64,000 nucleotides of DNA from Acidobacteriota bacterium (GTDB taxonomy: Bacteria; Acidobacteriota; Terriglobia; Acidiferrales; UBA7541). Made by a program: the position numbers and the translations under genes. Below, one piece after another: positions 1-64,000 of the stretch. The first letter of the stretch is position 1, and each line of letters opens with the position of its first letter. The notes beneath the pieces were generated by a model that had not been told where the DNA came from, did no database searches, and saw only the letters and a list, made by a program, of their open reading frames with translations. Location of the stretch: positions 1-64,000 of the forward strand of contig QHYU01000174.1 of assembly GCA_003224235.1 (NCBI GenBank), given 5' to 3'.

Positions 1-111
1 CCCTTGCATCCACTTCTCACTGGAATCAGCGCTGCGGTTTATGGTAAATAGTGGGCGGGTGGAGTCGGGGTTTTCTGAAGCACTTCTATAAACTCCGCTA
101 GGAAAAAAACC

Positions 112-1548
112 ATGAAGACCAAAGGCATGCTCTGTCGCCGAGCTCTTCTCGTGGTGTTTGTTCTTGCCCTCGGGACTGCGGCGGGTTTCTCGCAACCGCA
201 GCAACAGCTTTCTCCTTCGGCAGACCGCTTTGCAGGAGTGGGCCCGCAATCATCTCTTCAAGCGGCCGGTGCCGACTCCGGAGCCACGATTATCGCGCAA
301 GTCGAGGTCGGCCGCAGCCGCGGCGACCAAGCCATCGTACGCGTGGAAGGCAATGGCCGCTTGACTTGCCAGCCGCTTCGTTTGACCAACCCGGAACGCT
401 TGGTGCTGGATTTTTCTGGAGTGCGCTTGGCTGTAAGCCGGACATTAATTCCGAGCGCTCTGAAGCCCGTTCGTAGAGTTCGTCTCGGCCAACTCAAGCC
501 CGATGTGGCGCGGGTGGTGATTGATCTCGAGTCCGCCGCGGATGCACGGTACGACGTTAAATCCGAAAGGAATAGTCTTACCGTGGCGTTTGCGGGCTCG
601 ATCCCGCCAGGCGGTGGGACCCGCAGCCCGGTTGCTCCCCAAGCGCCCGCCAAGCAGGAGAAAAATGCAGTCCACGCGCGTCGAACGGAGACACCACAAC
701 AGGCTCCAGCGCCACGGGCAGCCATAGGCATCTCCGGGATGTCGCGGCCTGACTCGTCGGCCTCTCCGGGGCGACGCCCGGCGGTCTTGGCGAGCCCTGT
801 TGGGCGCGAAGCGAAAGCAGAACCCTTCCAGAGCGCCTTCAAGTACGGCATGCTGACTTACCGGGCGCAGAACCAGACCCTCCGCTCCATTTTGGACCGC
901 ATTGCAGCCATGGCTAACGTGGATATCGCCCTTAGTGAGGGCTTGGGCGACGAAAAACTCTCCGTCGAGTTCCATCACTATCGCCTGGATGAAGCGCTTC
1001 GCCAGATGTTAAAAGGCTACGATGCGTTTTTCTTCTACGGCGTGGACGAGGAGCGGGAGAGGCCTGCCTCCCTGAGAGCGGTTTGGGTCTATCGCGCGAC
1101 TCGCGCCCAGGGATTCAAGCCCACTCCCCCGGACACCTGGGCGGCAAGTACACAGGAATTTCAGCAAATGCTGGCCGAGCCTGACCCTGAGGTTCGCGCG
1201 CGCGCCATCGAGACCTTGATCCGGCGCAAAGGAGACCAGTCCGCAGATGCGCTCCAGGAGGCATTGAGAGATAAGAATGAGAAAGTCCGGATAAGGGCTC
1301 TTCACCGGGCATTGTACTCCGGCGTAGGAATTCCCCTGGAGCTTCTGATTGACCTGGCCCTAAACGACGACTCGATGAATATCAGGTTCCTGGCGCTGCA
1401 GGCTCTTCCAGTGGACCCCAAACTGAGGTGGGTTGCCGAGCGCGCGCTCCACGATTCAAACCCGCAGGTAAATCAGAAGGCCGAGGAAATCCTCGAGGAA
1501 CTCAACGTAGCCAACGCGCCGCCGAGCCCTGCGGCCGCCCATCAGTAG
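112..1548 (+). CDS. Secreted AMIN / STN / HEAT-repeat protein
   Basis: 478 aa. Residues 1-27 look like a signal peptide (basic start, hydrophobic core, then SQPQQQ). Residues about 57-160 fit an AMIN domain, with a short-strand pattern including LVLDFSGV and ARVVIDLES; this fold targets periplasmic amidases and secretins to the envelope. Residues about 250-310 resemble a secretin/TonB short N-terminal (STN) domain (LRSILDRIAAMANVDIALSE, then FHHYRLDEALRQML). Residues about 350-465 form alpha-helical HEAT-like repeats. The middle, about 165-245, is a Pro/Ala/Arg-rich linker. There is no secretin pore domain, so this is not a full PilQ. An AGGA sequence lies about 8 nt before the ATG. Inference: a periplasmic scaffold, perhaps linked to a type IV pilus or secretion secretin. 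It stands alone and converges with the kinase gene. Confidence 0.85.
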   Translation: MKTKGMLCRRALLVVFVLALGTAAGFSQPQQQLSPSADRFAGVGPQSSLQAAGADSGATIIAQVEVGRSRGDQAIVRVEGNGRLTCQPLRLTNPERLVLDFSGVRLAVSRTLIPSALKPVRRVRLGQLKPDVARVVIDLESAADARYDVKSERNSLTVAFAGSIPPGGGTRSPVAPQAPAKQEKNAVHARRTETPQQAPAPRAAIGISGMSRPDSSASPGRRPAVLASPVGREAKAEPFQSAFKYGMLTYRAQNQTLRSILDRIAAMANVDIALSEGLGDEKLSVEFHHYRLDEALRQMLKGYDAFFFYGVDEERERPASLRAVWVYRATRAQGFKPTPPDTWAASTQEFQQMLAEPDPEVRARAIETLIRRKGDQSADALQEALRDKNEKVRIRALHRALYSGVGIPLELLIDLALNDDSMNIRFLALQALPVDPKLRWVAERALHDSNPQVNQKAEEILEELNVANAPPSPAAAHQ

Positions 1549-1884
1549 AGCCCGCTGGATCTATCGGGCCGCCTCGAAAACACCACGTTCCACCAGAAAA
1601 CGGTGCGGGCTCTTCTCGCGACTCCGTGAAAAATTTCCCACAGCTGACCGTCTTGATTCGAGCCCTGCTGGATCTATGTGACAACCACCTCGACCGGTGT
1701 CAGAGGAGGAGCCGCAAGGCGCTGGGATAGTTTCCGAGTGGGCGACCGCTCACAGGATCACCGATGAACGGCGAACTCTGTGTTGCCACATGTACGAGTT
1801 GGGCGTTTCGCGTCTCCTGGCAGCGCTTAGCTGCACACTCGGCGACACTTCGTGGGTGATCCGGCGTTTGTCTCTTAGCTGTTT
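1549..1884. other. Convergent intergenic stretch, nothing coding seen
   Basis: 336 nt between two convergent genes. No convincing ORF or strong hairpin terminator was seen. A short imperfect direct repeat (GAGCCC, optional T, then GCTGGATCTAT) occurs near 1548-1565 and again near 1660-1677. Confidence 0.4.
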
Positions 1885-4605
1885 TCAGCGGGAAAGGTCG
1901 CGCAAGAGCACCGCGTCGGCTTCGGTATGCCCGCGCTGGATGGCGAGTTTTGTCCCGTCCGGCGAGAACCCGTAACTCGAAATTCGTTCCGAGGTGAAAT
2001 GAGTGAGCTGGCGGGCAATGCTCCCGAACCGCTGCGCCCAGAGATTATCGACATTCTTTTCACGCACCGCGAACACCACGCCTTTTCCATCTGGTGTGAA
2101 CTGGACCCCAGGCAAGGCCCTTTGATCGAGGTCGTAATACTGTGTAGTGTGGTCTTCGACCGAATCGATCCGCAGCATCAGCCGGTGGTCGAACTCCCGA
2201 ACTTCGGAAGACAGGATTCTCTTTCCGTCGGGAGACAAGTCAAAAATTCCCACGGGCGCCTTTAATACGGTCTCAGGTGAGCCGCCGTCCAGCGGTATTC
2301 GCTTTACGAATCGATTGTCGGCGTGGTCGATGTAATAAACCCACTTTCCTTCGCCCGCACACTTGGGTTCGGCTTCGTTCAATCCGAACGTCAATTGCGC
2401 GGGATTCGAACCGCGTATTTCCATCCGCCACAGATTCGCTGCGGCGCTACCACTCTTCCCGACCTCGCGAAACACGACGACCCGTCCGCCTGCGCAGGAC
2501 GCCACTTGATCCGGGGTGTGCTTCGCGTCGGAATACAAAATTGTTTCGCCTCCGCCCGGGTTGACGATTCGAATCTCTCCTCCTTGAGGCAAAAGCAACC
2601 GTCCATCCGCCGTCCAATCCCAACGCCACACGGTTCGGCGGGAGGAGAGCGTCAGGGGATGCCATTCGTCCGGCGATGAAGCCGGCGCCACAGAGAATTC
2701 ATTCTTGTACTGGCTTTGAGTGGCAACCAGCGCGCGGCCATCGGAAGAAAGGCTTGGATGGATGTACGTGTTTGTGTCCGTAGTGAGCACGCGAAGCTCG
2801 CCCTGGGGAAACCTGAGATAGGCCAGTTGCACTTGAAGGTGACTCGGTTCCGACATCACGGGCAGAATAATTCCACGACCGTCAGGAAACCATACTGGTT
2901 CGTAGTAGATGCGATCGCGCGCGACTGCCAGAGTCTGTTCCTTTCCGGACGCAATGTCCACGGCAAGGAAGCCGCCGAGCGCGTCGTGCGTGGGCTGAAC
3001 AATGGGGATCACGATGGTCTTGCCGTCCGGGGACCATGCGGGCACGGCGCTGTCGGTGGCCAGGGGCTTGTTGCGGAAGATGGCGCGCTCTTCCGCACCG
3101 TCGCTTCGGGCAATCAGCAAATCGAAGAAGGGCGAATCGTGCCGCTCGCGCAAATAGGCGAAGCGCTGCCCGTCGGGCGAAAACGTGACAGGGCTGTCCA
3201 CGTCGCGAATCAGCACTTGTGGCGTGCCGCCCAGCATGGGCGCGCGGTACAGCAGGGCGATGGTGTGTTCAGCTTCGTCACGGCGCACAAAGTAGATGTA
3301 ATTGCCTTCGGGCGAAAACGTGAGACCGGCGTAACGAGTGGCAGCCGGGGCCACTACTTGCGTGTTACTTCGGGTCGGGATGTGCTTCAACCAGAGTGAT
3401 TGCAGTCCATTCTCTTCGATGGAATGGAGGAGGTATTTTACGTCCGGTGATATAGCGGCGATGGACACGTGGCCGTTGTTGGTGAGGTTTTCGATCTCGA
3501 AGCGTTCGAATGGCAGGTGCTGTGTGCGCTGCACCAGGGAATAGACCCCGAAGACGGCTGCGACCAGGACCAGAGCCACAAGCACAGCGGTCAGTCCCGT
3601 GCCCACTTTGTGTTTGCGGGCAGCCTCGACAACCACCGAGCCGCTCGAGGGCTTGGCGGGTTGCGTCACTGTGGTTGGAAGTGCGGTTGTTCGGCTAGTG
3701 CCCGCGCGCAACAGCACAGAAGAAGCCGCCGGCGTGCGACCCGAATCCGATTCACGCTGCAATCGTTTGAGGTCAGCGCGCATTTCGGCAGCGACCTGGT
3801 AGCGCACATCGCGGTCTTTTTCCAGCGCCTTGTTCAGGATGCGCTGCAATTCGGCAGGGACTTCGGGATTCAATTCGACCGGAGCTATCGGGGCGTTATG
3901 CAGAATGTTATCGAAGACGACCGCGCTGGTGGCGCCCGGGAAGGGCTGCTTGCCGGTAACCATTTGATAGAGCACGCCGCCGAGAGAGAAGAGGTCGCTG
4001 CGCGCATCGAGATCCTCACCGCGCGCCTGTTCGGGTGACATGTAGGCGATGGTGCCGACGGCCGTGCCGGGACTGGTGAGCAGGAAAGTTTCGGAGTCGC
4101 CGAGGGTTTGGCCGCTCAGGTGCGCATGGTGCTCCGGAAGAAGTTTGGCGAGACCGAAATCGAGAATTTTGGCGGCACCGCGCTCGGTCGCGAAGATATT
4201 CGCGGGCTTGATGTCGCGGTGCACGATACCTTTTTTGTGAGCGGCATCGAGGGCATCCGCAAGCTGAATCCCAATATCAATGGTACGCGGAACAGGGATG
4301 GAGCCGATCGACAAAAGTTTATCGAGCGTTTGTCCTTCGAGCAGTTCCATGGCGATGAAGGTTTTGCCCTCGTGTTCTTCGATCGCATGAATGGTGCAAA
4401 TGCCGGGATGATTCAAGGCGGAGGCCGCGCGCGCTTCGCGCAGGAAGCGCTCGAGAGACTGCGGGTTGAGGTGAGTGTCTTCGGGAAGGAATTTCAGGGC
4501 GACGCGGCGGCTGAGCTTCGTATCTTCGGCTTCGTAGACGATGCCCATACCGCCGCTGCCGAGCTTATGGAGGATGCGATAGTGGGCGATGGTTTCGTTG
4601 AGCAT
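1885..4605 (-). CDS. Ser/Thr protein kinase with TolB/WD40-like beta-propeller
   Basis: 906 aa, membrane-anchored. Residues about 9-275 form a Hanks-type kinase domain: glycine loop [11 protein letters not shown], lysine in VALKF, catalytic [11 protein letters not shown] and the activation-segment MSPEQ. A Ser/Thr/Pro-rich juxtamembrane stretch follows. One hydrophobic helix lies near residues 340-362 ([19 protein letters not shown]). The extracytoplasmic part, about 370-906, has about ten propeller strands carrying SPDG-type motifs ([41 protein letters not shown]). This architecture is very common in Acidobacteriota. Family knowledge: the kinase autophosphorylates and phosphorylates cytosolic proteins, while the propeller is presumed to sense a ligand or partner. 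The ligand cannot be told from sequence. The gene is monocistronic, and no clear ribosome binding site precedes the ATG. Confidence 0.95.
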
Positions 4606-4873
4606 GAGTCGCGGAGCGAAATGAGGATGGTAGACGCCCGGCGGATTTCGGTCAATGCGTTTGGAAAAATGGAGGCGGGAAGAGGTTAGGGCTAGAAATT
4701 AGAGTGAGGCCGACCGCCTTTACGGTTCTTGCGGATCAGCAGGAAAGGTTGGCTCACCCGACTCTTCGGCGATCGAGGGGTCGCGCACAACCAATCCGCG
4801 CCAACGGGCTCGGGCGATTTTGCTGCATGCTGTCGGGCTACCGTCACCTGCCCATTTTGGATAGAATCGCGTT
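4606..4873. other. Intergenic, divergent promoter region
   Basis: Region between the kinase start and the GNAT gene. A TAGAAT hexamer at 4862-4867 could be a plus-strand -10 box. No -35 box of good quality was found, and no RNA gene is visible. Confidence 0.25.
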
Positions 4874-4921
4874 ATGTCAGCCTTCACGATTTCGTCCCTC
4901 TGGCGCTATCCGGTGCAGGAG
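4874..4921 (+). pseudogene. Possible remnant of a MOSC-domain gene N-terminus
   Basis: An ATG at 4874, just after a TAGAAT box, opens a 46-codon frame. Its first residues (MSAFTISSLWRYPVQE) resemble the first strand of MOSC molybdenum-cofactor sulfurase C-terminal domain proteins (typically SLWRYPVKS). The similarity then stops, and the frame runs into the GNAT gene and ends near 5014. I read it as a 5' fragment of a lost gene. The match is short and could be chance. Confidence 0.25.
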
Positions 4922-4991
4922 TTTTCGTTGGCTGCAGACGCCCTGATCCAGATCGTCCGTGCATTGATCGAGATGCCAGCTAGGAGGCTGA

Positions 4992-5498
4992 GTGCTCATG
5001 ATCCGCCGCTGTGACGACCGCGACTTAGAGCTGATTTGGGCCATCATCAACGATGGCGCGCAGGCTTACAAAGGAATCATCCCTGCAGATCGCTGGACAG
5101 AACCGTACATGTCCCGGGAGAAATTGCAGCATGAAATCGATGAGGGGGTTGTGTTCTGGGGCTACGAGGAGACCGGGACGCTGGTAGGCGTAATGGGCCT
5201 TCAACAGCTCCAGGACGTGACCCTCATTCGCCACGCCTATGTTCGCACCAGTAGCCAGAAGCGAGGGATCGGAGCGCACTTGCTGTCTCATTTGCGGGAG
5301 CTGGCGAACGGTCCAGTGCTGATTGGCACGTGGGCTGATGCGGTCTGGGCGATCCGCTTTTACGAAAGGTATGGCTTTCAAATAGTTGGTCCTCAGGAGA
5401 AGGACCGGCTCCTCAAACAGTATTGGACCGTGCCAGAGCGCCAGATTGAAACGTCCGTAGTTCTAGCAGATCCGAAGTGGCGGGAAACTCAGCGATGA
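4992..5498 (+). CDS. GNAT-family N-acetyltransferase
   Basis: 168 aa (GTG start at 4992) or 166 aa (ATG at 4998). An AGGAGG at 4982-4987 serves either start, with the better spacing to the ATG. The single domain has the GNAT acetyl-CoA loop: VRTSSQKRGIGAHLLSHL near residues 80-97 matches the Q/R-x-x-G-x-G/A motif. It is followed by the usual late strand and helix (GTWADAVWAIRFYERYGF). The N-terminus (IRRCDDRDLELIWAIIND) is the standard first strand and helix. The substrate is unknown. The gene has no close operon partner and is followed by a repeat-rich intergenic region. Confidence 0.88.
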   Translation: MLMIRRCDDRDLELIWAIINDGAQAYKGIIPADRWTEPYMSREKLQHEIDEGVVFWGYEETGTLVGVMGLQQLQDVTLIRHAYVRTSSQKRGIGAHLLSHLRELANGPVLIGTWADAVWAIRFYERYGFQIVGPQEKDRLLKQYWTVPERQIETSVVLADPKWRETQR

Positions 5499-5653
5499 AG
5501 CTTAACGCTTTCTTGACTCGTTCTAACGGTCAGACTTCTCTAGAAGTTATCGTTAGCTCCCGAGTCACGGCGTACTCGGAAACTGGCCCAGTAGCAAACA
5601 GCCCCGACACCGTGGGTCGGGGCGAGGGTGAGTCAGTCTTCCGAAACCAAAGA

Positions 5654-5685
5654 CCCCACCCTCACAAGGCGAGGATGGGGCACCC
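5654..5685. repeat. 32-bp repeat, left arm of a long inverted repeat
   Basis: CCCCACCCTCACAAGGCGAG followed by GATGGGGCACCC. Its exact reverse complement lies at 5816-5847, 130 bp downstream. A related copy with a changed centre lies at 5964-5996. This is a dispersed non-coding element, not a CRISPR: there is no regular spacing. Confidence 0.7.
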
Positions 5686-5815
5686 CGGACGCCCTACGAC
5701 CGGTCACAGGTGTTGAGCTCACCTTTGCGGAGTTTGCCGGGACTGGGCCAGCCTTGATTACATTTGTGAGATAAGAGCCCGCGGGAACTCTTTCCTCCGC
5801 GACCTTGATCCCTTC

Positions 5816-5847
5816 GGGTGCCCCATCCTCGCCTTGTGAGGGTGGGG
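5816..5847. repeat. 32-bp repeat, right arm of inverted repeat
   Basis: Exact reverse complement of 5654-5685. The RNA could form a long stem with a loop of about 130 nt in this non-coding stretch. Confidence 0.7.
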
Positions 5848-5894
5848 CTGTTATTTCGAGTCCGCCATAGCGGACGGCCCCGCCTTGGCGGGTC

Positions 5895-5996
5895 TGGGAG
5901 AGATTCCTCGGCCCGGCAAACAGCGCCGGACCTCGGAATGACAATCGGGCAGCGCACGGCCAGCCCACCCTCGCCTGCGGCGAGGATGGGGCACCC
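5895..5996. repeat. Dispersed GATTCCTCG...CTCGGAATGACA element plus third 32-bp-type copy
   Basis: GAGAGATTCCTCG near 5898-5910 and CCTCGGAATGACAATC near 5932-5947 form a dispersed element that recurs near 50667-50706. Half copies occur near 23004-23049 and 42834-42850. It is followed at 5964-5996 by a variant of the 5654 repeat whose centre is CTCGCCTGCGGCGAG. The whole of 5499-6125 (627 nt) appears to be a mosaic of such elements, with no gene that I can support. Confidence 0.55.
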
Positions 5997-6125
5997 GCAA
6001 GTCTGTCCAGTTCGGCTTGTTAGGGTCACGTTTGCTGATTGCGGACGGATGACAGCGTATCCGGCGGCCGACGAAAAGAAAACAAGTTGGCGAGAGAATG
6101 CGTATCCTCCATTGGAGTGATCCAT

Positions 6126-6614
6126 ATGAGAGCAGGGAAAACACTAACTATCTTGTTTTTCTTGCTCCTCTGTGGCGTAGGACTCGCCGCTGGGTCGGTC
6201 TTTCTGTGGCGGCGCATCACTTGCCCTGTGAGCGGCAATACGGGGCCGGGGAGAGGAGCTTTGCAATTCGAGCCCTGTCTTGCCGGACTGTCAACAGCCG
6301 ATGACGGGTCTCCCACCTCATTCACCAGATTCCGGTCATCGACAGGAATCCCCGTCGAGCTGCGGGTTGAACGCAAAGCCTCGCCTGAACTTGCGAGGAA
6401 GGCTCTGGAAGACCGGCTGAAGCGCGCGGTGGCGGTTCTGCAACGAGGGCCACTTAGAGACGCTGCAGGAAAACTAGTGGGGGAGAGAGTGCTTGCTGTT
6501 TTCCCAGGCCCCTGGGAAGCCGTTGTGCTTGCAACGGATGGATCAAGACTGCACTCCGTCCAGTCCCCGTCGATTCGTCATGTTCTCGAGTTCGAACGCA
6601 GAGCAGACCAGTGA
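6126..6614 (+). CDS. Small membrane-anchored or secreted protein of unknown function
   Basis: 162 aa from the ATG at 6126; the open frame extends upstream, but only this start gives a proper N-terminus. GGAGTG about 8 nt upstream is a plausible ribosome binding site. Residues 4-29 are strongly hydrophobic (LTILFFLLLCGVGLAAGSVF), a signal anchor or signal peptide. The remainder is a small alpha/beta protein with a helical stretch rich in Lys/Arg/Glu (SPELARKALEDRLKRAVAVL) and C-terminal strands. I recognise no family. It is isolated between two non-coding regions. Confidence 0.6.
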   Translation: MRAGKTLTILFFLLLCGVGLAAGSVFLWRRITCPVSGNTGPGRGALQFEPCLAGLSTADDGSPTSFTRFRSSTGIPVELRVERKASPELARKALEDRLKRAVAVLQRGPLRDAAGKLVGERVLAVFPGPWEAVVLATDGSRLHSVQSPSIRHVLEFERRADQ

Positions 6615-6937
6615 GGTCTGCAAATTACATTGTAGTGCGTATCTTAAGTTCGGGGGCATCAAGGTCAAGCCCGGCCGGTGATCCGATCCGGCAGCGCCTT
6701 GCACAGTCATCCTAACTGCGTCCTCCCAGCCCTCCAATCACGCCCACGGTGCTGCTGATCCCTTTCGAATGAGTGTTGCGCGTTTTCTTTGTCGCAGCGC
6801 AGTTTCCAGTTGACCACAATCGCCAGCGAGGTAACATGAAGTGCAAAGCCCACCAAGAGCTTTGCGGAAGCGAGTGACCCTTACGTCGTGACGCTCCGCC
6901 TCACGCCCGCCCTCTGTCTCACCTCCGCGCTCGCAAG

Positions 6938-7050
6938 CCCTTTAGAATTCGCAGTTGCGAAAAATGCGTCTGCAAACCCTCTGGAATCCGCACTTGCAAA
7001 ATCATTGGACTTAAAGTTCCCTGGAATCAACACTTACAAAAAATGTGGGG
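6938..7050. repeat. Three degenerate ~40-bp tandem copies
   Basis: Starts near 6938, 6977 and 7018. Each copy reads approximately CCCT, then GGAATC, then CACTTGCAAAA, with changes. They occupy the 616-nt space between the small membrane protein and the SRP RNA. No coding sequence is supported there. The function is unknown. Confidence 0.45.
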
Positions 7051-7163
7051 GGTTCCCCCCTCCTTGCCTCTCGCAATCTTCGTTTGTTGATCGGTGTTCA
7101 TCATTGCTCATCTGTGGCTCCAACTTTTTTTCCGCGCGCCTCTGTTGTGTTTTACCCTCAGCT

Positions 7164-7191
7164 TTTACGAGTGGGAGCGGTGTGCTATGCT
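7164..7191 (+). promoter_or_regulatory. Candidate promoter of SRP RNA / dnaX
   Basis: TTTACG at 7164-7169 and TATGCT at 7186-7191, separated by 16 nt. The predicted start near 7198 lies just before a perfect GTCCCGC/GCGGGAC hairpin (7202-7219) that would form a 5' leader on the SRP RNA precursor. Weak -35 match. Confidence 0.35.
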
Positions 7192-7230
7192 GCGGCGTGC
7201 GGTCCCGCAAAGGCGGGACTGCCGATGCGT

Positions 7231-7334
<104 letters not shown>

Positions 7335-7360
7335 TCTCATCGTTTTATTCGGATTCTCTT

Positions 7361-9160
7361 ATGAGCTACCAGGTCATCGCCCGGAAGTGGCGCCCGCAAA
7401 GATTCAGCGAAGTCGTCGGCCAGCAGCACGTCACGGCCACTCTCGAAAACGCCATCAAGCACAATCGCGTCGCCCACGCCTACATTTTTTCCGGGGCGCG
7501 CGGCGTGGGCAAGACGACCACGGCACGCATCCTGGCCAAAGCGCTCAACTGCGCCAAGGGTCCAACGGTCGAGCCCTGCAATGAATGCGACTCCTGCCGC
7601 GAAATCGCCGCGGGCACTTCGCTCGATGTCATCGAAGTTGACGCGGCGTCGAACCGCGGTATCGACCAGATCCGCGAATTGCGCGAGATGGTGCGCTACG
7701 CCCCTGCCTCCTCGCGCTATAAGGTCGTGATCCTCGACGAAGCGCACATGCTGACCGACGAGGCTTCAAACGCCCTGCTGAAAACACTCGAAGAGCCCCC
7801 CGACAAGGTCATCTTCGTGCTGGCCACCACGCAGCCCGAAGACTTGCTCGAGACGATCCGCTCGCGCGCGCAGCATTTCCACTTCCGCGCACTCACCTTC
7901 AGCGAGATTGTCGGAGCGCTCGAGCGCATCGCGCAGAAAGAGGGCCTCTCCATCGACTCCGGAGCGTTGGCGGTGCTGGCGCGCGCCGCGGAAGGCAGCC
8001 TGCGCGACGCGCTCTCGCTGCTCGAACAGGCTCGCGCTTACTGCGGCGAGACCATCACCGACCCGCAGGTGCGCGAGCTGCTGGGCGTGGTGCCCGAAGA
8101 GCTGCTCGACCAGCTCGTCGACGCCGTCCAGGCGCGCTCAGCCGAGCGGGTGCTTGCTCTGGTGCACACCTTTCTTGCCGAGGGGCGCAACCTCCAGCAT
8201 TTCTGCCGCGAAGCCATCCGGCATTTCCGCAATCTGCTGATCGCGCGCGTCTGCGGCGCTGACTCGGATCTGATTGCCGCCCCGCCCGACCAGCGGCTGC
8301 GCCTGGCGCGCGCCGCCGAAGCATTCACCGAAGAAGACCTGACTCGGTATTTCCAGATCTTGCTGGTTACCGACGACGACCTGCGCCGCAAACCCGACCC
8401 GCGGCTGCACCTGGAGATGGGACTGCTCCGCCTGGTGAACGCCGCGCGGCTGGCGCCACTCGAAGAACTTCTCGCCGAGCTGAATTCCGAAGCAGGAGCA
8501 AAGCGGCCCGCGAGCCCTGCGCCATCGAGGGGCGCAGCAGCAGCAGCCGCTGGAGCAGCCGCGCCACAGCCCAGCTTTACGGGGCGCGCCGCGGCGACAC
8601 CAGCGCCGGTCCCCACCGCGGGCGTCGCAGCCCCGTACCCCGCCGCGCCGGCGGCCAAGATGGAAACCGCGCCGGTGGATTCTGCGCCGGCGCGCACCGA
8701 GACATCGGCGCGCGTTCCGGTGCCGGCTTCGCCGCCCAGCATAGTGGCTGCGGCAGCGGGCGCGTTCAGCGGCCTCGAGGAAGCGCAGGTCCAAGCCATC
8801 AAGGCGGCGATCCTCTCGCAGCAGAAATTCTTGGGCGAGCTGGTCGAGCACGTGACGCGCTGGGAACTCGAGGGCAGCGAGATGCGGCTGATTTTCCCCA
8901 CCGAGAGCCGCGCGCTCGCGGAAATGCTGCAGGCGCGAGATCCAATGGAGAAGTTGCGCACAATCTCCAGTCAGGTTGTGGGCCAGCCGCTGCGCGTCTG
9001 TGTTAGACTGGAAGCAGTTCCGGCGATGGGTGTCGCCGGCAAAGCGATGCGGAGTTCGCCGGAGTTGCGCGCGCGGTTTGAGGAGGATCCCATCGTGCGC
9101 GCGATGCTCGAACGGTTCGGCGGGCGAATCTCCGAGGTGAAGCGTCGGAGCGAGGACTAA
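7361..9160 (+). CDS. dnaX: DNA polymerase III subunits gamma and tau
   Basis: 599 aa from the ATG at 7361. The frame stays open upstream, but that part is the SRP RNA gene. MSYQVIARKWRPQRFSEVVG is the standard DnaX N-terminus. Walker A is GARGVGKTT (about 45-53). The four zinc cysteines are in NCAKG...CNECDSC (about 64-79), Walker B is DEAHML (about 126-131), and the sensor 1 region is VLATTQPED. The clamp-loader collar domain ends near 370. It is followed by a Pro/Ala-rich linker (about 385-465) and a C-terminal tau-like domain. DnaX drives clamp loading and links polymerase cores to the helicase. It is followed two nt later by ybaB. Translation start context is weak. Confidence 0.96.
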   Translation: MSYQVIARKWRPQRFSEVVGQQHVTATLENAIKHNRVAHAYIFSGARGVGKTTTARILAKALNCAKGPTVEPCNECDSCREIAAGTSLDVIEVDAASNRGIDQIRELREMVRYAPASSRYKVVILDEAHMLTDEASNALLKTLEEPPDKVIFVLATTQPEDLLETIRSRAQHFHFRALTFSEIVGALERIAQKEGLSIDSGALAVLARAAEGSLRDALSLLEQARAYCGETITDPQVRELLGVVPEELLDQLVDAVQARSAERVLALVHTFLAEGRNLQHFCREAIRHFRNLLIARVCGADSDLIAAPPDQRLRLARAAEAFTEEDLTRYFQILLVTDDDLRRKPDPRLHLEMGLLRLVNAARLAPLEELLAELNSEAGAKRPASPAPSRGAAAAAAGAAAPQPSFTGRAAATPAPVPTAGVAAPYPAAPAAKMETAPVDSAPARTETSARVPVPASPPSIVAAAAGAFSGLEEAQVQAIKAAILSQQKFLGELVEHVTRWELEGSEMRLIFPTESRALAEMLQARDPMEKLRTISSQVVGQPLRVCVRLEAVPAMGVAGKAMRSSPELRARFEEDPIVRAMLERFGGRISEVKRRSED

Positions 9161-9162
9161 AC

Positions 9163-9489
9163 ATGGAAGTCAAGGCTCTGCAGCAAATCCTTTCGCAATT
9201 CCGGCAAATGCAGGAAAGCCTGCAGAAGCAGGTGGAAGCGGTGCACGTCGAGGCCTCGGCCGGCGGCGGCATGGTCACCGTGAAGATGAACGGGCAGAAA
9301 CAGGTGACCGAAGTGCGCATCGACCCTGAAGTCTTCGCCGGCAAAGACCAGGAGATGTTGCAGGCTTTAGTCCTCGCCGCGGTGAACGAGGCCAGCCGGC
9401 GGGTGGACGAAGAGCTTGCCAGCCAGATGAAGAATCTCACCGGCGGGCTGACCGGGATCGCCGGCCTGAAAATCCCCGGGCTGTTCTGA
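9163..9489 (+). CDS. ybaB: YbaB/EbfC family nucleoid-associated protein
   Basis: 108 aa, the usual family length. The N-terminal helix (LQQILSQFRQMQESLQKQVE), the central strands (VEASAGGGMVTVKMNGQKQV, then VRIDPEV) and the C-terminal helix (LQALVLAAVNEASRRVDEEL) follow the YbaB pattern of a tweezer-shaped DNA-binding dimer. It starts two nt after the dnaX stop and precedes recR, the conserved arrangement, so it is almost certainly co-transcribed with dnaX. Confidence 0.95.
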   Translation: MEVKALQQILSQFRQMQESLQKQVEAVHVEASAGGGMVTVKMNGQKQVTEVRIDPEVFAGKDQEMLQALVLAAVNEASRRVDEELASQMKNLTGGLTGIAGLKIPGLF

Positions 9490-9603
9490 ACTTGTACATC
9501 ACCCTTCTCGTTCGGCTTGCAGGGCGAAGTCGCCCGCAGCAAGTTTCGTCCCGCCTTTCGACTCTGGAATTTTCTGGCTCCGTAACATTTATACCTTTAG
9601 GCC

Positions 9604-10203
9604 ATGCCTGATTTCGCCGCACCGATTGCGCGTCTGATCGACGAGCTCAAACACCTCCCCGGCATCGGGCAGAAGACCGCACAGCGGCTGGCGTACCACC
9701 TGCTGCGGGCATCGCCCGAGGGAGCGCTGGCGCTGGCTGAGGCCATTCGCAATGCCAAGGAAAAGATCCGCGAATGCTCGGTGTGCAACAACATCACCGA
9801 CACCGATCCCTGTCTCTATTGCACCAACCCCGCGCGCAACCGCAAAACCATCTGCGTGGTGGAAGAGCCCAACAACATCCTGGCTGTAGAGAAGACCCGG
9901 CACTACAGCGGGCTGTATCACGTGCTGGGCGGCGCGCTGGCGCCGCTGCAAGGGGTAGGGCCCGAGCAACTGAAGATCAAGAGCCTGATCGAGCGGCTGA
10001 AAAATGGCGCGGTGGAAGAGATCATCATCGCCACCAACCCCACGGCCGAAGGCGAAGCCACCGCCGTGTACCTCTCGAAGCTGCTGAAGCCGCTGGGCGT
10101 CCGCGTTACGCGCATCGGTGTCGGCATCCCGGTGGGCTCGGACCTGGAATTCGCCGATGAGGTGACAATGCTCAAAGCCATGGAGGGCCGCCGCGACATC
10201 TAG
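9604..10203 (+). CDS. recR: Recombination mediator protein RecR
   Basis: 199 aa, the standard RecR length. The N-terminal helix-hairpin-helix is [20 protein letters not shown] (about 15-34). A zinc finger has four cysteines in CSVCNN...DPCLYC (about 58-73). The Toprim domain (about 80-175) includes VVEEPNN and [16 protein letters not shown]-terminal Walker-B-like segment and the final helix follow. RecR with RecO loads RecA onto SSB-coated DNA at gaps. It is third in the ffs-dnaX-ybaB-recR unit, after a 114-nt gap. Confidence 0.97.
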
Positions 10204-10517
10204 TTTGCGCCCCTATGGCTCTCCCCAATCCTTTCGCCTGGCACACGGCGTCCGCGATCTGCTTCCCTCCGACCGTCTTCGATGGTGCCATTTCTCTCTT
10301 GCGCGCCTGGGATGGCGGCGGTATATATAGGCTTCGTCCCCGCTCGGTTGCCGTTCGCTGAAAAACATGCTGACTCTTGCTGAGCAAATCCTGGCCGCCA
10401 GCGCAAGTTTGGGCAGTGACCAACGGAGATTACATCGTTTCCGGCCGCTAGGTCCGTGGCCGCGCCGTGAACAGCCGGAAGTGAAAGACGGAGGTCATTG
10501 GGTCACGGAGGCTTCTG
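10204..10517. other. Intergenic, no gene seen
   Basis: 314 nt between recR and the DUF962 gene. A short AT stretch (GTATATATAGG near 10320) is the only promoter-like element. No gene or strong terminator hairpin was identified. Confidence 0.35.
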
Positions 10518-10841
10518 ATGCCGACATTCGATGATTACATGGCCCAGTACGACCACGAGCACTCTACTGTGTGGAACAGAGTTCTGCATGGTGCAGGCAT
10601 TCCCATCATTCTTGCCGGGATAATCCTTCTCCTCCTCACCTGGTGGCGGATCGGCCTCGCCATGTTTGTCGCCGGCTGGGGGATGCTTTCCGTGGGCCAC
10701 CGCATCGAAGGGAACAAGCCCGCTTTTTTCCAGGGACCGATTTATTTTCTAGTTGGGCCGATATGGGTGGCCAAGGAAATCAAAGACCATCTGCTCGGCC
10801 GGCACGGTGTCGCCAAGCCTCGGGAGCCAGCCTCTCGGTAG
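10518..10841 (+). CDS. DUF962 / Mpo1-like membrane protein
   Basis: 107 aa. An early segment carries EHST...NRVLHGAGIPI, two hydrophobic helices follow (IILAGIILLLLTWW and GLAMFVAGWGM), and then comes the family signature VGHRIEGNKPAFFQGPIYF with a conserved His and Asn. Yeast Mpo1 is an Fe(II)-dependent dioxygenase acting on 2-hydroxy fatty acids in the ER. Bacterial members share the histidines, but their substrate is generally untested. GGAGG seven nt upstream supports the start. Monocistronic. Confidence 0.82.
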   Translation: MPTFDDYMAQYDHEHSTVWNRVLHGAGIPIILAGIILLLLTWWRIGLAMFVAGWGMLSVGHRIEGNKPAFFQGPIYFLVGPIWVAKEIKDHLLGRHGVAKPREPASR

Positions 10842-10909
10842 GATGCGCCCGGAATCGGAGTAACTGTTTAGCACGATGACGCCCCGGCGCTCGACGCGTT
10901 CCGGCGGCG

Positions 10910-13666
10910 ATGCTAGTCTTGACGATTGGCGTGGGGGATGGCTTGACGGAGTTCGCAGCGAACACTGATCCGGAAGCTTCTAAGCGACGAACCACGCGTA
11001 TTGTCCAGGCCGTTCCGCTAACCGTTGCCGGCGTCGATGCGCTGGGCCGGCCCTTCCAAGAACGTACCTCGACCCTCATCATCAACTGCCACGGCTGCCG
11101 CTACCAGTCCAAGCATTACGTCCTGAAGAACATGTGGGTGACCCTGGAGATTCCCCATCCAGAGACCGGCCGGGAGCCACGGAGCGTTCGCGCCAGAGTG
11201 AGCTGGATCCAGCGGCCGCGAACGGTGCGTGAACTCTTTCAGGTCGGGGTGGAGCTGGAAGTCCCCGGGAATGTCTGGGGCATCGCTTTTCCGCCGGAAG
11301 ATTGGTTCCCCTTCCCGGAGGTCCCCATTTCGGAGATTCCCCCACCGGCTGCAGAGCTGCCGGCAGAAGCAGAGACGGCGAAGGAGGAATGGGTGCTGCC
11401 GGCTGCGCCGCCTCCTGAAGACAATGTCCGCGTGCTGCCTGGTCCGGGCACCGCAGACGCCTCGCTCAACCTCGGTCGCCAAGTGGCGCGGCTGGTGGCG
11501 GAAGCCAAGCAGCAGGTGCAGAGCGCCGCGCGCGAAGCCACGGCCACGGCCGTGGCGGCGGAGACCCGGCCGCTGCTGGCTGCGTTACAAGACCAGATGA
11601 AAGAAGCGGCGGAGAAAGCTGTGGAGGCCGCCGCGGCCGCCTACACGAAGCAGGCTGTCCGGGACGCCCTCGCGAAAATCGACGAAGCGAGACAGGCCGG
11701 CGAGGAAGCGCTCCGTGAAAAGAGCGTCGATCTCCAGCGCCGAGCCGTGGAAACGGCCCCGCAACCAGCCAAACCACCCGCCGAGATCGACCGCGCCCAT
11801 CTGAGCAGTTTTGAAGAGCAAGTGAAGACCCTGCTCGACCAAGCGAGCGAGAAACTGAACAGGCTTCGCGGCGAAACCACAGCTACGATCGCAGGTGCTG
11901 AAGCAGGTGTCGCTCGGTTTCGCCAACAACTCGATGAGGCTGCTGAGGCCGCGAGCCGGCGTTGGCAAGAGATGGTGGGGGCCCGCGCCAAGGAGGCCAA
12001 GGCGCAGTTGGAAGAACTGGCGAAGGCGGCGCAACACCTGAACGGCGAACTCAGCGCCGCCGCCGCAGCAGCGCAAACCACCTGGCGCGCGCGGCTGGAC
12101 GCCGACCTGGCCGCGGCTGGGACACGCTGGAATGAACGGCTTGAAGCCTCGCTGGAGAGCGCATCGCGCAAGGCGGCCGATCGGCTGGCGCGGCATTCGC
12201 AAACTGCCAGCAGCAAACTCGAACAGGATCTGACCCTGCGCGTGGCGGCGCTTCGCGAGTCGTTCGAGCGGGCAACTGCGGAGGCGGAAAGCACCCTGGG
12301 TACCCAGCGCGCGGCGCTCGAGGCTCAGACTGCACGCGCCAAATCCGCGCTTGTCGAGATTCAGCAGGCCGCCGACCGCATGGAGGAGTTCTCCTCGCGC
12401 CTGGACATGATGGGCCAGGCCGCGGCCGGAAAGCTGCAGGAGCGCTTTGAAGACATCCTTGCCAAGGAGAGTTTAGAACTCAACCGCCGCGCCGAAAGCG
12501 CCATCGCCGGCATGGCCGAACGGCTGCAGCCGGTGCTGGAAGAGGCCGGGCAGCAGTCGCTGGCTCGCTTGGCCGCGCAACTCGAGCAGCGGCTTGCCCC
12601 GCGCATGAAGGGCGCTAGCGAAGTGCTCGCAAAGCTGACCGCAGGCGCGGCACAGGCCGAGGAGGTGCTGCACACGCTGCAGCAGCGCCTGGCTGCCTCC
12701 ACCGAGCATGTCACGCAGGAATCTATCGCGCGCCTGGCGGAGTCGGTGAGCCGCTTCGAGCACGATTTCCAAGAGATGGGACGAGCCGCGACACAGAAAT
12801 GGCTTGCCGAGCTGGAAGCCAAGGCCACTGAAACCACCCACTCGACCTTCGAGGCGCTCTACAAATCCTCGGAATGGTACGAAAAGAAAGTTCAGACGCA
12901 GATGCAGGCGGCACTGGAAAAGGGGCTCGACCAGGCCTCCAACCAACTGCGCGAGAAGGCGGGCGAAATTTCCGGGCTGTTTGCCTCAGAGCTTGACCAC
13001 TACAGCCGCAGCTTCGTCGAACACACCCAGGGCCAGATGGACGAGGCCGTCAAGGACGCAGTCCAGCGCGCCCGCGGCCTGTTCGCCCAGGCTGCTGAAA
13101 CCAGCGCGTCCACCCTCGCCGACGAGGCCCACCGCGTCGCCCAGCGCCAATTGGAGCAATTCAACACTTCGCTCTCCGGCGCGCTTGATCAAACTGCGGG
13201 TCGCCTGGAAGCTCACTTAGCGCAGACGCGCTCAAGGATCGATGCCGATGCCCGGCAGTTCTTTGCCGATTTCCATAAGGGCATGACCCAGGAAATTCAG
13301 AAGGGCGTGGCCGCGGCGCGGCAAGAGCTCGAGGCCCAATCCGCGTCGGTGAAGAATGCTTGGGGCGCCGAACGTGAAGCGCAGGAGCGGCAGTTGCAGG
13401 ACGCCCTCGCGCGCCTGGGCGGCGAGTCGATCGAAACCTACAAGAAACGGCTGGAAAACGTCTCGAACTCCTGGCTGGTCACTACCGTCACCAGACTGAG
13501 CCAGCAGTCACAGGATGTGATCGGCACTCTGGCCACCTCCGCCGAACAGCGGCTCCGCGAGATCGCCGCGCAAGTTTTTGCCGGCGTCGGCGAGACCCTG
13601 CGCCAGCGGCTGCTCGATGTTTCCACCGGCCTCCCCGGCAGCGCCGCGCCGACCGAGAAGAAGTAG
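10910..13666 (+). CDS. PilZ-like domain fused to a giant Ala/Glu/Arg-rich coiled coil
   Basis: 918 aa. Residues about 25-130 form a PilZ-like domain: RRTTRIVQAVPLTVAGVDA, then a strand-rich stretch with NCHGCRYQSKHYV and a VELEVPGNVWG end. A Pro/Glu linker covers about 135-185. From about 190 to 905 the chain is almost uninterrupted heptad-like sequence, rich in Ala, Glu, Gln, Arg and Leu, with no signal peptide or membrane helix. PilZ domains of this Acidobacteriota type often lack the classical RxxxR/DxSxxG pair, so c-di-GMP binding is uncertain. The rod resembles apolipoprotein- or methyl-accepting-type helices in composition only. Inference: a cytoplasmic structural or scaffold protein. 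The start is uncertain; a nearby downstream GTG is possible. Confidence 0.8.
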   Translation: MLVLTIGVGDGLTEFAANTDPEASKRRTTRIVQAVPLTVAGVDALGRPFQERTSTLIINCHGCRYQSKHYVLKNMWVTLEIPHPETGREPRSVRARVSWIQRPRTVRELFQVGVELEVPGNVWGIAFPPEDWFPFPEVPISEIPPPAAELPAEAETAKEEWVLPAAPPPEDNVRVLPGPGTADASLNLGRQVARLVAEAKQQVQSAAREATATAVAAETRPLLAALQDQMKEAAEKAVEAAAAAYTKQAVRDALAKIDEARQAGEEALREKSVDLQRRAVETAPQPAKPPAEIDRAHLSSFEEQVKTLLDQASEKLNRLRGETTATIAGAEAGVARFRQQLDEAAEAASRRWQEMVGARAKEAKAQLEELAKAAQHLNGELSAAAAAAQTTWRARLDADLAAAGTRWNERLEASLESASRKAADRLARHSQTASSKLEQDLTLRVAALRESFERATAEAESTLGTQRAALEAQTARAKSALVEIQQAADRMEEFSSRLDMMGQAAAGKLQERFEDILAKESLELNRRAESAIAGMAERLQPVLEEAGQQSLARLAAQLEQRLAPRMKGASEVLAKLTAGAAQAEEVLHTLQQRLAASTEHVTQESIARLAESVSRFEHDFQEMGRAATQKWLAELEAKATETTHSTFEALYKSSEWYEKKVQTQMQAALEKGLDQASNQLREKAGEISGLFASELDHYSRSFVEHTQGQMDEAVKDAVQRARGLFAQAAETSASTLADEAHRVAQRQLEQFNTSLSGALDQTAGRLEAHLAQTRSRIDADARQFFADFHKGMTQEIQKGVAAARQELEAQSASVKNAWGAEREAQERQLQDALARLGGESIETYKKRLENVSNSWLVTTVTRLSQQSQDVIGTLATSAEQRLREIAAQVFAGVGETLRQRLLDVSTGLPGSAAPTEKK

Positions 13667-13761
13667 CCCCCCGGCGACGCAGTTCCTCGGCAGCATTACC
13701 CGTTTTCTCCCGGAGCGTGGAGTCCCCGCCCCGCGCATCGCAGGGGCGGCAGCTCTCACTG

Positions 13762-13767
13762 TATAAT
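13762..13767 (+). promoter_or_regulatory. Perfect TATAAT -10 box, possible leaderless start
   Basis: TATAAT ends 8 nt before the ATG at 13776, so transcription would begin at or next to the start codon. No clear -35 hexamer or ribosome binding site is present. Confidence 0.3.
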
Positions 13768-13775
13768 GCCGGGCC

Positions 13776-14459
13776 ATGGCCAATCGCGCCTACGTGAGCC
13801 TCTGGTCGAAGGGCTTCTCCGAAGCCACCATGCTCGAGCAGTTCCAACAACTGCTCACGACGGTTCCGCTCTCCGCCGAGCGGCCGGGGTTCACCGAGTT
13901 GGTGATCCGCGCTGTAGATCCGACCGAGACACCGCTGGTCGAGCGCGACCTGCGCGGCAAGGCACTCAGCGCCGCTGAGCTAATCGAATTGGCTGCCGAA
14001 TATTTGCACGCCGATTCAGAGTATGAAGTTCGGACGCACTGGGACTTGTGGGTGTACGACGCGGAGCGCGGGCGCTGGCAACGGCGGCCGCAAAGGCTTG
14101 CTCTGCTCTGCCACGGCGAAGAGTATGACGGCGGCATCTACGCCGACGTTGGGCATTTTCAAGCTGACGTGGGTTTCGAGCACCTGTTCACCGGGCACGC
14201 CGGATTGCTCGGCTGGCGCGCCGCGGGCTCCCCCGGGCCCGGCACGGCGGCGCACCCGGCGGAGGCAGAGTTTCTGGCGCGAATGTCGCAGCCCGAAAAC
14301 CTGCGCGAATATCACCTGAGAACCCGAGAAAACATCAAAGAGTTGATGGACTGGATGCGAGCGGCGGAAGAGGCGGTGCCACTTGAACGCTACCGGCTGT
14401 GGTCGGAAGGCGAGGAAAACTTTGAATCGCGAATCGATGAAATATTGGCTGTCCACTAG
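13776..14459 (+). CDS. Conserved hypothetical protein, cytoplasmic
   Basis: 227 aa, with no signal peptide or membrane helix. The N-terminus (MANRAYVSLWSKGFSEATML) and the middle (YEVRTHWDLWVYDAERGRWQ, LALLCHGEEYDGG) suggest a mixed alpha/beta fold. I recognise no named family and claim no catalytic motif. Its 3' end overlaps the next gene by 23 nt, suggesting coupled expression. The start is supported only by the first in-frame ATG after the TATAAT box. Confidence 0.7.
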   Translation: MANRAYVSLWSKGFSEATMLEQFQQLLTTVPLSAERPGFTELVIRAVDPTETPLVERDLRGKALSAAELIELAAEYLHADSEYEVRTHWDLWVYDAERGRWQRRPQRLALLCHGEEYDGGIYADVGHFQADVGFEHLFTGHAGLLGWRAAGSPGPGTAAHPAEAEFLARMSQPENLREYHLRTRENIKELMDWMRAAEEAVPLERYRLWSEGEENFESRIDEILAVH

Positions 14460-15027
14460 CGCGCTCGGAGCGTGTCTGATTGCGGCTACACTGCCGCCCA
14501 ACGCACAGCCGCAGGAGCCGGCAGCCTTAAAGCGCGTCAACGAGGTCACGCTTGCGGGCTTGCGTCCCGGCCGGGAGACGCTGGCCGCTGCGGAAAAGCG
14601 CTACAAAGCAAAATACCGGGAAGCCAAATTGGGCCGGGAGGAGGCCAACGTCAAAGAATGGTGGGACGCCTGCAACGGCAAAGCGCTGAGGCTGGAAGTC
14701 GACGCAAAGGGTGTCATCCGCAGTGTGACGGTTACCTCGCTAGCGATGCGGGTTGAGGAGTGCTCCGAAAAAGCGGCGCAGATTGCGCACCATAAGTTCT
14801 GGTTCACCGGGCGTGGGTTGAAGCTGGGCGACCCGCGAGACCGCGTCATTGACCTCTATGGTGAGCCGAGCTCGAGCGGGCCTTCCGTGAAGGGTGATCG
14901 GGAGCTAGAATTGCTTTCTTACGCGTTTGACTGGGCTGGCTCCGATGTGCCACAGGTGTTGGAGGTCTCCTGCGACCGGGCCACAGGCCGCGTGGTCGAG
15001 ATCACGCTGGCGTTCCCCAATCTTTAG
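14437..15027 (+). CDS. Secreted hypothetical protein
   Basis: 196 aa from the ATG at 14437. This start gives a signal peptide (MKYWLSTSALGACLIAATLP, then NAQPQ); the open frame extends upstream inside the previous gene. The mature part contains two SmpA/BamE-like looking segments (LAGLRPGRETLAAAEKRY; LKLGDPRDRVIDLYGEPSSS) in which a helix-strand unit with a G-(D/R) turn precedes a strand. That pattern is seen in small outer-membrane assembly or inhibitor-like folds. The assignment is speculative. It overlaps the previous gene by 23 nt. Confidence 0.65.
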   Translation: MKYWLSTSALGACLIAATLPPNAQPQEPAALKRVNEVTLAGLRPGRETLAAAEKRYKAKYREAKLGREEANVKEWWDACNGKALRLEVDAKGVIRSVTVTSLAMRVEECSEKAAQIAHHKFWFTGRGLKLGDPRDRVIDLYGEPSSSGPSVKGDRELELLSYAFDWAGSDVPQVLEVSCDRATGRVVEITLAFPNL

Positions 15028-15164
15028 AACTGGTCTCAGGCGTGCCCTGACGAAAAACTCAAGTTTCCACACAGGTCTCCCAGCCCCAAGTCCTGCCGGA
15101 ATCAGTCTGGCCCGCGGGCTTGCCAAATAGGGGATAGCTAGATAGCCTAGGAAATACAGAATTG

Positions 15165-15758
15165 ATGCGCACGATTGCTGTGACATTGTTCTTCTGTACG
15201 CTAGCGCTGCTGGTGGCGTGCAGCCAGCCCGCTCCTCCCCACCTAGCCGCAGCGCCACCCAAACCGGGTGTGCCTGCCGTGCCGCCGGAGATCAGCAGCG
15301 TGGCGCAAAGCATGCTGGGCTCGGAGGCGGAGGTGCTTGTCTTCGGCGACCTGGCACACACGGGGCGGCAGCAGGTGCTGGCCATCAACCGGCTGGCCAA
15401 GACGCCGGCCAGCGCAGACCCGGGCATCCTCGTGACGCGCGCGGCGCTGGCGGAAAACAACGGCGGTAAGTGGATGGAGGTATTCCGCTGCGACGAGCAT
15501 CTGAAAAATCCCAGCGGGTTCCTGGGCGGGACGCCCATTACCGCTGTGACGGGCTGGCGCCTGCAATACCAGCAGAACGCAGAAAGGGGTTTGCAACTCT
15601 ACTTCACCCCGCTCGAGTCGCCTGGCGGCGGGCACATCCCGACGATTGGCGTGCGCTGGAATCCAAAGGTGAAGCGGTACCAGTCGCTCGACCGGAATCT
15701 CGAGCGTTTTCTGAGCGAAGTCCCAACGCTCGATAGGTTTTACTCGCACCTGAAATGA
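15165..15758 (+). CDS. Putative lipoprotein of unknown function
   Basis: 197 aa. A hydrophobic leader ends in a lipobox, LLVAC, with the lipidated cysteine at residue 19, so it is probably membrane-anchored in the periplasm. The mature chain begins with a Pro/Ala-rich linker and continues as a compact alpha/beta domain with no family that I recognise. Its TGA overlaps the ATG of the first ABC exporter gene (ATGA), so translation is probably coupled to the exporter pair. TTG at 15162 is an alternative start, one codon earlier. Confidence 0.7.
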   Translation: MRTIAVTLFFCTLALLVACSQPAPPHLAAAPPKPGVPAVPPEISSVAQSMLGSEAEVLVFGDLAHTGRQQVLAINRLAKTPASADPGILVTRAALAENNGGKWMEVFRCDEHLKNPSGFLGGTPITAVTGWRLQYQQNAERGLQLYFTPLESPGGGHIPTIGVRWNPKVKRYQSLDRNLERFLSEVPTLDRFYSHLK

Positions 15759-17689
15759 GCACCGCTGCACAAACCGTAGCTACAAAGCGCCCGGTACCAC
15801 CGCGTGTCTCGGCGTGGAAAAACCTTCTCGGCCTGCTGCCGTATATCAGCCGGTACAAGGGCCGGGTAACCCTCGGGCTGTTGGTGCTGGGGGCCATGGG
15901 GGTGGTGGGTAACCTGCTGCCGCTGGTGATCGGCACGCTCATCGATTCGCTCTCGGGCCGGGCCGCGCCGCTCGCCAGCTCATCGGGAATCGCCCGGCCC
16001 ATGTTCAGCCTGCTGATTCCCTTCTACAACCCGTCGAGCCGGCAAACGCTGCTGGTGTACTGCCTGGCGCTGGTGGGCATCGTGGCCCTGAAAGGTGTGC
16101 TGTCATTCTCGACGCGGTGGATCCTGATCGGAGTTTCGCGCGACATCGAGTATGACCTCCGCAACGACCTTCTGGCGAAACTGGTCCAAATGGAACCTGA
16201 GTTTTACGTGCGCAACCGCACCGGTGAGTTGATGTCGCGCTGCACCAACGACTTGAACGCGGTGCGCATGGTGTTGGGGCCGGGGATCATGTACAGCGCC
16301 ACGACGCTGGTGACCATGGTCCTGGCGATTGCGCTGATGCTGAAGCTTTCGCCGATCCTTACTCTGTGGGTGCTGCTGCCCGTGCCCGTAGTGGTCGTCG
16401 CGGTGAGCCACTTTGGAAAGGTGATTCACGACCTGTACGAAACCATTCAGGCGGCCCTGGCCAGCCTCTCGGCCCGCGTACAGGAGAATCTGACCGGGGT
16501 GCGCGTGGTGCGAGCCTACCGGCAGGAAGAGGCGGAGATTCGGGCCTTTGACGCGCCCAACCGCGAGTATGTCGCGCGGAACATCCGCCTGATCCGCACC
16601 TGGAGCATGTTCATGCCTTCGCTCACGGCACTGCTCGGCGCTACCTTCCTCATCGTGCTGTGGCAGGGCGGACGCCTAGTGCTGCTGGGCCGCATTTCCT
16701 TGGGCGCGCTCATGGCGTTTTATGCTTACCTGAGTCTGCTGACCTGGCCGATGATTGCGCTGGGCTGGGTGACCAATATTTTTCAGCGCGGTGCCGCCTC
16801 GATGGGACGCTTGAACTACATCCTGACCGCCCAGCCATCGATCAATGACGCCGGCGCGCGCCCTGCCAGAACCGATGGTCCTAAACCCAACGGCACCGCG
16901 ATTCGCGGCGAAATCGAATTCCGCGGGCTGACGTTTGCCTATCCAACGACGCGGAATGGCAACGCCAAAGACCGCCCGGAAGCGGCGGGCGCGCCGGTAT
17001 TACGCGACATTGATCTCCGCGTGCCGGCTGGTTCGACGCTGGCCATTGTGGGCCCGACCGGCAGCGGGAAGACCACGCTGGCGGCGCTGGTCGCGCGGCT
17101 CTGGGAAGCGCCCGAGGGCACATTGCTGCTGGACGGGCGGTCCATTCGGGAATGGCCGCTCGAGCAATTGCGCCGGGCCATCGGGTTCGTGCCGCAGGAC
17201 ACTTTCCTTTTCAGCGACACGGTGAAGGAGAACATCGCCTTCGGGATCGATGATGGGGCATCGGAGAGCGTCGGCGAGGCCGCGCAGATCGCCAGCCTGT
17301 GGAGCGACATCCAGAGTTTTCCCAAGCAGTTGGAAACGGTGGTGGGCGAGCGCGGTATCACGCTTTCCGGCGGCCAGAAGCAGCGCACGGCGCTGGCGCG
17401 CGCGGTGATCCGCTCGCCGCGAATTCTGATCCTCGATGATGCGCTCTCCAGCGTGGATACCGATACCGAGGAGAAGATTCTGCGGCGGCTGAAAGACGTG
17501 ATGCGGGCCCGCACCACCATCCTGATCTCGCACCGCTGCTCGACTGTCCGCCACGCCGACCAGATTGTCGTGCTGCGCGAGGGCCGCATCGTGGAGCGCG
17601 GCACGCATGACGAGCTGCTGCAGCACGGCGGCTACTACTACGACCTGTACCAGAAACAGCTGCTCGAGGAAGAGCTCGAACGCGCATGA
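15755..17689 (+). CDS. ABC exporter half-transporter, degenerate Walker B
   Basis: 644 aa. The N-terminal six-helix exporter membrane domain (about 25-330) is followed by an NBD: Walker A GPTGSGKTT (about 433), canonical signature LSGGQKQR (about 536), Walker B ILILDDALSSVD (about 560) and H-loop SHRCS (about 591). The residue after the Walker B aspartate is Asp rather than the catalytic Glu. Its partner gene overlaps by 4 nt (ATGA) and has a non-canonical signature. Together these give one consensus and one degenerate ATP site, as in heterodimeric exporters such as TM287/288 or BmrCD. The substrate is unknown. The next gene is lpxB, so a lipid or envelope substrate is possible. Confidence 0.93.
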   Translation: MSTAAQTVATKRPVPPRVSAWKNLLGLLPYISRYKGRVTLGLLVLGAMGVVGNLLPLVIGTLIDSLSGRAAPLASSSGIARPMFSLLIPFYNPSSRQTLLVYCLALVGIVALKGVLSFSTRWILIGVSRDIEYDLRNDLLAKLVQMEPEFYVRNRTGELMSRCTNDLNAVRMVLGPGIMYSATTLVTMVLAIALMLKLSPILTLWVLLPVPVVVVAVSHFGKVIHDLYETIQAALASLSARVQENLTGVRVVRAYRQEEAEIRAFDAPNREYVARNIRLIRTWSMFMPSLTALLGATFLIVLWQGGRLVLLGRISLGALMAFYAYLSLLTWPMIALGWVTNIFQRGAASMGRLNYILTAQPSINDAGARPARTDGPKPNGTAIRGEIEFRGLTFAYPTTRNGNAKDRPEAAGAPVLRDIDLRVPAGSTLAIVGPTGSGKTTLAALVARLWEAPEGTLLLDGRSIREWPLEQLRRAIGFVPQDTFLFSDTVKENIAFGIDDGASESVGEAAQIASLWSDIQSFPKQLETVVGERGITLSGGQKQRTALARAVIRSPRILILDDALSSVDTDTEEKILRRLKDVMRARTTILISHRCSTVRHADQIVVLREGRIVERGTHDELLQHGGYYYDLYQKQLLEEELERA

Positions 17690-19563
17690 GCGATCACCAC
17701 GAAGAAGAGGCCCTTGGCAAAGCGTACGACGCGCGCCTGGCCCGCCGGCTGCTGCACTACTTCCGGCCCTATAAGTGGCAGGTGCTGTTCGCGCTGGCGC
17801 TCACGCTTGGCGTCGCCCCGCTTGAGGCAGTGGGTCCCTACTTGTTCAAGATCGCGGTGGACTCCTACCTGGTGCCGGCGACCCGAGGCGCCATCGCATA
17901 CTCCGCCGCGTACCGCGGGATCGAGTGGGTGACGGCCATCTTCCTGGCCACTCTGGTGGCCAGCTTTGCGCTGCAGTACTTGCAGGTGCGCGTGATGCAG
18001 CGCGTGGGCCAGGAGACGATGTACGACCTGAGGAAGGAAATCTTTGCCCACCTGCAGCGGCTGCCGATGAGCTTTTACGACCGCAGTCCTGTTGGGCGGC
18101 TGCTCACCCGGGTAACCAGCGACGTTGACGCGCTCAACGACCTGTTCGCCGCCGGCGTCGTGGGCATGCTCAACGACTTCTTTCTCCTGCTGCTCTTTGT
18201 CGGCATCCTGCTGGCCATGAACTGGCGGCTGGCGCTGGCCACCTTTGCGGTGCTGCCGTTCATTCTGCTGGTGACGTGGGCGTTCCGCAATAAGGTGCGC
18301 GACGCCAACCGCCGCATCCGCACTGCCATCGCGCGCATCAACGCCTTCCTTCAGGAGCACATCAGCGGCATGGCGGTGGTGCAACTGTTCAACCGCGAGC
18401 GCAAGGCTGGCCAGCAATTTGAGAAACTGAACCGCAACCACATGCTGGCCTTTAAGGACGCCATCCTGGCCTTCGCGCTGTTTTATCCGGTGGTGGAATT
18501 CCTCGGGGTCGCATCGGTGGCGCTACTGTTCTGGTTCGGCGGCCTGCGGGTGCTGGCGGGCAGCGTCGAGATCGGCGTCTTGGTCGCTTTCATGCAGTAC
18601 GCGCAGCGGTTCTTCCGGCCCATTCAAGATCTCAGCGAGAAGTTCAATGTGCTGCAGTCGGCGATGGCCAGCTCCGAGCGCATCTTCAAGCTGCTCGACG
18701 AGCCGGTGACGATCACCTCGCCCGCCGAGGCGCTTGCGCTGCGGCAGCCGCGCGGCGAGGTTGAATTCCGCGACGTCTGGTTCGCCTATCGCGGCGGCGA
18801 CAATCCCACCGACGAGGATTGGGTGCTGCGCAACGTGTCCTTCCGCGTGGAGCCGGGGCAGACCGTAGCCATCGTCGGCCACACCGGCGCGGGCAAGACC
18901 ACGGTCATCCAGTTGCTCCTGCGTTTCTACGACATCCAGCGCGGCCAAATCCTGCTGGACGGCATCGACATCCGCAAATTCAATCTGCAGGAGCTGCGGC
19001 AGCACTTCGGCATCGTGCTGCAGGACCCGTTCCTATTCAGCGGCACGCTCGAATCCAACGTCTGCCTGGGCACCGAGGGGATCGACCGAGCGGCGGTCGA
19101 GAGCGCGGTCGCCGAGGTGGGCCTGGGCGAGTTCGTCCAATCGCTGGCGGGCGGCGTGACTGTTCCGGTGACCGAGCGCGGCGCCACGTTTTCGGTAGGC
19201 CAGCGGCAACTGATCAGCTTTGCGCGCGCCCTGGCGCACAACCCGCGCTTCTTGATCCTTGACGAAGCTACGTCGAGCGTTGATACGAAGACCGAGTTGC
19301 TGATCCGCGAGGCCCTGGACCGGCTGCTCGCGGGCCGCACGGCATTGGTGATTGCCCACCGGTTGAGCACCATCCAGCACGCCGACCGCATCCTGGTTTT
19401 CCACAAGGGGAGGCTGCGCGAGCAGGGTTCGCACCAGGAGTTGCTGGCCCAGCGCGGCATCTATTACCGGCTCTACCAGCTCCAGTACAAAGATCAGGAG
19501 TTGCGGTTCCAGCTCCCGGTCGCCGACGCAACCGCGAGCACGTCCCTTCCGGCTGATGACTAG
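17686..19563 (+). CDS. ABC exporter half-transporter, non-canonical signature
   Basis: 625 aa. The type IV exporter membrane domain spans about 30-320 with six predicted helices. The NBD has Walker A GHTGAGKTT (about 399), a changed signature FSVGQRQL in place of LSGGQ (about 501), Walker B FLILDEATSSVD with the catalytic Glu (about 525), and H-loop AHRLS. It starts inside the stop codon of the preceding exporter gene. The complementary defects in the two NBDs argue for an obligate heterodimer. It is similar in layout to MdlB/MsbA-type multidrug or lipid exporters. Confidence 0.93.
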   Translation: MSDHHEEEALGKAYDARLARRLLHYFRPYKWQVLFALALTLGVAPLEAVGPYLFKIAVDSYLVPATRGAIAYSAAYRGIEWVTAIFLATLVASFALQYLQVRVMQRVGQETMYDLRKEIFAHLQRLPMSFYDRSPVGRLLTRVTSDVDALNDLFAAGVVGMLNDFFLLLLFVGILLAMNWRLALATFAVLPFILLVTWAFRNKVRDANRRIRTAIARINAFLQEHISGMAVVQLFNRERKAGQQFEKLNRNHMLAFKDAILAFALFYPVVEFLGVASVALLFWFGGLRVLAGSVEIGVLVAFMQYAQRFFRPIQDLSEKFNVLQSAMASSERIFKLLDEPVTITSPAEALALRQPRGEVEFRDVWFAYRGGDNPTDEDWVLRNVSFRVEPGQTVAIVGHTGAGKTTVIQLLLRFYDIQRGQILLDGIDIRKFNLQELRQHFGIVLQDPFLFSGTLESNVCLGTEGIDRAAVESAVAEVGLGEFVQSLAGGVTVPVTERGATFSVGQRQLISFARALAHNPRFLILDEATSSVDTKTELLIREALDRLLAGRTALVIAHRLSTIQHADRILVFHKGRLREQGSHQELLAQRGIYYRLYQLQYKDQELRFQLPVADATASTSLPADD

Positions 19564-19626
19564 CTCTGACGCGTGGCGCGCGGGCCGCCGCCTGGCTCGC
19601 AGGTATCTCACCGGCAGTCGCGACCC

Positions 19627-20778
19627 ATGACACCGCCGCAAATCCTGATCTCCGCAGGAGAGGCGTCGGGCGAGATGCACGCCGCGCGGCTGGCAACGGC
19701 GCTGCGCAAGCGGGCCGATATCCACCTGTTCGGCCTGGGCGGACCGCGGATGGGCGAGGCCGGCGTGGAACTGGTGGCCCACTGTTCCGAGGTCGCCGTT
19801 TTGGGGATCAGCGAGGTACTGCACCGGCTGCCCGCCCTTCGCCGGGTGATGCGGCGCTTGGTAGCAGAGGCTGCGCGACGCAAGCCAGCGCTAGCCATCC
19901 TGACGGATTTTCCAGGATTCCACCTGAGGTTGGCGCGCAAGCTGCGATGGCAAGGCGTGCGCAATGTGTATTTCATCTGCCCTCAGTTCTGGGCGTGGCG
20001 GCCGTGGCGAGTGCGCTTGGTCAAGCGGCGGTTCGAGCACGCACTCTGCATTTTCCCCTTCGAGGAGAAGTTCTATCGCGACGCCGGCGTTACGGTGAGC
20101 TTCATCGGTCATCCGCTGGCAAACCAGTTGCGGCCGGCGATGTCGCTGGCGGAGCTGGAGGAGAAGCGCGAACGGTTTGCCAGGAAACATGGCCTGGACG
20201 GCCACCGGCCGGTCGTGGCCCTGCTGCCCGGCAGCCGCCCCGGCGAGATCGCGCACAATCTGCCGCCAATCCTGGAGGCGTGTCGCTTGCTCGAACGAGA
20301 TAGTCCGGGGCGGCTTCAGTTTGTGCTGGCGGTAGCGCCGGGGCTCAAATCCGAGCAAATCGCGGAGTATGTACGTTCCGACCGGGGCGTGCGCCTGGTC
20401 GAAGACGCCACCTACGACGCCCTTACGGCAGCCGACGTTGCGATCGTCTCGAGCGGTACGGCCACCGTCGAGGCCGCGCTGCTGGGCGCGCCGATGGTGG
20501 TGGTTTACCGCCTGTCGGCCGCCACGGCATGGGTGGCGCGACACCTGGTGCGCACGCCATTCTTCGCCATGCCGAATCTGATCGCGGGCCGGCGGGTTGT
20601 GCCCGAGCTCATCCAGAATGACTTCACCCCAGAGCGTGTGGCAGAGGAGGCGCGCCGCCTGCTCGACTCACCCCAGGAGCGCGAAAAAATGAAACGTAAC
20701 CTGGGCGAGGTGCGGTCAAAACTAGGACCGGGCAACGCCATCGAGCGTGCCGCGGATATCGTTGCGCGCATGCTGTGA
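19627..20778 (+). CDS. lpxB: Lipid-A-disaccharide synthase
   Basis: 383 aa, the usual length. The N-terminal ILISAGEASGEMHAARL is the GT19 family hallmark, followed by LTDFPGFHLRLARKL and the FICPQFWAWRPWRV segment. The C-terminal half holds LLPGSRPGEI, IVSSGTATVEAALLGAPMVV and the final VPELIQ region. It condenses UDP-2,3-diacylglucosamine with lipid X to give the lipid A disaccharide at the inner membrane. The presence of lpxB indicates a diderm with LPS. The open frame extends 18 codons upstream, but MTPPQILIS at 19627 is the natural start. It is 63 nt downstream of the ABC pair. Confidence 0.97.
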   Translation: MTPPQILISAGEASGEMHAARLATALRKRADIHLFGLGGPRMGEAGVELVAHCSEVAVLGISEVLHRLPALRRVMRRLVAEAARRKPALAILTDFPGFHLRLARKLRWQGVRNVYFICPQFWAWRPWRVRLVKRRFEHALCIFPFEEKFYRDAGVTVSFIGHPLANQLRPAMSLAELEEKRERFARKHGLDGHRPVVALLPGSRPGEIAHNLPPILEACRLLERDSPGRLQFVLAVAPGLKSEQIAEYVRSDRGVRLVEDATYDALTAADVAIVSSGTATVEAALLGAPMVVVYRLSAATAWVARHLVRTPFFAMPNLIAGRRVVPELIQNDFTPERVAEEARRLLDSPQEREKMKRNLGEVRSKLGPGNAIERAADIVARML

Positions 20779-20863
20779 ATTCGGCGCTGGGAACTCAATG
20801 GGCACAGTCTGGTATCCTAGAGAGGCGCACCGAATGCGCAGACAGGATGATGCGACTCTGCAA

Positions 20864-22948
20864 ATGAAGAAGGCCCGATACGCGGCACTCACCGCTTTGC
20901 TCTTGCTGGGTAATGGCGCAGCCCGGGCGCAAGCGCCTCGCAAACTCGCTTTCCGCGCGGTGCATTACGACGTCAGCGCGACGCTTATTCCAGCCGAGCA
21001 GAAGCTCGCCGCGCGGGCCAAGGTGGAGTTTCAGGCTCTCGATGCTTCGCGGACAGTCGAGGTGGAGCTGCACCCTAACCTTAAGGTCAATGGGGTGCTC
21101 GGAGGCGACGGGAAGCCAGTAAGCTTCGAGCGCGATGACGCGTCCCCGCTTGCCGTGCGCGTGACCCTGCCGCAACCCGCCAGCGTTGGGCAGAACATCA
21201 CGCTCACGTTTGACTACGCTGGTCCGCTGTCGAACGAAGAGAACAGCCCGGTTAAGGGAGTGCGCCTGGCCTCAATCAGCGAGGAAGGCGCTTACCTTTT
21301 GCTGCCTGCGCGCTGGTTCCCGCTGACCGGCTATCCCGCGAGCCGCTATACGGCGGTGTTTAACCTGGAAGTGCCCGAGAACTTCGCCGTGGTGGGCACC
21401 GGTAAAGCCGCGGCGCCGAGCGCGGTGCCTGCCAGAGTTGGTCCGCAGGCGGCGGGAAGATCACAGCCGGGTGCGGCTTCAGCTGGCGCCCACATTCTGT
21501 ACACCTTTCGCTCTGAGCGCCCCGCAGCCGCGGGTACCTTCGTGGCCGGCAACATCCAATTGGCTCCCATCTCGGCGGAGGGCCTGAGCATTTCGGTCTA
21601 TGCGCGCACAGGGTCATTGAAGACGGCCGGGGCGTACGGCGAAGCGGTGGCTCGCATCGTGAATTATTTCTCCGACGAGTTCGGCCCACTGCCGCAGCCG
21701 AACCTGGCCGTGGCGCAACTCCCCGACGGCTCAGTGCAAGGCTATTCCGCACCGGGACTGTTGCTGGTCAGCCAACGCCACTGGGACGCCAAGGGTAACC
21801 CCCGGCTACTGGCACAACTTGCCGCGAAACAGTGGTGGGGAAACGAGGTGCTGCCGGCCTCGGCCTCCGACGAGTGGGTGACCGACGGCCTGGCGCGCTA
21901 CTCCGAAGGGCTGTACGTCGAGCAGACGGCCGGCAAGGAAGGCTTCAACCGCGCGCTCGAGGACTTCGCCATCGGCGCGCTGATGTACGAGGACTCCGTA
22001 CCCATCGCGCAGGCGGCGCGGCTGCAGCCGTTCACCAGCGAGTATTTATCAGTGATAGTCAACAAGGGCGCCATGGTTTTCCACATGCTCCGCGCGCAAA
22101 TGGGCGATGATGCTTTCCACGCGCTGCTGCGCGACTTTTACTCCAAATTCGCGGGAAAGGCAGCGCGCATCGAGGATTTCACGAAGCTGGCCCAGGAAAA
22201 AGGGCAGCCGAAAGCGGGGAGTCCCGCGCAACCCGCGCCGAACCTGACCCCGTTTTTCGCGCAGTGGCTGAACTCGACCGGAGTGCCTCAGTTCAAGATC
22301 GAATACATCGTGCTTCGCACGCAGAAGGGCTTCAAGGTGGTCGGCAAGGTGAAGCAGGACCTGGAAACGTTTCGCATGCCCATCGAGGTGAAGGTGCTGA
22401 CCGAAGGCAATCCGGAGTTCAAAAACATTGACGTCATTGGAACCACCTCCGACTTCGTCCTCGAAACGTTTGGCCGGCCGAAACCCGGCGGCATTATCCT
22501 CGACCCCAACAACAATCTGTTGAAGTCGAGCTCCAAGCTCCGCGTGCGAGCCTCGATTGCCCGCGGCGAAGAGCTAGCCGAACAGGGGCGATACTACGAG
22601 GCTATCCAGCAGTACCAGCGCGCGCTGGACGTCCAGAAGAACAATTCGCTCGCCGACTTCCGCATGGGCGAGGCCTTCTTCTACCAGAAGAACTACCAGG
22701 CCGCCGCCAACGCCTTCCGCGAAGCCACCGAGGGCGACCTCGACCCAAGTTATAAATGGGTGGAGGCCTGGGCCCACATTTATCTCGGCAAGATCTTCGA
22801 CCTTACGGGGCAGCGCGAGCGCGCCGTCAACGAATACCGCAAAGCCAAAGAAACCAATGACGACACCGGCGGCGCGCAGGCCGAAGCCGATCAGTATCTC
22901 GCCAAACCGTATAAGGAAGACTCTGGAACGCGCTCGGGCAACCCATAG
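20864..22948 (+). CDS. M1 aminopeptidase-like protein lacking zinc ligands, with TPRs
   Basis: 694 aa from the ATG at 20864, which gives a signal peptide (MKKARYAALTALLLLGNGAA). The N-terminal beta-sandwich of M1 peptidases (about 25-250) is followed by a gluzincin-like helical domain. Where M1 enzymes have HEXXH-18x-E, this protein reads QLAAKQWWG (QLAAK at about 318-322) and later WVTDGLARY. Both histidines, the catalytic Glu and the distal Glu are therefore absent, while the flanking QWWG and W-x-x-[DE]-G-x-A-x-Y pattern remains. Residues about 565-670 form two or three TPR-like helices pairs (YYEAIQQYQRALDVQKNN). Inference: a periplasmic pseudo-peptidase used for binding. Confidence 0.85.
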   Translation: MKKARYAALTALLLLGNGAARAQAPRKLAFRAVHYDVSATLIPAEQKLAARAKVEFQALDASRTVEVELHPNLKVNGVLGGDGKPVSFERDDASPLAVRVTLPQPASVGQNITLTFDYAGPLSNEENSPVKGVRLASISEEGAYLLLPARWFPLTGYPASRYTAVFNLEVPENFAVVGTGKAAAPSAVPARVGPQAAGRSQPGAASAGAHILYTFRSERPAAAGTFVAGNIQLAPISAEGLSISVYARTGSLKTAGAYGEAVARIVNYFSDEFGPLPQPNLAVAQLPDGSVQGYSAPGLLLVSQRHWDAKGNPRLLAQLAAKQWWGNEVLPASASDEWVTDGLARYSEGLYVEQTAGKEGFNRALEDFAIGALMYEDSVPIAQAARLQPFTSEYLSVIVNKGAMVFHMLRAQMGDDAFHALLRDFYSKFAGKAARIEDFTKLAQEKGQPKAGSPAQPAPNLTPFFAQWLNSTGVPQFKIEYIVLRTQKGFKVVGKVKQDLETFRMPIEVKVLTEGNPEFKNIDVIGTTSDFVLETFGRPKPGGIILDPNNNLLKSSSKLRVRASIARGEELAEQGRYYEAIQQYQRALDVQKNNSLADFRMGEAFFYQKNYQAAANAFREATEGDLDPSYKWVEAWAHIYLGKIFDLTGQRERAVNEYRKAKETNDDTGGAQAEADQYLAKPYKEDSGTRSGNP

Positions 22949-23003
22949 CGAAGCGCTCGCTTGCGCAACCAAAGCACTTTCGATTGTTCATTCCGAGCAT
23001 AGC

Positions 23004-23049
23004 GAGGAATCTGCCTTTTCACAAAAGGCGAAAAAAGAACAGATTCCTC
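23004..23049. repeat. Nested inverted repeat, possible bidirectional terminator
   Basis: GAGGAATCTG (23004-23013) pairs with CAGATTCCTC (23040-23049). Inside, GCCTTTT-CAC-AAAAGGC (23013-23029) forms a hairpin followed by an A-run. It lies between convergent genes ending at 22948 and 23120. It resembles the dispersed GATTCCTCG element but may also terminate transcription. Confidence 0.5.
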
Positions 23050-23119
23050 GTGGCCTCTGGCTCCTCGGAACGGTTTTTCAACAAGCGGCTACAAGACGTC
23101 AAGCCAGATCGGTTCTCGA

Positions 23120-24256
23120 TTAGAAAGGTTCAAGCCCAGTGAGGTGAGGGCTTTCGACGCCCTTGTGCTGGATGAACACCTGAAAGGTTTCGCCCATCCC
23201 TTCAGGGTAGATCAAGTTCTTCAGAAGAAGGCGTGCGCGGACCCGCCCGGCCTCGCTCTGCCCCTCGTCGTAGAGGTCAGCGAACTCGTTTCCCTGGCCC
23301 AGCGCCAGCAGGAACCATGCCTGTGAAACCAGCCCCGTTCGCTCGAGCCCCGCGCGGCGCCCCCACAGATCCAGCGCGGTAAAGTTGACGTGCGCAGTCA
23401 AGTCCCGCTCGCCCGGCGCGCGAAAGAAATCCTCGCTGGCGCGATGCTGCTCGTACGCCAGCAGCGTGCCCCGCATGTGGCGCTCATTGTAAAGCTCGCG
23501 GGCTTCGTGGCCGTAGTCCACGGTGAGGAGGAAGCCGCGGCCCAGCCTGCGCCCGGCGTTCTCGATCCAGTCACAGGCGGCAAGCCCTGCTTCAGCCTGC
23601 TGCCCTTCGACCAGACCGATGCCCTGCGCATGGAAATACTCCGCAAGGGCCGGCGTCGAGGGTGGGCCGGGCTGCTCGCAGAATTCCTCACCGTCCAGGC
23701 CCACGTAGAGCTCGCAGAGTTCTCCCTGCGCGTGTACCACACGATGCACCGGGAGCGCGTCCAGCAGCTCATTCGAGAAGATGCAGCCCGCGGGGATCTC
23801 CGCGGGCAGCTCCGCCGCAGAGCAGGCTCGGCCCGCTTCGAGATGCGGACCGAGCATAGCCGCCTGAGCCGCGCGGCGCGCCGCAGAAGTTTCCGCCGCG
23901 ACGTAGCGCAGGGCAGCGTAGAAGCCGCGCAACTCCCGCGCCGCGAAGTCCAGAACGTGCTTGGCGAGCCGCCCGGCGCCCGCGCCGGCTTCCACCGCAC
24001 AGAACGGCTGGGGCTTTCCGAGACGCTCCCACATCTGGGCAAGCTGTCGCGCCAGCAACCGGCCAAAAATGGGGTGGACGTCCACACTGGTATAAAAATC
24101 GGCAAAGCGCCGCCCCTCGGCGCGGCTGTAGTAGCCGTGCTCGGGGTTGTAAAGGCACTCGCGCATGAACTCGGCAAAGGTCAGGGGGCCGCTCTCGCGA
24201 ATCCGCTGAGCGAGTAACTGCCCCAGCGGCGTGCGCGTGGCCGGACGGCTCCTCAT
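23120..24256 (-). CDS. SAM-dependent methyltransferase, MidA/NDUFAF7 (DUF185) family
   Basis: 378 aa from the ATG at 24256, which lies just after the upstream gene's stop; a longer frame upstream is ignored. Residues 5-50 (LGQLLAQRIRESGPLTFAEF, then MRECLYNPEHGYYS) are the family N-terminus. The SAM-binding glycine loop is VEAGAGAGRLAKHVL (about 85-99), followed by FSNELLDALPVHRV and LTVDYGHEARELY. Mitochondrial NDUFAF7 methylates an arginine of complex I subunit NDUFS2; bacterial targets are unproven. It is the last gene of a tight four-gene minus-strand group. Confidence 0.9.
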   Translation of the reverse strand: MRSRPATRTPLGQLLAQRIRESGPLTFAEFMRECLYNPEHGYYSRAEGRRFADFYTSVDVHPIFGRLLARQLAQMWERLGKPQPFCAVEAGAGAGRLAKHVLDFAARELRGFYAALRYVAAETSAARRAAQAAMLGPHLEAGRACSAAELPAEIPAGCIFSNELLDALPVHRVVHAQGELCELYVGLDGEEFCEQPGPPSTPALAEYFHAQGIGLVEGQQAEAGLAACDWIENAGRRLGRGFLLTVDYGHEARELYNERHMRGTLLAYEQHRASEDFFRAPGERDLTAHVNFTALDLWGRRAGLERTGLVSQAWFLLALGQGNEFADLYDEGQSEAGRVRARLLLKNLIYPEGMGETFQVFIQHKGVESPHLTGLEPF

Positions 24257-24264
24257 GCCTTTTT

Positions 24265-24534
24265 TCACGCCTTCTGCTGGGGGTTGGCCGTGAACATTTC
24301 GATGATGTAGTCGTGCAGGCAGTCGTAGAGCTGCTTCTGAAAGGTCCACGGGAACTGTTGGTGCTCGATCTCCCGCGGGCGGAGAAGAAACAAATAGGTG
24401 TGCACCTCGACCTCCGGCGGCTTGAAGCGAATCTCCACTTCGACGCCATCGGCGGCCGGGCGCGCGTCGAAGACGAACAAGGGATGCTCGTAGCGCGCGA
24501 GTTCCCGGCGGACCTTTTCGAGCAGTTCGCTCAC
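24265..24534 (-). CDS. Small conserved hypothetical protein
   Basis: 89 aa from a GTG at 24534 that overlaps the arsC stop as GTGA; a longer reading from 24570 is less likely. The compact alpha/beta sequence includes YEHPLFVFDARPAADGVEVE and VHTYLFLLRPREIEH, with no cysteines in metal-like spacing beyond one. No family is recognised. Translational coupling on both sides places it in the macrodomain-arsC-methyltransferase operon. Confidence 0.6.
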   Translation of the reverse strand: MSELLEKVRRELARYEHPLFVFDARPAADGVEVEIRFKPPEVEVHTYLFLLRPREIEHQQFPWTFQKQLYDCLHDYIIEMFTANPQQKA

Positions 24535-24962
24535 CGGGCGTTGCCCAACAAACCTTCCCGGCCTAGCCACTCGCGCAGGCGACGCTCAATGTCATCGCGG
24601 ATTTGGTGGAAGAACTGACGGCGCGTGTGCTCGTCGCCTGCGGCCGAGCCTGGGTCAACCACTGACCAATGCAAACGCGCGCGCCGCGCCGGCAGCGTCG
24701 GACAGTTCTGCGCAGCATCATCGCAGAGTGTGATCACGTAATCGAACTCCCCCGGCAAATCCTCCACGCGCTTGGACCGCTGCGCAGAGATGTCGATCCC
24801 GCGGTCGCGCATAGCCTCGAGCGCAAGCGGATTGACCCCGGCCGGATGCGTCCCCGCACTCGCCACTTCGACACCGGGAGCTGCGAGCGCCCGTGCCAGG
24901 CCTTCGGCCATCTGGCTTCGCACGGAATTTCCGGTGCAGACAAACAGGATGCGCGCGGTCAT
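24531..24962 (-). CDS. arsC: Arsenate reductase (thioredoxin-coupled type) / LMW phosphatase fold
   Basis: 143 aa from the ATG at 24962. The N-terminal P-loop VCTGNSVRSQMAEG carries the C-x5-R nucleophile motif of low-molecular-weight phosphatases. Two further cysteines in TLCDDAAQNCP, spaced as in the redox relay of the Staphylococcus/Bacillus ArsC, favour arsenate reductase over a pure tyrosine phosphatase. It would reduce arsenate to arsenite using thioredoxin. No ArsB/ACR3 pump or ArsR regulator lies nearby, so an arsenic role is inferred only. It overlaps the macrodomain stop by one base. Confidence 0.85.
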   Translation of the reverse strand: MTARILFVCTGNSVRSQMAEGLARALAAPGVEVASAGTHPAGVNPLALEAMRDRGIDISAQRSKRVEDLPGEFDYVITLCDDAAQNCPTLPARRARLHWSVVDPGSAAGDEHTRRQFFHQIRDDIERRLREWLGREGLLGNAR

Positions 24963-25525
24963 CAGCGGCCTGCGACGTCGGCTGCAGCGTCGAGCTTGCC
25001 CTGGGTCTTCATTTCTTTCCAGACACGCTCGAAGACTTCGAGCGCCGGCTTGTCGAAGAGCACGAAATAAACCTTTTTGAGCGACGTTGGCCGTTTCAGA
25101 TGCTCGACCACTTCCCGCAGCATAATCTCGGCGCACTCCTGCATCGGAAACCCGGCGATGCCCGTGCCGACGGCGGGAAAGGCGATAGTTGCCAGGCCTT
25201 TCTCGGCAGCGATGCGCAGCGAATGGGCGGTGGAGCCGCGCAACGCGCGCGCCGTGGTCTGTCCCCCCAACTCCATGCTCGCCGCGTGGATCACGTGGCG
25301 CGCCTTGAGCTTCCCGCCCGAGGTGATTGCGGCGCCGCCCACAGGTATGCTGCCGATTGCGTCACATTCGCGCTGGATGGATTCGCCACCTTTGCGCCGG
25401 ATCGCCCCGGCTACGCCGCCGCCCAATTGCAAGTCGTTGTTCGCGGCGTTGACGATGGCGTCCACGTCCATCTCGGTCAGGTCGCTCTGCTGGAGCACGA
25501 TTTGGTCAGCTATGCTCATGGCCAC
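24962..25525 (-). CDS. Macrodomain protein (ADP-ribose binding / deacetylase)
   Basis: 187 aa. The macrodomain spans residues about 8-170: VDAIVNAANNDLQLGGGVAG with the conserved Asn pair and Gly-rich loop, IPVGGAAITSGGKLKARHVI, and IAFPAVGTGIAGFPMQECAE for the phosphate loop. Family members bind ADP-ribose or hydrolyse O-acetyl-ADP-ribose or ADP-ribosyl-proteins. The MacroD-like N-A-A-N and G-G-G-V-A-G support hydrolase activity. It is the first gene of the four-gene operon ending with the methyltransferase. The ATG at 25519 is an equally good start. Confidence 0.92.
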   Translation of the reverse strand: MAMSIADQIVLQQSDLTEMDVDAIVNAANNDLQLGGGVAGAIRRKGGESIQRECDAIGSIPVGGAAITSGGKLKARHVIHAASMELGGQTTARALRGSTAHSLRIAAEKGLATIAFPAVGTGIAGFPMQECAEIMLREVVEHLKRPTSLKKVYFVLFDKPALEVFERVWKEMKTQGKLDAAADVAGR

Positions 25526-25563
25526 AGCAATGATAGCAGAGGGTGGCGCGATGCGGCTGCTGC

Positions 25564-26439
25564 TTACGCCTGCCCTTTGGCTTTGGCGTCGGGATACTCG
25601 TACACGCCGCGACCTGCCTTGCGGCCGAGTCTTCCCGCCTTGACGTATTGCCGGAGCAGCGGGCTCGGGCGGTACTTCTCGCCAAGTGTGTTATGCAGAT
25701 ACTCGAGGATGCTCAGGCGAACGTCGAGCCCAACCAGATCGACCAGCTCAAACGGACCCATCGGATGGTTCAGACCCAGCCTCATCGCCTTGTCGATGTC
25801 CTCAGCCGAGGCGATGCCCTCCTGGAGCATGTGGAAAGCCTCGTTGCCGATCAGGGCGTTAATGCGGCTGGTGACGAAGCCGGGAGATTCGCGCACCACG
25901 ACCACTTCCTTGCCCATGCGGCGGCCTACCTCGCGGCAGGTGGCCAGGGTGTCCTCCGAGGTCTCCAGTGCGCGCACAATTTCCAGCAGCTTCATCTTGG
26001 GCACTGGATTAAAAAAGTGCATGCCCACACACTTCTCCGGGCGGCAGGTGACCGCGGCAATCTCGGTGATCGAAAGCGAGGAGGTATTGCTGGCGAAAAT
26101 TGCGCCCGGCTTGGCGAATTTGTCCAGAATACAAAAAATGTCGACTTTGAGTTCCATCTCCTCCGGCGCGGCCTCGATTACCAAGTCGGCCTCGCGGCAG
26201 GCCTCCTCAACCGAACCGGCGCTTCCCAGGCACGCGAGCGCCTGCTCCTTCTGCAGCGGGGTGACTTTGCCGCGGGCGATGCCCTCCTCGAGCGTCTCGC
26301 GAACGTATGCCAATCCCTGCTGCAGCACCGGAGCGGATACATCCTCCAAAATCGTGCAGTAGCCACCCAGCGCAGCAGCGTAAGCAATGCCGCGGCCCAT
26401 CGTGCCCGCGCCAATTACCGCAATCTTGTTTACCTCCAT
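25564..26439 (-). CDS. 3-hydroxyacyl-CoA (3-hydroxybutyryl/adipyl-CoA) dehydrogenase
   Basis: 291 aa, single-domain HBD/PaaH type. The Rossmann NAD loop is IAVIGAGTMGRGIA (6-19), the catalytic His lies in MHFFNPVPKMKLLE (about 140-153), and SPGFVTSRI and LGLNHPMGPFELVDLVGLDV mark the C-terminal dimer domain. It oxidises an L-3-hydroxyacyl-CoA with NAD+. It is the most downstream gene of the aromatic/acyl-CoA cluster, where it would suit 3-hydroxyadipyl-CoA or 3-hydroxypimelyl-CoA oxidation; that choice is inference. Confidence 0.94.
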   Translation of the reverse strand: MEVNKIAVIGAGTMGRGIAYAAALGGYCTILEDVSAPVLQQGLAYVRETLEEGIARGKVTPLQKEQALACLGSAGSVEEACREADLVIEAAPEEMELKVDIFCILDKFAKPGAIFASNTSSLSITEIAAVTCRPEKCVGMHFFNPVPKMKLLEIVRALETSEDTLATCREVGRRMGKEVVVVRESPGFVTSRINALIGNEAFHMLQEGIASAEDIDKAMRLGLNHPMGPFELVDLVGLDVRLSILEYLHNTLGEKYRPSPLLRQYVKAGRLGRKAGRGVYEYPDAKAKGQA

Positions 26440-26457
26440 CGCTTACCTCGGGTGGCC

Positions 26458-26560
26458 CATTTGCCGCAGAGACGCAGAGCCCACAGAGAGAATCCTTTCT
26501 CGAAACACTGCACGCTTCAACTGTTCACAGAGCCCGCAGAGAACGACCACCGAGACTCCC
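26458..26560. repeat. Dispersed GCAGAGACGCAGAG-type sequence
   Basis: GCCGCAGAGACGCAGAG followed by CACAGAG and CACAGAGCCCGCAGAG. A related sequence (AGAGACACGGAGGCACAGAG) occurs at 59201-59220. Both are in intergenic spaces, here between the 3-hydroxyacyl-CoA dehydrogenase and the diiron protein genes. Confidence 0.4.
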
Positions 26561-26602
26561 TTCCTTTTTCCTTTGCCTTGCCCCATGGTTCCTTGCTTCT
26601 GC

Positions 26603-27301
26603 TTAGCATCCTGGAATCACCGGCGCGCCTGTCTTTTCCATCGCGGCGCTGCGCGCTTGGTCGCCAATCTCAAGCAGCCGGGCGGCCGCGCGCCTCGCCG
26701 AGTCTTGCGCTGCCGGAGTACTAGCAAGCTGCGCCAGCACCGCGCAGCCAGCTTGATGATGGCGCTCCTCATCCGGGTTGATCACGTCGCGGTAAAGCCG
26801 CGCAATCTCTTTTTGCCCCGCGGCCTCGAGGAATTTCAGAAACTGCGCGTTGCGCCGGGCACCCATGGCTTCGCGAGCCACCAGGGCCGCGGCGACGCGC
26901 TCGACCGCCGTGTCTAAGGTGCGCAAATAGGCAAGAACAGGGCTCGGCGGCGCCAGCGGATCGAAACCCTCGAGCGAAACGCCCAGGGCGCGCACTTTTT
27001 CGGCGAGCAACTGGTAATGGCGCGCCTCGTCGCCCGCATGCCGCGCGAGCGCTAGCTTGGCGTCGATTTCCGGCGTAGTGGGCACCCAGGACGCGGCAAT
27101 CTCCGCGGCTTCGATTTCATTTTTCAACGCTATCTTCAGCAGGGCCGCCAGACCGCCGATCGCTCCGCCCTTTGCGGCGCTCAGCGAGTTCATGAGGGGC
27201 ACAGCATCGAGCTTAGAGAGAAATTTTTCATTCTCTGCCTTAAGTTGCTCAACGAATGCTTTGCCGTCCATCGAAACAATCCCTTGGACAAGCTCGCCCA
27301 T
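26603..27301 (-). CDS. Ferritin-like diiron protein
   Basis: 232 aa, all-helical. Four helices carry a complete diiron ligand set: E in LKNEIEAAEIAASW, E-x-x-H in AGDEARHYQLL, E in AALVAREAMGARRN and E-x-x-H in NPDEERHHQAG. This fits the ferritin-like fold shared by rubrerythrins and by PaaA/PaaC-like and MiaE-like oxygenases. It has no rubredoxin domain. Being inside an aromatic-degradation cluster, it could be an oxygenase component or an iron/peroxide protein; sequence alone cannot decide. Confidence 0.8.
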   Translation of the reverse strand: MGELVQGIVSMDGKAFVEQLKAENEKFLSKLDAVPLMNSLSAAKGGAIGGLAALLKIALKNEIEAAEIAASWVPTTPEIDAKLALARHAGDEARHYQLLAEKVRALGVSLEGFDPLAPPSPVLAYLRTLDTAVERVAAALVAREAMGARRNAQFLKFLEAAGQKEIARLYRDVINPDEERHHQAGCAVLAQLASTPAAQDSARRAAARLLEIGDQARSAAMEKTGAPVIPGC

Positions 27302-27371
27302 GGAGTGCTATCGCTTGCCGCCGTTTCCTGGCATATGGGCAAATGCCTCCAACATCCCAATGACGGCCCAA

Positions 27372-28229
27372 CTAACCACTTCGACGCGCCGGGAAAAGGC
27401 GCGCGGCGTTGTCATAGAGAATCTTCCGCTGAGCCTGCTCCGAAAGCGGCAGCGCCAAAAATTTCTGAATGTTTCCACGCACGTCCGGCACGCCCGGGCC
27501 GGGCCAATCAGTGCCGAAGAGCACCTTATCAGCGATCTCCTCCAGCCGCGGAAAATATTCCAGTAGCTTTTGGGGCGGAATCCCGGAAACATCCATATAC
27601 ATGTTTTTGTGCCGGCGGACGAGGAAGAAGGCCTCTTCCATCCACAAGGGCCGGCCGCCGTGTGCCAGGATCACCACCAGATCAGGGTAGTCCACGCTGA
27701 TGTCGTCGGCCAGCATCGGCTGGGCATGAACGTTTCGCGCGCCGGGAAAGATGGAAGTACCGGTGTGGACCATCACCGGCAGGCCGTTGGCCTGCGCCCG
27801 CTCGTAAATCGCCGCCAGCGGTCCCAAACCATCGCGATAGGCATTGGGCGAAAAAACCTGATGCGAGGGATGCACCTTGAGGCCTCGGATGCCGATCTTC
27901 ACCAGGCGATCGACTTCGGCGCCGGCGTCGGCGACGTACTTCGGATGAACCGAGCCGAAGGCAATCAGCCGCTCTGGCTTGGCGGCGCAGTAGCGCGCAA
28001 CCCAGTCGTTAACCTCCGGCGTAAAGCCGATGACGTCCGGACTGACGTAATTGATCAGGCCAGCGCGTTCGACGCCTGCGTCGTCGAGGAATCTCAGGAA
28101 GGCCGCCGGGTCGGCGGAGTATCTTTCCACATCTGCGTAATCACGCCGGCCGCGCTTGATCAGCTCGAGCGCGTGGGGCTTGAACATGTGCAGAGGCTGG
28201 ATGTGGATGTGAATATCGATGACGCGCAT
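27372..28229 (-). CDS. Amidohydrolase_2 family hydrolase/decarboxylase
   Basis: 285 aa from the ATG at 28229. Metal ligands are visible: HIHI at residues 6-9, VMVHTG near 151, VILAHGG near 188 and FGTDWP near 240. This is the TIM-barrel pattern of the ACMSD / gamma-resorcylate decarboxylase / 4-oxalomesaconate hydratase group, which acts on carboxylated ring or ring-cleavage intermediates. It lies directly downstream of the hcrB-type gene, so a role on an aromatic or ring-opened acid is plausible. The exact reaction cannot be assigned. Confidence 0.88.
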   Translation of the reverse strand: MRVIDIHIHIQPLHMFKPHALELIKRGRRDYADVERYSADPAAFLRFLDDAGVERAGLINYVSPDVIGFTPEVNDWVARYCAAKPERLIAFGSVHPKYVADAGAEVDRLVKIGIRGLKVHPSHQVFSPNAYRDGLGPLAAIYERAQANGLPVMVHTGTSIFPGARNVHAQPMLADDISVDYPDLVVILAHGGRPLWMEEAFFLVRRHKNMYMDVSGIPPQKLLEYFPRLEEIADKVLFGTDWPGPGVPDVRGNIQKFLALPLSEQAQRKILYDNAARLFPARRSG

Positions 28230-28315
28230 CGCAAATCGGCTCAGTGGAGATCCCTCGCCCGCCGCGAGAGGCCCAGAATGAGAAGGCACCAGCTTGCGCG
28301 TTACTCTGCCGTGGT

Positions 28316-29311
28316 TCAGGCGTTGCCGTTCTTCCAGGCCTCTTCCAAAGCGCGGCGGGCAAACAAGCGCACCATTTCGCGGCGATACACCGGCGTCGAA
28401 GCCGAAGTTGTCAGGGGCTTTCCGGTGCGAATAGCGGCGTGAGCGACGCGGTCAACCAGCTCCGCCGAATACCTTTGTCCCACCAGCCACTCGCTCGCTT
28501 CCTTGACCAGCAGCGGCGCCGGATTGACGGCGGTGATCGCAACCCGCGCTTCGCGGCAAACTCCGCTACGGTCTACCTCGAGGGTTACAGCCACCCCGGC
28601 CAGGGGATAATCGATCGAATCTCGAATGCGGAGTTTGTGATAGATGCCGCGGCGGCCGGCCGTACGCGCGGGGAGATAGACGGAGGTGACCAGTTCATCG
28701 CGGCCGAGCGCGATGCGATTCATGCCGTCGTTCAAATAAAATTGGGCGAGCGGAAGGCGGCGCCTCCCGCGCGGCCCGGTGATTTCCACTTCCGCGTCGA
28801 GCGTCAACAGTGCAGGGGCAGAATCGCCGGACCAGGCGGCCCAGCATCGCTTCCCGCCCGGAGCGACGTGGCAGACGTCGCCGTCTTTTTTCAGGCAGCC
28901 GCCCAACGCCTTGCGCCAGAAGTGAGACTGGTTGTACCAGAGGCAGCGCGTCTCCAAACACAAGTTGCCCCCCAGCGTACCCATATTGCGCTGCAGCGGC
29001 CCGGCGATGGTCGCGGCGGCGCTGACCAGCACCGGATAGCTGGCTTGCAGCAGCGGCGATCCAACGATTTCGGTAAGCGTCGTCAGCGCGCCGAGGCGCA
29101 GCGCGCCGGCGGCGGCGATCGTGATGCCTTGCAGCACGCGGATGGGCTTGATGTCCACCAGCACGCGCGGCGCGAAAAGCTTCATCTGCAAGTTCGGCAC
29201 GACGTCGGTGCCGCCAGCGATGATCACCGCCTCAGGGCCGTTGTCCGCTAGGAGGCGCACAGCCTCTTCAATCGTGCTGGGGCGCGCGACGCGCGAAGCC
29301 GGCATCGTCAT
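28316..29311 (-). CDS. hcrB: FAD subunit of a molybdenum hydroxylase, 4-hydroxybenzoyl-CoA reductase type
   Basis: 331 aa. FAD sites are IAGGTD (31-36) and GTLGGN (111-116). Directly after, an insert of about 40 residues carries cysteines at 118, 123, 139, 147 and 156 (LCLETRCLWYNQ; GCLKKDGDVCHV; KRCWAAW). In 4-hydroxybenzoyl-CoA reductase this loop binds an extra [4Fe-4S] cluster that ordinary xanthine dehydrogenase-family FAD subunits lack, allowing electrons to flow from ferredoxin to the substrate. LRIRDSIDYPLAG is also typical of HcrB. The reaction would be reductive removal of the ring hydroxyl from 4-hydroxybenzoyl-CoA. It overlaps the molybdenum subunit stop as ATGA. The identification rests on motif similarity. 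Confidence 0.88.
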   Translation of the reverse strand: MTMPASRVARPSTIEEAVRLLADNGPEAVIIAGGTDVVPNLQMKLFAPRVLVDIKPIRVLQGITIAAAGALRLGALTTLTEIVGSPLLQASYPVLVSAAATIAGPLQRNMGTLGGNLCLETRCLWYNQSHFWRKALGGCLKKDGDVCHVAPGGKRCWAAWSGDSAPALLTLDAEVEITGPRGRRRLPLAQFYLNDGMNRIALGRDELVTSVYLPARTAGRRGIYHKLRIRDSIDYPLAGVAVTLEVDRSGVCREARVAITAVNPAPLLVKEASEWLVGQRYSAELVDRVAHAAIRTGKPLTTSASTPVYRREMVRLFARRALEEAWKNGNA

Positions 29312-29958
29312 CGCGAGCCTCCGTTCGTGCCGGGCGCGTCGTTGCCGGCCCGCTGTTTCTCTTTTTCACGCAGGGCCGCCAGGATCTTCTCCGGGGTAAT
29401 CGGCAGCGTGTTGATGCGCACGCCGACAGCATCGTAGATGGCGTTGGCGATCGCTGGAATGGTCGCGGCGAGCGAGCCTTCACCGGCCTCCTTGGCCCCA
29501 AACGGGCCTTCCGGATCGATGCTCTCAACGATGATGGATTCAATCTCAGGCGTTTCGAGCGTCGAAGGAATGCGGTACTCCAGCAGCGTCGGGTTCATCA
29601 GGCGACCCTTGTTCCACACCATCTCTTCCTGAAGCGCCTGACCAAGACCCATGTAGACTGAGCCCTCGATCTGACCCTCGACGGTCATGGGGTTGAGCGC
29701 CTTGCCGCAGTCGTGCGCCGCGATGATGCGGTGGACGTGCACGCGACCGGTCTCAGTGTCCACGGAAACCTCAGCCACCTGCGCGCTGTAACTGTAAGAG
29801 GGAGACGGGCCCACGCCGGCGCCCTTGAAATTGCCGCCACGAGCGTCTTCCGGCGGGGCGTAGGTGCCCTTGGCCACCAGAGCACCGTGGAAATCGATCG
29901 CCGCAACCGCCGCTTCGTCGAAGCGCAGGCGCAGGCGCGAGTCTCGCAGCCGAATTTC
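29308..29958 (-). CDS. hcrA: Molybdenum subunit (HcrA-like), C-terminal part after frameshift
   Basis: About 216 codons in a different frame from the N-terminal part. It carries the end of the family: DFHGALVAKGTYAPPE, GPSPSYSYSAQVAEVSVDTE, AHDCGKALNPMTVEGQIEGS and GAKEAGEGS with the active-site Glu. Joined to the upstream part it would make about 760 aa, the normal HcrA size. The shift falls around 29940-29970. No sensible start codon opens this piece, so either the sequence has an indel error or the gene is broken. Confidence 0.75.
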   Translation of the reverse strand, partial: EIRLRDSRLRLRFDEAAVAAIDFHGALVAKGTYAPPEDARGGNFKGAGVGPSPSYSYSAQVAEVSVDTETGRVHVHRIIAAHDCGKALNPMTVEGQIEGSVYMGLGQALQEEMVWNKGRLMNPTLLEYRIPSTLETPEIESIIVESIDPEGPFGAKEAGEGSLAATIPAIANAIYDAVGVRINTLPITPEKILAALREKEKQRAGNDAPGTNGGSR

Positions 29959-31589
29959 TTTGCCACAGCAGCCAAGATCTGCCCGCGCATTTGTTTGGCC
30001 GCTTCCAGGCAGGCGTTCCCCGCCATGAACGTCACGCGGCTCGAATAGCTGCCCAAATCTACCGGAGTGAGTTCCGTATCGGCAGCCACCAGTTTGACGC
30101 GCTCCGGCCGCACGCCCAGGACTTCGGCGACGATCTGGACCTGGATGGTGTCTGACCCTTGACCAATCTCCGACGCGCCGGTGTAGAGTGTCACGGCGGC
30201 GTCGCGATCGACTTTGATGTGTACGGTGGTGTGCGGCATGTTCGAGCGGATGATGGGGTTGGCCGCCCCGCTGACGTAGTGGCTGCAAGCCATGCCGACG
30301 CCGCGGCCGTAAGGCAGTTTCCCTTTCTTCTGCGCCCAGCCGGAGCGTTCGACCACCCTTTCGATGCATTCCGGCAAGCCATAGCTGGTGACGCGCAGGC
30401 CGTTCACGGTGATGCATGGAGCCCGCAGCAGATTGCGACGGCGAACCTCGACGGGATCGAGTCGCGCGTCGTGCGCGAGCGCGTCGAGCATAGCCTCAAA
30501 GGCGAAGCGCACGTTGACGGTGCCGTGGCCCCGCATGGCGCCGCAGGCGGGCTTGTTGGTGAGCACGCGATAGCCGTCGTATTTCACGTTGGGAATGTCG
30601 TAGATCGCGCCCAACAGCGCGCCGGAGTAAAGCACAGTGACTGGGCCGTAGCCGCAGTACGCGCCGCCGTCCTGCACCACGCGAGCCGCCACGGCGCTGA
30701 TTTTGCCCTCACGCGTCAGACCGACTTTCAGGTCCACAATGGTGATCGGCCGGCCGCGATGCGCATAGAACACCTCTTCGCGCGTGTAGGTGATCTTCAC
30801 CGGACGCTTGGCCTTCTTGGCAAGCACCGCCGCGGCCACCTCGAGCGGGATCACTTCACTCTTACCGCCAAACCCGCCGCCCACCAGCGGCTTGATGACG
30901 CGGATCTGGCTCATGGGCATTTCGCAGACTTCGGAGACGGTGCGGTGCAGGTAGTAGGGCACCTGCGTCGAGGAGTGCACGGTTAGCCGCCCGTTGGGCT
31001 CCCAAATAGCCAGCGTCGAATGCGGCTCCATCGCGGCGTGGGTGACCTCGGCGGCGTAGTAATGCTCCTCGCGGACGAAGGTTGCATTGGCGAAGCCTTG
31101 CTCCAGGTTCCCGAACTCGTGGTGGTACTCCTTCTCGATGTTGTGCGGCTTGCTCTCGTGGATCCAATCAGCCGCCGCCTTCATCGACTCCAGCGGATCG
31201 AACCACGCCGGGAGCGGGTCGTAGTCCACCTCAATCAGCTCCAGCGCTTCCTCGGCGATTTCGGCGCTGGTGGCAGCGACCGCGGCGACGTTGTCGCCGA
31301 TGTAGCGCACCCGATCGAGTGCAAAGACACACTCGTCGTGCCCGATGGGCAGGATGCCGTAGGGATTGGGCGCGTCGCGGCCGGTTGCGACCGCTTTGAC
31401 GCCCGGCAGCGCTTCCGCTTTCGAGGTATTGATGGCCCGGATGCGCGCGTGCGCATGCGGCGAGTGCAGGATCTTGCCGAAGAGCATTCCCGGCGCAACA
31501 AGGTCGTCGGCGTATTTACCCAGGCCGGTCACTTTTCCCGGGGCGTCGGTCATGGGGAGCGGCTTGCCGATCACAGAGTGTGGCGCCAT
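29685..31589 (-). CDS. hcrA: Molybdenum subunit (HcrA-like), N-terminal part, frameshifted
   Basis: Homologous sequence runs from residue 1 to about 544, then the frame continues as Arg/Trp-rich nonsense to 29685. N-terminal aldehyde oxidase/xanthine dehydrogenase a/b hammerhead: GKPLPMTDAPGKVTGLGKYADD. Molybdopterin-binding domain: LVGGGFGGKSE (about 230), ACGAMRGHGTVN and EIGQGSDTIQVQIVAEVLG. This subunit binds molybdopterin-cytosine dinucleotide and does the chemistry. The gene sits 3 nt after the 2Fe-2S subunit and overlaps the FAD subunit through its C-terminal part, so the order is hcrC-hcrA-hcrB. Confidence 0.85.
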   Translation of the reverse strand: MAPHSVIGKPLPMTDAPGKVTGLGKYADDLVAPGMLFGKILHSPHAHARIRAINTSKAEALPGVKAVATGRDAPNPYGILPIGHDECVFALDRVRYIGDNVAAVAATSAEIAEEALELIEVDYDPLPAWFDPLESMKAAADWIHESKPHNIEKEYHHEFGNLEQGFANATFVREEHYYAAEVTHAAMEPHSTLAIWEPNGRLTVHSSTQVPYYLHRTVSEVCEMPMSQIRVIKPLVGGGFGGKSEVIPLEVAAAVLAKKAKRPVKITYTREEVFYAHRGRPITIVDLKVGLTREGKISAVAARVVQDGGAYCGYGPVTVLYSGALLGAIYDIPNVKYDGYRVLTNKPACGAMRGHGTVNVRFAFEAMLDALAHDARLDPVEVRRRNLLRAPCITVNGLRVTSYGLPECIERVVERSGWAQKKGKLPYGRGVGMACSHYVSGAANPIIRSNMPHTTVHIKVDRDAAVTLYTGASEIGQGSDTIQVQIVAEVLGVRPERVKLVAADTELTPVDLGSYSSRVTFMAGNACLEAAKQMRGQILAAVAKKFGCETRACACASTKRRLRRSISTVLWWPRAPTPRRKTLVAAISRAPAWARLPLTVTARRWLRFPWTLRPVACTSTASSRRTTAARRSTP

Positions 31590-31592
31590 GTC

Positions 31593-32099
31593 TCAGCTCC
31601 CTACCGGGGCGGTTTTCGCGGCTTCGCGCGCCTGCGCGCGCTCGATCGCAAGCTTCACCGACTCGTAGATCTGCATGTAGCCTGTGCAGCGACACAGGTT
31701 CGAGGAAAGCGCCAGGCGAATCTCCTCGAGCGTAGGATTGGGATTGTGATCGAGCAGCGCCTTGGTGGCAATCAGGAAGCCGGGCGTGCAGTAGCCGCAC
31801 TGAGCGCCGCCTGCAACCGCGTAGCCCTCCTGCACCGGGTCTAGCTCGCCCGGGGGCGCGATGCCCTCAACAGTCACGATTTCGCAGTCCTGGTAGCACG
31901 AGGCGATTGCCACACAGCTCAGCATCGGCACGCCGTCCACCAGAACCGCGCAGCAGCCGCAGCTCGAGTCGTCGCAACCGCGCTTCGAGCCGGTCAGACT
32001 CAAGTCCTCGCGCAGCACGTCAAGCAGCAGCTTTTCCGCCGGCGCGGCGATTTCGCGCAATTCGCCGTTTACCTTCAACCGAATCAGTTCTTTCGTCAT
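31593..32099 (-). CDS. hcrC: [2Fe-2S] subunit of the molybdenum hydroxylase
   Basis: 168 aa. The N-terminal plant-type ferredoxin motif is SKRGCDDSSCGCCAVLVDG with a further Cys in LSCVAI. The second cluster motif is CGYCTPGF followed by LCRCTGY in the four-helix domain. Both [2Fe-2S] sites of the family are intact. It relays electrons between the FAD/[4Fe-4S] subunit and the molybdenum centre. It is first of the three subunit genes and is separated from the CoA-transferase gene upstream by a palindromic repeat. Confidence 0.94.
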   Translation of the reverse strand: MTKELIRLKVNGELREIAAPAEKLLLDVLREDLSLTGSKRGCDDSSCGCCAVLVDGVPMLSCVAIASCYQDCEIVTVEGIAPPGELDPVQEGYAVAGGAQCGYCTPGFLIATKALLDHNPNPTLEEIRLALSSNLCRCTGYMQIYESVKLAIERAQAREAAKTAPVGS

Positions 32100-32187
32100 C
32101 GTGCCTGATACCTCAGTCGAGAGAGAACCGTTTTCAACCTTTGGGCGGGCACCGCACGCCGTGCCCTACACGAAGCACCCATCGCTT

Positions 32188-32258
32188 GTAGCCCGCGTCT
32201 TTAGACGCGGAGCCTTCTGCTGCCAGCGAACATCCCCGCCTCTGAAGAGGCGGGCTAC
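32188..32258. repeat. Palindromic element with two internal hairpins
   Basis: Outer arms GTAGCCCG (32188-32195) and CGGGCTAC (32251-32258). Inside are hairpin CGCGTCT-TT-AGACGCG (32194-32209) and hairpin CCGCCTCT-GA-AGAGGCGG (32236-32253). It lies in the 200-nt gap between the CoA-transferase subunit A and hcrC genes. It could act as an attenuator, an RNA-stability element or a mobile REP-like unit. Confidence 0.65.
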
Positions 32259-32302
32259 TGACATTAATTCCCTCGGCCATGCCCCGCCTGCAACCAGGCG
32301 CC

Positions 32303-33226
32303 CTAATATCCGAAATTCGCGGGCGCCGAAAATGCGTGCTGTCTTACGCCAAGCGATTCAACACGGCAGGCGCCGAGCAAATTCAAGTACTCGCGCCGGT
32401 CGGCGACGCCGGCGACCCAGCGCGCAAGCCATTTCTCGAAATCTTCGACCTGGCGGCTCTGCTCGTGATACTGGCTGAAGAAAGCGTGGTCGCGGCCGTA
32501 GTATCCCTGCACCGGCGAGGGATGCGCGCCCCAAGGCTCGTGCACCACCGCCGCCACCAGGAATCCCGGGATGAGCGTGCGGTTGGGGTCGGAGGCAATC
32601 ACTTCCGGGGCGACGATCTCCTCAGCCACCACGATCACTTTGCGCGCAGCGCGCGCCCCGTCCACCGCTACGCCCAGGTTGCCCCACAGGTGCGTATTGC
32701 CGAATTGGTCTGCACGCTGCGCGTGAAGGATGGCCACGTCGGGTCGCAACGCGCGCACGGCAACTAATTTCTCTTCGTTCACCGGCGACGGGAACTCGCG
32801 CAGGTTGCCATTTTTCTTGAGCAGGTCGCTGCCCAGCGTCGAATAAGTGGGCATGAAGGGCACACCCAGGGCGCCGGCATGCAGCCCGAGCGCCAGGGTA
32901 AAGTTCGAGTAATCCACCATCTGCACTGGGCGAGGAATGTTGTGCTCAACCGCGCGGCGCAGGCCATAGCCCACGCCGGCGGAGACGTTGCCTACCCACG
33001 CCGCCAGCACGTGTGAAACGCAGCCCGCGCCGATCAGTTGATCGAACAGGATGTCGGAAATCGGCCCGACCAGCGTCAGGTCGCGCCGCCCCTGACGGAT
33101 CAGCTCGTGCCCCGCAGCAAAGGGGATCATCTGCTCGAGCTGCGCTCCCAGCAGCACCATCGAGCCCGACGGCACGTGCTCGGCAACAGCCTGCTGCATG
33201 GAGATGAGTTTGGACGCGGCGCTCAT
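32303..33226 (-). CDS. Class I CoA-transferase, subunit A
   Basis: 307 aa, of the glutaconate CoA-transferase A / IpdA-like group. The N-terminal VPSGSMVLLGAQLEQMIPFA and the DLTLVGPISDILFDQLIGAG region form the CoA-transferase fold. Later AILHAQRADQFGNTHLWG and KVIVVAEEIV are typical of the alpha subunit. It pairs with the subunit B gene at 34018-34809; unusually, the hydratase gene lies between them. Class I enzymes move CoA between acids, but the relative IpdAB is a hydrolase that opens a steroid ring by retro-Claisen chemistry, so ring-opening is also possible here. Confidence 0.88.
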   Translation of the reverse strand: MSAASKLISMQQAVAEHVPSGSMVLLGAQLEQMIPFAAGHELIRQGRRDLTLVGPISDILFDQLIGAGCVSHVLAAWVGNVSAGVGYGLRRAVEHNIPRPVQMVDYSNFTLALGLHAGALGVPFMPTYSTLGSDLLKKNGNLREFPSPVNEEKLVAVRALRPDVAILHAQRADQFGNTHLWGNLGVAVDGARAARKVIVVAEEIVAPEVIASDPNRTLIPGFLVAAVVHEPWGAHPSPVQGYYGRDHAFFSQYHEQSRQVEDFEKWLARWVAGVADRREYLNLLGACRVESLGVRQHAFSAPANFGY

Positions 33227-33241
33227 TCTCTTGGGATATTT

Positions 33242-34021
33242 CTAACGGCCTCTCCAAACGGGCACGCGCTTTTCGAGGAAAGCGCAAATACCTTCCTGCG
33301 CGTCTTCAGTTTTCATCAGCCGGTTCAAATAAAGCTCTTCAGCTGCGCGCAGGCTGCGGTCGAAATCGAGCCCCGTGGATTTCCACAGCGCGCGACGCGT
33401 CATGCCCAGCACGGCCGGGCTGCGCAAGCGCAGCTCAGCCAGTAATGCATCAACCTCCGCGTTAAGCTGGTCGTCAGGAACCACCCGTGTGGCCAGCCCT
33501 AATTGTTGCGCCTCTCGAGCGGGAATCGCGCGCCCAGTCAGGATTAGATCCAGTGCCGCGCGCGGTCCCACCAAGCGCGGAAGCATCACCATCGCCACCG
33601 GCGGAAAGCAGCCGAGTTTGATCTCGGGCTGGCCGAATTGCGCCGATTCGGCAGCGACGACAAAATCGCAAGAGGTTGCCAGCTCACAGCCGCCGCCCAA
33701 GCAATGACCATGCACAGCGGCAATGGTGACGCAGTCGGCGTGCCAGAGCCGCCGGAAGATGGCGTGAAAAGTGGCAAGCATCTCGGCCACGCGATCCGGA
33801 GCGTGATCCCGAACTTCTGCTCCAGCCGAGAAGCCTTTTGGTCCCGCGCCCCGGAAAATGACATAAGCGTTCTGGTCCGGGAGCGAGCTGAGCGCTTGAT
33901 CGAGCGCGCGCATCATGGGGATATCAATGATGTTGAGCGGCGGGCGATCGAGTGTGATCCAGAGCGTCGAGCCTTGCGCGCGAACATGGACTGTCTCGGC
34001 GACGGATTCGCGCTCGGTCAT
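33242..34021 (-). CDS. Enoyl-CoA hydratase family, resembles cyclohexa-1,5-dienecarbonyl-CoA hydratase
   Basis: 259 aa crotonase fold. The oxyanion segments are GFSAGAEVRDHAPDRVAEML and GHCLGGGCELAT, followed by FGQPEIKLGCFPPVAMVMLP with the acid Glu. The GAEV-x-x-H-x-P-x-x-x-x-x-ML, CLGGG and GQPEIKLG-x-F combination is what I recall for Dch of the anaerobic benzoyl-CoA route, which hydrates the cyclic dienoyl-CoA. Its ATG overlaps the CoA-transferase B stop (ATGA). Assignment within the crotonase superfamily is tentative; a general enoyl-CoA hydratase role is the alternative. Confidence 0.85.
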   Translation of the reverse strand: MTERESVAETVHVRAQGSTLWITLDRPPLNIIDIPMMRALDQALSSLPDQNAYVIFRGAGPKGFSAGAEVRDHAPDRVAEMLATFHAIFRRLWHADCVTIAAVHGHCLGGGCELATSCDFVVAAESAQFGQPEIKLGCFPPVAMVMLPRLVGPRAALDLILTGRAIPAREAQQLGLATRVVPDDQLNAEVDALLAELRLRSPAVLGMTRRALWKSTGLDFDRSLRAAEELYLNRLMKTEDAQEGICAFLEKRVPVWRGR

Positions 34022-34809
34022 CGGTTGGTCCAGAAGCGGTTGGGGTCGAGTTCGCGCATGACGGCCAGTTCGGCGCCGCTGGGCGGCAAAGTTTCGAGCA
34101 AGTCGTCGGCCACGCGCAGAGTCCAGCCGGTATTGCCCAGCACGTCTTCGACGCGCACGCCCGGATGCACCGAGGCGAGGTAGGCCTCACCGTCGTTGCT
34201 AAAACGCAGCACGCCAAGCGTGGTGATGACCGCGGAGGGCCCGGAGCGCAGCGGCAATCCCTGCGCGCGCCGCCAACTATCGCCCGAGCCAAAGCCGGGC
34301 GAGGTGACATGTTTCACCCGTTCGACCAGGCGATTGCGGTCGTGTTCGAGCAACACCACGGTGCGCTGCGCCAGGCAGGCGATGTCGCAGGCTCCACCCG
34401 AGCCGGGCAGGCGAATGTCCTGGCCGCCGCGGTTTCCCCAAGTGGAATTGAGGTTGCCGAAGCGGTCTGCTTCGGCCGCGCCAAGAAAGCCCACGTGCAC
34501 CCGGCCCTGCTGCAGCAGCGCCATGACGTCGAGCATCTGGCCGCATAGCGTGGCGCCAAGAAGATTGGGCGGATCGGCCATGGTGTAGAGCAGTTCCGGC
34601 GCAGGGGTCTCGCGGATGACGCCGTTTTCGTACAGCCCGATCGCCGCTGGGGCGTGGGTGCGCTTGGCCACCAGAAAGGCCAGCAATGGGAGGCGCATGC
34701 CTACAAACACCACCTCCGCGTCGCGGATCTCGCGTGCTGCCGCCGCAACCATCAATTCGCCGAGCGAATAGCCGCGAGCGGGGGCTTCCGGTTGGGCGCG
34801 AGTGGACAT
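34018..34809 (-). CDS. Class I CoA-transferase, subunit B
   Basis: 263 aa from the ATG at 34809; the longer frame upstream overlaps the BoxB-like gene and is discarded. GLYENGVIRE (Glu at about 61) matches the ENG motif holding the catalytic Glu of class I CoA-transferase beta subunits (about residue 54 in glutaconate CoA-transferase). DRFGNLNSTWGNRGGQDIRL and HPGVRVEDVLGNTGW complete the domain. It keeps this Glu, which favours true transferase activity over the hydrolytic IpdAB type, but that is inference. It is translationally coupled to the hydratase gene. Confidence 0.88.
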   Translation of the reverse strand: MSTRAQPEAPARGYSLGELMVAAAAREIRDAEVVFVGMRLPLLAFLVAKRTHAPAAIGLYENGVIRETPAPELLYTMADPPNLLGATLCGQMLDVMALLQQGRVHVGFLGAAEADRFGNLNSTWGNRGGQDIRLPGSGGACDIACLAQRTVVLLEHDRNRLVERVKHVTSPGFGSGDSWRRAQGLPLRSGPSAVITTLGVLRFSNDGEAYLASVHPGVRVEDVLGNTGWTLRVADDLLETLPPSGAELAVMRELDPNRFWTNR

Positions 34810-34823
34810 GGATCCCCGGAGCG

Positions 34824-35942
34824 CTACTGCACCGACCCTTTTGCGGCAATCCAGTTGGGCTCGGTGGCCTGGATCTCGGTTACCAGTTTGATGTCTTCGG
34901 GCTGTGGCAGAGCTTCCCGCAGGTGCTCTTCGTATTCGCGCGGGGAGAGCAGCTCGCCTTTGACACTGTAGGGCTGGCCGGCGAACTCGCCAATGTAGCG
35001 GTGGAATTTCAGGTCCGGCACGTAGAGGGGCGTCTGGCCAGCGGGGATATGCTTGTTGATTTGCTCGATCAGCTTCTCGCACTCGAGATGGAACAGGAAG
35101 CGGCTATGCTCGTTCATGCGCTCGAGATCCGCTTCCTCCTTGGCCTGCGGCTCATCGTAGCGGCCCTTCAGGCCCCAAACGTAGAACCAGTGCGCCGAGC
35201 TCGAGCGGTCCACGCCAAACAAGTCGTGGCTCACCGGCACCCACTTGTTGATGAACTTCTGGATGATGGTGAGCGGCACCACACCCGCGCGGACAATGCG
35301 CTTGATGCCGTCCTGGCCCGTGCCCAGGTGGAACGATTCCTCGCGCAGCATCGGGATCATCGACTGCGCCACCGGGGCAAATCCCGAGTAACTCAGCATG
35401 GTGAGCTGGAACTTGCCGTCGCGATCGACGAAATCGGTGTAGGTGAAGAAGTCGAGCCAGTGGTCGACGTCCTGGTTGAAGGCCCCGAGCAACCGCTTCT
35501 GATCAAACGCCCGCCGCTCCAGCATCTTCTGCGCCTCGACGCGCCCGCTGTAGCCGAAATGGTTGATCAGCAGGTGGCACATTTGCCAGCCATGACGCAT
35601 CTCCTCGGTGACCACGCGGCACAGTGACTGACGGTCATGCTCGGACGGCGCGTTCTGAAAAAGCCTTCGCTGCTGCTCGACCGAAGCGAACTCGGTGTCG
35701 CCCTGATAAACGATCAGGTTCTGCATCGCGTCCCGGATGCGCTGGTCCGGGATCTGAATCACCTTCTCCCACTTCGGGCGACCCTTAAAGGCGCCAAATT
35801 CGATTTCGTTCGAGCGCGTCGGGCCGAACTTGGCCTCGAATTTGTAGTCTACGATTTCCGGATAAGCCACCCCGATGTCCTTCTGCCAGACACGGAATAG
35901 GTCCACCCAGTCGTCAAAAGTCGCAATGCGTCGTACAGCCAT
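34824..35942 (-). CDS. BoxB-like diiron oxygenase (benzoyl-CoA 2,3-epoxidase family)
   Basis: 372 aa from the ATG at 35942, preceded by GGGAGGA. Conserved BoxB blocks are present: VYQGDTEFASVEQQRRLFQN, VTEEMRHGWQMCHLLINHFG with E-x-x-H, LLGAFNQDVDHWLDFFTYTD, FVDRDGKFQLTMLSYSGF, and MLREESFHLGTGQDG with the second E-x-x-H. These give the diiron carboxylate centre of the phenylacetate/benzoyl-CoA epoxidase family. It is about 100 residues shorter than typical BoxB. BoxAB converts benzoyl-CoA plus O2 to the 2,3-epoxide. No BoxA reductase or BoxC lyase is in the window. The substrate here is unproven. Confidence 0.87.
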   Translation of the reverse strand: MAVRRIATFDDWVDLFRVWQKDIGVAYPEIVDYKFEAKFGPTRSNEIEFGAFKGRPKWEKVIQIPDQRIRDAMQNLIVYQGDTEFASVEQQRRLFQNAPSEHDRQSLCRVVTEEMRHGWQMCHLLINHFGYSGRVEAQKMLERRAFDQKRLLGAFNQDVDHWLDFFTYTDFVDRDGKFQLTMLSYSGFAPVAQSMIPMLREESFHLGTGQDGIKRIVRAGVVPLTIIQKFINKWVPVSHDLFGVDRSSSAHWFYVWGLKGRYDEPQAKEEADLERMNEHSRFLFHLECEKLIEQINKHIPAGQTPLYVPDLKFHRYIGEFAGQPYSVKGELLSPREYEEHLREALPQPEDIKLVTEIQATEPNWIAAKGSVQ

Positions 35943-36030
35943 AAGTGCAAATCCTCCCAATCTCCCTCAGAGGTCTTGGAAATCGCCAGCTATCCGGTGT
36001 CAAATTCTCTTGCCGTCTCCGTCCGCGGTC

Positions 36031-36852
36031 CTAGCGGCCTCGGAAGTGCGGCGGACGCTTCTCCAGGAACGCGTTCAGCCCTTCGAGGCAATCCTCGGAA
36101 AGAAAGCACTCCTTCTGCTGCTGAATCTCGGCCTCCAGCGCGCGCGCGAGCCCCGCCCGATCGGCACCAAACAGCGCCTGCTTGACCGCGCGAACCGCCA
36201 GCGGCGGCGCCACGGCCAACCGCTCGGCAAACGCGCGAGCCTCGTCGGCCAGCCGGTCGTGCGGCACCACGCGGTTGACCAGGCCGATGCGTTCAGCCTC
36301 CGCAGCCGTAATCATCTCGCCGGTGTAAAACAGCTCCGCGGCGCGCGCGGGTCCCACCAGGCGCGGCAGCAGATAGGTGCCACCAAAATCCGGGAACAAG
36401 CCGACTTTGGCGAAGTTTTGACCGAAGCTCGCCTGATCGGAGGCTACTCGCAGATCGCACGCCAGCGCCAGATTCATTCCCGCGCCGGCGGCCGGGCCAT
36501 TCACCGCGGCCAGCACCGGCTTGCGCATATCCGCCACGGCCAGGACAATCTGCACGCCGGAGCGCATCAGGCCATCGAGTTCCGGGCCGGCGTTGCGCTG
36601 CCGCGCGTCTCGCAGCACGGCAATATCGCCGCCAGCGCAGAACGCACGACCGGCGCCCGTCAGCACCACCACGCGCACGTCTCGGTCTTCCGCCGCGCGG
36701 GCCAGAGCCGCGACCAGCGCCGCGCCCAACTCGGTGTTGAGCGCGTTCAAGCGCTCGGGCCGGTTCAATGTGAGGGTGGCGACGCCGGCCTCTCGGCTCT
36801 CGAGAACCAGAGTGGCACCGGGCACGGACATCGGTTGTGCGGCGTCAACCAT
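36031..36852 (-). CDS. Enoyl-CoA hydratase/isomerase, PaaG-like
   Basis: 273 aa from the ATG at 36852, six nt after the glycosylase stop; a longer frame running into the glycosylase gene is rejected. Crotonase motifs are AFCAGGDIAVLRDA, GPAAGAGMNLALACDLRVAS and FAKVGLFPDFGGTYLLPRLV. The PDFGG Asp and the lack of the PE-x-x-LG Glu match PaaG/2-cyclohexenylcarbonyl-type isomerases rather than classical hydratases. PaaG isomerises the ring epoxide to an oxepin, and a similar step after a BoxB-like epoxidation would be attractive. Confidence 0.87.
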   Translation of the reverse strand: MVDAAQPMSVPGATLVLESREAGVATLTLNRPERLNALNTELGAALVAALARAAEDRDVRVVVLTGAGRAFCAGGDIAVLRDARQRNAGPELDGLMRSGVQIVLAVADMRKPVLAAVNGPAAGAGMNLALACDLRVASDQASFGQNFAKVGLFPDFGGTYLLPRLVGPARAAELFYTGEMITAAEAERIGLVNRVVPHDRLADEARAFAERLAVAPPLAVRAVKQALFGADRAGLARALEAEIQQQKECFLSEDCLEGLNAFLEKRPPHFRGR

Positions 36853-36857
36853 GTTCG

Positions 36858-37367
36858 TCAATCGTTCAGTTTCTTTAGGACCCGGGCAAGCTGGCGGAAA
36901 AACCGCAGCTTCTGCGCATCCCCCACGGCGTTCTGTCCACTCGTCGAAGGCAGCACAAACACCTGAGCGCCGTAGAGCCGCTCTTTCTGTAGGCCCAGCT
37001 TGCACGGCCGCTGGGCGAACTTCTCGAATACCAGCTTGCCGTTGAAGGCGATCACACGCGGAGTGAATTCTTCGAGTTTCCGCGCCAGCAGGATGCGCCC
37101 TTCAGCAAACTCCTGCCGCTCGATTTCTTCGATGCCGCGCGTGGGACGCTTGACCAGGTCCGTCAACCCAATGCCGAACTCGATCATGCGCTTGTCGTCC
37201 TTATATTCCAGCGGCTCCGGCACCACGCCCGAATCATAGAGCAGCGGCCAGAACACATTCCCGCGGCCCGCGTAGTAGTGCCCGAGGCGCGCCGAGCGCT
37301 CGCCGGGGTTGCAGCCAACGATGACCAGCTTCATTCCGCGCCGCAGATAGTCGGGAAGAGTACGCAT
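36858..37367 (-). CDS. mug: G:T/U mismatch-specific DNA glycosylase (Mug/TDG family)
   Basis: 169 aa, normal family length. Motif 1 is VIVGCNPGERSARLGHYYAG with the NPG active loop, followed by NVFWPLLYDSG and FGIGLTDLVKRPTRG. Motif 2 lies in VLPSTSGQNA near residue 145. It removes uracil or thymine from G mismatches. The gene fits exactly between the ALDH (adjacent base 37368) and the PaaG-like gene (6 nt gap), so it is embedded in the catabolic operon although its function is unrelated. Confidence 0.9.
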   Translation of the reverse strand: MRTLPDYLRRGMKLVIVGCNPGERSARLGHYYAGRGNVFWPLLYDSGVVPEPLEYKDDKRMIEFGIGLTDLVKRPTRGIEEIERQEFAEGRILLARKLEEFTPRVIAFNGKLVFEKFAQRPCKLGLQKERLYGAQVFVLPSTSGQNAVGDAQKLRFFRQLARVLKKLND

Positions 37368-38837
37368 CTATGCCAGGTTCACCCAGACGCTCTTGACCTG
37401 CGTGTAGTGCTCGATGGCGTGCAGGCTCAACTCGCGGCCGTAGCCGCTCATCTTGTAGCCGCCGAAGGCCGCCGCCGGATCGTAGTTGTTGTAGGTGTTG
37501 ATCCACACCGTGCCGGCCTGGAGCTTGTGCGCGACGCGGTGGGCCTTGGCGATGTCGCGCGTCCAGACGGCCGAAGCCAGGCCGTAGGGCGTTTCGTTGG
37601 CCAAGCGCACCGCTTCGTCGATGTCTCCGAACTCGATCGAGGCCAGCACGGGACCGAAGATTTCTTCCCGCGCGATGGTCATATCGTTGCGCACGCCGTC
37701 GAAAACCGTTGGCTGCAGGAAGCAGCCCTTGCCGTTGCCCACCGAGACGCGCTCGCCGCCAGCCACCAGCTTCGCGCCTTCGGCCTTGCCCTTCGCGATG
37801 TAGCCCAGCACCGTCTGCATCTGCCGCTCGCTGACCAGCGCGCCAAAGCGCGTTTTGGGGTCGAGCGGGTCAGCAGGCTGAAGTTTCTTGGCGCGGTCCA
37901 CCAACTTCTGCAGAAAGTCGTCGTGGATTTTCTTGTCCACGAACAGCCGCGAGCCCGCCGCGCAGACTTCGCCTTTTCCGTAGAAGATGCCGATGGTGGC
38001 GCCGCGCACGGCCGCGTCCAAGTCCGCATCCGCGAAAACGATATTGGGAGACTTGCCGCCAAGTTCGAGCGTGACGCGCTTGAGCGTGTCGGCTGAATCG
38101 CGAACGATTTCCTGACCGGTGCGGGTTTCACCGGTAATGGCGACCTTGGCCACCCCCGGGTGCCGCACCAGCGCCTTGCCGAGCGTCGCGCCCGGGCCGG
38201 TAATGATGTTCACCACGCCGTCGGGCACCCCAGCCTCCTGGCAGAGTTCGCCGAAGCGAATCGCGGTGAGCGGCGTCCAGCTGGCAGGCTTCAGCACGAC
38301 GGTATTGCCAGCAGCCAGTGCCGGAGCTACCTTCCACGATGCCAGCAGCAGCGGAAAATTCCAGGGGACGATTGCAGCCACCACGCCCAGTGGCTCGCGC
38401 AGCGTGTAGTGCAAGAACGGCCCACGTACCGGCACAGTCTCGCCGTGAATTTTCGTCGCCCAGCCGGCGAAATAGCGGAAGACCTCGGCGACCATGGGCA
38501 TGTCGATTTGCCGGGACTCAAAGATGGGTTTGCCGTTATCCAGCGTCTCCAAAGTGCCGAGTTCTTCGTTGTATTTGTCCGCCAGGTCGCCGAGCTTCCA
38601 GAGAAGCCGGGCACGGTCAGAGGCGCTCATCTCGGGCCAGGGGCCGGACTCAAAGGCTTTGCGGGCGGCCTCGACCGCCGCGGCGGCGTCGCGCTCATCG
38701 CCCTCGGCGATCGCGGTGATCGTCTCGCCTGTGGCAGGGTTGATGGTGGGGAACGTCTTGCCCGAGGCGGCGTCAACCCACTTACCGCCGATAAAGAGTT
38801 TTCCAGGTTTGACCTGAATCTGGGGTGCCGTGGCCAT
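37368..38837 (-). CDS. NAD(P)+-dependent aldehyde dehydrogenase
   Basis: 489 aa, the usual ALDH length. The NAD-binding part has IVPWNFPLLLASWKVAPALA and KPASWTPL, the catalytic Glu is in LELGGKSPNIVF, the catalytic Cys is in GKGEVCAAGSRL (about 292), and EEIFGPVLA and the C-terminal AFGGYKMSGYGRE follow. It is of the betaine/aryl-aldehyde superfamily type. In the box pathway an ALDH (BoxD) oxidises 3,4-didehydroadipyl-CoA semialdehyde. This gene could serve that step, but the substrate is not readable from sequence. Confidence 0.95.
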   Translation of the reverse strand: MATAPQIQVKPGKLFIGGKWVDAASGKTFPTINPATGETITAIAEGDERDAAAAVEAARKAFESGPWPEMSASDRARLLWKLGDLADKYNEELGTLETLDNGKPIFESRQIDMPMVAEVFRYFAGWATKIHGETVPVRGPFLHYTLREPLGVVAAIVPWNFPLLLASWKVAPALAAGNTVVLKPASWTPLTAIRFGELCQEAGVPDGVVNIITGPGATLGKALVRHPGVAKVAITGETRTGQEIVRDSADTLKRVTLELGGKSPNIVFADADLDAAVRGATIGIFYGKGEVCAAGSRLFVDKKIHDDFLQKLVDRAKKLQPADPLDPKTRFGALVSERQMQTVLGYIAKGKAEGAKLVAGGERVSVGNGKGCFLQPTVFDGVRNDMTIAREEIFGPVLASIEFGDIDEAVRLANETPYGLASAVWTRDIAKAHRVAHKLQAGTVWINTYNNYDPAAAFGGYKMSGYGRELSLHAIEHYTQVKSVWVNLA

Positions 38838-38944
38838 TGGGCTCCTTGAATGAAATGGTTAATCGCCAACGCGGCGATCAGCTTGCAGCATTCTTTACTC
38901 TTAACCGCCGGGTTCGACTATCGCTTCTCGACAGTGAACTGCCG

Positions 38945-39754
38945 CTACTTCCCCTTGAACTGAGGCTGGCGCTTTTCCACATACGCGGCCAAGCCTTCCT
39001 TGGCGTCCTCACTGGTGAAAAGCAACTGCTGCAACTCACGCTCGAGACCCAGCGCCTCCGCGAAAGACACCTCTGAGCCGGTGACGACCGAGCGCTTGAT
39101 GCGGCCGACGGCGCGCGAAGCTTTGTGCGGCGGGCAGAACTGCCGCGCATAGGCCATCACGTCGTCCCAGAAGGAGTCGCGTTCGTAGATGTAGTGGATC
39201 AGACCCCACTCGAGCGCTTCCTCGAAGCTGAAGGTGCGGCCGGTGGCCATCAACTCGAGAGCGCGCGCCCTGCCGATTACGCGCGGGAGCCGCTGCGTCC
39301 CGCCCGTGCCCGGCAGCACGCCCAGGTTTACCTCCGGCAGGCCGATCTTGCCGCCTTCCTGCTTGGCGATACGAATATCGCAGGCCAGCGCAATCTCGAG
39401 ACCTCCACCTACAGTATGGCCGTTGAGCGCCGCAATCACCAGCTTGGGCGTCTGCTCGAGACGCGAAAGAGTCTCGTTGGCGTGCAGGCAGAAATAGTAC
39501 TTGAACTGCGGGTCGGCCTTGGTGAGCATCGGAATGCTGGCGCCGGCAGAGAAAAACTTCTCGCCGGCGCCGCGCAGCACGATCACGTAAACACTTTCAT
39601 CCATGCGCCCCTGCAGGATGGCCGCGTCGAGCTGGCGCATCATCTCGTAGGTGTAGGTGTTGGCCGGCGGGTCATCCATCTCCAGAATGGCCACTCCATC
39701 TTCCACCCGGTAGCGAATGAGCTCTTTCTGCTCCACTGCTGGCGTGGTTACCAT
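38945..39754 (-). CDS. Enoyl-CoA hydratase/isomerase family protein
   Basis: 269 aa crotonase-fold protein. Motifs are DDPPANTYTYEMM, KFFSAGASIPML, GHTVGGGLEIALACDIRIAK and IGLPEVNLGVLPGTGGTQRL, the last including the acid Glu of hydratases. The C-terminus (YVEKRQPQFKGK) is standard. It is the first enzyme gene after the TetR regulator in the minus-strand cluster, about 60 nt downstream of it. It probably hydrates an unsaturated acyl-CoA produced after ring opening. Confidence 0.93.
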   Translation of the reverse strand: MVTTPAVEQKELIRYRVEDGVAILEMDDPPANTYTYEMMRQLDAAILQGRMDESVYVIVLRGAGEKFFSAGASIPMLTKADPQFKYYFCLHANETLSRLEQTPKLVIAALNGHTVGGGLEIALACDIRIAKQEGGKIGLPEVNLGVLPGTGGTQRLPRVIGRARALELMATGRTFSFEEALEWGLIHYIYERDSFWDDVMAYARQFCPPHKASRAVGRIKRSVVTGSEVSFAEALGLERELQQLLFTSEDAKEGLAAYVEKRQPQFKGK

Positions 39755-39817
39755 TGCTTGCCTCCCTAACTCTTCGATCCAAATCTGAAGTTGCGTTTCG
39801 AGAATCGAGACCCCACA

Positions 39818-40492
39818 CTACCCCACAGCCCGGGTGGCTTCTTGAACGGCGTGGCGGTCGAGCGCTACCGGCCGCGGGCGCGGTGTCACGAGGCCATTCG
39901 TCACCCCATCAAGAAAGATTGCGGACATGGTTTCCGCCAGCCGGTCGGCCTGCGGGTCCACCTTGGGATTATGCCATTTATAAATCCAATTCATCATGCC
40001 GAACAGGCTCAGCACCGCCACCCGTGGGTTAACGCGGCGCATGTGCCCGGTCTTGCGCAGGGCCTCGAAAATGCCCCGGGCCAGTTCGTAGTACCGCCTT
40101 TTGATCTCCGCCACTTCCCGGCGGTATGGGTCCTCCAGAGCCTCGTCCTCGTGCGCAAGTACCTTCATTTCCGCCGGATGGCGCAGGAAATAGTCGATGT
40201 GATTGCTGACCAGCGCGCGCAGGCGTTCTTCCGGCGCGACGGCCGCGACCAGGCGGCGCTCGAGGCGCTTGAGGATGCTCGTAAATGTATTAATTTGAAT
40301 GAGATATAGCAGTTTCTGCTTGCTCTCGAAGTAGTAATACAGGCCGGAGAGAGAGACGCCGCTCGCGCGGCTAATGTCGCGGATGGAAGCACCCTCGTAG
40401 CCCTTTTCGGAGAACACCCGCGCCGCATGGCGAAGGATATGACGCAGTTTGCCCTGGAAATTTCGGTGGTTGGTTGGTGTCGTTTTAGCCAC
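39818..40492 (-). CDS. TetR-family transcriptional regulator
   Basis: 224 aa from a GTG at 40492. The frame can be read from a TTG at 40546, but that TTG is part of a -35 TTGACA. The N-terminal HTH is ILRHAARVFSEKGYEGASIR followed by DISRASGVSLSGLYYYFESK. The C-terminal helical domain is of the TetR_C type seen in acyl-CoA-responsive regulators. It heads the minus-strand acyl-CoA/aromatic cluster, and its promoter overlaps a double palindrome, which suggests autorepression. The ligand could be an aromatic or acyl-CoA thioester (inference). Confidence 0.92.
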   Translation of the reverse strand: MAKTTPTNHRNFQGKLRHILRHAARVFSEKGYEGASIRDISRASGVSLSGLYYYFESKQKLLYLIQINTFTSILKRLERRLVAAVAPEERLRALVSNHIDYFLRHPAEMKVLAHEDEALEDPYRREVAEIKRRYYELARGIFEALRKTGHMRRVNPRVAVLSLFGMMNWIYKWHNPKVDPQADRLAETMSAIFLDGVTNGLVTPRPRPVALDRHAVQEATRAVG

Positions 40493-40502
40493 AGCAGTAA
40501 GT

Positions 40503-40520
40503 CGAACGTTCGTTCGAACG
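40503..40520. promoter_or_regulatory. Putative TetR operator (two overlapping palindromes)
   Basis: CGAACGTTCG (40503-40512) and CGTTCGAACG (40511-40520) are both perfect 10-bp palindromes sharing two bases. They overlap the -10 box of the tetR promoter and lie 11 nt before the tetR start, an ideal autorepression site. Confidence 0.6.
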
Positions 40521-40546
40521 GTAACGCGAGATTCAGTGACTGTCAA
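40518..40546 (-). promoter_or_regulatory. Promoter of the tetR gene / aromatic cluster
   Basis: On the minus strand, consensus TTGACA (40541-40546), 17-nt spacer, then TACCGT (40518-40523). The -35 matches fully and the -10 matches TA---T. It would give a 5' leader of about 18 nt. Confidence 0.6.
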
Positions 40547-40781
40547 GAGTGAGTTTCGAGATTTGCTCGCTGCCGTCCCCCCGCCCTACATAGCCAGCTT
40601 AGGACCTCTGGCGTTGTCAGCTGGCCGGGGATGTCCATCCGGGAGGTTGTCCCGCCTCGCCGGGCCCACCTGCGTCCCATCGCGAGATCACGACCGCAGC
40701 CAGCCTCTCGATGCAAGCTTGTGTTATCCTTTCGAGTCGCTCGGGCATCAAAGTAGAGCTGGGCCAAACACTGGATACCCT

Positions 40782-41405
40782 TTGAACTCTGCCAATCCCA
40801 AACCGATCGCGCGCGCAGTCCCCAAGGACGACGAAGCGGTCCTGGTGGCTTCCGCCAAGGCGGGCGACGTCACGGCTTTTGAAGAGCTGGTGAACCGCTA
40901 CGAGCCCAAGATCTTCCACCTGGCGCAGAACATCACCCAGAACCGCGAAGACGCCGAGGACGTGATGCAGGATGCCTTCTTGAAGTCGTTCGAGCATCTG
41001 GGCGAGTTTCACGGTGATTCGCGCTTCTACACCTGGCTGGTCCGCATCACGGTGAATGAGGCGCTGATGAAGCTGCGTAAACGCCGGCCCAACCAGGTAT
41101 CACTCGATGAGCCGGTCGAGACCGATGACGACCTGATACCCCGCGAAGTTGAAGACTGGGGACCCACCCCCGAACAGCGCTACGCGCAGGCTGAGTTGAG
41201 CGAGATCCTGACACAGGTCATCAACGAGCTCGACCCCACTTTTCGCGTTGTCTTCTTGCTGCGCGACGTCGAGGAACTCTCCACCGAAGAAACAGCTGAG
41301 CTGCTGGGAATATCCGTGCCGGCCGTGAAATCGCGGCTGCTCCGGGCCCGGCTGAAGCTGCGTCAAAAACTAAACAAGTTCTTTAAACGGAGCGAAGTCA
41401 ATTGA
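40782..41405 (+). CDS. ECF RNA polymerase sigma factor (RpoE/SigW-like)
   Basis: 207 aa from a TTG at 40782. The frame is open from 40449, but the upstream part has no family character, and there is no in-frame ATG nearer. Region 2 is AFEELVNRYEPKIFHLAQNI, then NREDAEDVMQDAFLKSFEHL and FYTWLVRITVNEALMKLRKR. Region 4 is LDPTFRVVFLLRDVEELSTE, then ETAELLGISVPAVKSRLLRA. The stop overlaps the start of the downstream zinc-finger anti-sigma gene (TTGA), the usual pairing. It directs transcription of a stress or envelope regulon. The exact start is uncertain. Confidence 0.9.
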   Translation: MNSANPKPIARAVPKDDEAVLVASAKAGDVTAFEELVNRYEPKIFHLAQNITQNREDAEDVMQDAFLKSFEHLGEFHGDSRFYTWLVRITVNEALMKLRKRRPNQVSLDEPVETDDDLIPREVEDWGPTPEQRYAQAELSEILTQVINELDPTFRVVFLLRDVEELSTEETAELLGISVPAVKSRLLRARLKLRQKLNKFFKRSEVN

Positions 41406-41641
41406 ACTGCCGAGGAGTCATCCGCGAAATCTCCGACTACTTGGACGGCGAGCTCGATGCGGCGGCTCAGTCCGAGCTCGAGCGGCACCTAGAGCACTGC
41501 GAAGATTGTCGCCTGGTGGTGGACACGACGAAGAAGACCATTCAGGTCTTCTGCGACTCGAAGCCTCTGCCGCTTCCGGAAGACGTCCACCAGCGCCTCC
41601 ACGCGGCGCTTGCCAGGCGCCTCCAGCAGCGCCCTAGCTAG
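41402..41641 (+). CDS. Zinc-finger (ZAS/HC2) anti-sigma factor
   Basis: 79 aa. ISDYLDGELDAA, then LERHLEHCEDCRLVV contains the H-x3-C-x2-C signature (HLEHCEDC) of ZAS domains that hold ECF sigma factors inactive. There is no membrane helix, so this is a soluble anti-sigma, possibly redox- or zinc-responsive. A TTG start overlaps the sigma factor stop by 4 nt, ensuring coupled synthesis. Confidence 0.88.
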   Translation: MNCRGVIREISDYLDGELDAAAQSELERHLEHCEDCRLVVDTTKKTIQVFCDSKPLPLPEDVHQRLHAALARRLQQRPS

Positions 41642-41753
41642 AAACGGCCAAAACCCGCTGCCTTCCCGCCTCCACCGCAGCTCCTCTTGACGCACGAGGA
41701 CCCAGAAGAGGAAAGACAGCCTCAAAGCCGCGTCTCCATCAAGCTGGAAACAA

Positions 41754-42734
41754 TCAGTTCGCTGAAGCGGAATGCTCCCACAGCGGGATGCGCCGCCCGA
41801 GCTGCCGCTGCTGCGCCAATTCGTAGACGCGCGCCGCAACGGCCACATCCCAGATCGCAATCCCATTGGATTTGAAGAGGGTGATGTCGCGGGCATTGGT
41901 GCGCCCGGACACTCTGCCGGAGACGATCGCCGCCAGCTCGGTCACAGCGGCCCAGCGCGAAGGATCTTCCCCGAGCACGTGGATGAGGTCCCCGGCCTCG
42001 AGCTTTGATTGTTCGATCGAATCGACGGCAAGAACAGCAGCGCGGCGAACCGCCTCGCTGTCGAGCTCGCGCTTCTGAGGAAAGTTTGCGCCGATGGCGT
42101 TCACGTGCGTGCCGGGCGCTAGCCACTCGCCAAGCACTACGGGATTCGAGGAGGTTGTCGCCGTCACAACGATGTCCGTTGCCCGCACGGCTTCTTCAGC
42201 GGAGCTGGCCGGGTTGAGCGCCACGCCAAGGCGCGCACTCATCTCGCGGCAGAACTGCGCGCGGCGCTCTGGGTTGCGCCCGAAGACGCGGATGGCTTCG
42301 ATCCGGCGAACTGCGGCGACAGCCTCGAGTTGGGTGCGGGCCTGCAAACCCGTCCCAATGATCCCGACCGTGCGCGCATCGGTTCGCGACATGTATTTGG
42401 TGGCCAAGCCGCTGGCTGCGCCGGTGCGCATCTGGCCCAGGTAATCGGCCTCCAGCAGGGCCAGCAGTTCACCGTTTTCCCCGCTGTAGAGCGGCACCAG
42501 AAACCGCAGCGCCCCGCGCACGCTGGTGTAGATCTTCATTCCCATGTAACCGCTCACCGTGTCGGCAGCGGCCATGTAGTGGAGAAACGCCTTTTCGGGA
42601 GCCTCCAAACGCCGGCGCGTATGCAGGATCATCTCGCCGGCGGCCTGCCGCCGAGAGGCCTCTTCGACCACTTCGAGCGCCAGCGGCATAGTCAGAACCT
42701 CGCGCACATCCGCTTCGCTAAGCAAAAGAGTCAT
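41754..42734 (-). CDS. Ornithine cyclodeaminase / mu-crystallin family oxidoreductase
   Basis: 326 aa. The substrate-binding part includes KIYTSVRGALRFLVPLYSGE and EADYLGQMRTGAASGLATKY with the conserved Arg and Lys residues. The NAD(P) loop is VGIIGTGLQARTQLEAV (about 122-138), and VVTATTSSNPVV and GTHVNAIGANFPQKRELDSE follow. Members include ornithine cyclodeaminase, alanine dehydrogenase and ketimine reductase, and sequence does not tell which applies. The gene is not in an evident operon, and a dispersed repeat lies upstream. Confidence 0.9.
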   Translation of the reverse strand: MTLLLSEADVREVLTMPLALEVVEEASRRQAAGEMILHTRRRLEAPEKAFLHYMAAADTVSGYMGMKIYTSVRGALRFLVPLYSGENGELLALLEADYLGQMRTGAASGLATKYMSRTDARTVGIIGTGLQARTQLEAVAAVRRIEAIRVFGRNPERRAQFCREMSARLGVALNPASSAEEAVRATDIVVTATTSSNPVVLGEWLAPGTHVNAIGANFPQKRELDSEAVRRAAVLAVDSIEQSKLEAGDLIHVLGEDPSRWAAVTELAAIVSGRVSGRTNARDITLFKSNGIAIWDVAVAARVYELAQQRQLGRRIPLWEHSASAN

Positions 42735-42774
42735 GATGGGTCACAAGGTTTCCACAGCCGCCGCGCGATTGCAA

Positions 42775-42850
42775 TGGGCTACCTCGTTCTCGGAGATCCG
42801 CCAAGGCGGACTCGGCCCGGCAGAAAACATCGGCCTCGGAATGACAGCGT
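42775..42850. repeat. Dispersed CTCGGAATGACA element
   Basis: GATCCGCCAAGGCGGACTCGGCCCGGCAGAAAACATCGG precedes CTCGGAATGACAGCGTGACGG. The right end matches the elements at 5932-5947 and 50690-50706. It lies between the cyclodeaminase-family gene and the NHL-lipoprotein gene. Confidence 0.45.
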
Positions 42851-42871
42851 GACGGGGTTTTCAGCGCCCAG

Positions 42872-43822
42872 CTAGAAGTTAATCCGGAAGCGCAGCACGC
42901 GCGGGCCGGCGGGATCGAGGACGAGCAACTCACCGTCCGGACTGACGGCAATGTCACGCGCCAGCGAATCGTGCGCCAGCCGTCCACCAAGGTTATCAGA
43001 CAGCTTGTGCTGGCCGTCGAGCGTCCACGCATGGACACGATGATTGACGTCGTCTGCGAAGACGTATTTCCCCGATATCGCGATGCCAAAGAGACCCCGG
43101 ATTTCGCCCGAACCTGCTTCGGCGGTCCCCCAGGCAGAAACCAAGTCACCGTCGCGAGTAAACCTTAGGTTACGGTTTCCTCGCGCGTCCACGACGTAGA
43201 GCAAACCATCTGGTCCAACAGCGGCCTTCACAGGGTACGCGAACTCACCCACGCCATCTCCGGCATCCCACACCTTCACCAGACGACCGCGCGGATTGAA
43301 TTTCTGGACCTTATGAGAGTCGGGATCCACCACAAACATGTTGCCGTCGTCATCCACAGTGACGCCGAGGGATTCTTTTGAACCTCGTTTGTGAGCGCAG
43401 CGGATCTGACGGAAACGCGTCCCGTCAGGATAAAAGATAAAAACGCTGCTGCGCACCGCGTCGGCAACGTAGATGGCACCGCTTTGGTCCACTGCGATGT
43501 CAGTGGGAAGCCTGAGTCCAGTCTCCTGGAACGCAAGTAGAGGCTCCCCCTGCGGGTCGAATTTGTGGACGAAGCCATTGCCCGCATCTGCCACGTAAAC
43601 TCTCCCCGCGAAGTCCACTGCCAAACAGATCGGACGACTGAGTTGGCCGGGGCCTTCGCCTTTGACTCCCCATTCGCCCAGGTATTCGAGTGGGGGAGGA
43701 GGCGGCTTAGGCGGCGCCTGCGGCGCACTGCGCGAGCAGGCCGCCACAACGAGTGCTTCAAGAATAACCAGGCAAAACGAAGATCGGGAGGCTAGGCGAA
43801 AATGTATTCTAACTGGCTGCAC
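42872..43822 (-). CDS. NHL-repeat lipoprotein
   Basis: 316 aa. The signal peptide ends with lipobox VVAAC (Cys 29), then a Pro-rich linker (PPKPPPPPLEYLG). Five to six NHL-type beta-propeller blades follow, each with an ICLAVDFAGRVYVADAGNG-like pattern (PTDIAVDQSGAIYVADAVRS, LGVTVDDDGNMFVVDPDSHK, VKAAVGPDGLLYVVDARGNR). Such propellers bind proteins or small molecules; no catalytic residues are evident. It is probably anchored to a membrane, facing the periplasm or surface. Confidence 0.87.
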   Translation of the reverse strand: MQPVRIHFRLASRSSFCLVILEALVVAACSRSAPQAPPKPPPPPLEYLGEWGVKGEGPGQLSRPICLAVDFAGRVYVADAGNGFVHKFDPQGEPLLAFQETGLRLPTDIAVDQSGAIYVADAVRSSVFIFYPDGTRFRQIRCAHKRGSKESLGVTVDDDGNMFVVDPDSHKVQKFNPRGRLVKVWDAGDGVGEFAYPVKAAVGPDGLLYVVDARGNRNLRFTRDGDLVSAWGTAEAGSGEIRGLFGIAISGKYVFADDVNHRVHAWTLDGQHKLSDNLGGRLAHDSLARDIAVSPDGELLVLDPAGPRVLRFRINF

Positions 43823-43931
43823 ACTTGCCCTGAAAAGCTAGGTTCGTAGAATTTATGACCTGCGAATATATCGTACGCTTTGTGCAGCCTCTCAACCAGA
43901 GCCGCTCAAGAGGACTTTTCCAAGTAGTTGC

Positions 43932-44165
43932 TCAGCAGATCCCTGCCTGCCAGGGATGCCCATCAGCCGGACATTGCCGAGCGCGTGCGCCCACTTCGGT
44001 CGGCGAAAGATGTAGCGGATGAGCCGGGGTCATTGGGTGTGCGACGATACGTGTGGAACCGCCGCGCCATTGGCGGGGAGAGCACCCGGAGCGGCGCAGC
44101 ACCAGACACAATAGCACCAACATCGCCAGCAGCAGAACTCCCCATCGCTTCCACCAGGTTTTCAT
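43932..44165 (-). CDS. Possible small membrane protein or gene remnant
   Basis: 77 aa, starting 7 nt after the SH3-protein stop. The first 25 residues (MKTWWKRWGVLLLAMLVLLC) form a classical basic-hydrophobic leader or membrane anchor. The rest is Pro/Arg/His-rich without recognisable fold. It may be a genuine small protein or a truncated gene whose 3' part has been lost. No strong ribosome binding site. The rest of the 43823-44171 gap holds nothing else that I can support. Confidence 0.35.
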   Translation of the reverse strand: MKTWWKRWGVLLLAMLVLLCLVLRRSGCSPRQWRGGSTRIVAHPMTPAHPLHLSPTEVGARARQCPADGHPWQAGIC

Positions 44166-44171
44166 CTGGCG

Positions 44172-45242
44172 TCAGCGGGATTCGTGCGGGGTCTTTGCAG
44201 AGGACTCCTGGGACTCGCGCACTCGACGCACGACGTTCTGGCGCATCCGATAGAGCCGCTCCTCGAACCCGGTCTTGCCGACGGCGCTGAAGTGGAACTC
44301 GGGCTCGCCGTTGGCAGCCTTGGCGGCGCGAATGGGCAGCCTGCCGCAGAGGCCGCTCTCAATGTAAGCGGTTTCGTAGCGCTTGTGCCGCGCTCCCCAG
44401 GTGTACACGCGAATCAGCGTGAAATCGCACGCCTGGCCCTCGCTGCCGCGCACGCCGGCAGTGAGGTACTGGGGCTTTTCGCCGGCGCCGTCCGGGACGC
44501 GATTGAGCTCAAGCCATGCCACCGCGCGCAATCCAGAAGAAGATGCGTAATCGTGAATGGGACCGGGAGGGTCAAGTTCGACAAAGCGACCAAGTACCCA
44601 GCCGGCCACTTCGACCGACTCCTCGGGTCGCGCTGAGCCCGGCGACTCCTCGCCCCTTGCCGCGCCACCTCCTAGCCCACCAGGGCCCGCCGCACTCGAG
44701 GCAAAGCCGCGCACGAGCAGCCAATCTTCGCGGCGAGGTTTCAGTTCTTCCCCTGATTCTTTGGGGGCCTGGCTGTCGTCGCCGGGGGTGTACCATTCGG
44801 CTACGGTTCGAGAGAGCACCTCGACACCAGTGCCGCGGTTGAGTTGGTAGATACGTGCGGCGGCGCGCCCCGGATCGATGCGGAGGTTGCTGACGACCTT
44901 GGTATGTCCCCGCGCCTGCGCCGGCATCGAGCGCGCCTGGGCCAGAAGTTGCGCGCTGCGTTCCCAAAGCGCCGGCTCCACCAGCAGGTGCGCATCCAGC
45001 CAGCCCGTGACACCCTGGCGCGTCCGCACGTGCACCTGCTCACCTCTGCGCACCAGCACAGTCACCCGCTGGCCGTAGTGCAATGTTGCCATCGGTTGCC
45101 GGACCTGTGCCAAGCTACTCCATAGGATCGCGCTGCGCTCGCTGACGTAGGCTTCGGGCAGGTGTACGGACCGCGGGCGCAGCCAAAAGTAGGCACCAAT
45201 CACCGCCACGATGAGAATCGGAACAATGAGCCAGTTTCGTAT
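44172..45242 (-). CDS. Membrane-anchored SH3-like domain protein, possible ATA start
   Basis: The first canonical start is GTG at 45209 (345 aa), but that cuts a membrane helix. Reading upstream gives an uninterrupted IRNWLIVPILIVAVIGAYFW segment beginning with an ATA at 45240-45242, six nt after GGAGG (45249-45253). This looks like an original ATG now written ATA (356 aa). Residues about 20-85 form a bacterial SH3-like fold (AYVSERSAILWSSLAQVRQP, then LHYGQRVTVLVRRGEQVHVR and GVTGWLDAHLL), usual in peptidoglycan- or protein-binding envelope proteins. The later region (to about 345) has a second strand-rich part with no family call. Confidence 0.72.
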   Translation of the reverse strand: MRNWLIVPILIVAVIGAYFWLRPRSVHLPEAYVSERSAILWSSLAQVRQPMATLHYGQRVTVLVRRGEQVHVRTRQGVTGWLDAHLLVEPALWERSAQLLAQARSMPAQARGHTKVVSNLRIDPGRAAARIYQLNRGTGVEVLSRTVAEWYTPGDDSQAPKESGEELKPRREDWLLVRGFASSAAGPGGLGGGAARGEESPGSARPEESVEVAGWVLGRFVELDPPGPIHDYASSSGLRAVAWLELNRVPDGAGEKPQYLTAGVRGSEGQACDFTLIRVYTWGARHKRYETAYIESGLCGRLPIRAAKAANGEPEFHFSAVGKTGFEERLYRMRQNVVRRVRESQESSAKTPHESR

Positions 45243-45256
45243 CGTCGGCCTCCGAA

Positions 45257-45547
45257 CTAGCCCCCAAAGGTGATCGCAACGGCTTGGGCGGCAGCTACAT
45301 GGCCGCTATTCGCGCCCGCCGTCTTGCAGGCACCCACGGTTTCTTTCAGTGGAGCCGGCTGAGTCTGTGCATGAAGACAAGCCGAGAGGCTAAACACCCC
45401 GCCCGCGAGCAGGTCGGCAACGCATACACCCGAACGCGTCGCCACATCGCAGACAACGGCGTTTAGCCCGGGCCTGCCTCCGCCATTAGCGACACCGATC
45501 GTCCCAATCCCTATCGCCATTTTCTTCCGGGTTCGAACGCGAAGCAC
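45257..45547 (-). CDS. Doubtful small ORF upstream of the SH3 gene
   Basis: Up to 96 aa, stop 15 nt before the SH3 gene. Composition is Ala/Gly/Val-rich with five Cys and no recognised domain; an internal ATG (MAIGIGTIGVANGGG) could be the start. It is listed only because the 45243-45687 gap has no other feature. It may be non-coding. Confidence 0.2.
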   Translation of the reverse strand: MLRVRTRKKMAIGIGTIGVANGGGRPGLNAVVCDVATRSGVCVADLLAGGVFSLSACLHAQTQPAPLKETVGACKTAGANSGHVAAAQAVAITFGG

Positions 45548-45687
45548 AATTCTACACTAATCCTCCCCGCGGCCCTGTGCAACGAGAGCGGGACACGAAT
45601 TTACCACCCGGCTTTCTGTTACAATGCAGCGGGTTTCGTTTGAAGTTGGCAGGCCCTCTTGGCTACCGCCGCATCTGGAGCAAACAA

Positions 45688-46113
45688 ATGCTGCAGAACC
45701 TGGAAAGACTGAAGCCGTTGGCGCTCTTGCTGTTGCGCATCTCTCTGGGCGCCATTCTCATCTTCTACGGGCGCGCCAAACTGTTCACGCAGACGGCCAG
45801 TTACATACAATCTTTCCCGCGTTTCGGTCTTCCCTCCTACTTCACCTATATTGCCGGCGTGGTGGAGCTGTTTGGAGGCTGCCTGCTGATCGTGGGGCTA
45901 TTCACGCGCGTCGTAGGGCTGCTGATCGTCGCGGAGACGGTGTTCGCTATTGTGTGGTTTCACCGAATGGGAAACCTGAGCGCTGTGCAGAACTACCAGG
46001 TCGAGCTGTTACTGGCCGTTACCGCCTTTGCTCTGGTCGCCCTCGGTGCGGGAGCCATCTCGCTCGACCAGCCGATCTTCGGCCGCAAGACCAGGGCCAA
46101 GGTTAAAGCATAG
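45688..46113 (+). CDS. DoxX family membrane protein
   Basis: 141 aa from the ATG at 45688, with GGAG 7 nt upstream; the earlier part of the open frame lacks family character. Four hydrophobic helices are visible (LALLLLRISLGAILIFYGRA, YFTYIAGVVELFGGCLLIVG, VVGLLIVAETVFAIVWFH, ELLLAVTAFALVALGAGAIS). The E-x-x-G-G-x-L-L-I-x-G-L-x-T-R pattern in helix 2 is characteristic of DoxX/DoxD. Members serve in quinone-linked redox or thiol stress reactions; the precise role is unknown. Confidence 0.92.
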   Translation: MLQNLERLKPLALLLLRISLGAILIFYGRAKLFTQTASYIQSFPRFGLPSYFTYIAGVVELFGGCLLIVGLFTRVVGLLIVAETVFAIVWFHRMGNLSAVQNYQVELLLAVTAFALVALGAGAISLDQPIFGRKTRAKVKA

Positions 46114-46173
46114 CCTGGTTCGCCAAAGCTGCCTCGTGATCCGAGCTCCTAGAGCGTCAGCGTGAATCAACCG

Positions 46174-46527
46174 CTAGCTCGACTGGGTCGCGTGGGTCGC
46201 ATGCGGCGTCGCGGGCTGCGCCGGCGCGGGCAGTGGGGCTTTGGGCATAACGATCCACGCCACAATGTAGCCCAGAAACGCCGGCAATACCGGCACGGGA
46301 ACCAGCAAAATGAGCACCCACACCAGTCGGACGATGGTCGGGTCGACGCCAAGATACTCAGCGAAGCCGGCACAGACACCGGCAATCTTCACATCGGTGG
46401 CCGAGCGCATCAGCCGCTTCTCGACCCTGGATGGCGCTGGCGGCGGTGCGGCTTGCTGGCGCGAGCCGCAGTAGTAGCAAAAGTTTGAGTACTCTGCGAT
46501 TTCCCTCTGACAACTTGCGCAGATCAT
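46174..46527 (-). CDS. PspC-domain protein with zinc ribbon
   Basis: 117 aa from the ATG at 46527, preceded by AGAGAGG. The N-terminal zinc ribbon has Cys at 3, 6, 17 and 20 (MICASCQREIAEYSNFCYYC). A linker leads to a PspC domain (about 36-95): RLMRSATDVKIAGVCAGFAE, YLGVDPTIVRLVWVLILLVP and the transmembrane LPAFLGYIVAWIVMP. PspC proteins regulate the phage-shock membrane-stress response in enterobacteria; the ribbon version is common in other phyla. The C-terminus is Pro/Ala/Thr-rich. Confidence 0.9.
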   Translation of the reverse strand: MICASCQREIAEYSNFCYYCGSRQQAAPPPAPSRVEKRLMRSATDVKIAGVCAGFAEYLGVDPTIVRLVWVLILLVPVPVLPAFLGYIVAWIVMPKAPLPAPAQPATPHATHATQSS

Positions 46528-46697
46528 GTTTCGCCTCTCTTCGCCCGGGCGCAACCCCACCCGGGCATGATTCGCCCCCTGATTTTATATACGCCTCAGG
46601 CAACAGAAAAGTTCCCCCAGGCGAATCGCCCCCGTGAGGTTCCGAGGCGATTGCCCCACGCCTAGAACGCCAGCCTACATCAGATCTTCTATAACCG

Positions 46698-48854
46698 CTA
46701 GAAAGCCAGCAGGTCGCGCACCGCCGAGAGCAGGTCTTCCGTTTGCGGAAGAATCTCGTCTTCGAGCTTGGGCTGGTAGGCACAGAAGGTGTCCATCGCA
46801 GCGACGCGGCGCACCGGGGCATCCAGGTCGCTGAACAGCTCGTCGGCGATGCGCGCGGCGATTTCGGCGCCGTAGCCCCAGGAGAGCGTGTCTTCATACG
46901 CCACGATCACGCGGCTGGTCTTGCGCACGGAGGCGGCGACCGCTTCCCAGTCGTAGGGGCTGAGCGAACGCAGGTCGAGGATTTCGACCGATACGCCGTC
47001 GCGCTCGAGCTGTGCCGCAGCCACCTCAGCGCGGTGCACCAGCGCGCCGTAGCTGATGATGCTGGCGTCAGAGCCTTCGCGGACCACCCGGGCCTTCCCG
47101 AACGGAATGGTGAAGTCCGGCCCGGGATACGGCGAGCGGTTGTAGGGCTGTCGGTAGAGGTGCTTGTGCTCGAGGAACATCACCGGGTCGTCGCCGCGGA
47201 TAGCTGTGCGCAGCAGTCCGCAGGTGTCCAGCGCTGTCGAAGGCATCACCACGCGCAGGCCCGGGCAGTGCGTGAAAATCACTTCGCCGCACTGGCTGTG
47301 GTAGACGGCCCCGCCGGTCAGGTATCCGCCGATGGCCACCCGGATCACTGCGGGGGCCTTGAAGTTGCCCGCCGAGCGCCAGCGCAATACGCACAGCTCA
47401 TTCCGGAGCTGCATCATTGCGGGCCAGATGTAATCGAAGAACTGGATTTCGGCCACGGGCTTGAGGCCACGCGTGGCCATGCCGATGGCACGGCCCACGA
47501 TGCTGGCCTCAGCGATGGGCGAATTGAAGACACGGTCCGAGCCGAAGCGCCGCTGTAGGCCCGCGGTGGCCTTGAACACACCGCCCTTCCCTTTCACCTT
47601 CCCGAGGTTTTCCTCGCGACTGCAATCCGCGACATCTTCGCCGAAGACAACGATGCGGGCGTCCCGCGCTATTTCGTCAGCGAGCGTCGCGCAGACCATT
47701 TCGACCATCGTCTTCGGGTCGCCGGTGAATTGCGGCTCCGCTGCGAACTGTTTCGAGGTGGGGTCCACGTCCGGCGAATAGACCCACTGTAAAATTGACT
47801 CCTTCGGGGGCAACTCGGCCTGAAGCGCGCGGTCAGTGGCCTCGACCACTTCGCGGTCCACTTCGGCTTCGAGCGCCTCAAGTTCCCTCTCGTCCAGGAT
47901 CCCCTCCCGAACCAGGAAGAGCGCAAACTTCGGAATAGGGTCGCGGCGGGCTTCCTCTTCGCGCTCCTCAGGGGGCTTGTAGAGCTTCTCGTCGTCAGAT
48001 AGCGAGTGCGAATACGGCCGCGTGACGTGCGCATGCACCAGCGCCGGACCCTTCCGCGCCCGGCAATATTCCGCCGCGTTCCTACAAACCGCGTAGCTTT
48101 CGAGCGGCTCCGTACCATCGCACTCCTGGATGTACAGGCCCGGGTAGCCCGCTACCAGCTTCGAGATGCTGCCGCCGGCGGTCTGCACTTCAATCGGCAC
48201 AGAGATGGCGTAGCCATTGTCCTCGATCATGAACAGCATCGGCAGCTTCTTGAGGCACGCGATGTTGAGCGCTTCGAAAAACTCGCCTTCGCTGGTCGTG
48301 CCGTCGCCGCCGGAAACGTAGATGACTTCATCCGGCTGGTGGCGCACCCCCTGGCCCAGCGGCGCGGCCTTTGCCTGTTCCAATGCGCGGGGATGCTCGC
48401 TGTAGTAGAGCGACGCCTCGGCAGCACCCACCGCTTGCAGAAATTGCGTCCCCGTCGGCGAAGATTTGCTGACAATGTTCAGCTTCTGTTGGCCCCAATG
48501 CGAGGGCATCTGGCGGCCGGCAGAGCTGGGGTCGTCTTTTGCCCCCACAGCCGCCAGCAACATTTCGTACGGGGTCACCCCGAGCATCAGGGCGAGCGCG
48601 CGGTCGCGATAATAGGGATAAAACCAGTCGTAGCCGGCTTTCAGCACCAGGCCCGCTGCCACTAGGATCCCTTCGTGCCCTGCCCCGCTGATTTGGAAGA
48701 AGATCTTGTTCTGGCGCTTGAGCTGGATTTCGCGGTCATCCAGTCGCCGCGAAAGATACATGGTGCGATAGATACGGATCAGTGCGTCGCGCTCGAGCCC
48801 GTGATACTTGCCGGCATCAAACTTCGTCGTTTTGACGCGTGACTGCACCGCCAT
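46698..48854 (-). CDS. 2-oxoacid dehydrogenase E1, fused alpha and beta subunits
   Basis: 718 aa from the ATG at 48854, with GAGGTG upstream; an 11-codon longer reading is possible. The alpha part (about 1-365) has the thiamine diphosphate motif [16 protein letters not shown]...EDNGYAIS (about 181-215) and the phosphorylation-loop-like [14 protein letters not shown]. The beta part (about 385-718) has [57 protein letters not shown] and the C-terminal transketolase domain. Such fusions serve branched-chain 2-oxoacid (or pyruvate) dehydrogenase. No E2/E3 gene lies next to it. Confidence 0.92.
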
Positions 48855-49042
48855 TCGCTTCACCTCGTCTGGCCATCCGGAACTCACCTTCCGCCAATGC
48901 CATTATAACGAAATGCCTCAGCCGGAAGCCAAGAAGAACAAGAATAGGATATCAATGCTGGTTCCGGACTTCAGTAGGAATCCGCCAAATCGTTAGGGCA
49001 GGAAATCGCTGACACGCGCTTGCACAGTAGAGGAGGCGGTGC

Positions 49043-49945
49043 TTACAGGACGGATTCCAGGTAATGAATTACTCTGGCCTCAGCGTCTGCGTGCCGAAGC
49101 AAAGCCGTGTCGGCGTGGCTTTCGCGCAGCTCCTGGTACAACTTTACGGCTGCTTGAATGGCAGTTCCACAGGAGCGCAAATCGTGTAGTGCCACTGTCT
49201 TCTCGAGCGCCGCAACCCACTTCGCCGCCCGGGTTTCTACTCGGCGCACACCCTGGGGTCGGTGACCTTGATCCTGTACCGCAAGTGGCCCGAGCACTTG
49301 CGCCCGCAGAAAGCTCAACATGTCGATCACTTCGAAAAGTTCGCCCCGCGCCAGCTTGGCGGCAGCGTAATGGACCCACACCCAAAAGCGGTCTTCAATC
49401 CATTGCAGTTGCGGTACCGGCCAGCGACACTGCGTAGCGGCCAAGATAGCAGTAAGGGCGGCGTTTCGCTCCCAGAGAACGTCCGGGTTTTCGACGCGCT
49501 GGCCAAAATCCTGTAAGGCCGTGAATTTCAGATCTACATGCAGCAGGGATGGCCCATAGAGGCAGATCAGCAAGCGCGGCTCTCCCACATGTTCTCCTGT
49601 GAAGGCCACAAGGAGAGGCCCCAAGGTCTTCGCAAGCTGCATACGTTCCTGCATCACCTGCGGAAACGCGTCATCTTGTGTGACGAGGACTAAATCCAGG
49701 TCCGATCGTTCATCCATCTCGCCGCTGATCCAGGAACCTCCAGAAGCAACACCGAGGAGACGTTCCTGAGCGCGAAGGCGAGGCATCGCCCCATGCAGGA
49801 AGGCCTGGATGGCCGCGGGAACCATAGACCCCGCAAGTATATCCAGGTAAAGGGCCAGACGGGGCGAAATGCGTTGTCTCGGAGAGTCTCGATCCAAAAG
49901 GAAATTGTTCCGCGGGCGATGGAGTGCAGGGTAGCGTTGGCGCAA
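49043..49945 (-). CDS. Nucleotidyltransferase-like protein
   Basis: 300 aa, or about 260 aa if it starts at the ATG at 49825. GVASGGSWISGEMDERSDLD, then LVLV is the G-S/G-W...D-x-D core of the nucleotidyltransferase superfamily (MNT/aminoglycoside-type), and LLHVDLKFTALQDFG gives the third acidic position. The C-terminal half is helical (AALTAILAATQCRWPVPQLQ, KWVAALEKTVALHDL). The substrate is unknown. Because the start is unclear, the first 40 residues are doubtful. Confidence 0.75.
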   Translation of the reverse strand: MRQRYPALHRPRNNFLLDRDSPRQRISPRLALYLDILAGSMVPAAIQAFLHGAMPRLRAQERLLGVASGGSWISGEMDERSDLDLVLVTQDDAFPQVMQERMQLAKTLGPLLVAFTGEHVGEPRLLICLYGPSLLHVDLKFTALQDFGQRVENPDVLWERNAALTAILAATQCRWPVPQLQWIEDRFWVWVHYAAAKLARGELFEVIDMLSFLRAQVLGPLAVQDQGHRPQGVRRVETRAAKWVAALEKTVALHDLRSCGTAIQAAVKLYQELRESHADTALLRHADAEARVIHYLESVL

Positions 49946-50049
49946 ACAGCGGGCAGTAGGATTCTCAGGAAAGAATACGCCGAGGATAAGGCCAGGGGGC
50001 AGAAGTCACTGACCCGGGACTGCATAGGAAACGACAGCTGCTTCAGGCG

Positions 50050-50559
50050 CTAGGTCAAGGAGTCGAAGAGCTCGGCGGTCGGAGCGAACTCGGCCTCGCC
50101 ATGACGGATGATCTTCGGCGAAGCGTCTTTGAAGGGTTCTTCGGTCGGGATGCGCTCCAGCCAACGGTGGTGGGACATGCGCTCGTGGTCCGAGAAATCC
50201 AGACGCACAATCAGTCGGATATGTTGGTTATCATTGGTTTCCACAGCGCGGGTTTGTTCTTCCTCCGCTTTCTCTGCCTTTGGTTTTTCTGCCTTTGGTT
50301 TCTCACCCTTCGTTCTCTCGCCACTGGCCTTCGTGGCTGCAACTTGATCAGCTTTCGTTCTGTCGACCGTCGTCTCAGCCGTGGTCTTCTCGCCTTTAGT
50401 CTTCTCGTCGGCGGCGGTCTCGACTTCGGAGCGTTCAAACTTAAGTAGGAGTTTCTTATCCAGGCGGAAGGCTTGCTTCCAGCCCTCGATGCGGTGGCGG
50501 GCCTGCTGCGCAGCCTCCTCGTTCGCCCCGAAATCGAAAATCAGATAGGATTGCGCCAT
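50050..50559 (-). CDS. Hypothetical protein with Lys/Glu-rich low-complexity insert
   Basis: 169 aa. Residues 1-45 (YLIFDFGANEEAAQQARHRI, then EGWKQAFRLDKKLLLKFERS) and residues about 107-169 (HIRLIVRLDFSDHERMSHHR, then WLERIPTEEPF) look like two halves of one compact alpha/beta domain. Between them lie about 60 residues of charged repeats with recurring GEKPKAEKPKAEK, TKGEK and TKADQ units. No named family is known to me. The N-terminal MAQSYLIFDFG is a good start. The insert may be a length-variable linker. Confidence 0.65.
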   Translation of the reverse strand: MAQSYLIFDFGANEEAAQQARHRIEGWKQAFRLDKKLLLKFERSEVETAADEKTKGEKTTAETTVDRTKADQVAATKASGERTKGEKPKAEKPKAEKAEEEQTRAVETNDNQHIRLIVRLDFSDHERMSHHRWLERIPTEEPFKDASPKIIRHGEAEFAPTAELFDSLT

Positions 50560-50659
50560 GTCTTGTCATATAGCGGCCCCGGTGCACAAATGTCAAGTCG
50601 CGGATGCGGTTAGTCGCAGGCGCAATTCGGTTTGTCATGCCGGGCAAAACGAGGCAGCC

Positions 50660-50706
50660 CTCAGAGAGATTCCTCGCCCGCCGCAGCGGGCTCGGAATGA
50701 CAATCA
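50660..50706. repeat. Dispersed GATTCCTCG...CTCGGAATGACAATC element
   Basis: AGAGAGATTCCTCGCCCGCC, then GCAGCGGGCTCGGAATGACAATCAGG. It is closely similar in both ends and order to 5898-5947. It lies just upstream of, and partly inside, the open frame of the M1 peptidase. Confidence 0.5.
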
Positions 50707-50711
50707 GGGGA

Positions 50712-52820
50712 ATGGAGTCAGACCACTCTCGGTCTTCGTGGCACTGCTCGCGCTGGGCCTCGCCTTTTTCGCACAGGCAGGCGCAAGGGCGTATGGCCAT
50801 ATGCCCCTGCAAACGCGCGCAACAAGGCTCCACCTTTTCCCGGAGCAAACGAAGAGTTCTACGCGCGCGAGCGGAAGTCACGCTGCGCGTAGTCGAAGCT
50901 CTCCCACCACAGTCCAATCCGTCTCTCGACGCCATCGAGTTCGAGCTGAACCCGCACTTGAAAATTCTCGAGATCACCGACGCCCAAGGCCACAAACTCG
51001 GTTTCGACCGCAGCGGGCGCCTCGGTTCGCCCAAAGTTTCCGTGCGCCTGGCCGAGCCTATCAAAATGGCCGGCACGCAGACATCCGGCGCGCTCGCCAA
51101 GCTGACATTCAGATATGAGGGCGTTCTGCCGCCGCAGCCTCTGGACTACATCACCAAAGACGGCATCCTGCTGCGCGACGAATCCCGCTGGTACCCGGCC
51201 GTGGACCTCTCTGCTTTCACGGAGAGCCAGATCACGATCACGGTACCCTCCAACTGGAACGCTGTTACTAGCGGTCAGCCTCAGGGCTCTACCAGCGCGG
51301 GCCCGGCTGCAATCTACCGGTGGAGAACCTCGCGCGCCGTGTCCTCGCGCGCCATCGTGGCGTTCCCAGCGCAGGGTCCCTGCGGACCTGCGTTCCGAGA
51401 TGTCTCTCCATCGCCTCCGCTGCCCTACGATGTATCGGCGTGCTTTCCACCCGAGCAGGCCAAGACCGGAGACAGGCTAGCCATTGAGATCGCTGCACTT
51501 CTTAGAACATACAGTAATTTGGAGGGACCGTATCCACACTCGACCCTAACAATCGTGAAGGGTTTCCCCAACCAGGGAGGCGCGGTAGGCTACTCGGCGC
51601 CGGGATTTCTTGTCGTCAGCGAAGACGTGGTGAAATTCCACGACTACCCGGGCTACGCGCCGGAGTTTCTGCCGCACGAGATTGCCCACCAGTGGTTCCC
51701 TATCGAAGTGACCCTCGCCCGAGAAGAAGACGGCTGGCTGGCCGAGAGCTTGGCTGAATACCTCGCCTGGCGTTATCTGCGGGAAAGAGACCCGGCGCGA
51801 GCGCGGCGCATGGTGGCGCAAGCGATGCGCGACGCCCTGGCTCCCGAGCCGTTACCGCCGCTTTCCCTCGGCCTGCGCCTGTTTGCGCTCGAGGGCGAAA
51901 GCGTCACACACGCGACGCTCTACCAGCGCGGCATGCTGGTGTTTCGCACGCTGGAGACGGTAATCGACCGCGAGCGCGTGGACCGCGTCCTGCGCGAATA
52001 CTACCAGCGCTACGCGGGCAAGGCCGCCTCGATTGCCGATTTCCGCAGGCTCTGCGAGGAGATTTCCGGCCGCAATCTGCGCTGGTTCTTCGACTATTTC
52101 ATCGAGGGCACACGCATCCCGCAGGTGGCGATCCGCCGGACACGCTCCGCCGCTCCCAACGAAGTTTCCGGCGAAATTATTCTTCGAAACGTGCCGCCCG
52201 AATTCAATGTGCGCGTCGAAATGCGCCTCGAAACGGCCGGCGGCCCCGTCGAGCATTCCGTGGCCACGCGCGGCGAGGTGACTCCCTTCACTGCGACGAC
52301 CCCACAGCCGGTGACGCGCATCACCCTCGATCCGGATCAGCGCATCCTGCGCTGGACCGAGGCGGCGGAACGCAACCGAAGACAGCGCGCGCTGCTCGCT
52401 GGAATCGACAAATTGGAACAAGCCGGCCAGTTCAGCCGCGCCGCACAGATTTGTACGCAAGCACTCGCGCTCGATCCAGAGAACCTGGCTTCCAATGAGC
52501 AGCAGATCCGCTTTGAGCTTGGCCGGCTCCTCTACCGCGGGGAACGGTTCACCGCAGCACTCCCGGAGTTCGAAAGGGTGCTGGCGCTCGGCTCGCTTGA
52601 CCCTATGGCCAGCGATCTCCAGCGCGCCTGGAGCCGCGTCTATCGCGCGCGCATCGAAAGCCGGCGTGGCCACGCGGCTGCGGCGCGCGCGGAGGCTCAG
52701 GCGGGGCTGGCAATCAAATCTCCCGCAGTGCAAACGCGCGTCTCCTGGCCCGATGCGCCAGCGCGCGAATCGAGTGCCGCTGAAGAATTGAGGGCGCTGG
52801 CGGGCCAAGCAGTGCATTAG
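50712..52820 (+). CDS. M1-family metallopeptidase with C-terminal TPR-like region, N-terminus frameshifted
   Basis: The zinc site is intact: LPHEIAHQWFPIEV (HEIAH about residue 358 of the frame opening at 50604), followed 18 residues later by Glu in WLAESLAEYLAW. GYSAPGFLVV precedes it, as in M1 enzymes. Residues about 590-700 are TPR-like helices (LLAGIDKLEQAGQFSRAAQI). The signal peptide is in another frame: SVFVALLALGLAFFAQAGAR, then AYGHMPLQTRATRLHLFPEQ reads at about 50730-50860, then the good frame resumes at RARAEVTLRVVE. I infer one or two indels between 50712 and 50880. It is probably a secreted or periplasmic aminopeptidase. Confidence 0.82.
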   Translation: MESDHSRSSWHCSRWASPFSHRQAQGRMAICPCKRAQQGSTFSRSKRRVLRARAEVTLRVVEALPPQSNPSLDAIEFELNPHLKILEITDAQGHKLGFDRSGRLGSPKVSVRLAEPIKMAGTQTSGALAKLTFRYEGVLPPQPLDYITKDGILLRDESRWYPAVDLSAFTESQITITVPSNWNAVTSGQPQGSTSAGPAAIYRWRTSRAVSSRAIVAFPAQGPCGPAFRDVSPSPPLPYDVSACFPPEQAKTGDRLAIEIAALLRTYSNLEGPYPHSTLTIVKGFPNQGGAVGYSAPGFLVVSEDVVKFHDYPGYAPEFLPHEIAHQWFPIEVTLAREEDGWLAESLAEYLAWRYLRERDPARARRMVAQAMRDALAPEPLPPLSLGLRLFALEGESVTHATLYQRGMLVFRTLETVIDRERVDRVLREYYQRYAGKAASIADFRRLCEEISGRNLRWFFDYFIEGTRIPQVAIRRTRSAAPNEVSGEIILRNVPPEFNVRVEMRLETAGGPVEHSVATRGEVTPFTATTPQPVTRITLDPDQRILRWTEAAERNRRQRALLAGIDKLEQAGQFSRAAQICTQALALDPENLASNEQQIRFELGRLLYRGERFTAALPEFERVLALGSLDPMASDLQRAWSRVYRARIESRRGHAAAARAEAQAGLAIKSPAVQTRVSWPDAPARESSAAEELRALAGQAVH

Positions 52821-52968
52821 GCGATGCCAGCACGGAAGCACCCTGACGCCGCGGCAGACTAAAGTTGGGGCACCCAACGCCCAGTCGATCTTCAAACAGT
52901 TGGAATCCGGGGCGAAATCAGGTATCTTACGGTCCGAGTTTAGAATAGGGCCTAGCAATGCATTGAGT

Positions 52969-53343
52969 ATGAATCGGAAATTCATCTCCGCCATTTGCTT
53001 GCTGGCGCTTACGGCAACCTACGCTGCAGCGTTGGTGGGGCCGCTGGCAGCCGGCGAGGAACCCGACTGCTGCGGCGGGAGCATGTGCACACTTCCGCAT
53101 CGACATCCGACCCCGAGCAAGCCTGATTGTCACGCCTCCGGCGGCTCACTCGGCGATTGCTCGATGCACTCCTGCTCTCCGCCAGAGCATCGCAGCGTTG
53201 GCCTGCGGCCTTTCCTTCTTGCGGTGCCACTTGGCATCAACGGCCAAGCTCCGCTAGCCTTTGAGGCTCCTCAGGCGGTCTTGTTTTTCCCCGCACCATC
53301 CGCGGACATCGACTCCCCTCCTCCCCGCTGCGTCTCCGCCTAG
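52969..53343 (+). CDS. Cys/His-rich secreted protein
   Basis: 124 aa from the ATG at 52969, which gives a signal peptide (MNRKFISAICLLALTATYAA). The mature N-terminal half is packed with metal-ligand residues: DCCGGSMCTLPHRHP, then DCHASGG, then DCSMHSCSPPEHR (seven Cys, several His, two Met). The C-terminal half is Pro/Ala/Phe-rich. No named family, but the composition suggests metal (copper-like) binding. The next gene, 100 nt downstream on the same strand, is a TonB-dependent receptor, so joint action in metal handling is plausible inference. Confidence 0.65.
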   Translation: MNRKFISAICLLALTATYAAALVGPLAAGEEPDCCGGSMCTLPHRHPTPSKPDCHASGGSLGDCSMHSCSPPEHRSVGLRPFLLAVPLGINGQAPLAFEAPQAVLFFPAPSADIDSPPPRCVSA

Positions 53344-53446
53344 CCGCGCGAGCGCTATTCACTCAAGTATCTAAAGCTGACTTCCCTGGTCGCCCATTCT
53401 TGAGCTGCCCGGAAGATTTCAGTTTTTGATCTAAGCGAGGAGGCCA

Positions 53447-55642
53447 ATGCACCTGCGAATCATTCTGATTTTCGCTCTTGTTCTGCAGCTCGGCACGTTC
53501 CTGAGCCAAGCGACGATCTTTGGGACGGTTCGCGGAATCGTCCACGACCCGCAACACCGTCCGATCGAAGGCGCGCAGGTCGCGCTTCGCGCGCGGCTCT
53601 CCAATTGGTTGCAGCAGGCCCAAACCAACTCTGATGGCGAGTTCACGATTGGTGCCGTGCCCGCGGGCGAATACACCGTGCGCATCGAGCACGCCGGGTT
53701 TCGCGCGGTCGAGCAAACAATCAGGGTAGCTTCGGGCAGCGCGCCCATCCTGCATTTCCCTATGGAGCTTGGTGTGGTGCAGGAGCGAGTCGAGGTCACG
53801 GCGGACTTGGGGGCGATCAATCCGGAGTCCGCGACTACGCAGAGCGCTATCAACCGCCAGGAGATCGAATATACGCCCGGCGCCAGCCGCACCAACAGCC
53901 TGGCCATGATCACCGACCACGTGCCCGGCGCCTATATGGTGCACGACCAACTCCACATCCGCGGTGGCCACCAGGTGAGCTGGCTGGTGGACGGCGTTCC
54001 CGTGCCCAATACGAACATCGCCAGCAATGTGGGGCCCCAGTTCGATCCCAAGGACATCGAAACAATCGAAATTCAGCGAGGCGGCTATTCAGCCGACTAC
54101 GGCGACCGCACCTACGGCGTGTTCAACGTGGTGACGCGCTCTGGTTTTGAGCGGAACCGCCAAGCCGAGCTGGTGGCCAGCTACGGCAGCTTCAACGAGA
54201 CCAACGATCAGTTGAGCTTCGGCGATCACACCCGGCGCTTTGCCTACTACGCCAGCCTCAACGGCAACCGCACCGATCTCGGCTTGCAAACGCCAACACG
54301 CGAAGTGATCCACGACCTCGGGAGCGGCTTTGGCGGGTTTACTTCGCTGATTTTCAATCCCCATGCTGCGGACCAATTGCGGGTCGTGAGCTCGCTCCGC
54401 AAGGACTACTTTCAAATCCCGAACGGGCCGGACGACCAAGCGGCTGGAACTCGCGATATCCAGCGCGAGCGCGACGGCTTCGTCAACTTCTCGTGGGTCC
54501 ATACGGCTGGCGCAGGCGTATTGCTCACCGTTTCGCCGTTCTATCACTACAACCGCGCCGCATTCGATGGGGGCCAGAACGACACGCCGCCCATCACGAC
54601 CGACCATCGCACGTCGCAATACGTCGGCGGACAGGTATCGCTCGCGGCGGTGCATGGCAGGCACAATGCGCGGGTCGGGTTGTATGGCTTTGCTCAGCAC
54701 GACGATCACTTTTTCGGGCTGCAAAATAGCGATGGCAGCAGCACAAACCTCCGACGAAAACTGAACGGGGAAGTGGAGGCTTTGTTCCTCGAAGATCAAT
54801 ATAGACTGGCGAGTTGGCTGACATTGAACGGCGGTGTACGGCTAACACACTTTTCCGGCTCTCTCAGCGAAAATGCGGCGAACCCTCGCGTGGGCGCGGC
54901 AATACGTATCCCGCGGTTAGGTTGGGTGCTGCGCGGGTCCTACGGCCGTTACTACCAGGCTCCTCCCCTGGTGACGGTCTCTGGGGCGCTGCTGGCGCCC
55001 CCGCAAGAATTCCTTCCGCTGAAGGGTGAACGCGACGAACAGTACGAAGTCGGCCTGGCGATTCCTCTCTACGGTTGGGCGATTGACTCCTCCCTGTTCC
55101 GCACGCATGCCCATAATTTCTTCGACCACGATGTGATTGGAAATTCGAACATTTTCTTGCCGCTCACCATCGACAGGGCGCGCATCCGTGGCGGCGAAGT
55201 CACGGTGCGTTCCCCCAAGGTGCTGCGCCGGGCGCAATTCCACCTGGCGTACTCGCACCAATTCGCCCAAGGCCGTGGCGCGGTCACCGGCGGGCTTACT
55301 TCATTCGACCCGCCGAAGGATTTCTTCTTCCTCGACCATGACCAGCGCGACACGCTGAGCTTCGGTGGCCAAGTCTCGCTAGCGTGGCGAAGTTGGATCT
55401 CGACCAGTGTTGCCTACGGCTCGGGTTTCCTGGACGGCAACGGCCCAAGTCATAAGCCGTCACATGCAACTTTCAGTCTGGCGATGGGGAAATCATTCGG
55501 CGAGAACTGGTCGGTTGCCTTCACAGCGCTGAACCTTGGCAACACGCACTTTCTCCTGGACAATAGCAATACCTTCGGCGGGACGCATTTCAACAACCCG
55601 CGCCAGTTCGCAGGGGAAGTGCGCTACCGCTTCCATTACTGA
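53447..55642 (+). CDS. TonB-dependent outer-membrane receptor with CarboxypepD_reg-like domain
   Basis: 731 aa, preceded by GAGGAGG. Signal peptide 1-22. Residues about 25-110 form a carboxypeptidase-regulatory-like beta-sandwich (FGTVRGIVHDPQHRPIEGAQ, then SDGEFTIGAVPAGEYTVRIE). The plug domain spans about 125-235 (LHIRGGHQVSWLVDGVPVPN, then DIETIEIQRGGYSADYGDRT). The beta-barrel runs to the C-terminal GEVRYRFHY, with an aromatic last residue as Bam needs. There is no obvious TonB box. It imports a ligand through the outer membrane; the ligand is unknown, though the upstream Cys/His-rich protein hints at a metal complex. Confidence 0.93.
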   Translation: MHLRIILIFALVLQLGTFLSQATIFGTVRGIVHDPQHRPIEGAQVALRARLSNWLQQAQTNSDGEFTIGAVPAGEYTVRIEHAGFRAVEQTIRVASGSAPILHFPMELGVVQERVEVTADLGAINPESATTQSAINRQEIEYTPGASRTNSLAMITDHVPGAYMVHDQLHIRGGHQVSWLVDGVPVPNTNIASNVGPQFDPKDIETIEIQRGGYSADYGDRTYGVFNVVTRSGFERNRQAELVASYGSFNETNDQLSFGDHTRRFAYYASLNGNRTDLGLQTPTREVIHDLGSGFGGFTSLIFNPHAADQLRVVSSLRKDYFQIPNGPDDQAAGTRDIQRERDGFVNFSWVHTAGAGVLLTVSPFYHYNRAAFDGGQNDTPPITTDHRTSQYVGGQVSLAAVHGRHNARVGLYGFAQHDDHFFGLQNSDGSSTNLRRKLNGEVEALFLEDQYRLASWLTLNGGVRLTHFSGSLSENAANPRVGAAIRIPRLGWVLRGSYGRYYQAPPLVTVSGALLAPPQEFLPLKGERDEQYEVGLAIPLYGWAIDSSLFRTHAHNFFDHDVIGNSNIFLPLTIDRARIRGGEVTVRSPKVLRRAQFHLAYSHQFAQGRGAVTGGLTSFDPPKDFFFLDHDQRDTLSFGGQVSLAWRSWISTSVAYGSGFLDGNGPSHKPSHATFSLAMGKSFGENWSVAFTALNLGNTHFLLDNSNTFGGTHFNNPRQFAGEVRYRFHY

Positions 55643-55736
55643 CGCTGCCGGCTGGGTCGCAGGTTCTTCGCGCGCTTGCGGGCCGGGCATCCCGACGATA
55701 TAGTTCGTCCTGCGAATGCAAGCGGAGGAGGCTTAC

Positions 55737-56513
55737 ATGTCCGGAGTACCGGCCAACGTTCTCAGCATTCCTAAACCGCCGACCTTTGCTACCGTGGAAG
55801 AGGAGCGGCAGCATCGCAAACAGCGGCTTGCCGCTGCCTTCCGGCTCTTTGCCCGCTTCGGCTTCGACGAAGGAGTGGCAGGCCACATCACCGCCCGCGA
55901 TCCAGAACGCCGGGATCACTTCTGGGTGAATCCTTTCGGGATGCACTTCGGCCAGATCCGCGTCTCTGACCTGATCCTGGTGAATCATCGCGGCGAGGTG
56001 GTGGAAGGCAAGTATCCCGTGAATGCCGCGGCCTTTGCGATCCACTCCCAGGTGCATGCGGCGCGTGCGGACGTCGTCGCCGCAGCGCATGCCCACTCGC
56101 TCTACGGGAAGACCTGGTCCTCGCTGGGCCGCTTGCTCGATCCCATCACCCAGGATTCCTGCGCATTTTACGAAGACCACGGCCTGTTCGCCGATTTCAC
56201 CGGCGTGGTCTACGAAACGTCCGAAGGAGAGCGAATCGCCAAAGCCCTCGGCAGCTACAAAGCCGCGATCCTCCGCAACCACGGGCTCCTCACGGTCGGA
56301 CACACGGTGGATGAGGCGGTGTGGTGGTTTATCACCATGGAGCGGAGCTGCCAGGCCCAGCTTCTGGCTGAAGGCGCCGGCGAGCCGGTGAAGATTGACG
56401 CGGCCAACGCGGCGGCGACAAAGCAGCAGATCGGAACCCACATGGCGGGATGGTTCCAGTTCCAGCCGCTGTGGGCTCGCATCACTCGCGAGCAGCCCGA
56501 TTTGTTCGAGTAA
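55737..56513 (+). CDS. Class II aldolase/adducin family protein
   Basis: 258 aa from the ATG at 55737, with GGAGGAGG close upstream; an earlier ATG at 55716 precedes that site and is rejected. Family motifs are RLFARFGFDEGVAGHITARD, FWVNPFGMHFGQI, AAAHAHSLYGKTWS with the two metal His, and AILRNHGLLTVGHTVDEAVW with the third His. The zinc-dependent fold covers fuculose-phosphate and ribulose-phosphate aldolases/epimerases and eukaryotic adducin. The longer bacterial members near 260 aa mostly have unknown substrates. Single gene. Confidence 0.9.
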   Translation: MSGVPANVLSIPKPPTFATVEEERQHRKQRLAAAFRLFARFGFDEGVAGHITARDPERRDHFWVNPFGMHFGQIRVSDLILVNHRGEVVEGKYPVNAAAFAIHSQVHAARADVVAAAHAHSLYGKTWSSLGRLLDPITQDSCAFYEDHGLFADFTGVVYETSEGERIAKALGSYKAAILRNHGLLTVGHTVDEAVWWFITMERSCQAQLLAEGAGEPVKIDAANAAATKQQIGTHMAGWFQFQPLWARITREQPDLFE

Positions 56514-56797
56514 GCTTGCCCAAACTCTGCCACCGAAGCAGTAGAGTGACTCCCTTTGCTAGCCGTGTGCGGTTTCATGCCCGGAATTGTCTGCGTCCAA
56601 CGACAACCGTAATGGAGGGCTCCGGAATCGCACTGCCGCTTCCATCACTGAGGGTTACCGAGGGGTTCTACTTGAGCCGCGCTGCCGCTTTTGCTCTCCC
56701 CCGCGATGAAAAGGGGTTGCGCGATGGGCAGTGGAGTGGTAGGTTAGCGGCTAGAAGCGAATAAAAGGCGAAGATAGAACGGCGGAAAGAAGAGTCC

Positions 56798-59188
56798 ATG
56801 CCCCAATCCCTAGCTGTACGTCCCTCGCCGGCCGCTGGGCTGACCCAAGTACATGACATCGTCGAGCAGCTCACCACGCGCGAATCCACTGGCGAAGTGC
56901 TGACCGCTCTCCGCCACCTCCCGGCGCGCGAGGCGCAATGGGCGCCAATGCCGGCCTGGGTACGGCCTGAACTCATCGCCGCCTACCGCGCCAAGGGCGT
57001 CGAGCAACTCTACACGCATCAGGCCGCGGCGGCCGAAGCTATCCGCGCGGGGCGGAACGTCGTAGTGGTGACCCCCACCGCCTCAGGCAAAACGATTTGC
57101 TACAACCTGCCAGTGCTCAACGCCGTGCTCGAAGACCCCGACACGCGCGCCCTCTACTTGTTTCCCACCAAGGCGCTGGCACAGGACCAGCTCGCAGAAC
57201 TGAACGACCTCGCGGAGCGCCTGGGGGACCGCTTCGGCGTGTTCACCTACGACGGCGACACGCCCTCGGACGCGCGCAAGGCCATCCGCGAGCAGGGCCA
57301 TATCGTCCTGACCAACCCGGACATGCTGCACACCGGAATTCTGCCGCATCACACCCGCTGGACGCGACTGTTCGAGAACCTCCGCTACGTCGTGCTCGAC
57401 GAGCTGCACACTTACCGCGGGGTTTTCGGCAGCCACCTCTGTAACGTTTTGCGGCGTCTGGGACGCATCGCGCGCTTCTATGGCTCCCGGCCCCAGTTCA
57501 TTTGCTCCTCCGCGACCATCGCCAATCCTGGCGAGCTGGCCTCGCGCTTGCTGGAAGCAGAGGTGGACGTGCTGGACTCGAGCGGCGCGCCCGCCGCTGA
57601 AAAATTCTTCATCTTCTACAACCCACCGGTGGTCAACCGCAATCTTGGCATCCGCCGCAGCTACATCAACGAATCCTTGCGGGTCGCGCAGGAGTTTCTG
57701 AAACGCAATCTGCAGACGATCGTCTTCGCCAACAGCCGGCTGCACACCGAGGTGCTGCTTACCTACCTCCACCGCGTGAACCCGCAGCCGCCCGGCCAGC
57801 CCGAGACGATCCGCGGATATCGCGGGGGCTACCTGCCCGGCGAGCGCCGCGAGATCGAGCGAGGCCTGCGGGAAGGCCGCATCCGCGGCGTGGTTTCAAC
57901 CAACGCGCTCGAGCTCGGCATCGATATCGGCACGCTTGATGCGGCAGTGATGGCAGGCTATCCGGGCACGATCGCGTCCACTTGGCAGCGCGCGGGCCGC
58001 GCCGGGCGCCGCAGCGGCAGCTCCTGCGCAGTGCTGGTGGCCAGTTCCGCGCCGCTCGACCAGTTTATCGTCAAGCATCCTGACTATTTCTTCGGCCGCT
58101 CGCCCGAGCACGCCTTCATCCAGCCGGATAATCTAGAAATCCTGGTCAACCACCTCAAGTGCGCTGCCTTCGAGCTGCCGCTTTCCGCGGAAGAAAAATT
58201 CGGCGCCGTGAGCCTGGGGCAGCTCTGCGAGCGGCTGGCCGAGGCTGGATTCCTCCACCGCGCCGGAGACCATTGGCACTGGACGCAAGAAGCCTATCCG
58301 GCCGATACCATCAGCCTGCGCTCGGTTACTTCCGACAACTTCGTCATCATCGACATCACGGACCAACCGGAGGTGATCGGTGAGGTAGATTTCCCCAGCG
58401 CGCTCACCGCCGTCCATCCCAAAGCAATTTATCTCCACCAGGGAGAGCAGTACCACGTCGAGCGGTTGGACTTCGACGAGCGCAAGGCCTACGTGAAGCG
58501 CGTGGACGTGGACTACTTCACTGACGCCATCCGCTACACCCAGGTGCGTGTGCTCGAAATCGGCGAGGAAACTCATCTCGCCGCGCCCGCGAATCGCGCG
58601 CACGGCGACGTTCTGGTGCGCTCGCAAGTGGTCGGCTTCAAGAAAATCAAATTCTTTACCAACGAAAACGTCGGCGCGGGCCAGCTCGAGCTGCCCGAAA
58701 ACGAGATGCACACCACTGCCTATTGGATCACGCTCGAACGGCCACTCGTCGAGTCACTGCCCTTCACGATCAGCGAGCGGCAGAACGGCATGTTCGGCTT
58801 GCTCTACGCGCTTGAGTCGGTAGCCACGCTGCTGCTGATGTGCGACCGCCGCGACCTCGGCACCGCCATTGGCGAACGGCCTCCCTCGCCCGCCATGGAA
58901 ACCGGGCGGGAGGAAGCGCAGGAATTCAGCCACACTCCGGGCTATGCGGCTGCCGAACAGAAGGAACTCTTCGAGCCGAATCTTTATCTGTACGACGCCT
59001 ACCCCGGCGGCATCGGCCTCTCTGAGCCGCTGTATCGCGTGCATGGCATGCTCGTGCGTAAGACGCGCGAGTTAATCCTTGGCTGCCCATGTGAGAAGGG
59101 CTGCCCGTCGTGCGTCGGCCCTGCGGGCGAGAATGGCGAGCGCGCGAAGGAAGCTGCACTGGCCATCCTGGAGCGGCTGGAGGAGTAG
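56798..59188 (+). CDS. mrfA: DEAD/DEAH-box helicase with DUF1998-type zinc region, MrfA-like
   Basis: 796 aa. Superfamily 2 motifs are VVTPTASGKT (about 88-97), FPTKALAQDQL, TNPDMLHTGIL, DELHTYRG (a DELH variant), SSATIANP, then STNALELGIDIG and QRAGRAGRR for the second RecA domain. The C-terminal part has the four cysteines CPCEKGCPSC (about 769-778) of the DUF1998-like domain. This matches YprA/MrfA, the B. subtilis helicase for mitomycin C damage repair. The next gene encodes an MrfB-like exonuclease, the same pairing. Confidence 0.93.
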   Translation: MPQSLAVRPSPAAGLTQVHDIVEQLTTRESTGEVLTALRHLPAREAQWAPMPAWVRPELIAAYRAKGVEQLYTHQAAAAEAIRAGRNVVVVTPTASGKTICYNLPVLNAVLEDPDTRALYLFPTKALAQDQLAELNDLAERLGDRFGVFTYDGDTPSDARKAIREQGHIVLTNPDMLHTGILPHHTRWTRLFENLRYVVLDELHTYRGVFGSHLCNVLRRLGRIARFYGSRPQFICSSATIANPGELASRLLEAEVDVLDSSGAPAAEKFFIFYNPPVVNRNLGIRRSYINESLRVAQEFLKRNLQTIVFANSRLHTEVLLTYLHRVNPQPPGQPETIRGYRGGYLPGERREIERGLREGRIRGVVSTNALELGIDIGTLDAAVMAGYPGTIASTWQRAGRAGRRSGSSCAVLVASSAPLDQFIVKHPDYFFGRSPEHAFIQPDNLEILVNHLKCAAFELPLSAEEKFGAVSLGQLCERLAEAGFLHRAGDHWHWTQEAYPADTISLRSVTSDNFVIIDITDQPEVIGEVDFPSALTAVHPKAIYLHQGEQYHVERLDFDERKAYVKRVDVDYFTDAIRYTQVRVLEIGEETHLAAPANRAHGDVLVRSQVVGFKKIKFFTNENVGAGQLELPENEMHTTAYWITLERPLVESLPFTISERQNGMFGLLYALESVATLLLMCDRRDLGTAIGERPPSPAMETGREEAQEFSHTPGYAAAEQKELFEPNLYLYDAYPGGIGLSEPLYRVHGMLVRKTRELILGCPCEKGCPSCVGPAGENGERAKEAALAILERLEE

Positions 59189-59200
59189 ATTGGGAGGCAT

Positions 59201-59275
59201 AGAGACACGGAGGCACAGAGAGGTCAAAAGAAAGGAAGACAATCGGTGATCTCTGTAGCTCTTTGCCTCTGTGGC
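59201..59275. repeat. Dispersed AGAGACACGGAGGCACAGAG element
   Basis: AGAGACACGGAGGCACAGAG followed by CTCTTTGCCTCTGTGGCGA, which partly reverse-complements it. It is related to the sequence at 26458-26560. It sits in the gap between the two repair genes and covers the first GTG of the second gene's frame, which is why that start is rejected. Confidence 0.4.
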
Positions 59276-59291
59276 GACCGGAGGTCTTAAA

Positions 59292-60908
59292 TTGAGTTCA
59301 AGCCTCGAAGATAGATTCGCGCGCCTGGCGGCGCTCAAGCCAACGCGCAAACACGCTGCGGTGCAAGACCGCCTCACCGCGGGCGGGTCGGATGAATTCG
59401 ACCGCTTGGCGCAGTTGCTCGGCGGGGTTGTGGGCCGCAACCGCTACGGCGAGCACCTGGTGGTGCGCCGGTGGTACTCCTCGCCCGAGCCGTGCGAGCC
59501 GAGCGCGCCCGCCCTAAGGCTGCTTGCCCCGGCCACGCCGGTTCGCAAGCTACGGAAGGGGGAACGATCTAAGCGCGTGGGTTATCTCGGGGCTGGCAGC
59601 GCGCCTGCGCAATACCCCAGCGATGCGCTTGAGCGCATGGCCGACCCCGCGGAGTGGCTCTTCCTTGATACGGAAACCACAGGTCTAGCCGGCGGCACGG
59701 GCACCTACGCGTTTCTTGTGGGCGTGGCGTGGTGGGAAGCAGGCGGCTTGCAGGTTGAGCAAGTCTTCATGCGTGATTACAGCGAGGAGCATTCGCTGCT
59801 GCTCGAGCTTGCGCGGCGCATGGCCGAGCGGCGGGTGCTGGTCACGTTTAATGGCAAGAGCTTCGATTGGCCGCTGCTCGAAACGCGCTACACCATGACG
59901 CGGGCCATCAAGCCCCAAACGCCCGTTGCGCACCTCGACTTGCTGCATCCCGCGCGGCAACTTTGGCGGCTGCGCCTCGGCTCGGTGCGTCTCACCGAAC
60001 TCGAGCGCTACGTTCTAGGATCGGAGCGTTTGGGCTGGCACCGCCGCGACGATATTGACTCCGCGCTGATCCCGCAAATTTACTTCGACTATTTGCGCGG
60101 CGGACCGGTGGAGCCAGTGGCCAGCGTCTTCCGCCATAATCAGATGGACCTGCGCGGCTTGGCGGCACTGACCGGCAAGATCGTCTCCCTGTTCTCACAA
60201 ACCGAGACCGCTGAGGCCTCAGACCAGGACGCTTTGGAACTTTTTGGGCTCTCCAGGCTATTGCACCGCCGGGGAGAGACGGCGCGGGCCCGGCTGCTTT
60301 ACGAATGCGTGCTCCGCGCAGGCCTGCCTTCGGCACTAGACCGCGCGGCGCGGCGGGAACTGGCGCTGCTGGCCAAAGGCGAGCGCGACTTCATCCGCGC
60401 CACTTCCCTGTGGGAAGAACAGATTCAGAAGTATTCGGGATCATCTGAATCGCGCGGGGTGGGCTTAGCTGGCAAATTTGCCGGCGCACTGCACCTGCCC
60501 CGAGCGGAAGTGGTAGGGGCAAAGCATGCCTTGCCCCTACATCACCCCTATAAGCAGGCTGGGGACTCAGATGACGGTTTCCGCGCCTGCCTGGAAGCCT
60601 ACGAACATCTGGCCATGTATTACGAGCACCAGGCCCGCGAGCACTCCAAAGCCGCTGAACTCACTCGCGAGGCTTTGGCCGCGGTGCGCAGAGCCCTCCG
60701 CGCTTGCCCCGAGCGCGGCCCAGGGGTCGGCTGGATCGATCTCAGCCGGTGGCGCAAGCTGCAGGCGCGGCTCGAGCACCGGCTCGCCCGGCTCATCCGC
60801 AAATCCCGCCGCCCCCTGCTGGAGCCTGATTTTCCTGAAGCGCGCGGCAACCCCAATGAATCCAATCAGGAACCGAGGAAGGGTGGCCAGATTCTGAGGC
60901 CGGGGTGA
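59292..60908 (+). CDS. mrfB: RNase H-like exonuclease, MrfB (YprB) type
   Basis: 538 aa from a TTG at 59292, six nt after GGAGGT (59280-59285); GTG at 59271 lies inside a repeat. DEDDh-type exonuclease core: WLFLDTETTGLAGGTGTYAF (Asp, Glu), VTFNGKSFDWPLLETRY (Asp) and FRHNQMDLRGLAALTGKIVS (His, Asp). TPR-like helices follow (FGLSRLLHRRGETARARLLY, ERDFIRATSLWEEQIQKY). It is downstream of the MrfA-like helicase, which together in Bacillus repair mitomycin adducts. An in-frame palindrome interrupts the C-terminal part (about residues 408-416). Confidence 0.88.
   Translation: MSSSLEDRFARLAALKPTRKHAAVQDRLTAGGSDEFDRLAQLLGGVVGRNRYGEHLVVRRWYSSPEPCEPSAPALRLLAPATPVRKLRKGERSKRVGYLGAGSAPAQYPSDALERMADPAEWLFLDTETTGLAGGTGTYAFLVGVAWWEAGGLQVEQVFMRDYSEEHSLLLELARRMAERRVLVTFNGKSFDWPLLETRYTMTRAIKPQTPVAHLDLLHPARQLWRLRLGSVRLTELERYVLGSERLGWHRRDDIDSALIPQIYFDYLRGGPVEPVASVFRHNQMDLRGLAALTGKIVSLFSQTETAEASDQDALELFGLSRLLHRRGETARARLLYECVLRAGLPSALDRAARRELALLAKGERDFIRATSLWEEQIQKYSGSSESRGVGLAGKFAGALHLPRAEVVGAKHALPLHHPYKQAGDSDDGFRACLEAYEHLAMYYEHQAREHSKAAELTREALAAVRRALRACPERGPGVGWIDLSRWRKLQARLEHRLARLIRKSRRPLLEPDFPEARGNPNESNQEPRKGGQILRPG
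60513..60540. repeat. Palindromic element inside the mrfB-like gene
   Basis: GTAGGGGCAA (60513-60522), loop AGCATGCC, TTGCCCCTAC (60531-60540). It encodes VGAKHALPLH in frame, with flanks not resembling the rest of the protein. A related fragment GCACGGGATGCCGTGCCCCTAC lies in the intergenic space at 62681-62702, so this looks like a dispersed element that landed in a coding region. Confidence 0.6.
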
Positions 60909-60976
60909 ATTTGAGCGCAAGATCCGGATGGCTTGCGGCCTGAATACACCTTATGTTCGAGTCGGAGGGAAAGACA

Positions 60977-61963
60977 ATGGCTGCAATCAGTGATCAGTTT
61001 CTTCGCACGCAGTTAGAGGAACGCCGGCAAAGGCTCGAGACCGCCATCGCGAGTTCCGGAGAGAGCGGACCGGTGGTACAACTCCTACAGGAAGTGGATT
61101 CGGCGCTCGAGCGGATGGAAAAGGGCTCCTACGGCATCTGCGAGACATGTCACGATTCGATCGAGAAAGAGCGGCTCATCACCGATCCCTTGGTCCGCTT
61201 CTGCCTCGACCACCTGACCTCCGAGCAGCAACGCGCGCTCGAGAGAGATCTGGAGCTGGCGTCGCGGATCCAGCGGGCCCTGCTCCCGAAGCAAAACCTG
61301 CAGTACGCGGGCTGGCAAATCCATTACCACTACGAGACCACAGGCCCGGTGAGCGGCGATTATTGCGACCTGATTCATCCGGATAACGGAACGGGCGAGC
61401 TCTATTTTCTGCTGGGGGATGTTTCCGGAAAAGGCGTGGCAGCCTCCATGCTGATGACTCAATTGCATGCCATGTTCCGCAGCCTGATCAGCGTGGGCTT
61501 GCCGCTTGACCAGTTGGTGGGGCTGGCCAATCGCGTGTTCTGCGAAAGCACGATGGCCGGTCAGTACGCCACGCTGGTGTGCGGCAAGGCGAGCCGGTCG
61601 GGAGACGTGGAGATCTCCAGCGCCGGACATTTGCCATCGCTGCTGGTTCGCAAAGGTGGGGTCTCAAGTATCGGAGCCACGGGCGTGCCGCTCGGCATGT
61701 TTCAGACCGGACAATACCCGGCGAAGACAACCAAGCTGGATCCGGGTGACACCCTTTTCCTTTACACCGACGGCCTCTCAGAAGCGCGCGATCGCGCCGG
61801 CGACGAATATGGAATCGGACGTTTGGTTAAATTCGTCGGCGAGCGTCATGCCCTCTCGCCGGACGCGCTGACCGCTGCCTGCCTCAAGGAAGTGAAATCT
61901 TTCGCTTTGGGGACATCCCGGACTGACGATCTAACCATCATGGCCATCCGGCGCACCGGCTAG
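60977..61963 (+). CDS. DksA-type zinc finger fused to PP2C/SpoIIE-like phosphatase
   Basis: 328 aa from the ATG at 60977, seven nt after GGAGGG; an ATG at 60953 lies before that site. Residues about 1-85 resemble the DksA/TraR family: an alpha-hairpin (QLEERRQRLETAIASSG, ALERMEKGSYGICETCHDSI) and a CxxC-x17-CxxH zinc finger (55, 58, 76, 79). A short helix (LERDLELASRIQRALLPKQN) typical of RsbU-type signalling links it to a PP2C domain with metal-binding SGDYCD, GDVSGKGVAASMLM, DGLSEARD and TDDLTIM. It probably dephosphorylates an anti-anti-sigma factor in partner-switching. No partner is next to it. Confidence 0.88.
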   Translation: MAAISDQFLRTQLEERRQRLETAIASSGESGPVVQLLQEVDSALERMEKGSYGICETCHDSIEKERLITDPLVRFCLDHLTSEQQRALERDLELASRIQRALLPKQNLQYAGWQIHYHYETTGPVSGDYCDLIHPDNGTGELYFLLGDVSGKGVAASMLMTQLHAMFRSLISVGLPLDQLVGLANRVFCESTMAGQYATLVCGKASRSGDVEISSAGHLPSLLVRKGGVSSIGATGVPLGMFQTGQYPAKTTKLDPGDTLFLYTDGLSEARDRAGDEYGIGRLVKFVGERHALSPDALTAACLKEVKSFALGTSRTDDLTIMAIRRTG

Positions 61964-61990
61964 GCACTGATAGCTCACGAGCGTAATGCG

Positions 61991-62659
61991 ATGTTCCTGG
62001 GACACTTCGGCGTGGCGCTGGCGGCTAAAGAATTGGCGCCTAGAACTTCGCTGGGGACGATGGTTCTCGCCGCGCAATTCGCGGACCTTCTCTGGCCCAT
62101 CTTTCTGCTCACCGGCCTCGAGCAGGTTCGCATCGCTCCCGGAATCACTCGGGCCACCCCGCTTGATTTCGTCCACTATCCCATCACGCACAGCCTAGTT
62201 GGGCAGGTGCTATGGGGCGTTGCGCTTGGCTTGCTCTATTTCTCGCTGCGACGGAACGCGAAAAGCGCGGTGGTTATTGGCGCATGCGTGGTGAGCCACT
62301 GGTTCCTCGACGTTATTGCGCACCGGCCCGACTTGCCTGTGTTTCCTCAAGGACCGTTTGTTGGCCTCGGATTGTGGAATTCCCTGCCAGCCACCGTGGC
62401 CATCGAGTGCGGTTTGCTGGCCCTTGGTCTCATGCTTTATCTGCCCGCGAGCCGGGCAAAAGATCGTATCGGAGTCTACGGGCTGTGGTCCCTCATGGTC
62501 GTGCTAGTCGCAGCGTGGGTAAGCAGCCTGTTCGGTCCGCCGCCACCGAGTGAACGCGTGCTTGCCTATAGCGCGCTGGCCATGTGGCTCGCTGTGCCCT
62601 GGGCCGCCTGGGCCGACCGCCACCGGGAAATAACGACCAGCTTCGCACTGAAGCCATGA
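61991..62659 (+). CDS. Multi-pass membrane protein, YdjM/DUF457-like
   Basis: 222 aa. MFLGHFGVALAAKELAPRTS at the start, then QFADLLWPIFLLTG, HYPITHSLVGQVLWGVALGL, CVVSHWFLDVIAHRPDLPVF give the His/Asp pattern (H5, D-L, H-Y...TH, SHW-LD) seen in the membrane-bound metal-dependent hydrolase family related to YdjM. Five to six transmembrane helices are predicted. The conserved His/Asp residues could bind metal, but the substrate is unknown. It starts shortly after the phosphatase stop, without overlap. Confidence 0.8.
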   Translation: MFLGHFGVALAAKELAPRTSLGTMVLAAQFADLLWPIFLLTGLEQVRIAPGITRATPLDFVHYPITHSLVGQVLWGVALGLLYFSLRRNAKSAVVIGACVVSHWFLDVIAHRPDLPVFPQGPFVGLGLWNSLPATVAIECGLLALGLMLYLPASRAKDRIGVYGLWSLMVVLVAAWVSSLFGPPPPSERVLAYSALAMWLAVPWAAWADRHREITTSFALKP

Positions 62660-62680
62660 CGTCCTAGAGAGCCTGCGCGA

Positions 62681-62702
62681 GCACGGGATGCCGTGCCCCT
62701 AC
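62681..62702. repeat. Short hairpin / dispersed repeat fragment between convergent genes
   Basis: GCACGG (62681-62686) and CCGTGC (62691-62696) around GATG, followed by CCCTAC. It shares its right end with the element inside the mrfB-like gene and could act as a weak terminator. Confidence 0.4.
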
Positions 62703-62721
62703 CAAAAATCGCGATCGGGAG

Positions 62722-64000
62722 TTAAGGAACAGAAACACGCAGTGCAGTGGCCTGTGACTCGGCCTGCCGCGGCAGGCGCATCGTGGTGACCGTGGTCTTT
62801 CGCGGCGTGCGGTAGGGGTCGGGGCTTGCGCTGGGGTTAGCTGGCCAGCCGATGGCGCGCGTGATTTTGTCGAACACGTCGCGTCCGGCGCCTTCCAAAC
62901 TCAGGCACTGGTCGGCCAGGCAGCGCAGGAAGACGCCCCCGTCATCGCTCTCGAACGAAAAAAAGTTAGGCCGCCGGAACAGCGCGCGCCGCTTGTCGTA
63001 CTTGAGCTCCAGCGCCTCGCTGTAGTTACCGAAGAAGCGCGCAGCGTCCGCGGCGCTTCCCAAGCGCAGGCGGACCACCAGGAGCATCTGCTTGCTCTTT
63101 TCGTGCTCGAAGATGGCATAGCGGTCGCCGGCCCACGCAGGCGCAAGGTTCCGGGCACGCGTGTCTCCCAAGAACTGTTTTAGGATCTCCCGCAGGCCAA
63201 ACTCACCGATAAGATTCTCGTCGAGCTTCTTCCATCCGTCCGGCAGAAGACTACTTAGATCGGGCAGGGTGACCGGTTTAGGCGTGACGCCGCTCAGGTA
63301 GAAATCGGGGTGAAGGATCTGCTGAGTCGAAACGGGCGGGTTCTCGAATACTTTGCGGAAGCCGGCCCAACCGTCCGTGGTGCGTAGAACGTGCTGGGTG
63401 AAGGTAGTGCCGGCGAGATAAGGAAACAGCAGCTCGTCGCGCAGAAACGGCGGAGCCTTGGCGAGCGTGGGGCTTTTAGCCACATCGCCCAGGAGCATCG
63501 AAGAGTCCAGGTCCGGGAGGTCACGCACGCCCTTGGGCATGCCGCGGAACGTGTAGTCCACCATGGCCGCCAGCGCTGAGCCTTCCAGCACGGCGTCCCG
63601 AGCGAGCTCGGCATCGTCGTTGGGCTTGGCGGCTTCGAGCCACGGGTCCACCTTGAAGTGCTGGTCCTGCAGCGCGTGGGTGAGCTCATGCGCCATCACC
63701 ACGCGCTGCTCGGCCGGATTGATCCAGTCGGCGATGAAAAACTCCCCGCTCTTGGGGTCGTAAAGCCCCGCAATTTGCTCGGTGAGCAGTTCGACCAGGA
63801 AGGGCTCCAGTTGGAACCCTTTCGGGATGAGGCCAAACTTCTCGAGCGCTCTCTGGTCCGCGTAGCGCTTCTCAGGTTGCTTCTCTTCCTTCATGCGGCG
63901 GATCACGTATTCGCGGATTTCCTCGCGCGTGCGCATGCTTTTCTTGAGCGGCGAGAGTACCGGCAGGGAGAGCAGCTTGCTCATCTCCGCCAAAACCTCG
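62722..64000 (-). CDS. HEXXH metalloprotease-like protein, 5' end outside the window
   Basis: Open from the window edge; at least 425 codons are present and the frame continues upstream of the first visible ATG (63993), so the N-terminus is missing. RVVMAHELTHALQDQHF carries the HELTH zinc motif, and ELARDAVLEGSALAAMVDYT, with Glu about 30 residues on, gives the gluzincin third ligand. GLYDPKSGEFFIAD precedes it. C-terminal regions have no family call. This architecture is frequent in Acidobacteriota as a probably secreted peptidase of unknown substrate. Confidence 0.8.
   Translation of the reverse strand, partial: EVLAEMSKLLSLPVLSPLKKSMRTREEIREYVIRRMKEEKQPEKRYADQRALEKFGLIPKGFQLEPFLVELLTEQIAGLYDPKSGEFFIADWINPAEQRVVMAHELTHALQDQHFKVDPWLEAAKPNDDAELARDAVLEGSALAAMVDYTFRGMPKGVRDLPDLDSSMLLGDVAKSPTLAKAPPFLRDELLFPYLAGTTFTQHVLRTTDGWAGFRKVFENPPVSTQQILHPDFYLSGVTPKPVTLPDLSSLLPDGWKKLDENLIGEFGLREILKQFLGDTRARNLAPAWAGDRYAIFEHEKSKQMLLVVRLRLGSAADAARFFGNYSEALELKYDKRRALFRRPNFFSFESDDGGVFLRCLADQCLSLEGAGRDVFDKITRAIGWPANPSASPDPYRTPRKTTVTTMRLPRQAESQATALRVSVP

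Follow-up and report, generated by a model that had tools for sequence, protein, structure and literature searches.

A Short BoxB-like Diiron Epoxidase Gene in a Conserved Acidobacteriota Cluster Points to a Candidate Variant of the Aerobic Box Pathway without BoxA and BoxC

The window, which is the whole stretch of 64,000 nucleotides analyzed here, belongs to contig C214; the genome measures 4.57 Mb and is 99.38% complete. Its named relatives are Acidobacteriota, several of them labelled Candidatus Acidiferrales or Terriglobia. The gene under study is a minus-strand open reading frame at 34824-35942 that encodes 372 amino acids from an ATG, or 378 amino acids if an upstream TTG is used; a plus-strand reading was ruled out by stops in the translation. 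A sequence-only reading of this DNA had described the gene, for which it gave no strand, as a short BoxB-like epoxidase. The four conserved blocks that it named (GDTEFASVEQQ, EEMRH, FVDRDGKFQL, and EESFH) are all present in the minus-strand frame, and its estimate that the protein is about 100 residues shorter than BoxB was correct (372 residues against a length of 471 for the NCBIfam BoxB profile, TIGR03225). The genes of the surrounding cluster are given below; counts out of 80 refer to the best 80 of the 350 stretches that were found, in a scan of a public sequence collection, to encode a relative of short BoxB.

25564-26439, minus strand: 3-hydroxyacyl-CoA dehydrogenase, lower pathway (NF006722, 422.1 bits, cut-off 429; 14/80 loci)
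27372-28289, minus strand: Amidohydrolase_2 family member, a conserved cluster gene (PF04909; 43/80 loci)
28316-29311, minus strand: hcrB-like FAD subunit (TIGR03195, 332.9 bits, cut-off 404.55; 40/80 loci)
29308-31589, minus strand: hcrA-like molybdopterin subunit in two frames (TIGR03194, 769.3 + 248.8 bits in two pieces, cut-off 994.55)
31593-32099, minus strand: hcrC-like [2Fe-2S] subunit of a molybdenum hydroxylase nearest 4-hydroxybenzoyl-CoA reductase (TIGR03193, 169.0 bits, cut-off 257.8; 54/80 loci)
32303-33226, minus strand: CoA-transferase family protein, subunit A type (PF01144; 21/80 loci)
33242-34021, minus strand: ECH_b, a crotonase nearest the cyclohexadiene-carbonyl-CoA hydratase model (TIGR03189, 167.5 bits, cut-off 292.5; 65/80 loci), probably with a lower-pathway role
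34018-34812, minus strand: CoA-transferase family protein, subunit B type (PF01144; 22/80 loci)
34824-35942, minus strand: short BoxB-like diiron epoxidase, 372 aa (TIGR03225, 227.6 bits, under the cut-off; six diiron ligands; structure model)
36031-36852, minus strand: ECH_a, a crotonase like PaaG-type isomerases (Asn/Phe at two catalytic Glu positions; 16/80 loci)
36858-37367, minus strand: mug-like mismatch DNA glycosylase, inside the catabolic cluster (18/80 related loci)
37368-38837, minus strand: aldehyde dehydrogenase, candidate for a BoxD-type semialdehyde step (NCBIfam ALDH families, best BADH, 588.6 bits, cut-off 668.6; 40/80 loci)
38945-39754, minus strand: ECH_c, a single-domain crotonase with BoxC-type Cys/Asn-Glu/Glu/Glu residues, candidate ring opener (motif, tree, 70/80 loci)
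39818-40546, minus strand: TetR-family regulator, heading the cluster (61/80 loci)

The hcrA-like gene is interrupted by a frame break near 29.92-29.95 kb, which may be an assembly error or a true frameshift; a rough test of motif and length showed a long single-frame hcrA-like open reading frame in 41 of the 80 related loci. A small protein encoded at 26603-27301 on the minus strand has weak similarity to DUF455 and to haem-oxygenase-like (iron redox) proteins, both below the Pfam cut-offs, and a related stretch is present in locus L032. In relatives, genes for small rhodanese-like and Spx/ArsC-like proteins, named by eye, separate the hcr genes from those on the boxB side (for example, L034 13475-13795 and L037 6144-6422; 46/80 and 15/80 loci, respectively). 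A scan of the window for a strict sigma-70 pattern gave no match.

Short BoxB matched TIGR03225 with an E-value of 2.8e-67 and 227.6 bits, below the curated cut-off of 499.1, and matched the PDB BoxB chain 3per with an E-value of 3.6e-55. The residues of Azoarcus BoxB used for mapping were taken from PMC5489048. The BoxB diiron ligands Glu120, Glu150, His153, Asp211, Glu240, and His243 correspond to Glu84, Glu114, His117, Asp173, Glu202, and His205 of the short protein, and they showed no variation in an alignment of 39 short and long sequences. Second-shell residues were also retained: Gln80, Thr83, Ser87, Phe155, and Phe165 are the equivalents of BoxB Gln116, Thr119, Ser123, Phe193, and Phe203. 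The benzoyl pocket has two changes, Phe206 to Tyr168 and Thr210 to Val172, the second at a position that is Val or Ile in the short forms; a further change near the site is Pro121 to Phe85. The predicted structure, for which 39 aligned sequences (35 short and 4 long) were used, had a pLDDT of 88.6. When it was compared with the PDB by Foldseek, the best 11 matches were all BoxB chains, with TMq values of 0.86-0.87 (0.86 to 3pm5). In the alignment the long forms have additional stretches after residues 219 and 266, and the N-terminus of solved BoxB is longer than that of the short protein.

Phylogenetic analysis split short and long BoxB together from PaaA-type proteins with support of 100/99, and the short protein scored 35.6 bits against the PaaA family TIGR02156, below the cut-off of 280. 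The six long BoxB sequences formed one clade on a branch of length 2.36. In the best tree this clade was nested among the short forms; a single short clade was not rejected (p-AU 0.179). Distant PaaA-like diiron proteins (approximately 26% identity) are encoded at L058 8173-8901 and L059 998-1636, in two genomes that also encode short BoxB.

The genome contains no second BoxB-like gene at an E-value of 0.001. The best score for BoxA anywhere in the genome was 22.9 bits (cut-off 459.2), and the best for BoxC was 77.3 bits (cut-off 712.3), the latter obtained with an ordinary-sized crotonase of the same cluster. The sequence-only reading had stated that neither BoxA nor BoxC is encoded nearby, which was confirmed, and had allowed that the protein might group with a different diiron family or that boxA and boxC might lie elsewhere in the genome. 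Neither was found: the protein clustered with BoxB and not with PaaA, and no gene in the genome scored above the BoxA or BoxC family cut-off. The grouping with BoxB and the genome-wide absence of boxA and boxC support its further proposal, that the electron donor and the ring-opening step are different or encoded elsewhere. A member of the benzoate-CoA-ligase family is encoded on another contig (521.7 bits, above the cut-off of 375.25). The HGD-D family, to which the subunits of class I benzoyl-CoA reductase belong, had no match in the genome. Among the papers listed in searches of openly licensed literature, we found no description of a short, BoxC-free BoxB.

The labels of the best 80 loci were those of Acidobacteriota groups in 76 cases, the others being Wallbacteria (L084), Rokuibacteriota (L106), Chloroflexi (L115), and Deltaproteobacteria (L132). 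Queries for BoxC, BoxD, and BoxR-type proteins matched in 0 of these 80 loci. Many of the contigs are of limited length; among the 43 loci in which each flank of the gene spans 8 kb or more, ECH_c was present in 40 and all three hcr genes in 30. Conserved synteny across loci led us to reject the view that the gene is stray or degenerate. The broader idea that its product is a relative that serves in detoxification or has degenerated, and takes no part in catabolism, could appeal to the copies in L085, L086, and L090, where no partner query matched, and to the frameshifted hcrA of the window, but dozens of loci conserve the operon and all ligands are invariant in the 39 short and long sequences; we consider it very improbable.

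To describe the distribution of the two forms, 95 genomes of the window's order were surveyed. Classes were set by identity (short, 67-100%; long, 39-47%), and in two of the genomes counted as long (G086 and G094) the open frames span only 389 and 378 aa. One of the genomes counted as short (G010) has the gene as two overlapping pieces. Short BoxB was found in 27 of the 95 genomes, long BoxB in 40, and both in none. If the two forms were independent, 11.4 genomes with both would be expected; the chance of observing none is 1e-8 when relatedness is ignored. Among 18 genomes of the class from outside the order, four had the short form, three the long form, and none both. Genera g3, g4, g6, and g13 each contain short-BoxB and long-BoxB genomes; therefore, if the genera are natural groups, one form was swapped for the other more than once.

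BoxC above its cut-off was found in 39 of the 95 genomes, every one of them a long-BoxB genome, so that 39/40 long-BoxB genomes had BoxC as compared to 0/27 short-BoxB genomes. In the sole exception, G103, BoxB lies close to the contig start. BoxA (E-value 1e-30) was found in none of the 95 genomes, the 40 with long BoxB included. Absence of BoxA was therefore rejected as a hallmark of the short form, because the canonical BoxBC of this order is also without a recognizable BoxA; the absence of BoxC, unlike that of BoxA, is particular to the short form.

The distribution of ECH_c, scored as present at an E-value of 1e-75 or less, bears on how the two forms are related. ECH_c was found in 38 of the 95 genomes: 24/27 with short BoxB, 11/40 with long BoxB, and three without any BoxB, two copies in this last group being only 56-62% identical. 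The three short-BoxB genomes missed were G096, where the gene is split in two pieces (L066), and G039 and G042 (87% and 61% complete), in which ECH_c was not found. All 11 long-BoxB genomes with ECH_c have BoxC, and in them ECH_c and canonical boxB are on separate contigs. Short boxB is absent from all 11 of these ECH_c loci, and 10 of them have at least two more cluster genes; L171, which ends soon after, has one. In L165, L166, and L173 the neighboring genes close the gap where boxB is missing. Survival of ECH_c and other cluster genes without short boxB fits replacement by canonical BoxBC, and it looks as if the short enzyme was replaced in this way in these 11 genomes.

This apparent replacement is the main ground for taking benzoyl-CoA as the substrate. 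Canonical box loci of relatives also adjoin hcr-like genes (7/8 long loci, L050-L056 and not L057). HCR was the best NCBIfam family for each of the three hcr-like subunits of the window, all of which fall below their equivalog cut-offs, so that the reaction that feeds the pathway is uncertain. In two short-boxB loci from another family of the class, L047 and L048, there is a divergent regulator with HTH and shikimate-kinase domains, which scored 301.4 and 308.6 bits, respectively, against the NCBIfam model "anaerobic benzoate catabolism transcriptional regulator" (cut-off 204). A regulator of the same family in an annotated boxCBA cluster of Mycetohabitans scored 469.3 bits and is 40% identical to that of L048, and HTH and shikimate-kinase domains are also encoded nearby in L049. 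BzdR and BoxR sense benzoyl-CoA. No BzdR/BoxR-type regulator was found in the best 80 loci, 61 of which have a TetR protein instead; thus, only the more distant short forms provide evidence from regulators. From the replacement by BoxBC, the hcr-like neighbors, and the BzdR/BoxR-type regulators in two distant loci, we infer that the substrate would be benzoyl-CoA.

The substrate could instead be another aromatic CoA ester, for example a benzoyl-CoA with a hydroxyl group or another substituent, the cluster then encoding a different pathway. The two substitutions in the pocket (Tyr for Phe206, and Val or Ile for Thr210), the scores of the hcr-like enzyme below the HCR cut-offs, the long branch to the long forms (2.36), and the lack of a BoxR-type regulator in the 80 best loci would all fit such a substrate. 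Because mutual exclusion with canonical BoxBC and apparent replacement by it argue against this reading, as do the BzdR/BoxR-type regulators that adjoin short boxB in L047 and L048, we regard it as unlikely.

No electron donor was recognized at the window locus. A thioredoxin-like [2Fe-2S] ferredoxin follows boxB in L047, L048, and L132, and a NuoF-like protein was identified in L132 by domain search and in L045 by eye (55% identity to that of L132). The ferredoxin and NuoF queries matched in 1/80 loci each among the best 80 of 350, and L106 has a nitroreductase-family gene after boxB. When the L048-type ferredoxin was searched for in the window's own genome, only weak matches were obtained, within open frames of 582 and 613 aa. 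In L132 the ferredoxin and the NuoF-like protein are encoded at 7405-8988, directly 3' of short boxB, and this pair is possibly an NADH-linked electron donor.

The candidate for the ring-opening step is ECH_c. In 70/70 of the loci that carry it (of the best 80), it is encoded upstream of boxB and in the same orientation, and in a Chloroflexi 54-19 genome (L115, a 730-kb contig) it lies approximately 50 bases upstream of boxB, with the other cluster genes absent within 21 kb. Cys111 and two glutamates of BoxC, Glu146 and Glu168, reportedly perform the chemistry, and these residue numbers agree with the numbering in PDB 2w3p. The positions of 2w3p Cys111, Asn115, Glu116, Glu146, and Glu168 were identical in an alignment of 8/8 BoxC and 69/69 ECH_c sequences (68 from the loci plus the copy in the window). 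The Cys is absent from the 63 ECH_b, 18 ECH_a, and 4 further crotonases of the window's genome that were aligned, eight crotonases having been found in the genome and one (L142) left out of the comparison, and it is present in PDB 2ppy. Distant ECH_c copies in L045 and L049 have Ala at this position, and the G037 copy (63%) has Ser.

When a crotonase tree was made without the motif columns, BoxC, ECH_c, 2ppy, and the L045 and L049 copies fell on one side of a branch with support of 100/99; support for BoxC, ECH_c, and 2ppy excluding L045 and L049 was 69/72. This tree contained 14 of the 69 ECH_c sequences along with 8 ECH_b and 9 ECH_a sequences; long branches meet in it, and it has few sequences as background. 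Against the BoxC family TIGR03222, ECH_c scored 77.3 bits (cut-off 712.3), and at 269 aa it is not of two-domain length. Its structure model had a pLDDT of 81.1, and the best 50 matches listed were generic crotonases, with 2w3p not among them, an absence that carries no weight either way. On the residues, the tree, and the synteny, we give ECH_c about an even chance of being the ring-opening enzyme; its retention in genomes that have BoxC weakens the case.

Other ring openers were considered. The CoA-transferase pair was marked down as a required ring opener, being present in only 21-22 of the 80 loci. The amidohydrolase and ECH_b were marked down as BoxC substitutes, because relatives of each adjoin canonical boxBC in one of the eight loci examined (a 59% ECH_b copy in L052 and a 75% amidohydrolase in L054). 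ECH_a has Asn and Phe at the two catalytic Glu positions in 16/18 aligned sequences, a loss of both glutamates that is presumably PaaG-like; NCBIfam scores also point to PaaG. Short BoxB might therefore epoxidize benzoyl-CoA and the ring be opened by another route, either by isomerization to an oxepin through the PaaG-like ECH_a or by ECH_b or the amidohydrolase, with ECH_c serving as an ordinary lower-pathway hydratase. The ECH_a substitutions, the presence of ECH_b in 65/80 loci, and the retention of ECH_c in 11/40 long-BoxB genomes are in keeping with such a route. However, ECH_a occurs in only 16/80 loci, the copies beside canonical boxBC indicate that ECH_b and the amidohydrolase are not specific BoxC replacements, and ECH_c is present in 40 of the 43 loci whose flanks both extend for 8 kb or more. 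We consider this alternative possible but rather unlikely.

The explanation that we favor, with moderate confidence, is that the gene encodes a compact benzoyl-CoA 2,3-epoxidase acting in a variant of the aerobic Box pathway in Acidobacteriota that has neither BoxA nor BoxC. In such a pathway, a CoA ligase would activate aromatic acids, and the hcr-like molybdenum enzyme would probably dehydroxylate 4-hydroxybenzoyl-CoA. Short BoxB would then epoxidize benzoyl-CoA with O2 at its conserved diiron site, a role suggested by the fold and ligands seen in the sequence and model. Judged by its residues, tree position, and synteny, ECH_c is the likeliest enzyme to open and deformylate the ring in the manner of the BoxC N-terminal domain, although at chances that are roughly even. 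The aldehyde dehydrogenase, ECH_b, and the 3-hydroxyacyl-CoA dehydrogenase would carry out BoxD-like and β-oxidation steps, and electrons may be supplied by a general ferredoxin or NADH route not recognizable at the locus.

A wider proposal is offered tentatively, with less confidence: that a second, compact aerobic benzoyl-CoA pathway, made up of short BoxB, a one-domain BoxC-like crotonase, and a non-BoxA donor, is standard in much of the Acidobacteriota, occurs also in metagenome-assembled genomes labelled Chloroflexi, Rokubacteria, Wallbacteria, and Deltaproteobacteria, and has repeatedly been swapped with canonical BoxBC. It may be a simpler, and possibly older, source of the two-domain BoxC. 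Surveys that score the pathway by BoxA, BoxB, and BoxC cut-offs would miss the variant, which falls below the BoxB cut-off and has no BoxC, and would count many soil Acidobacteriota as lacking aerobic benzoyl-CoA degradation. If ECH_c does carry out the BoxC reaction, then BoxC does not need its C-terminal half, and a 270-residue enzyme could be used to study the mechanism. The one-for-one exclusion of short and long forms inside genera amounts to a natural replacement experiment.

Comparison with known systems places short BoxB closest to BoxB (TIGR03225; PDB 3pm5 and 3per), with which it shares the fold, the six diiron ligands, and most second-shell residues. It differs in being approximately 100 residues smaller and under the family cut-off, in three altered residues near the site, and in that BoxA and BoxC partners were not found for it. 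The BoxB and BoxC structure papers are cited in PMC4498308. PaaA of phenylacetyl-CoA epoxidase is a distant diiron homologue (35.6 bits with TIGR02156, against a cut-off of 280) that lies outside the clade of BoxB and short BoxB. ECH_c resembles BoxC (PDB 2w3p) in having the equivalents of Cys111, Asn115-Glu116, Glu146, and Glu168 and in its tree position, which among the sampled crotonases is on the side of BoxC, whereas it is a one-domain protein of 269 aa as compared to about 555 aa for BoxC. Its top PDB sequence match is 2ppy, enoyl-CoA hydratase gk_1992 of Geobacillus kaustophilus (45% identity), which has the same Cys/Asn-Glu/Glu/Glu set.
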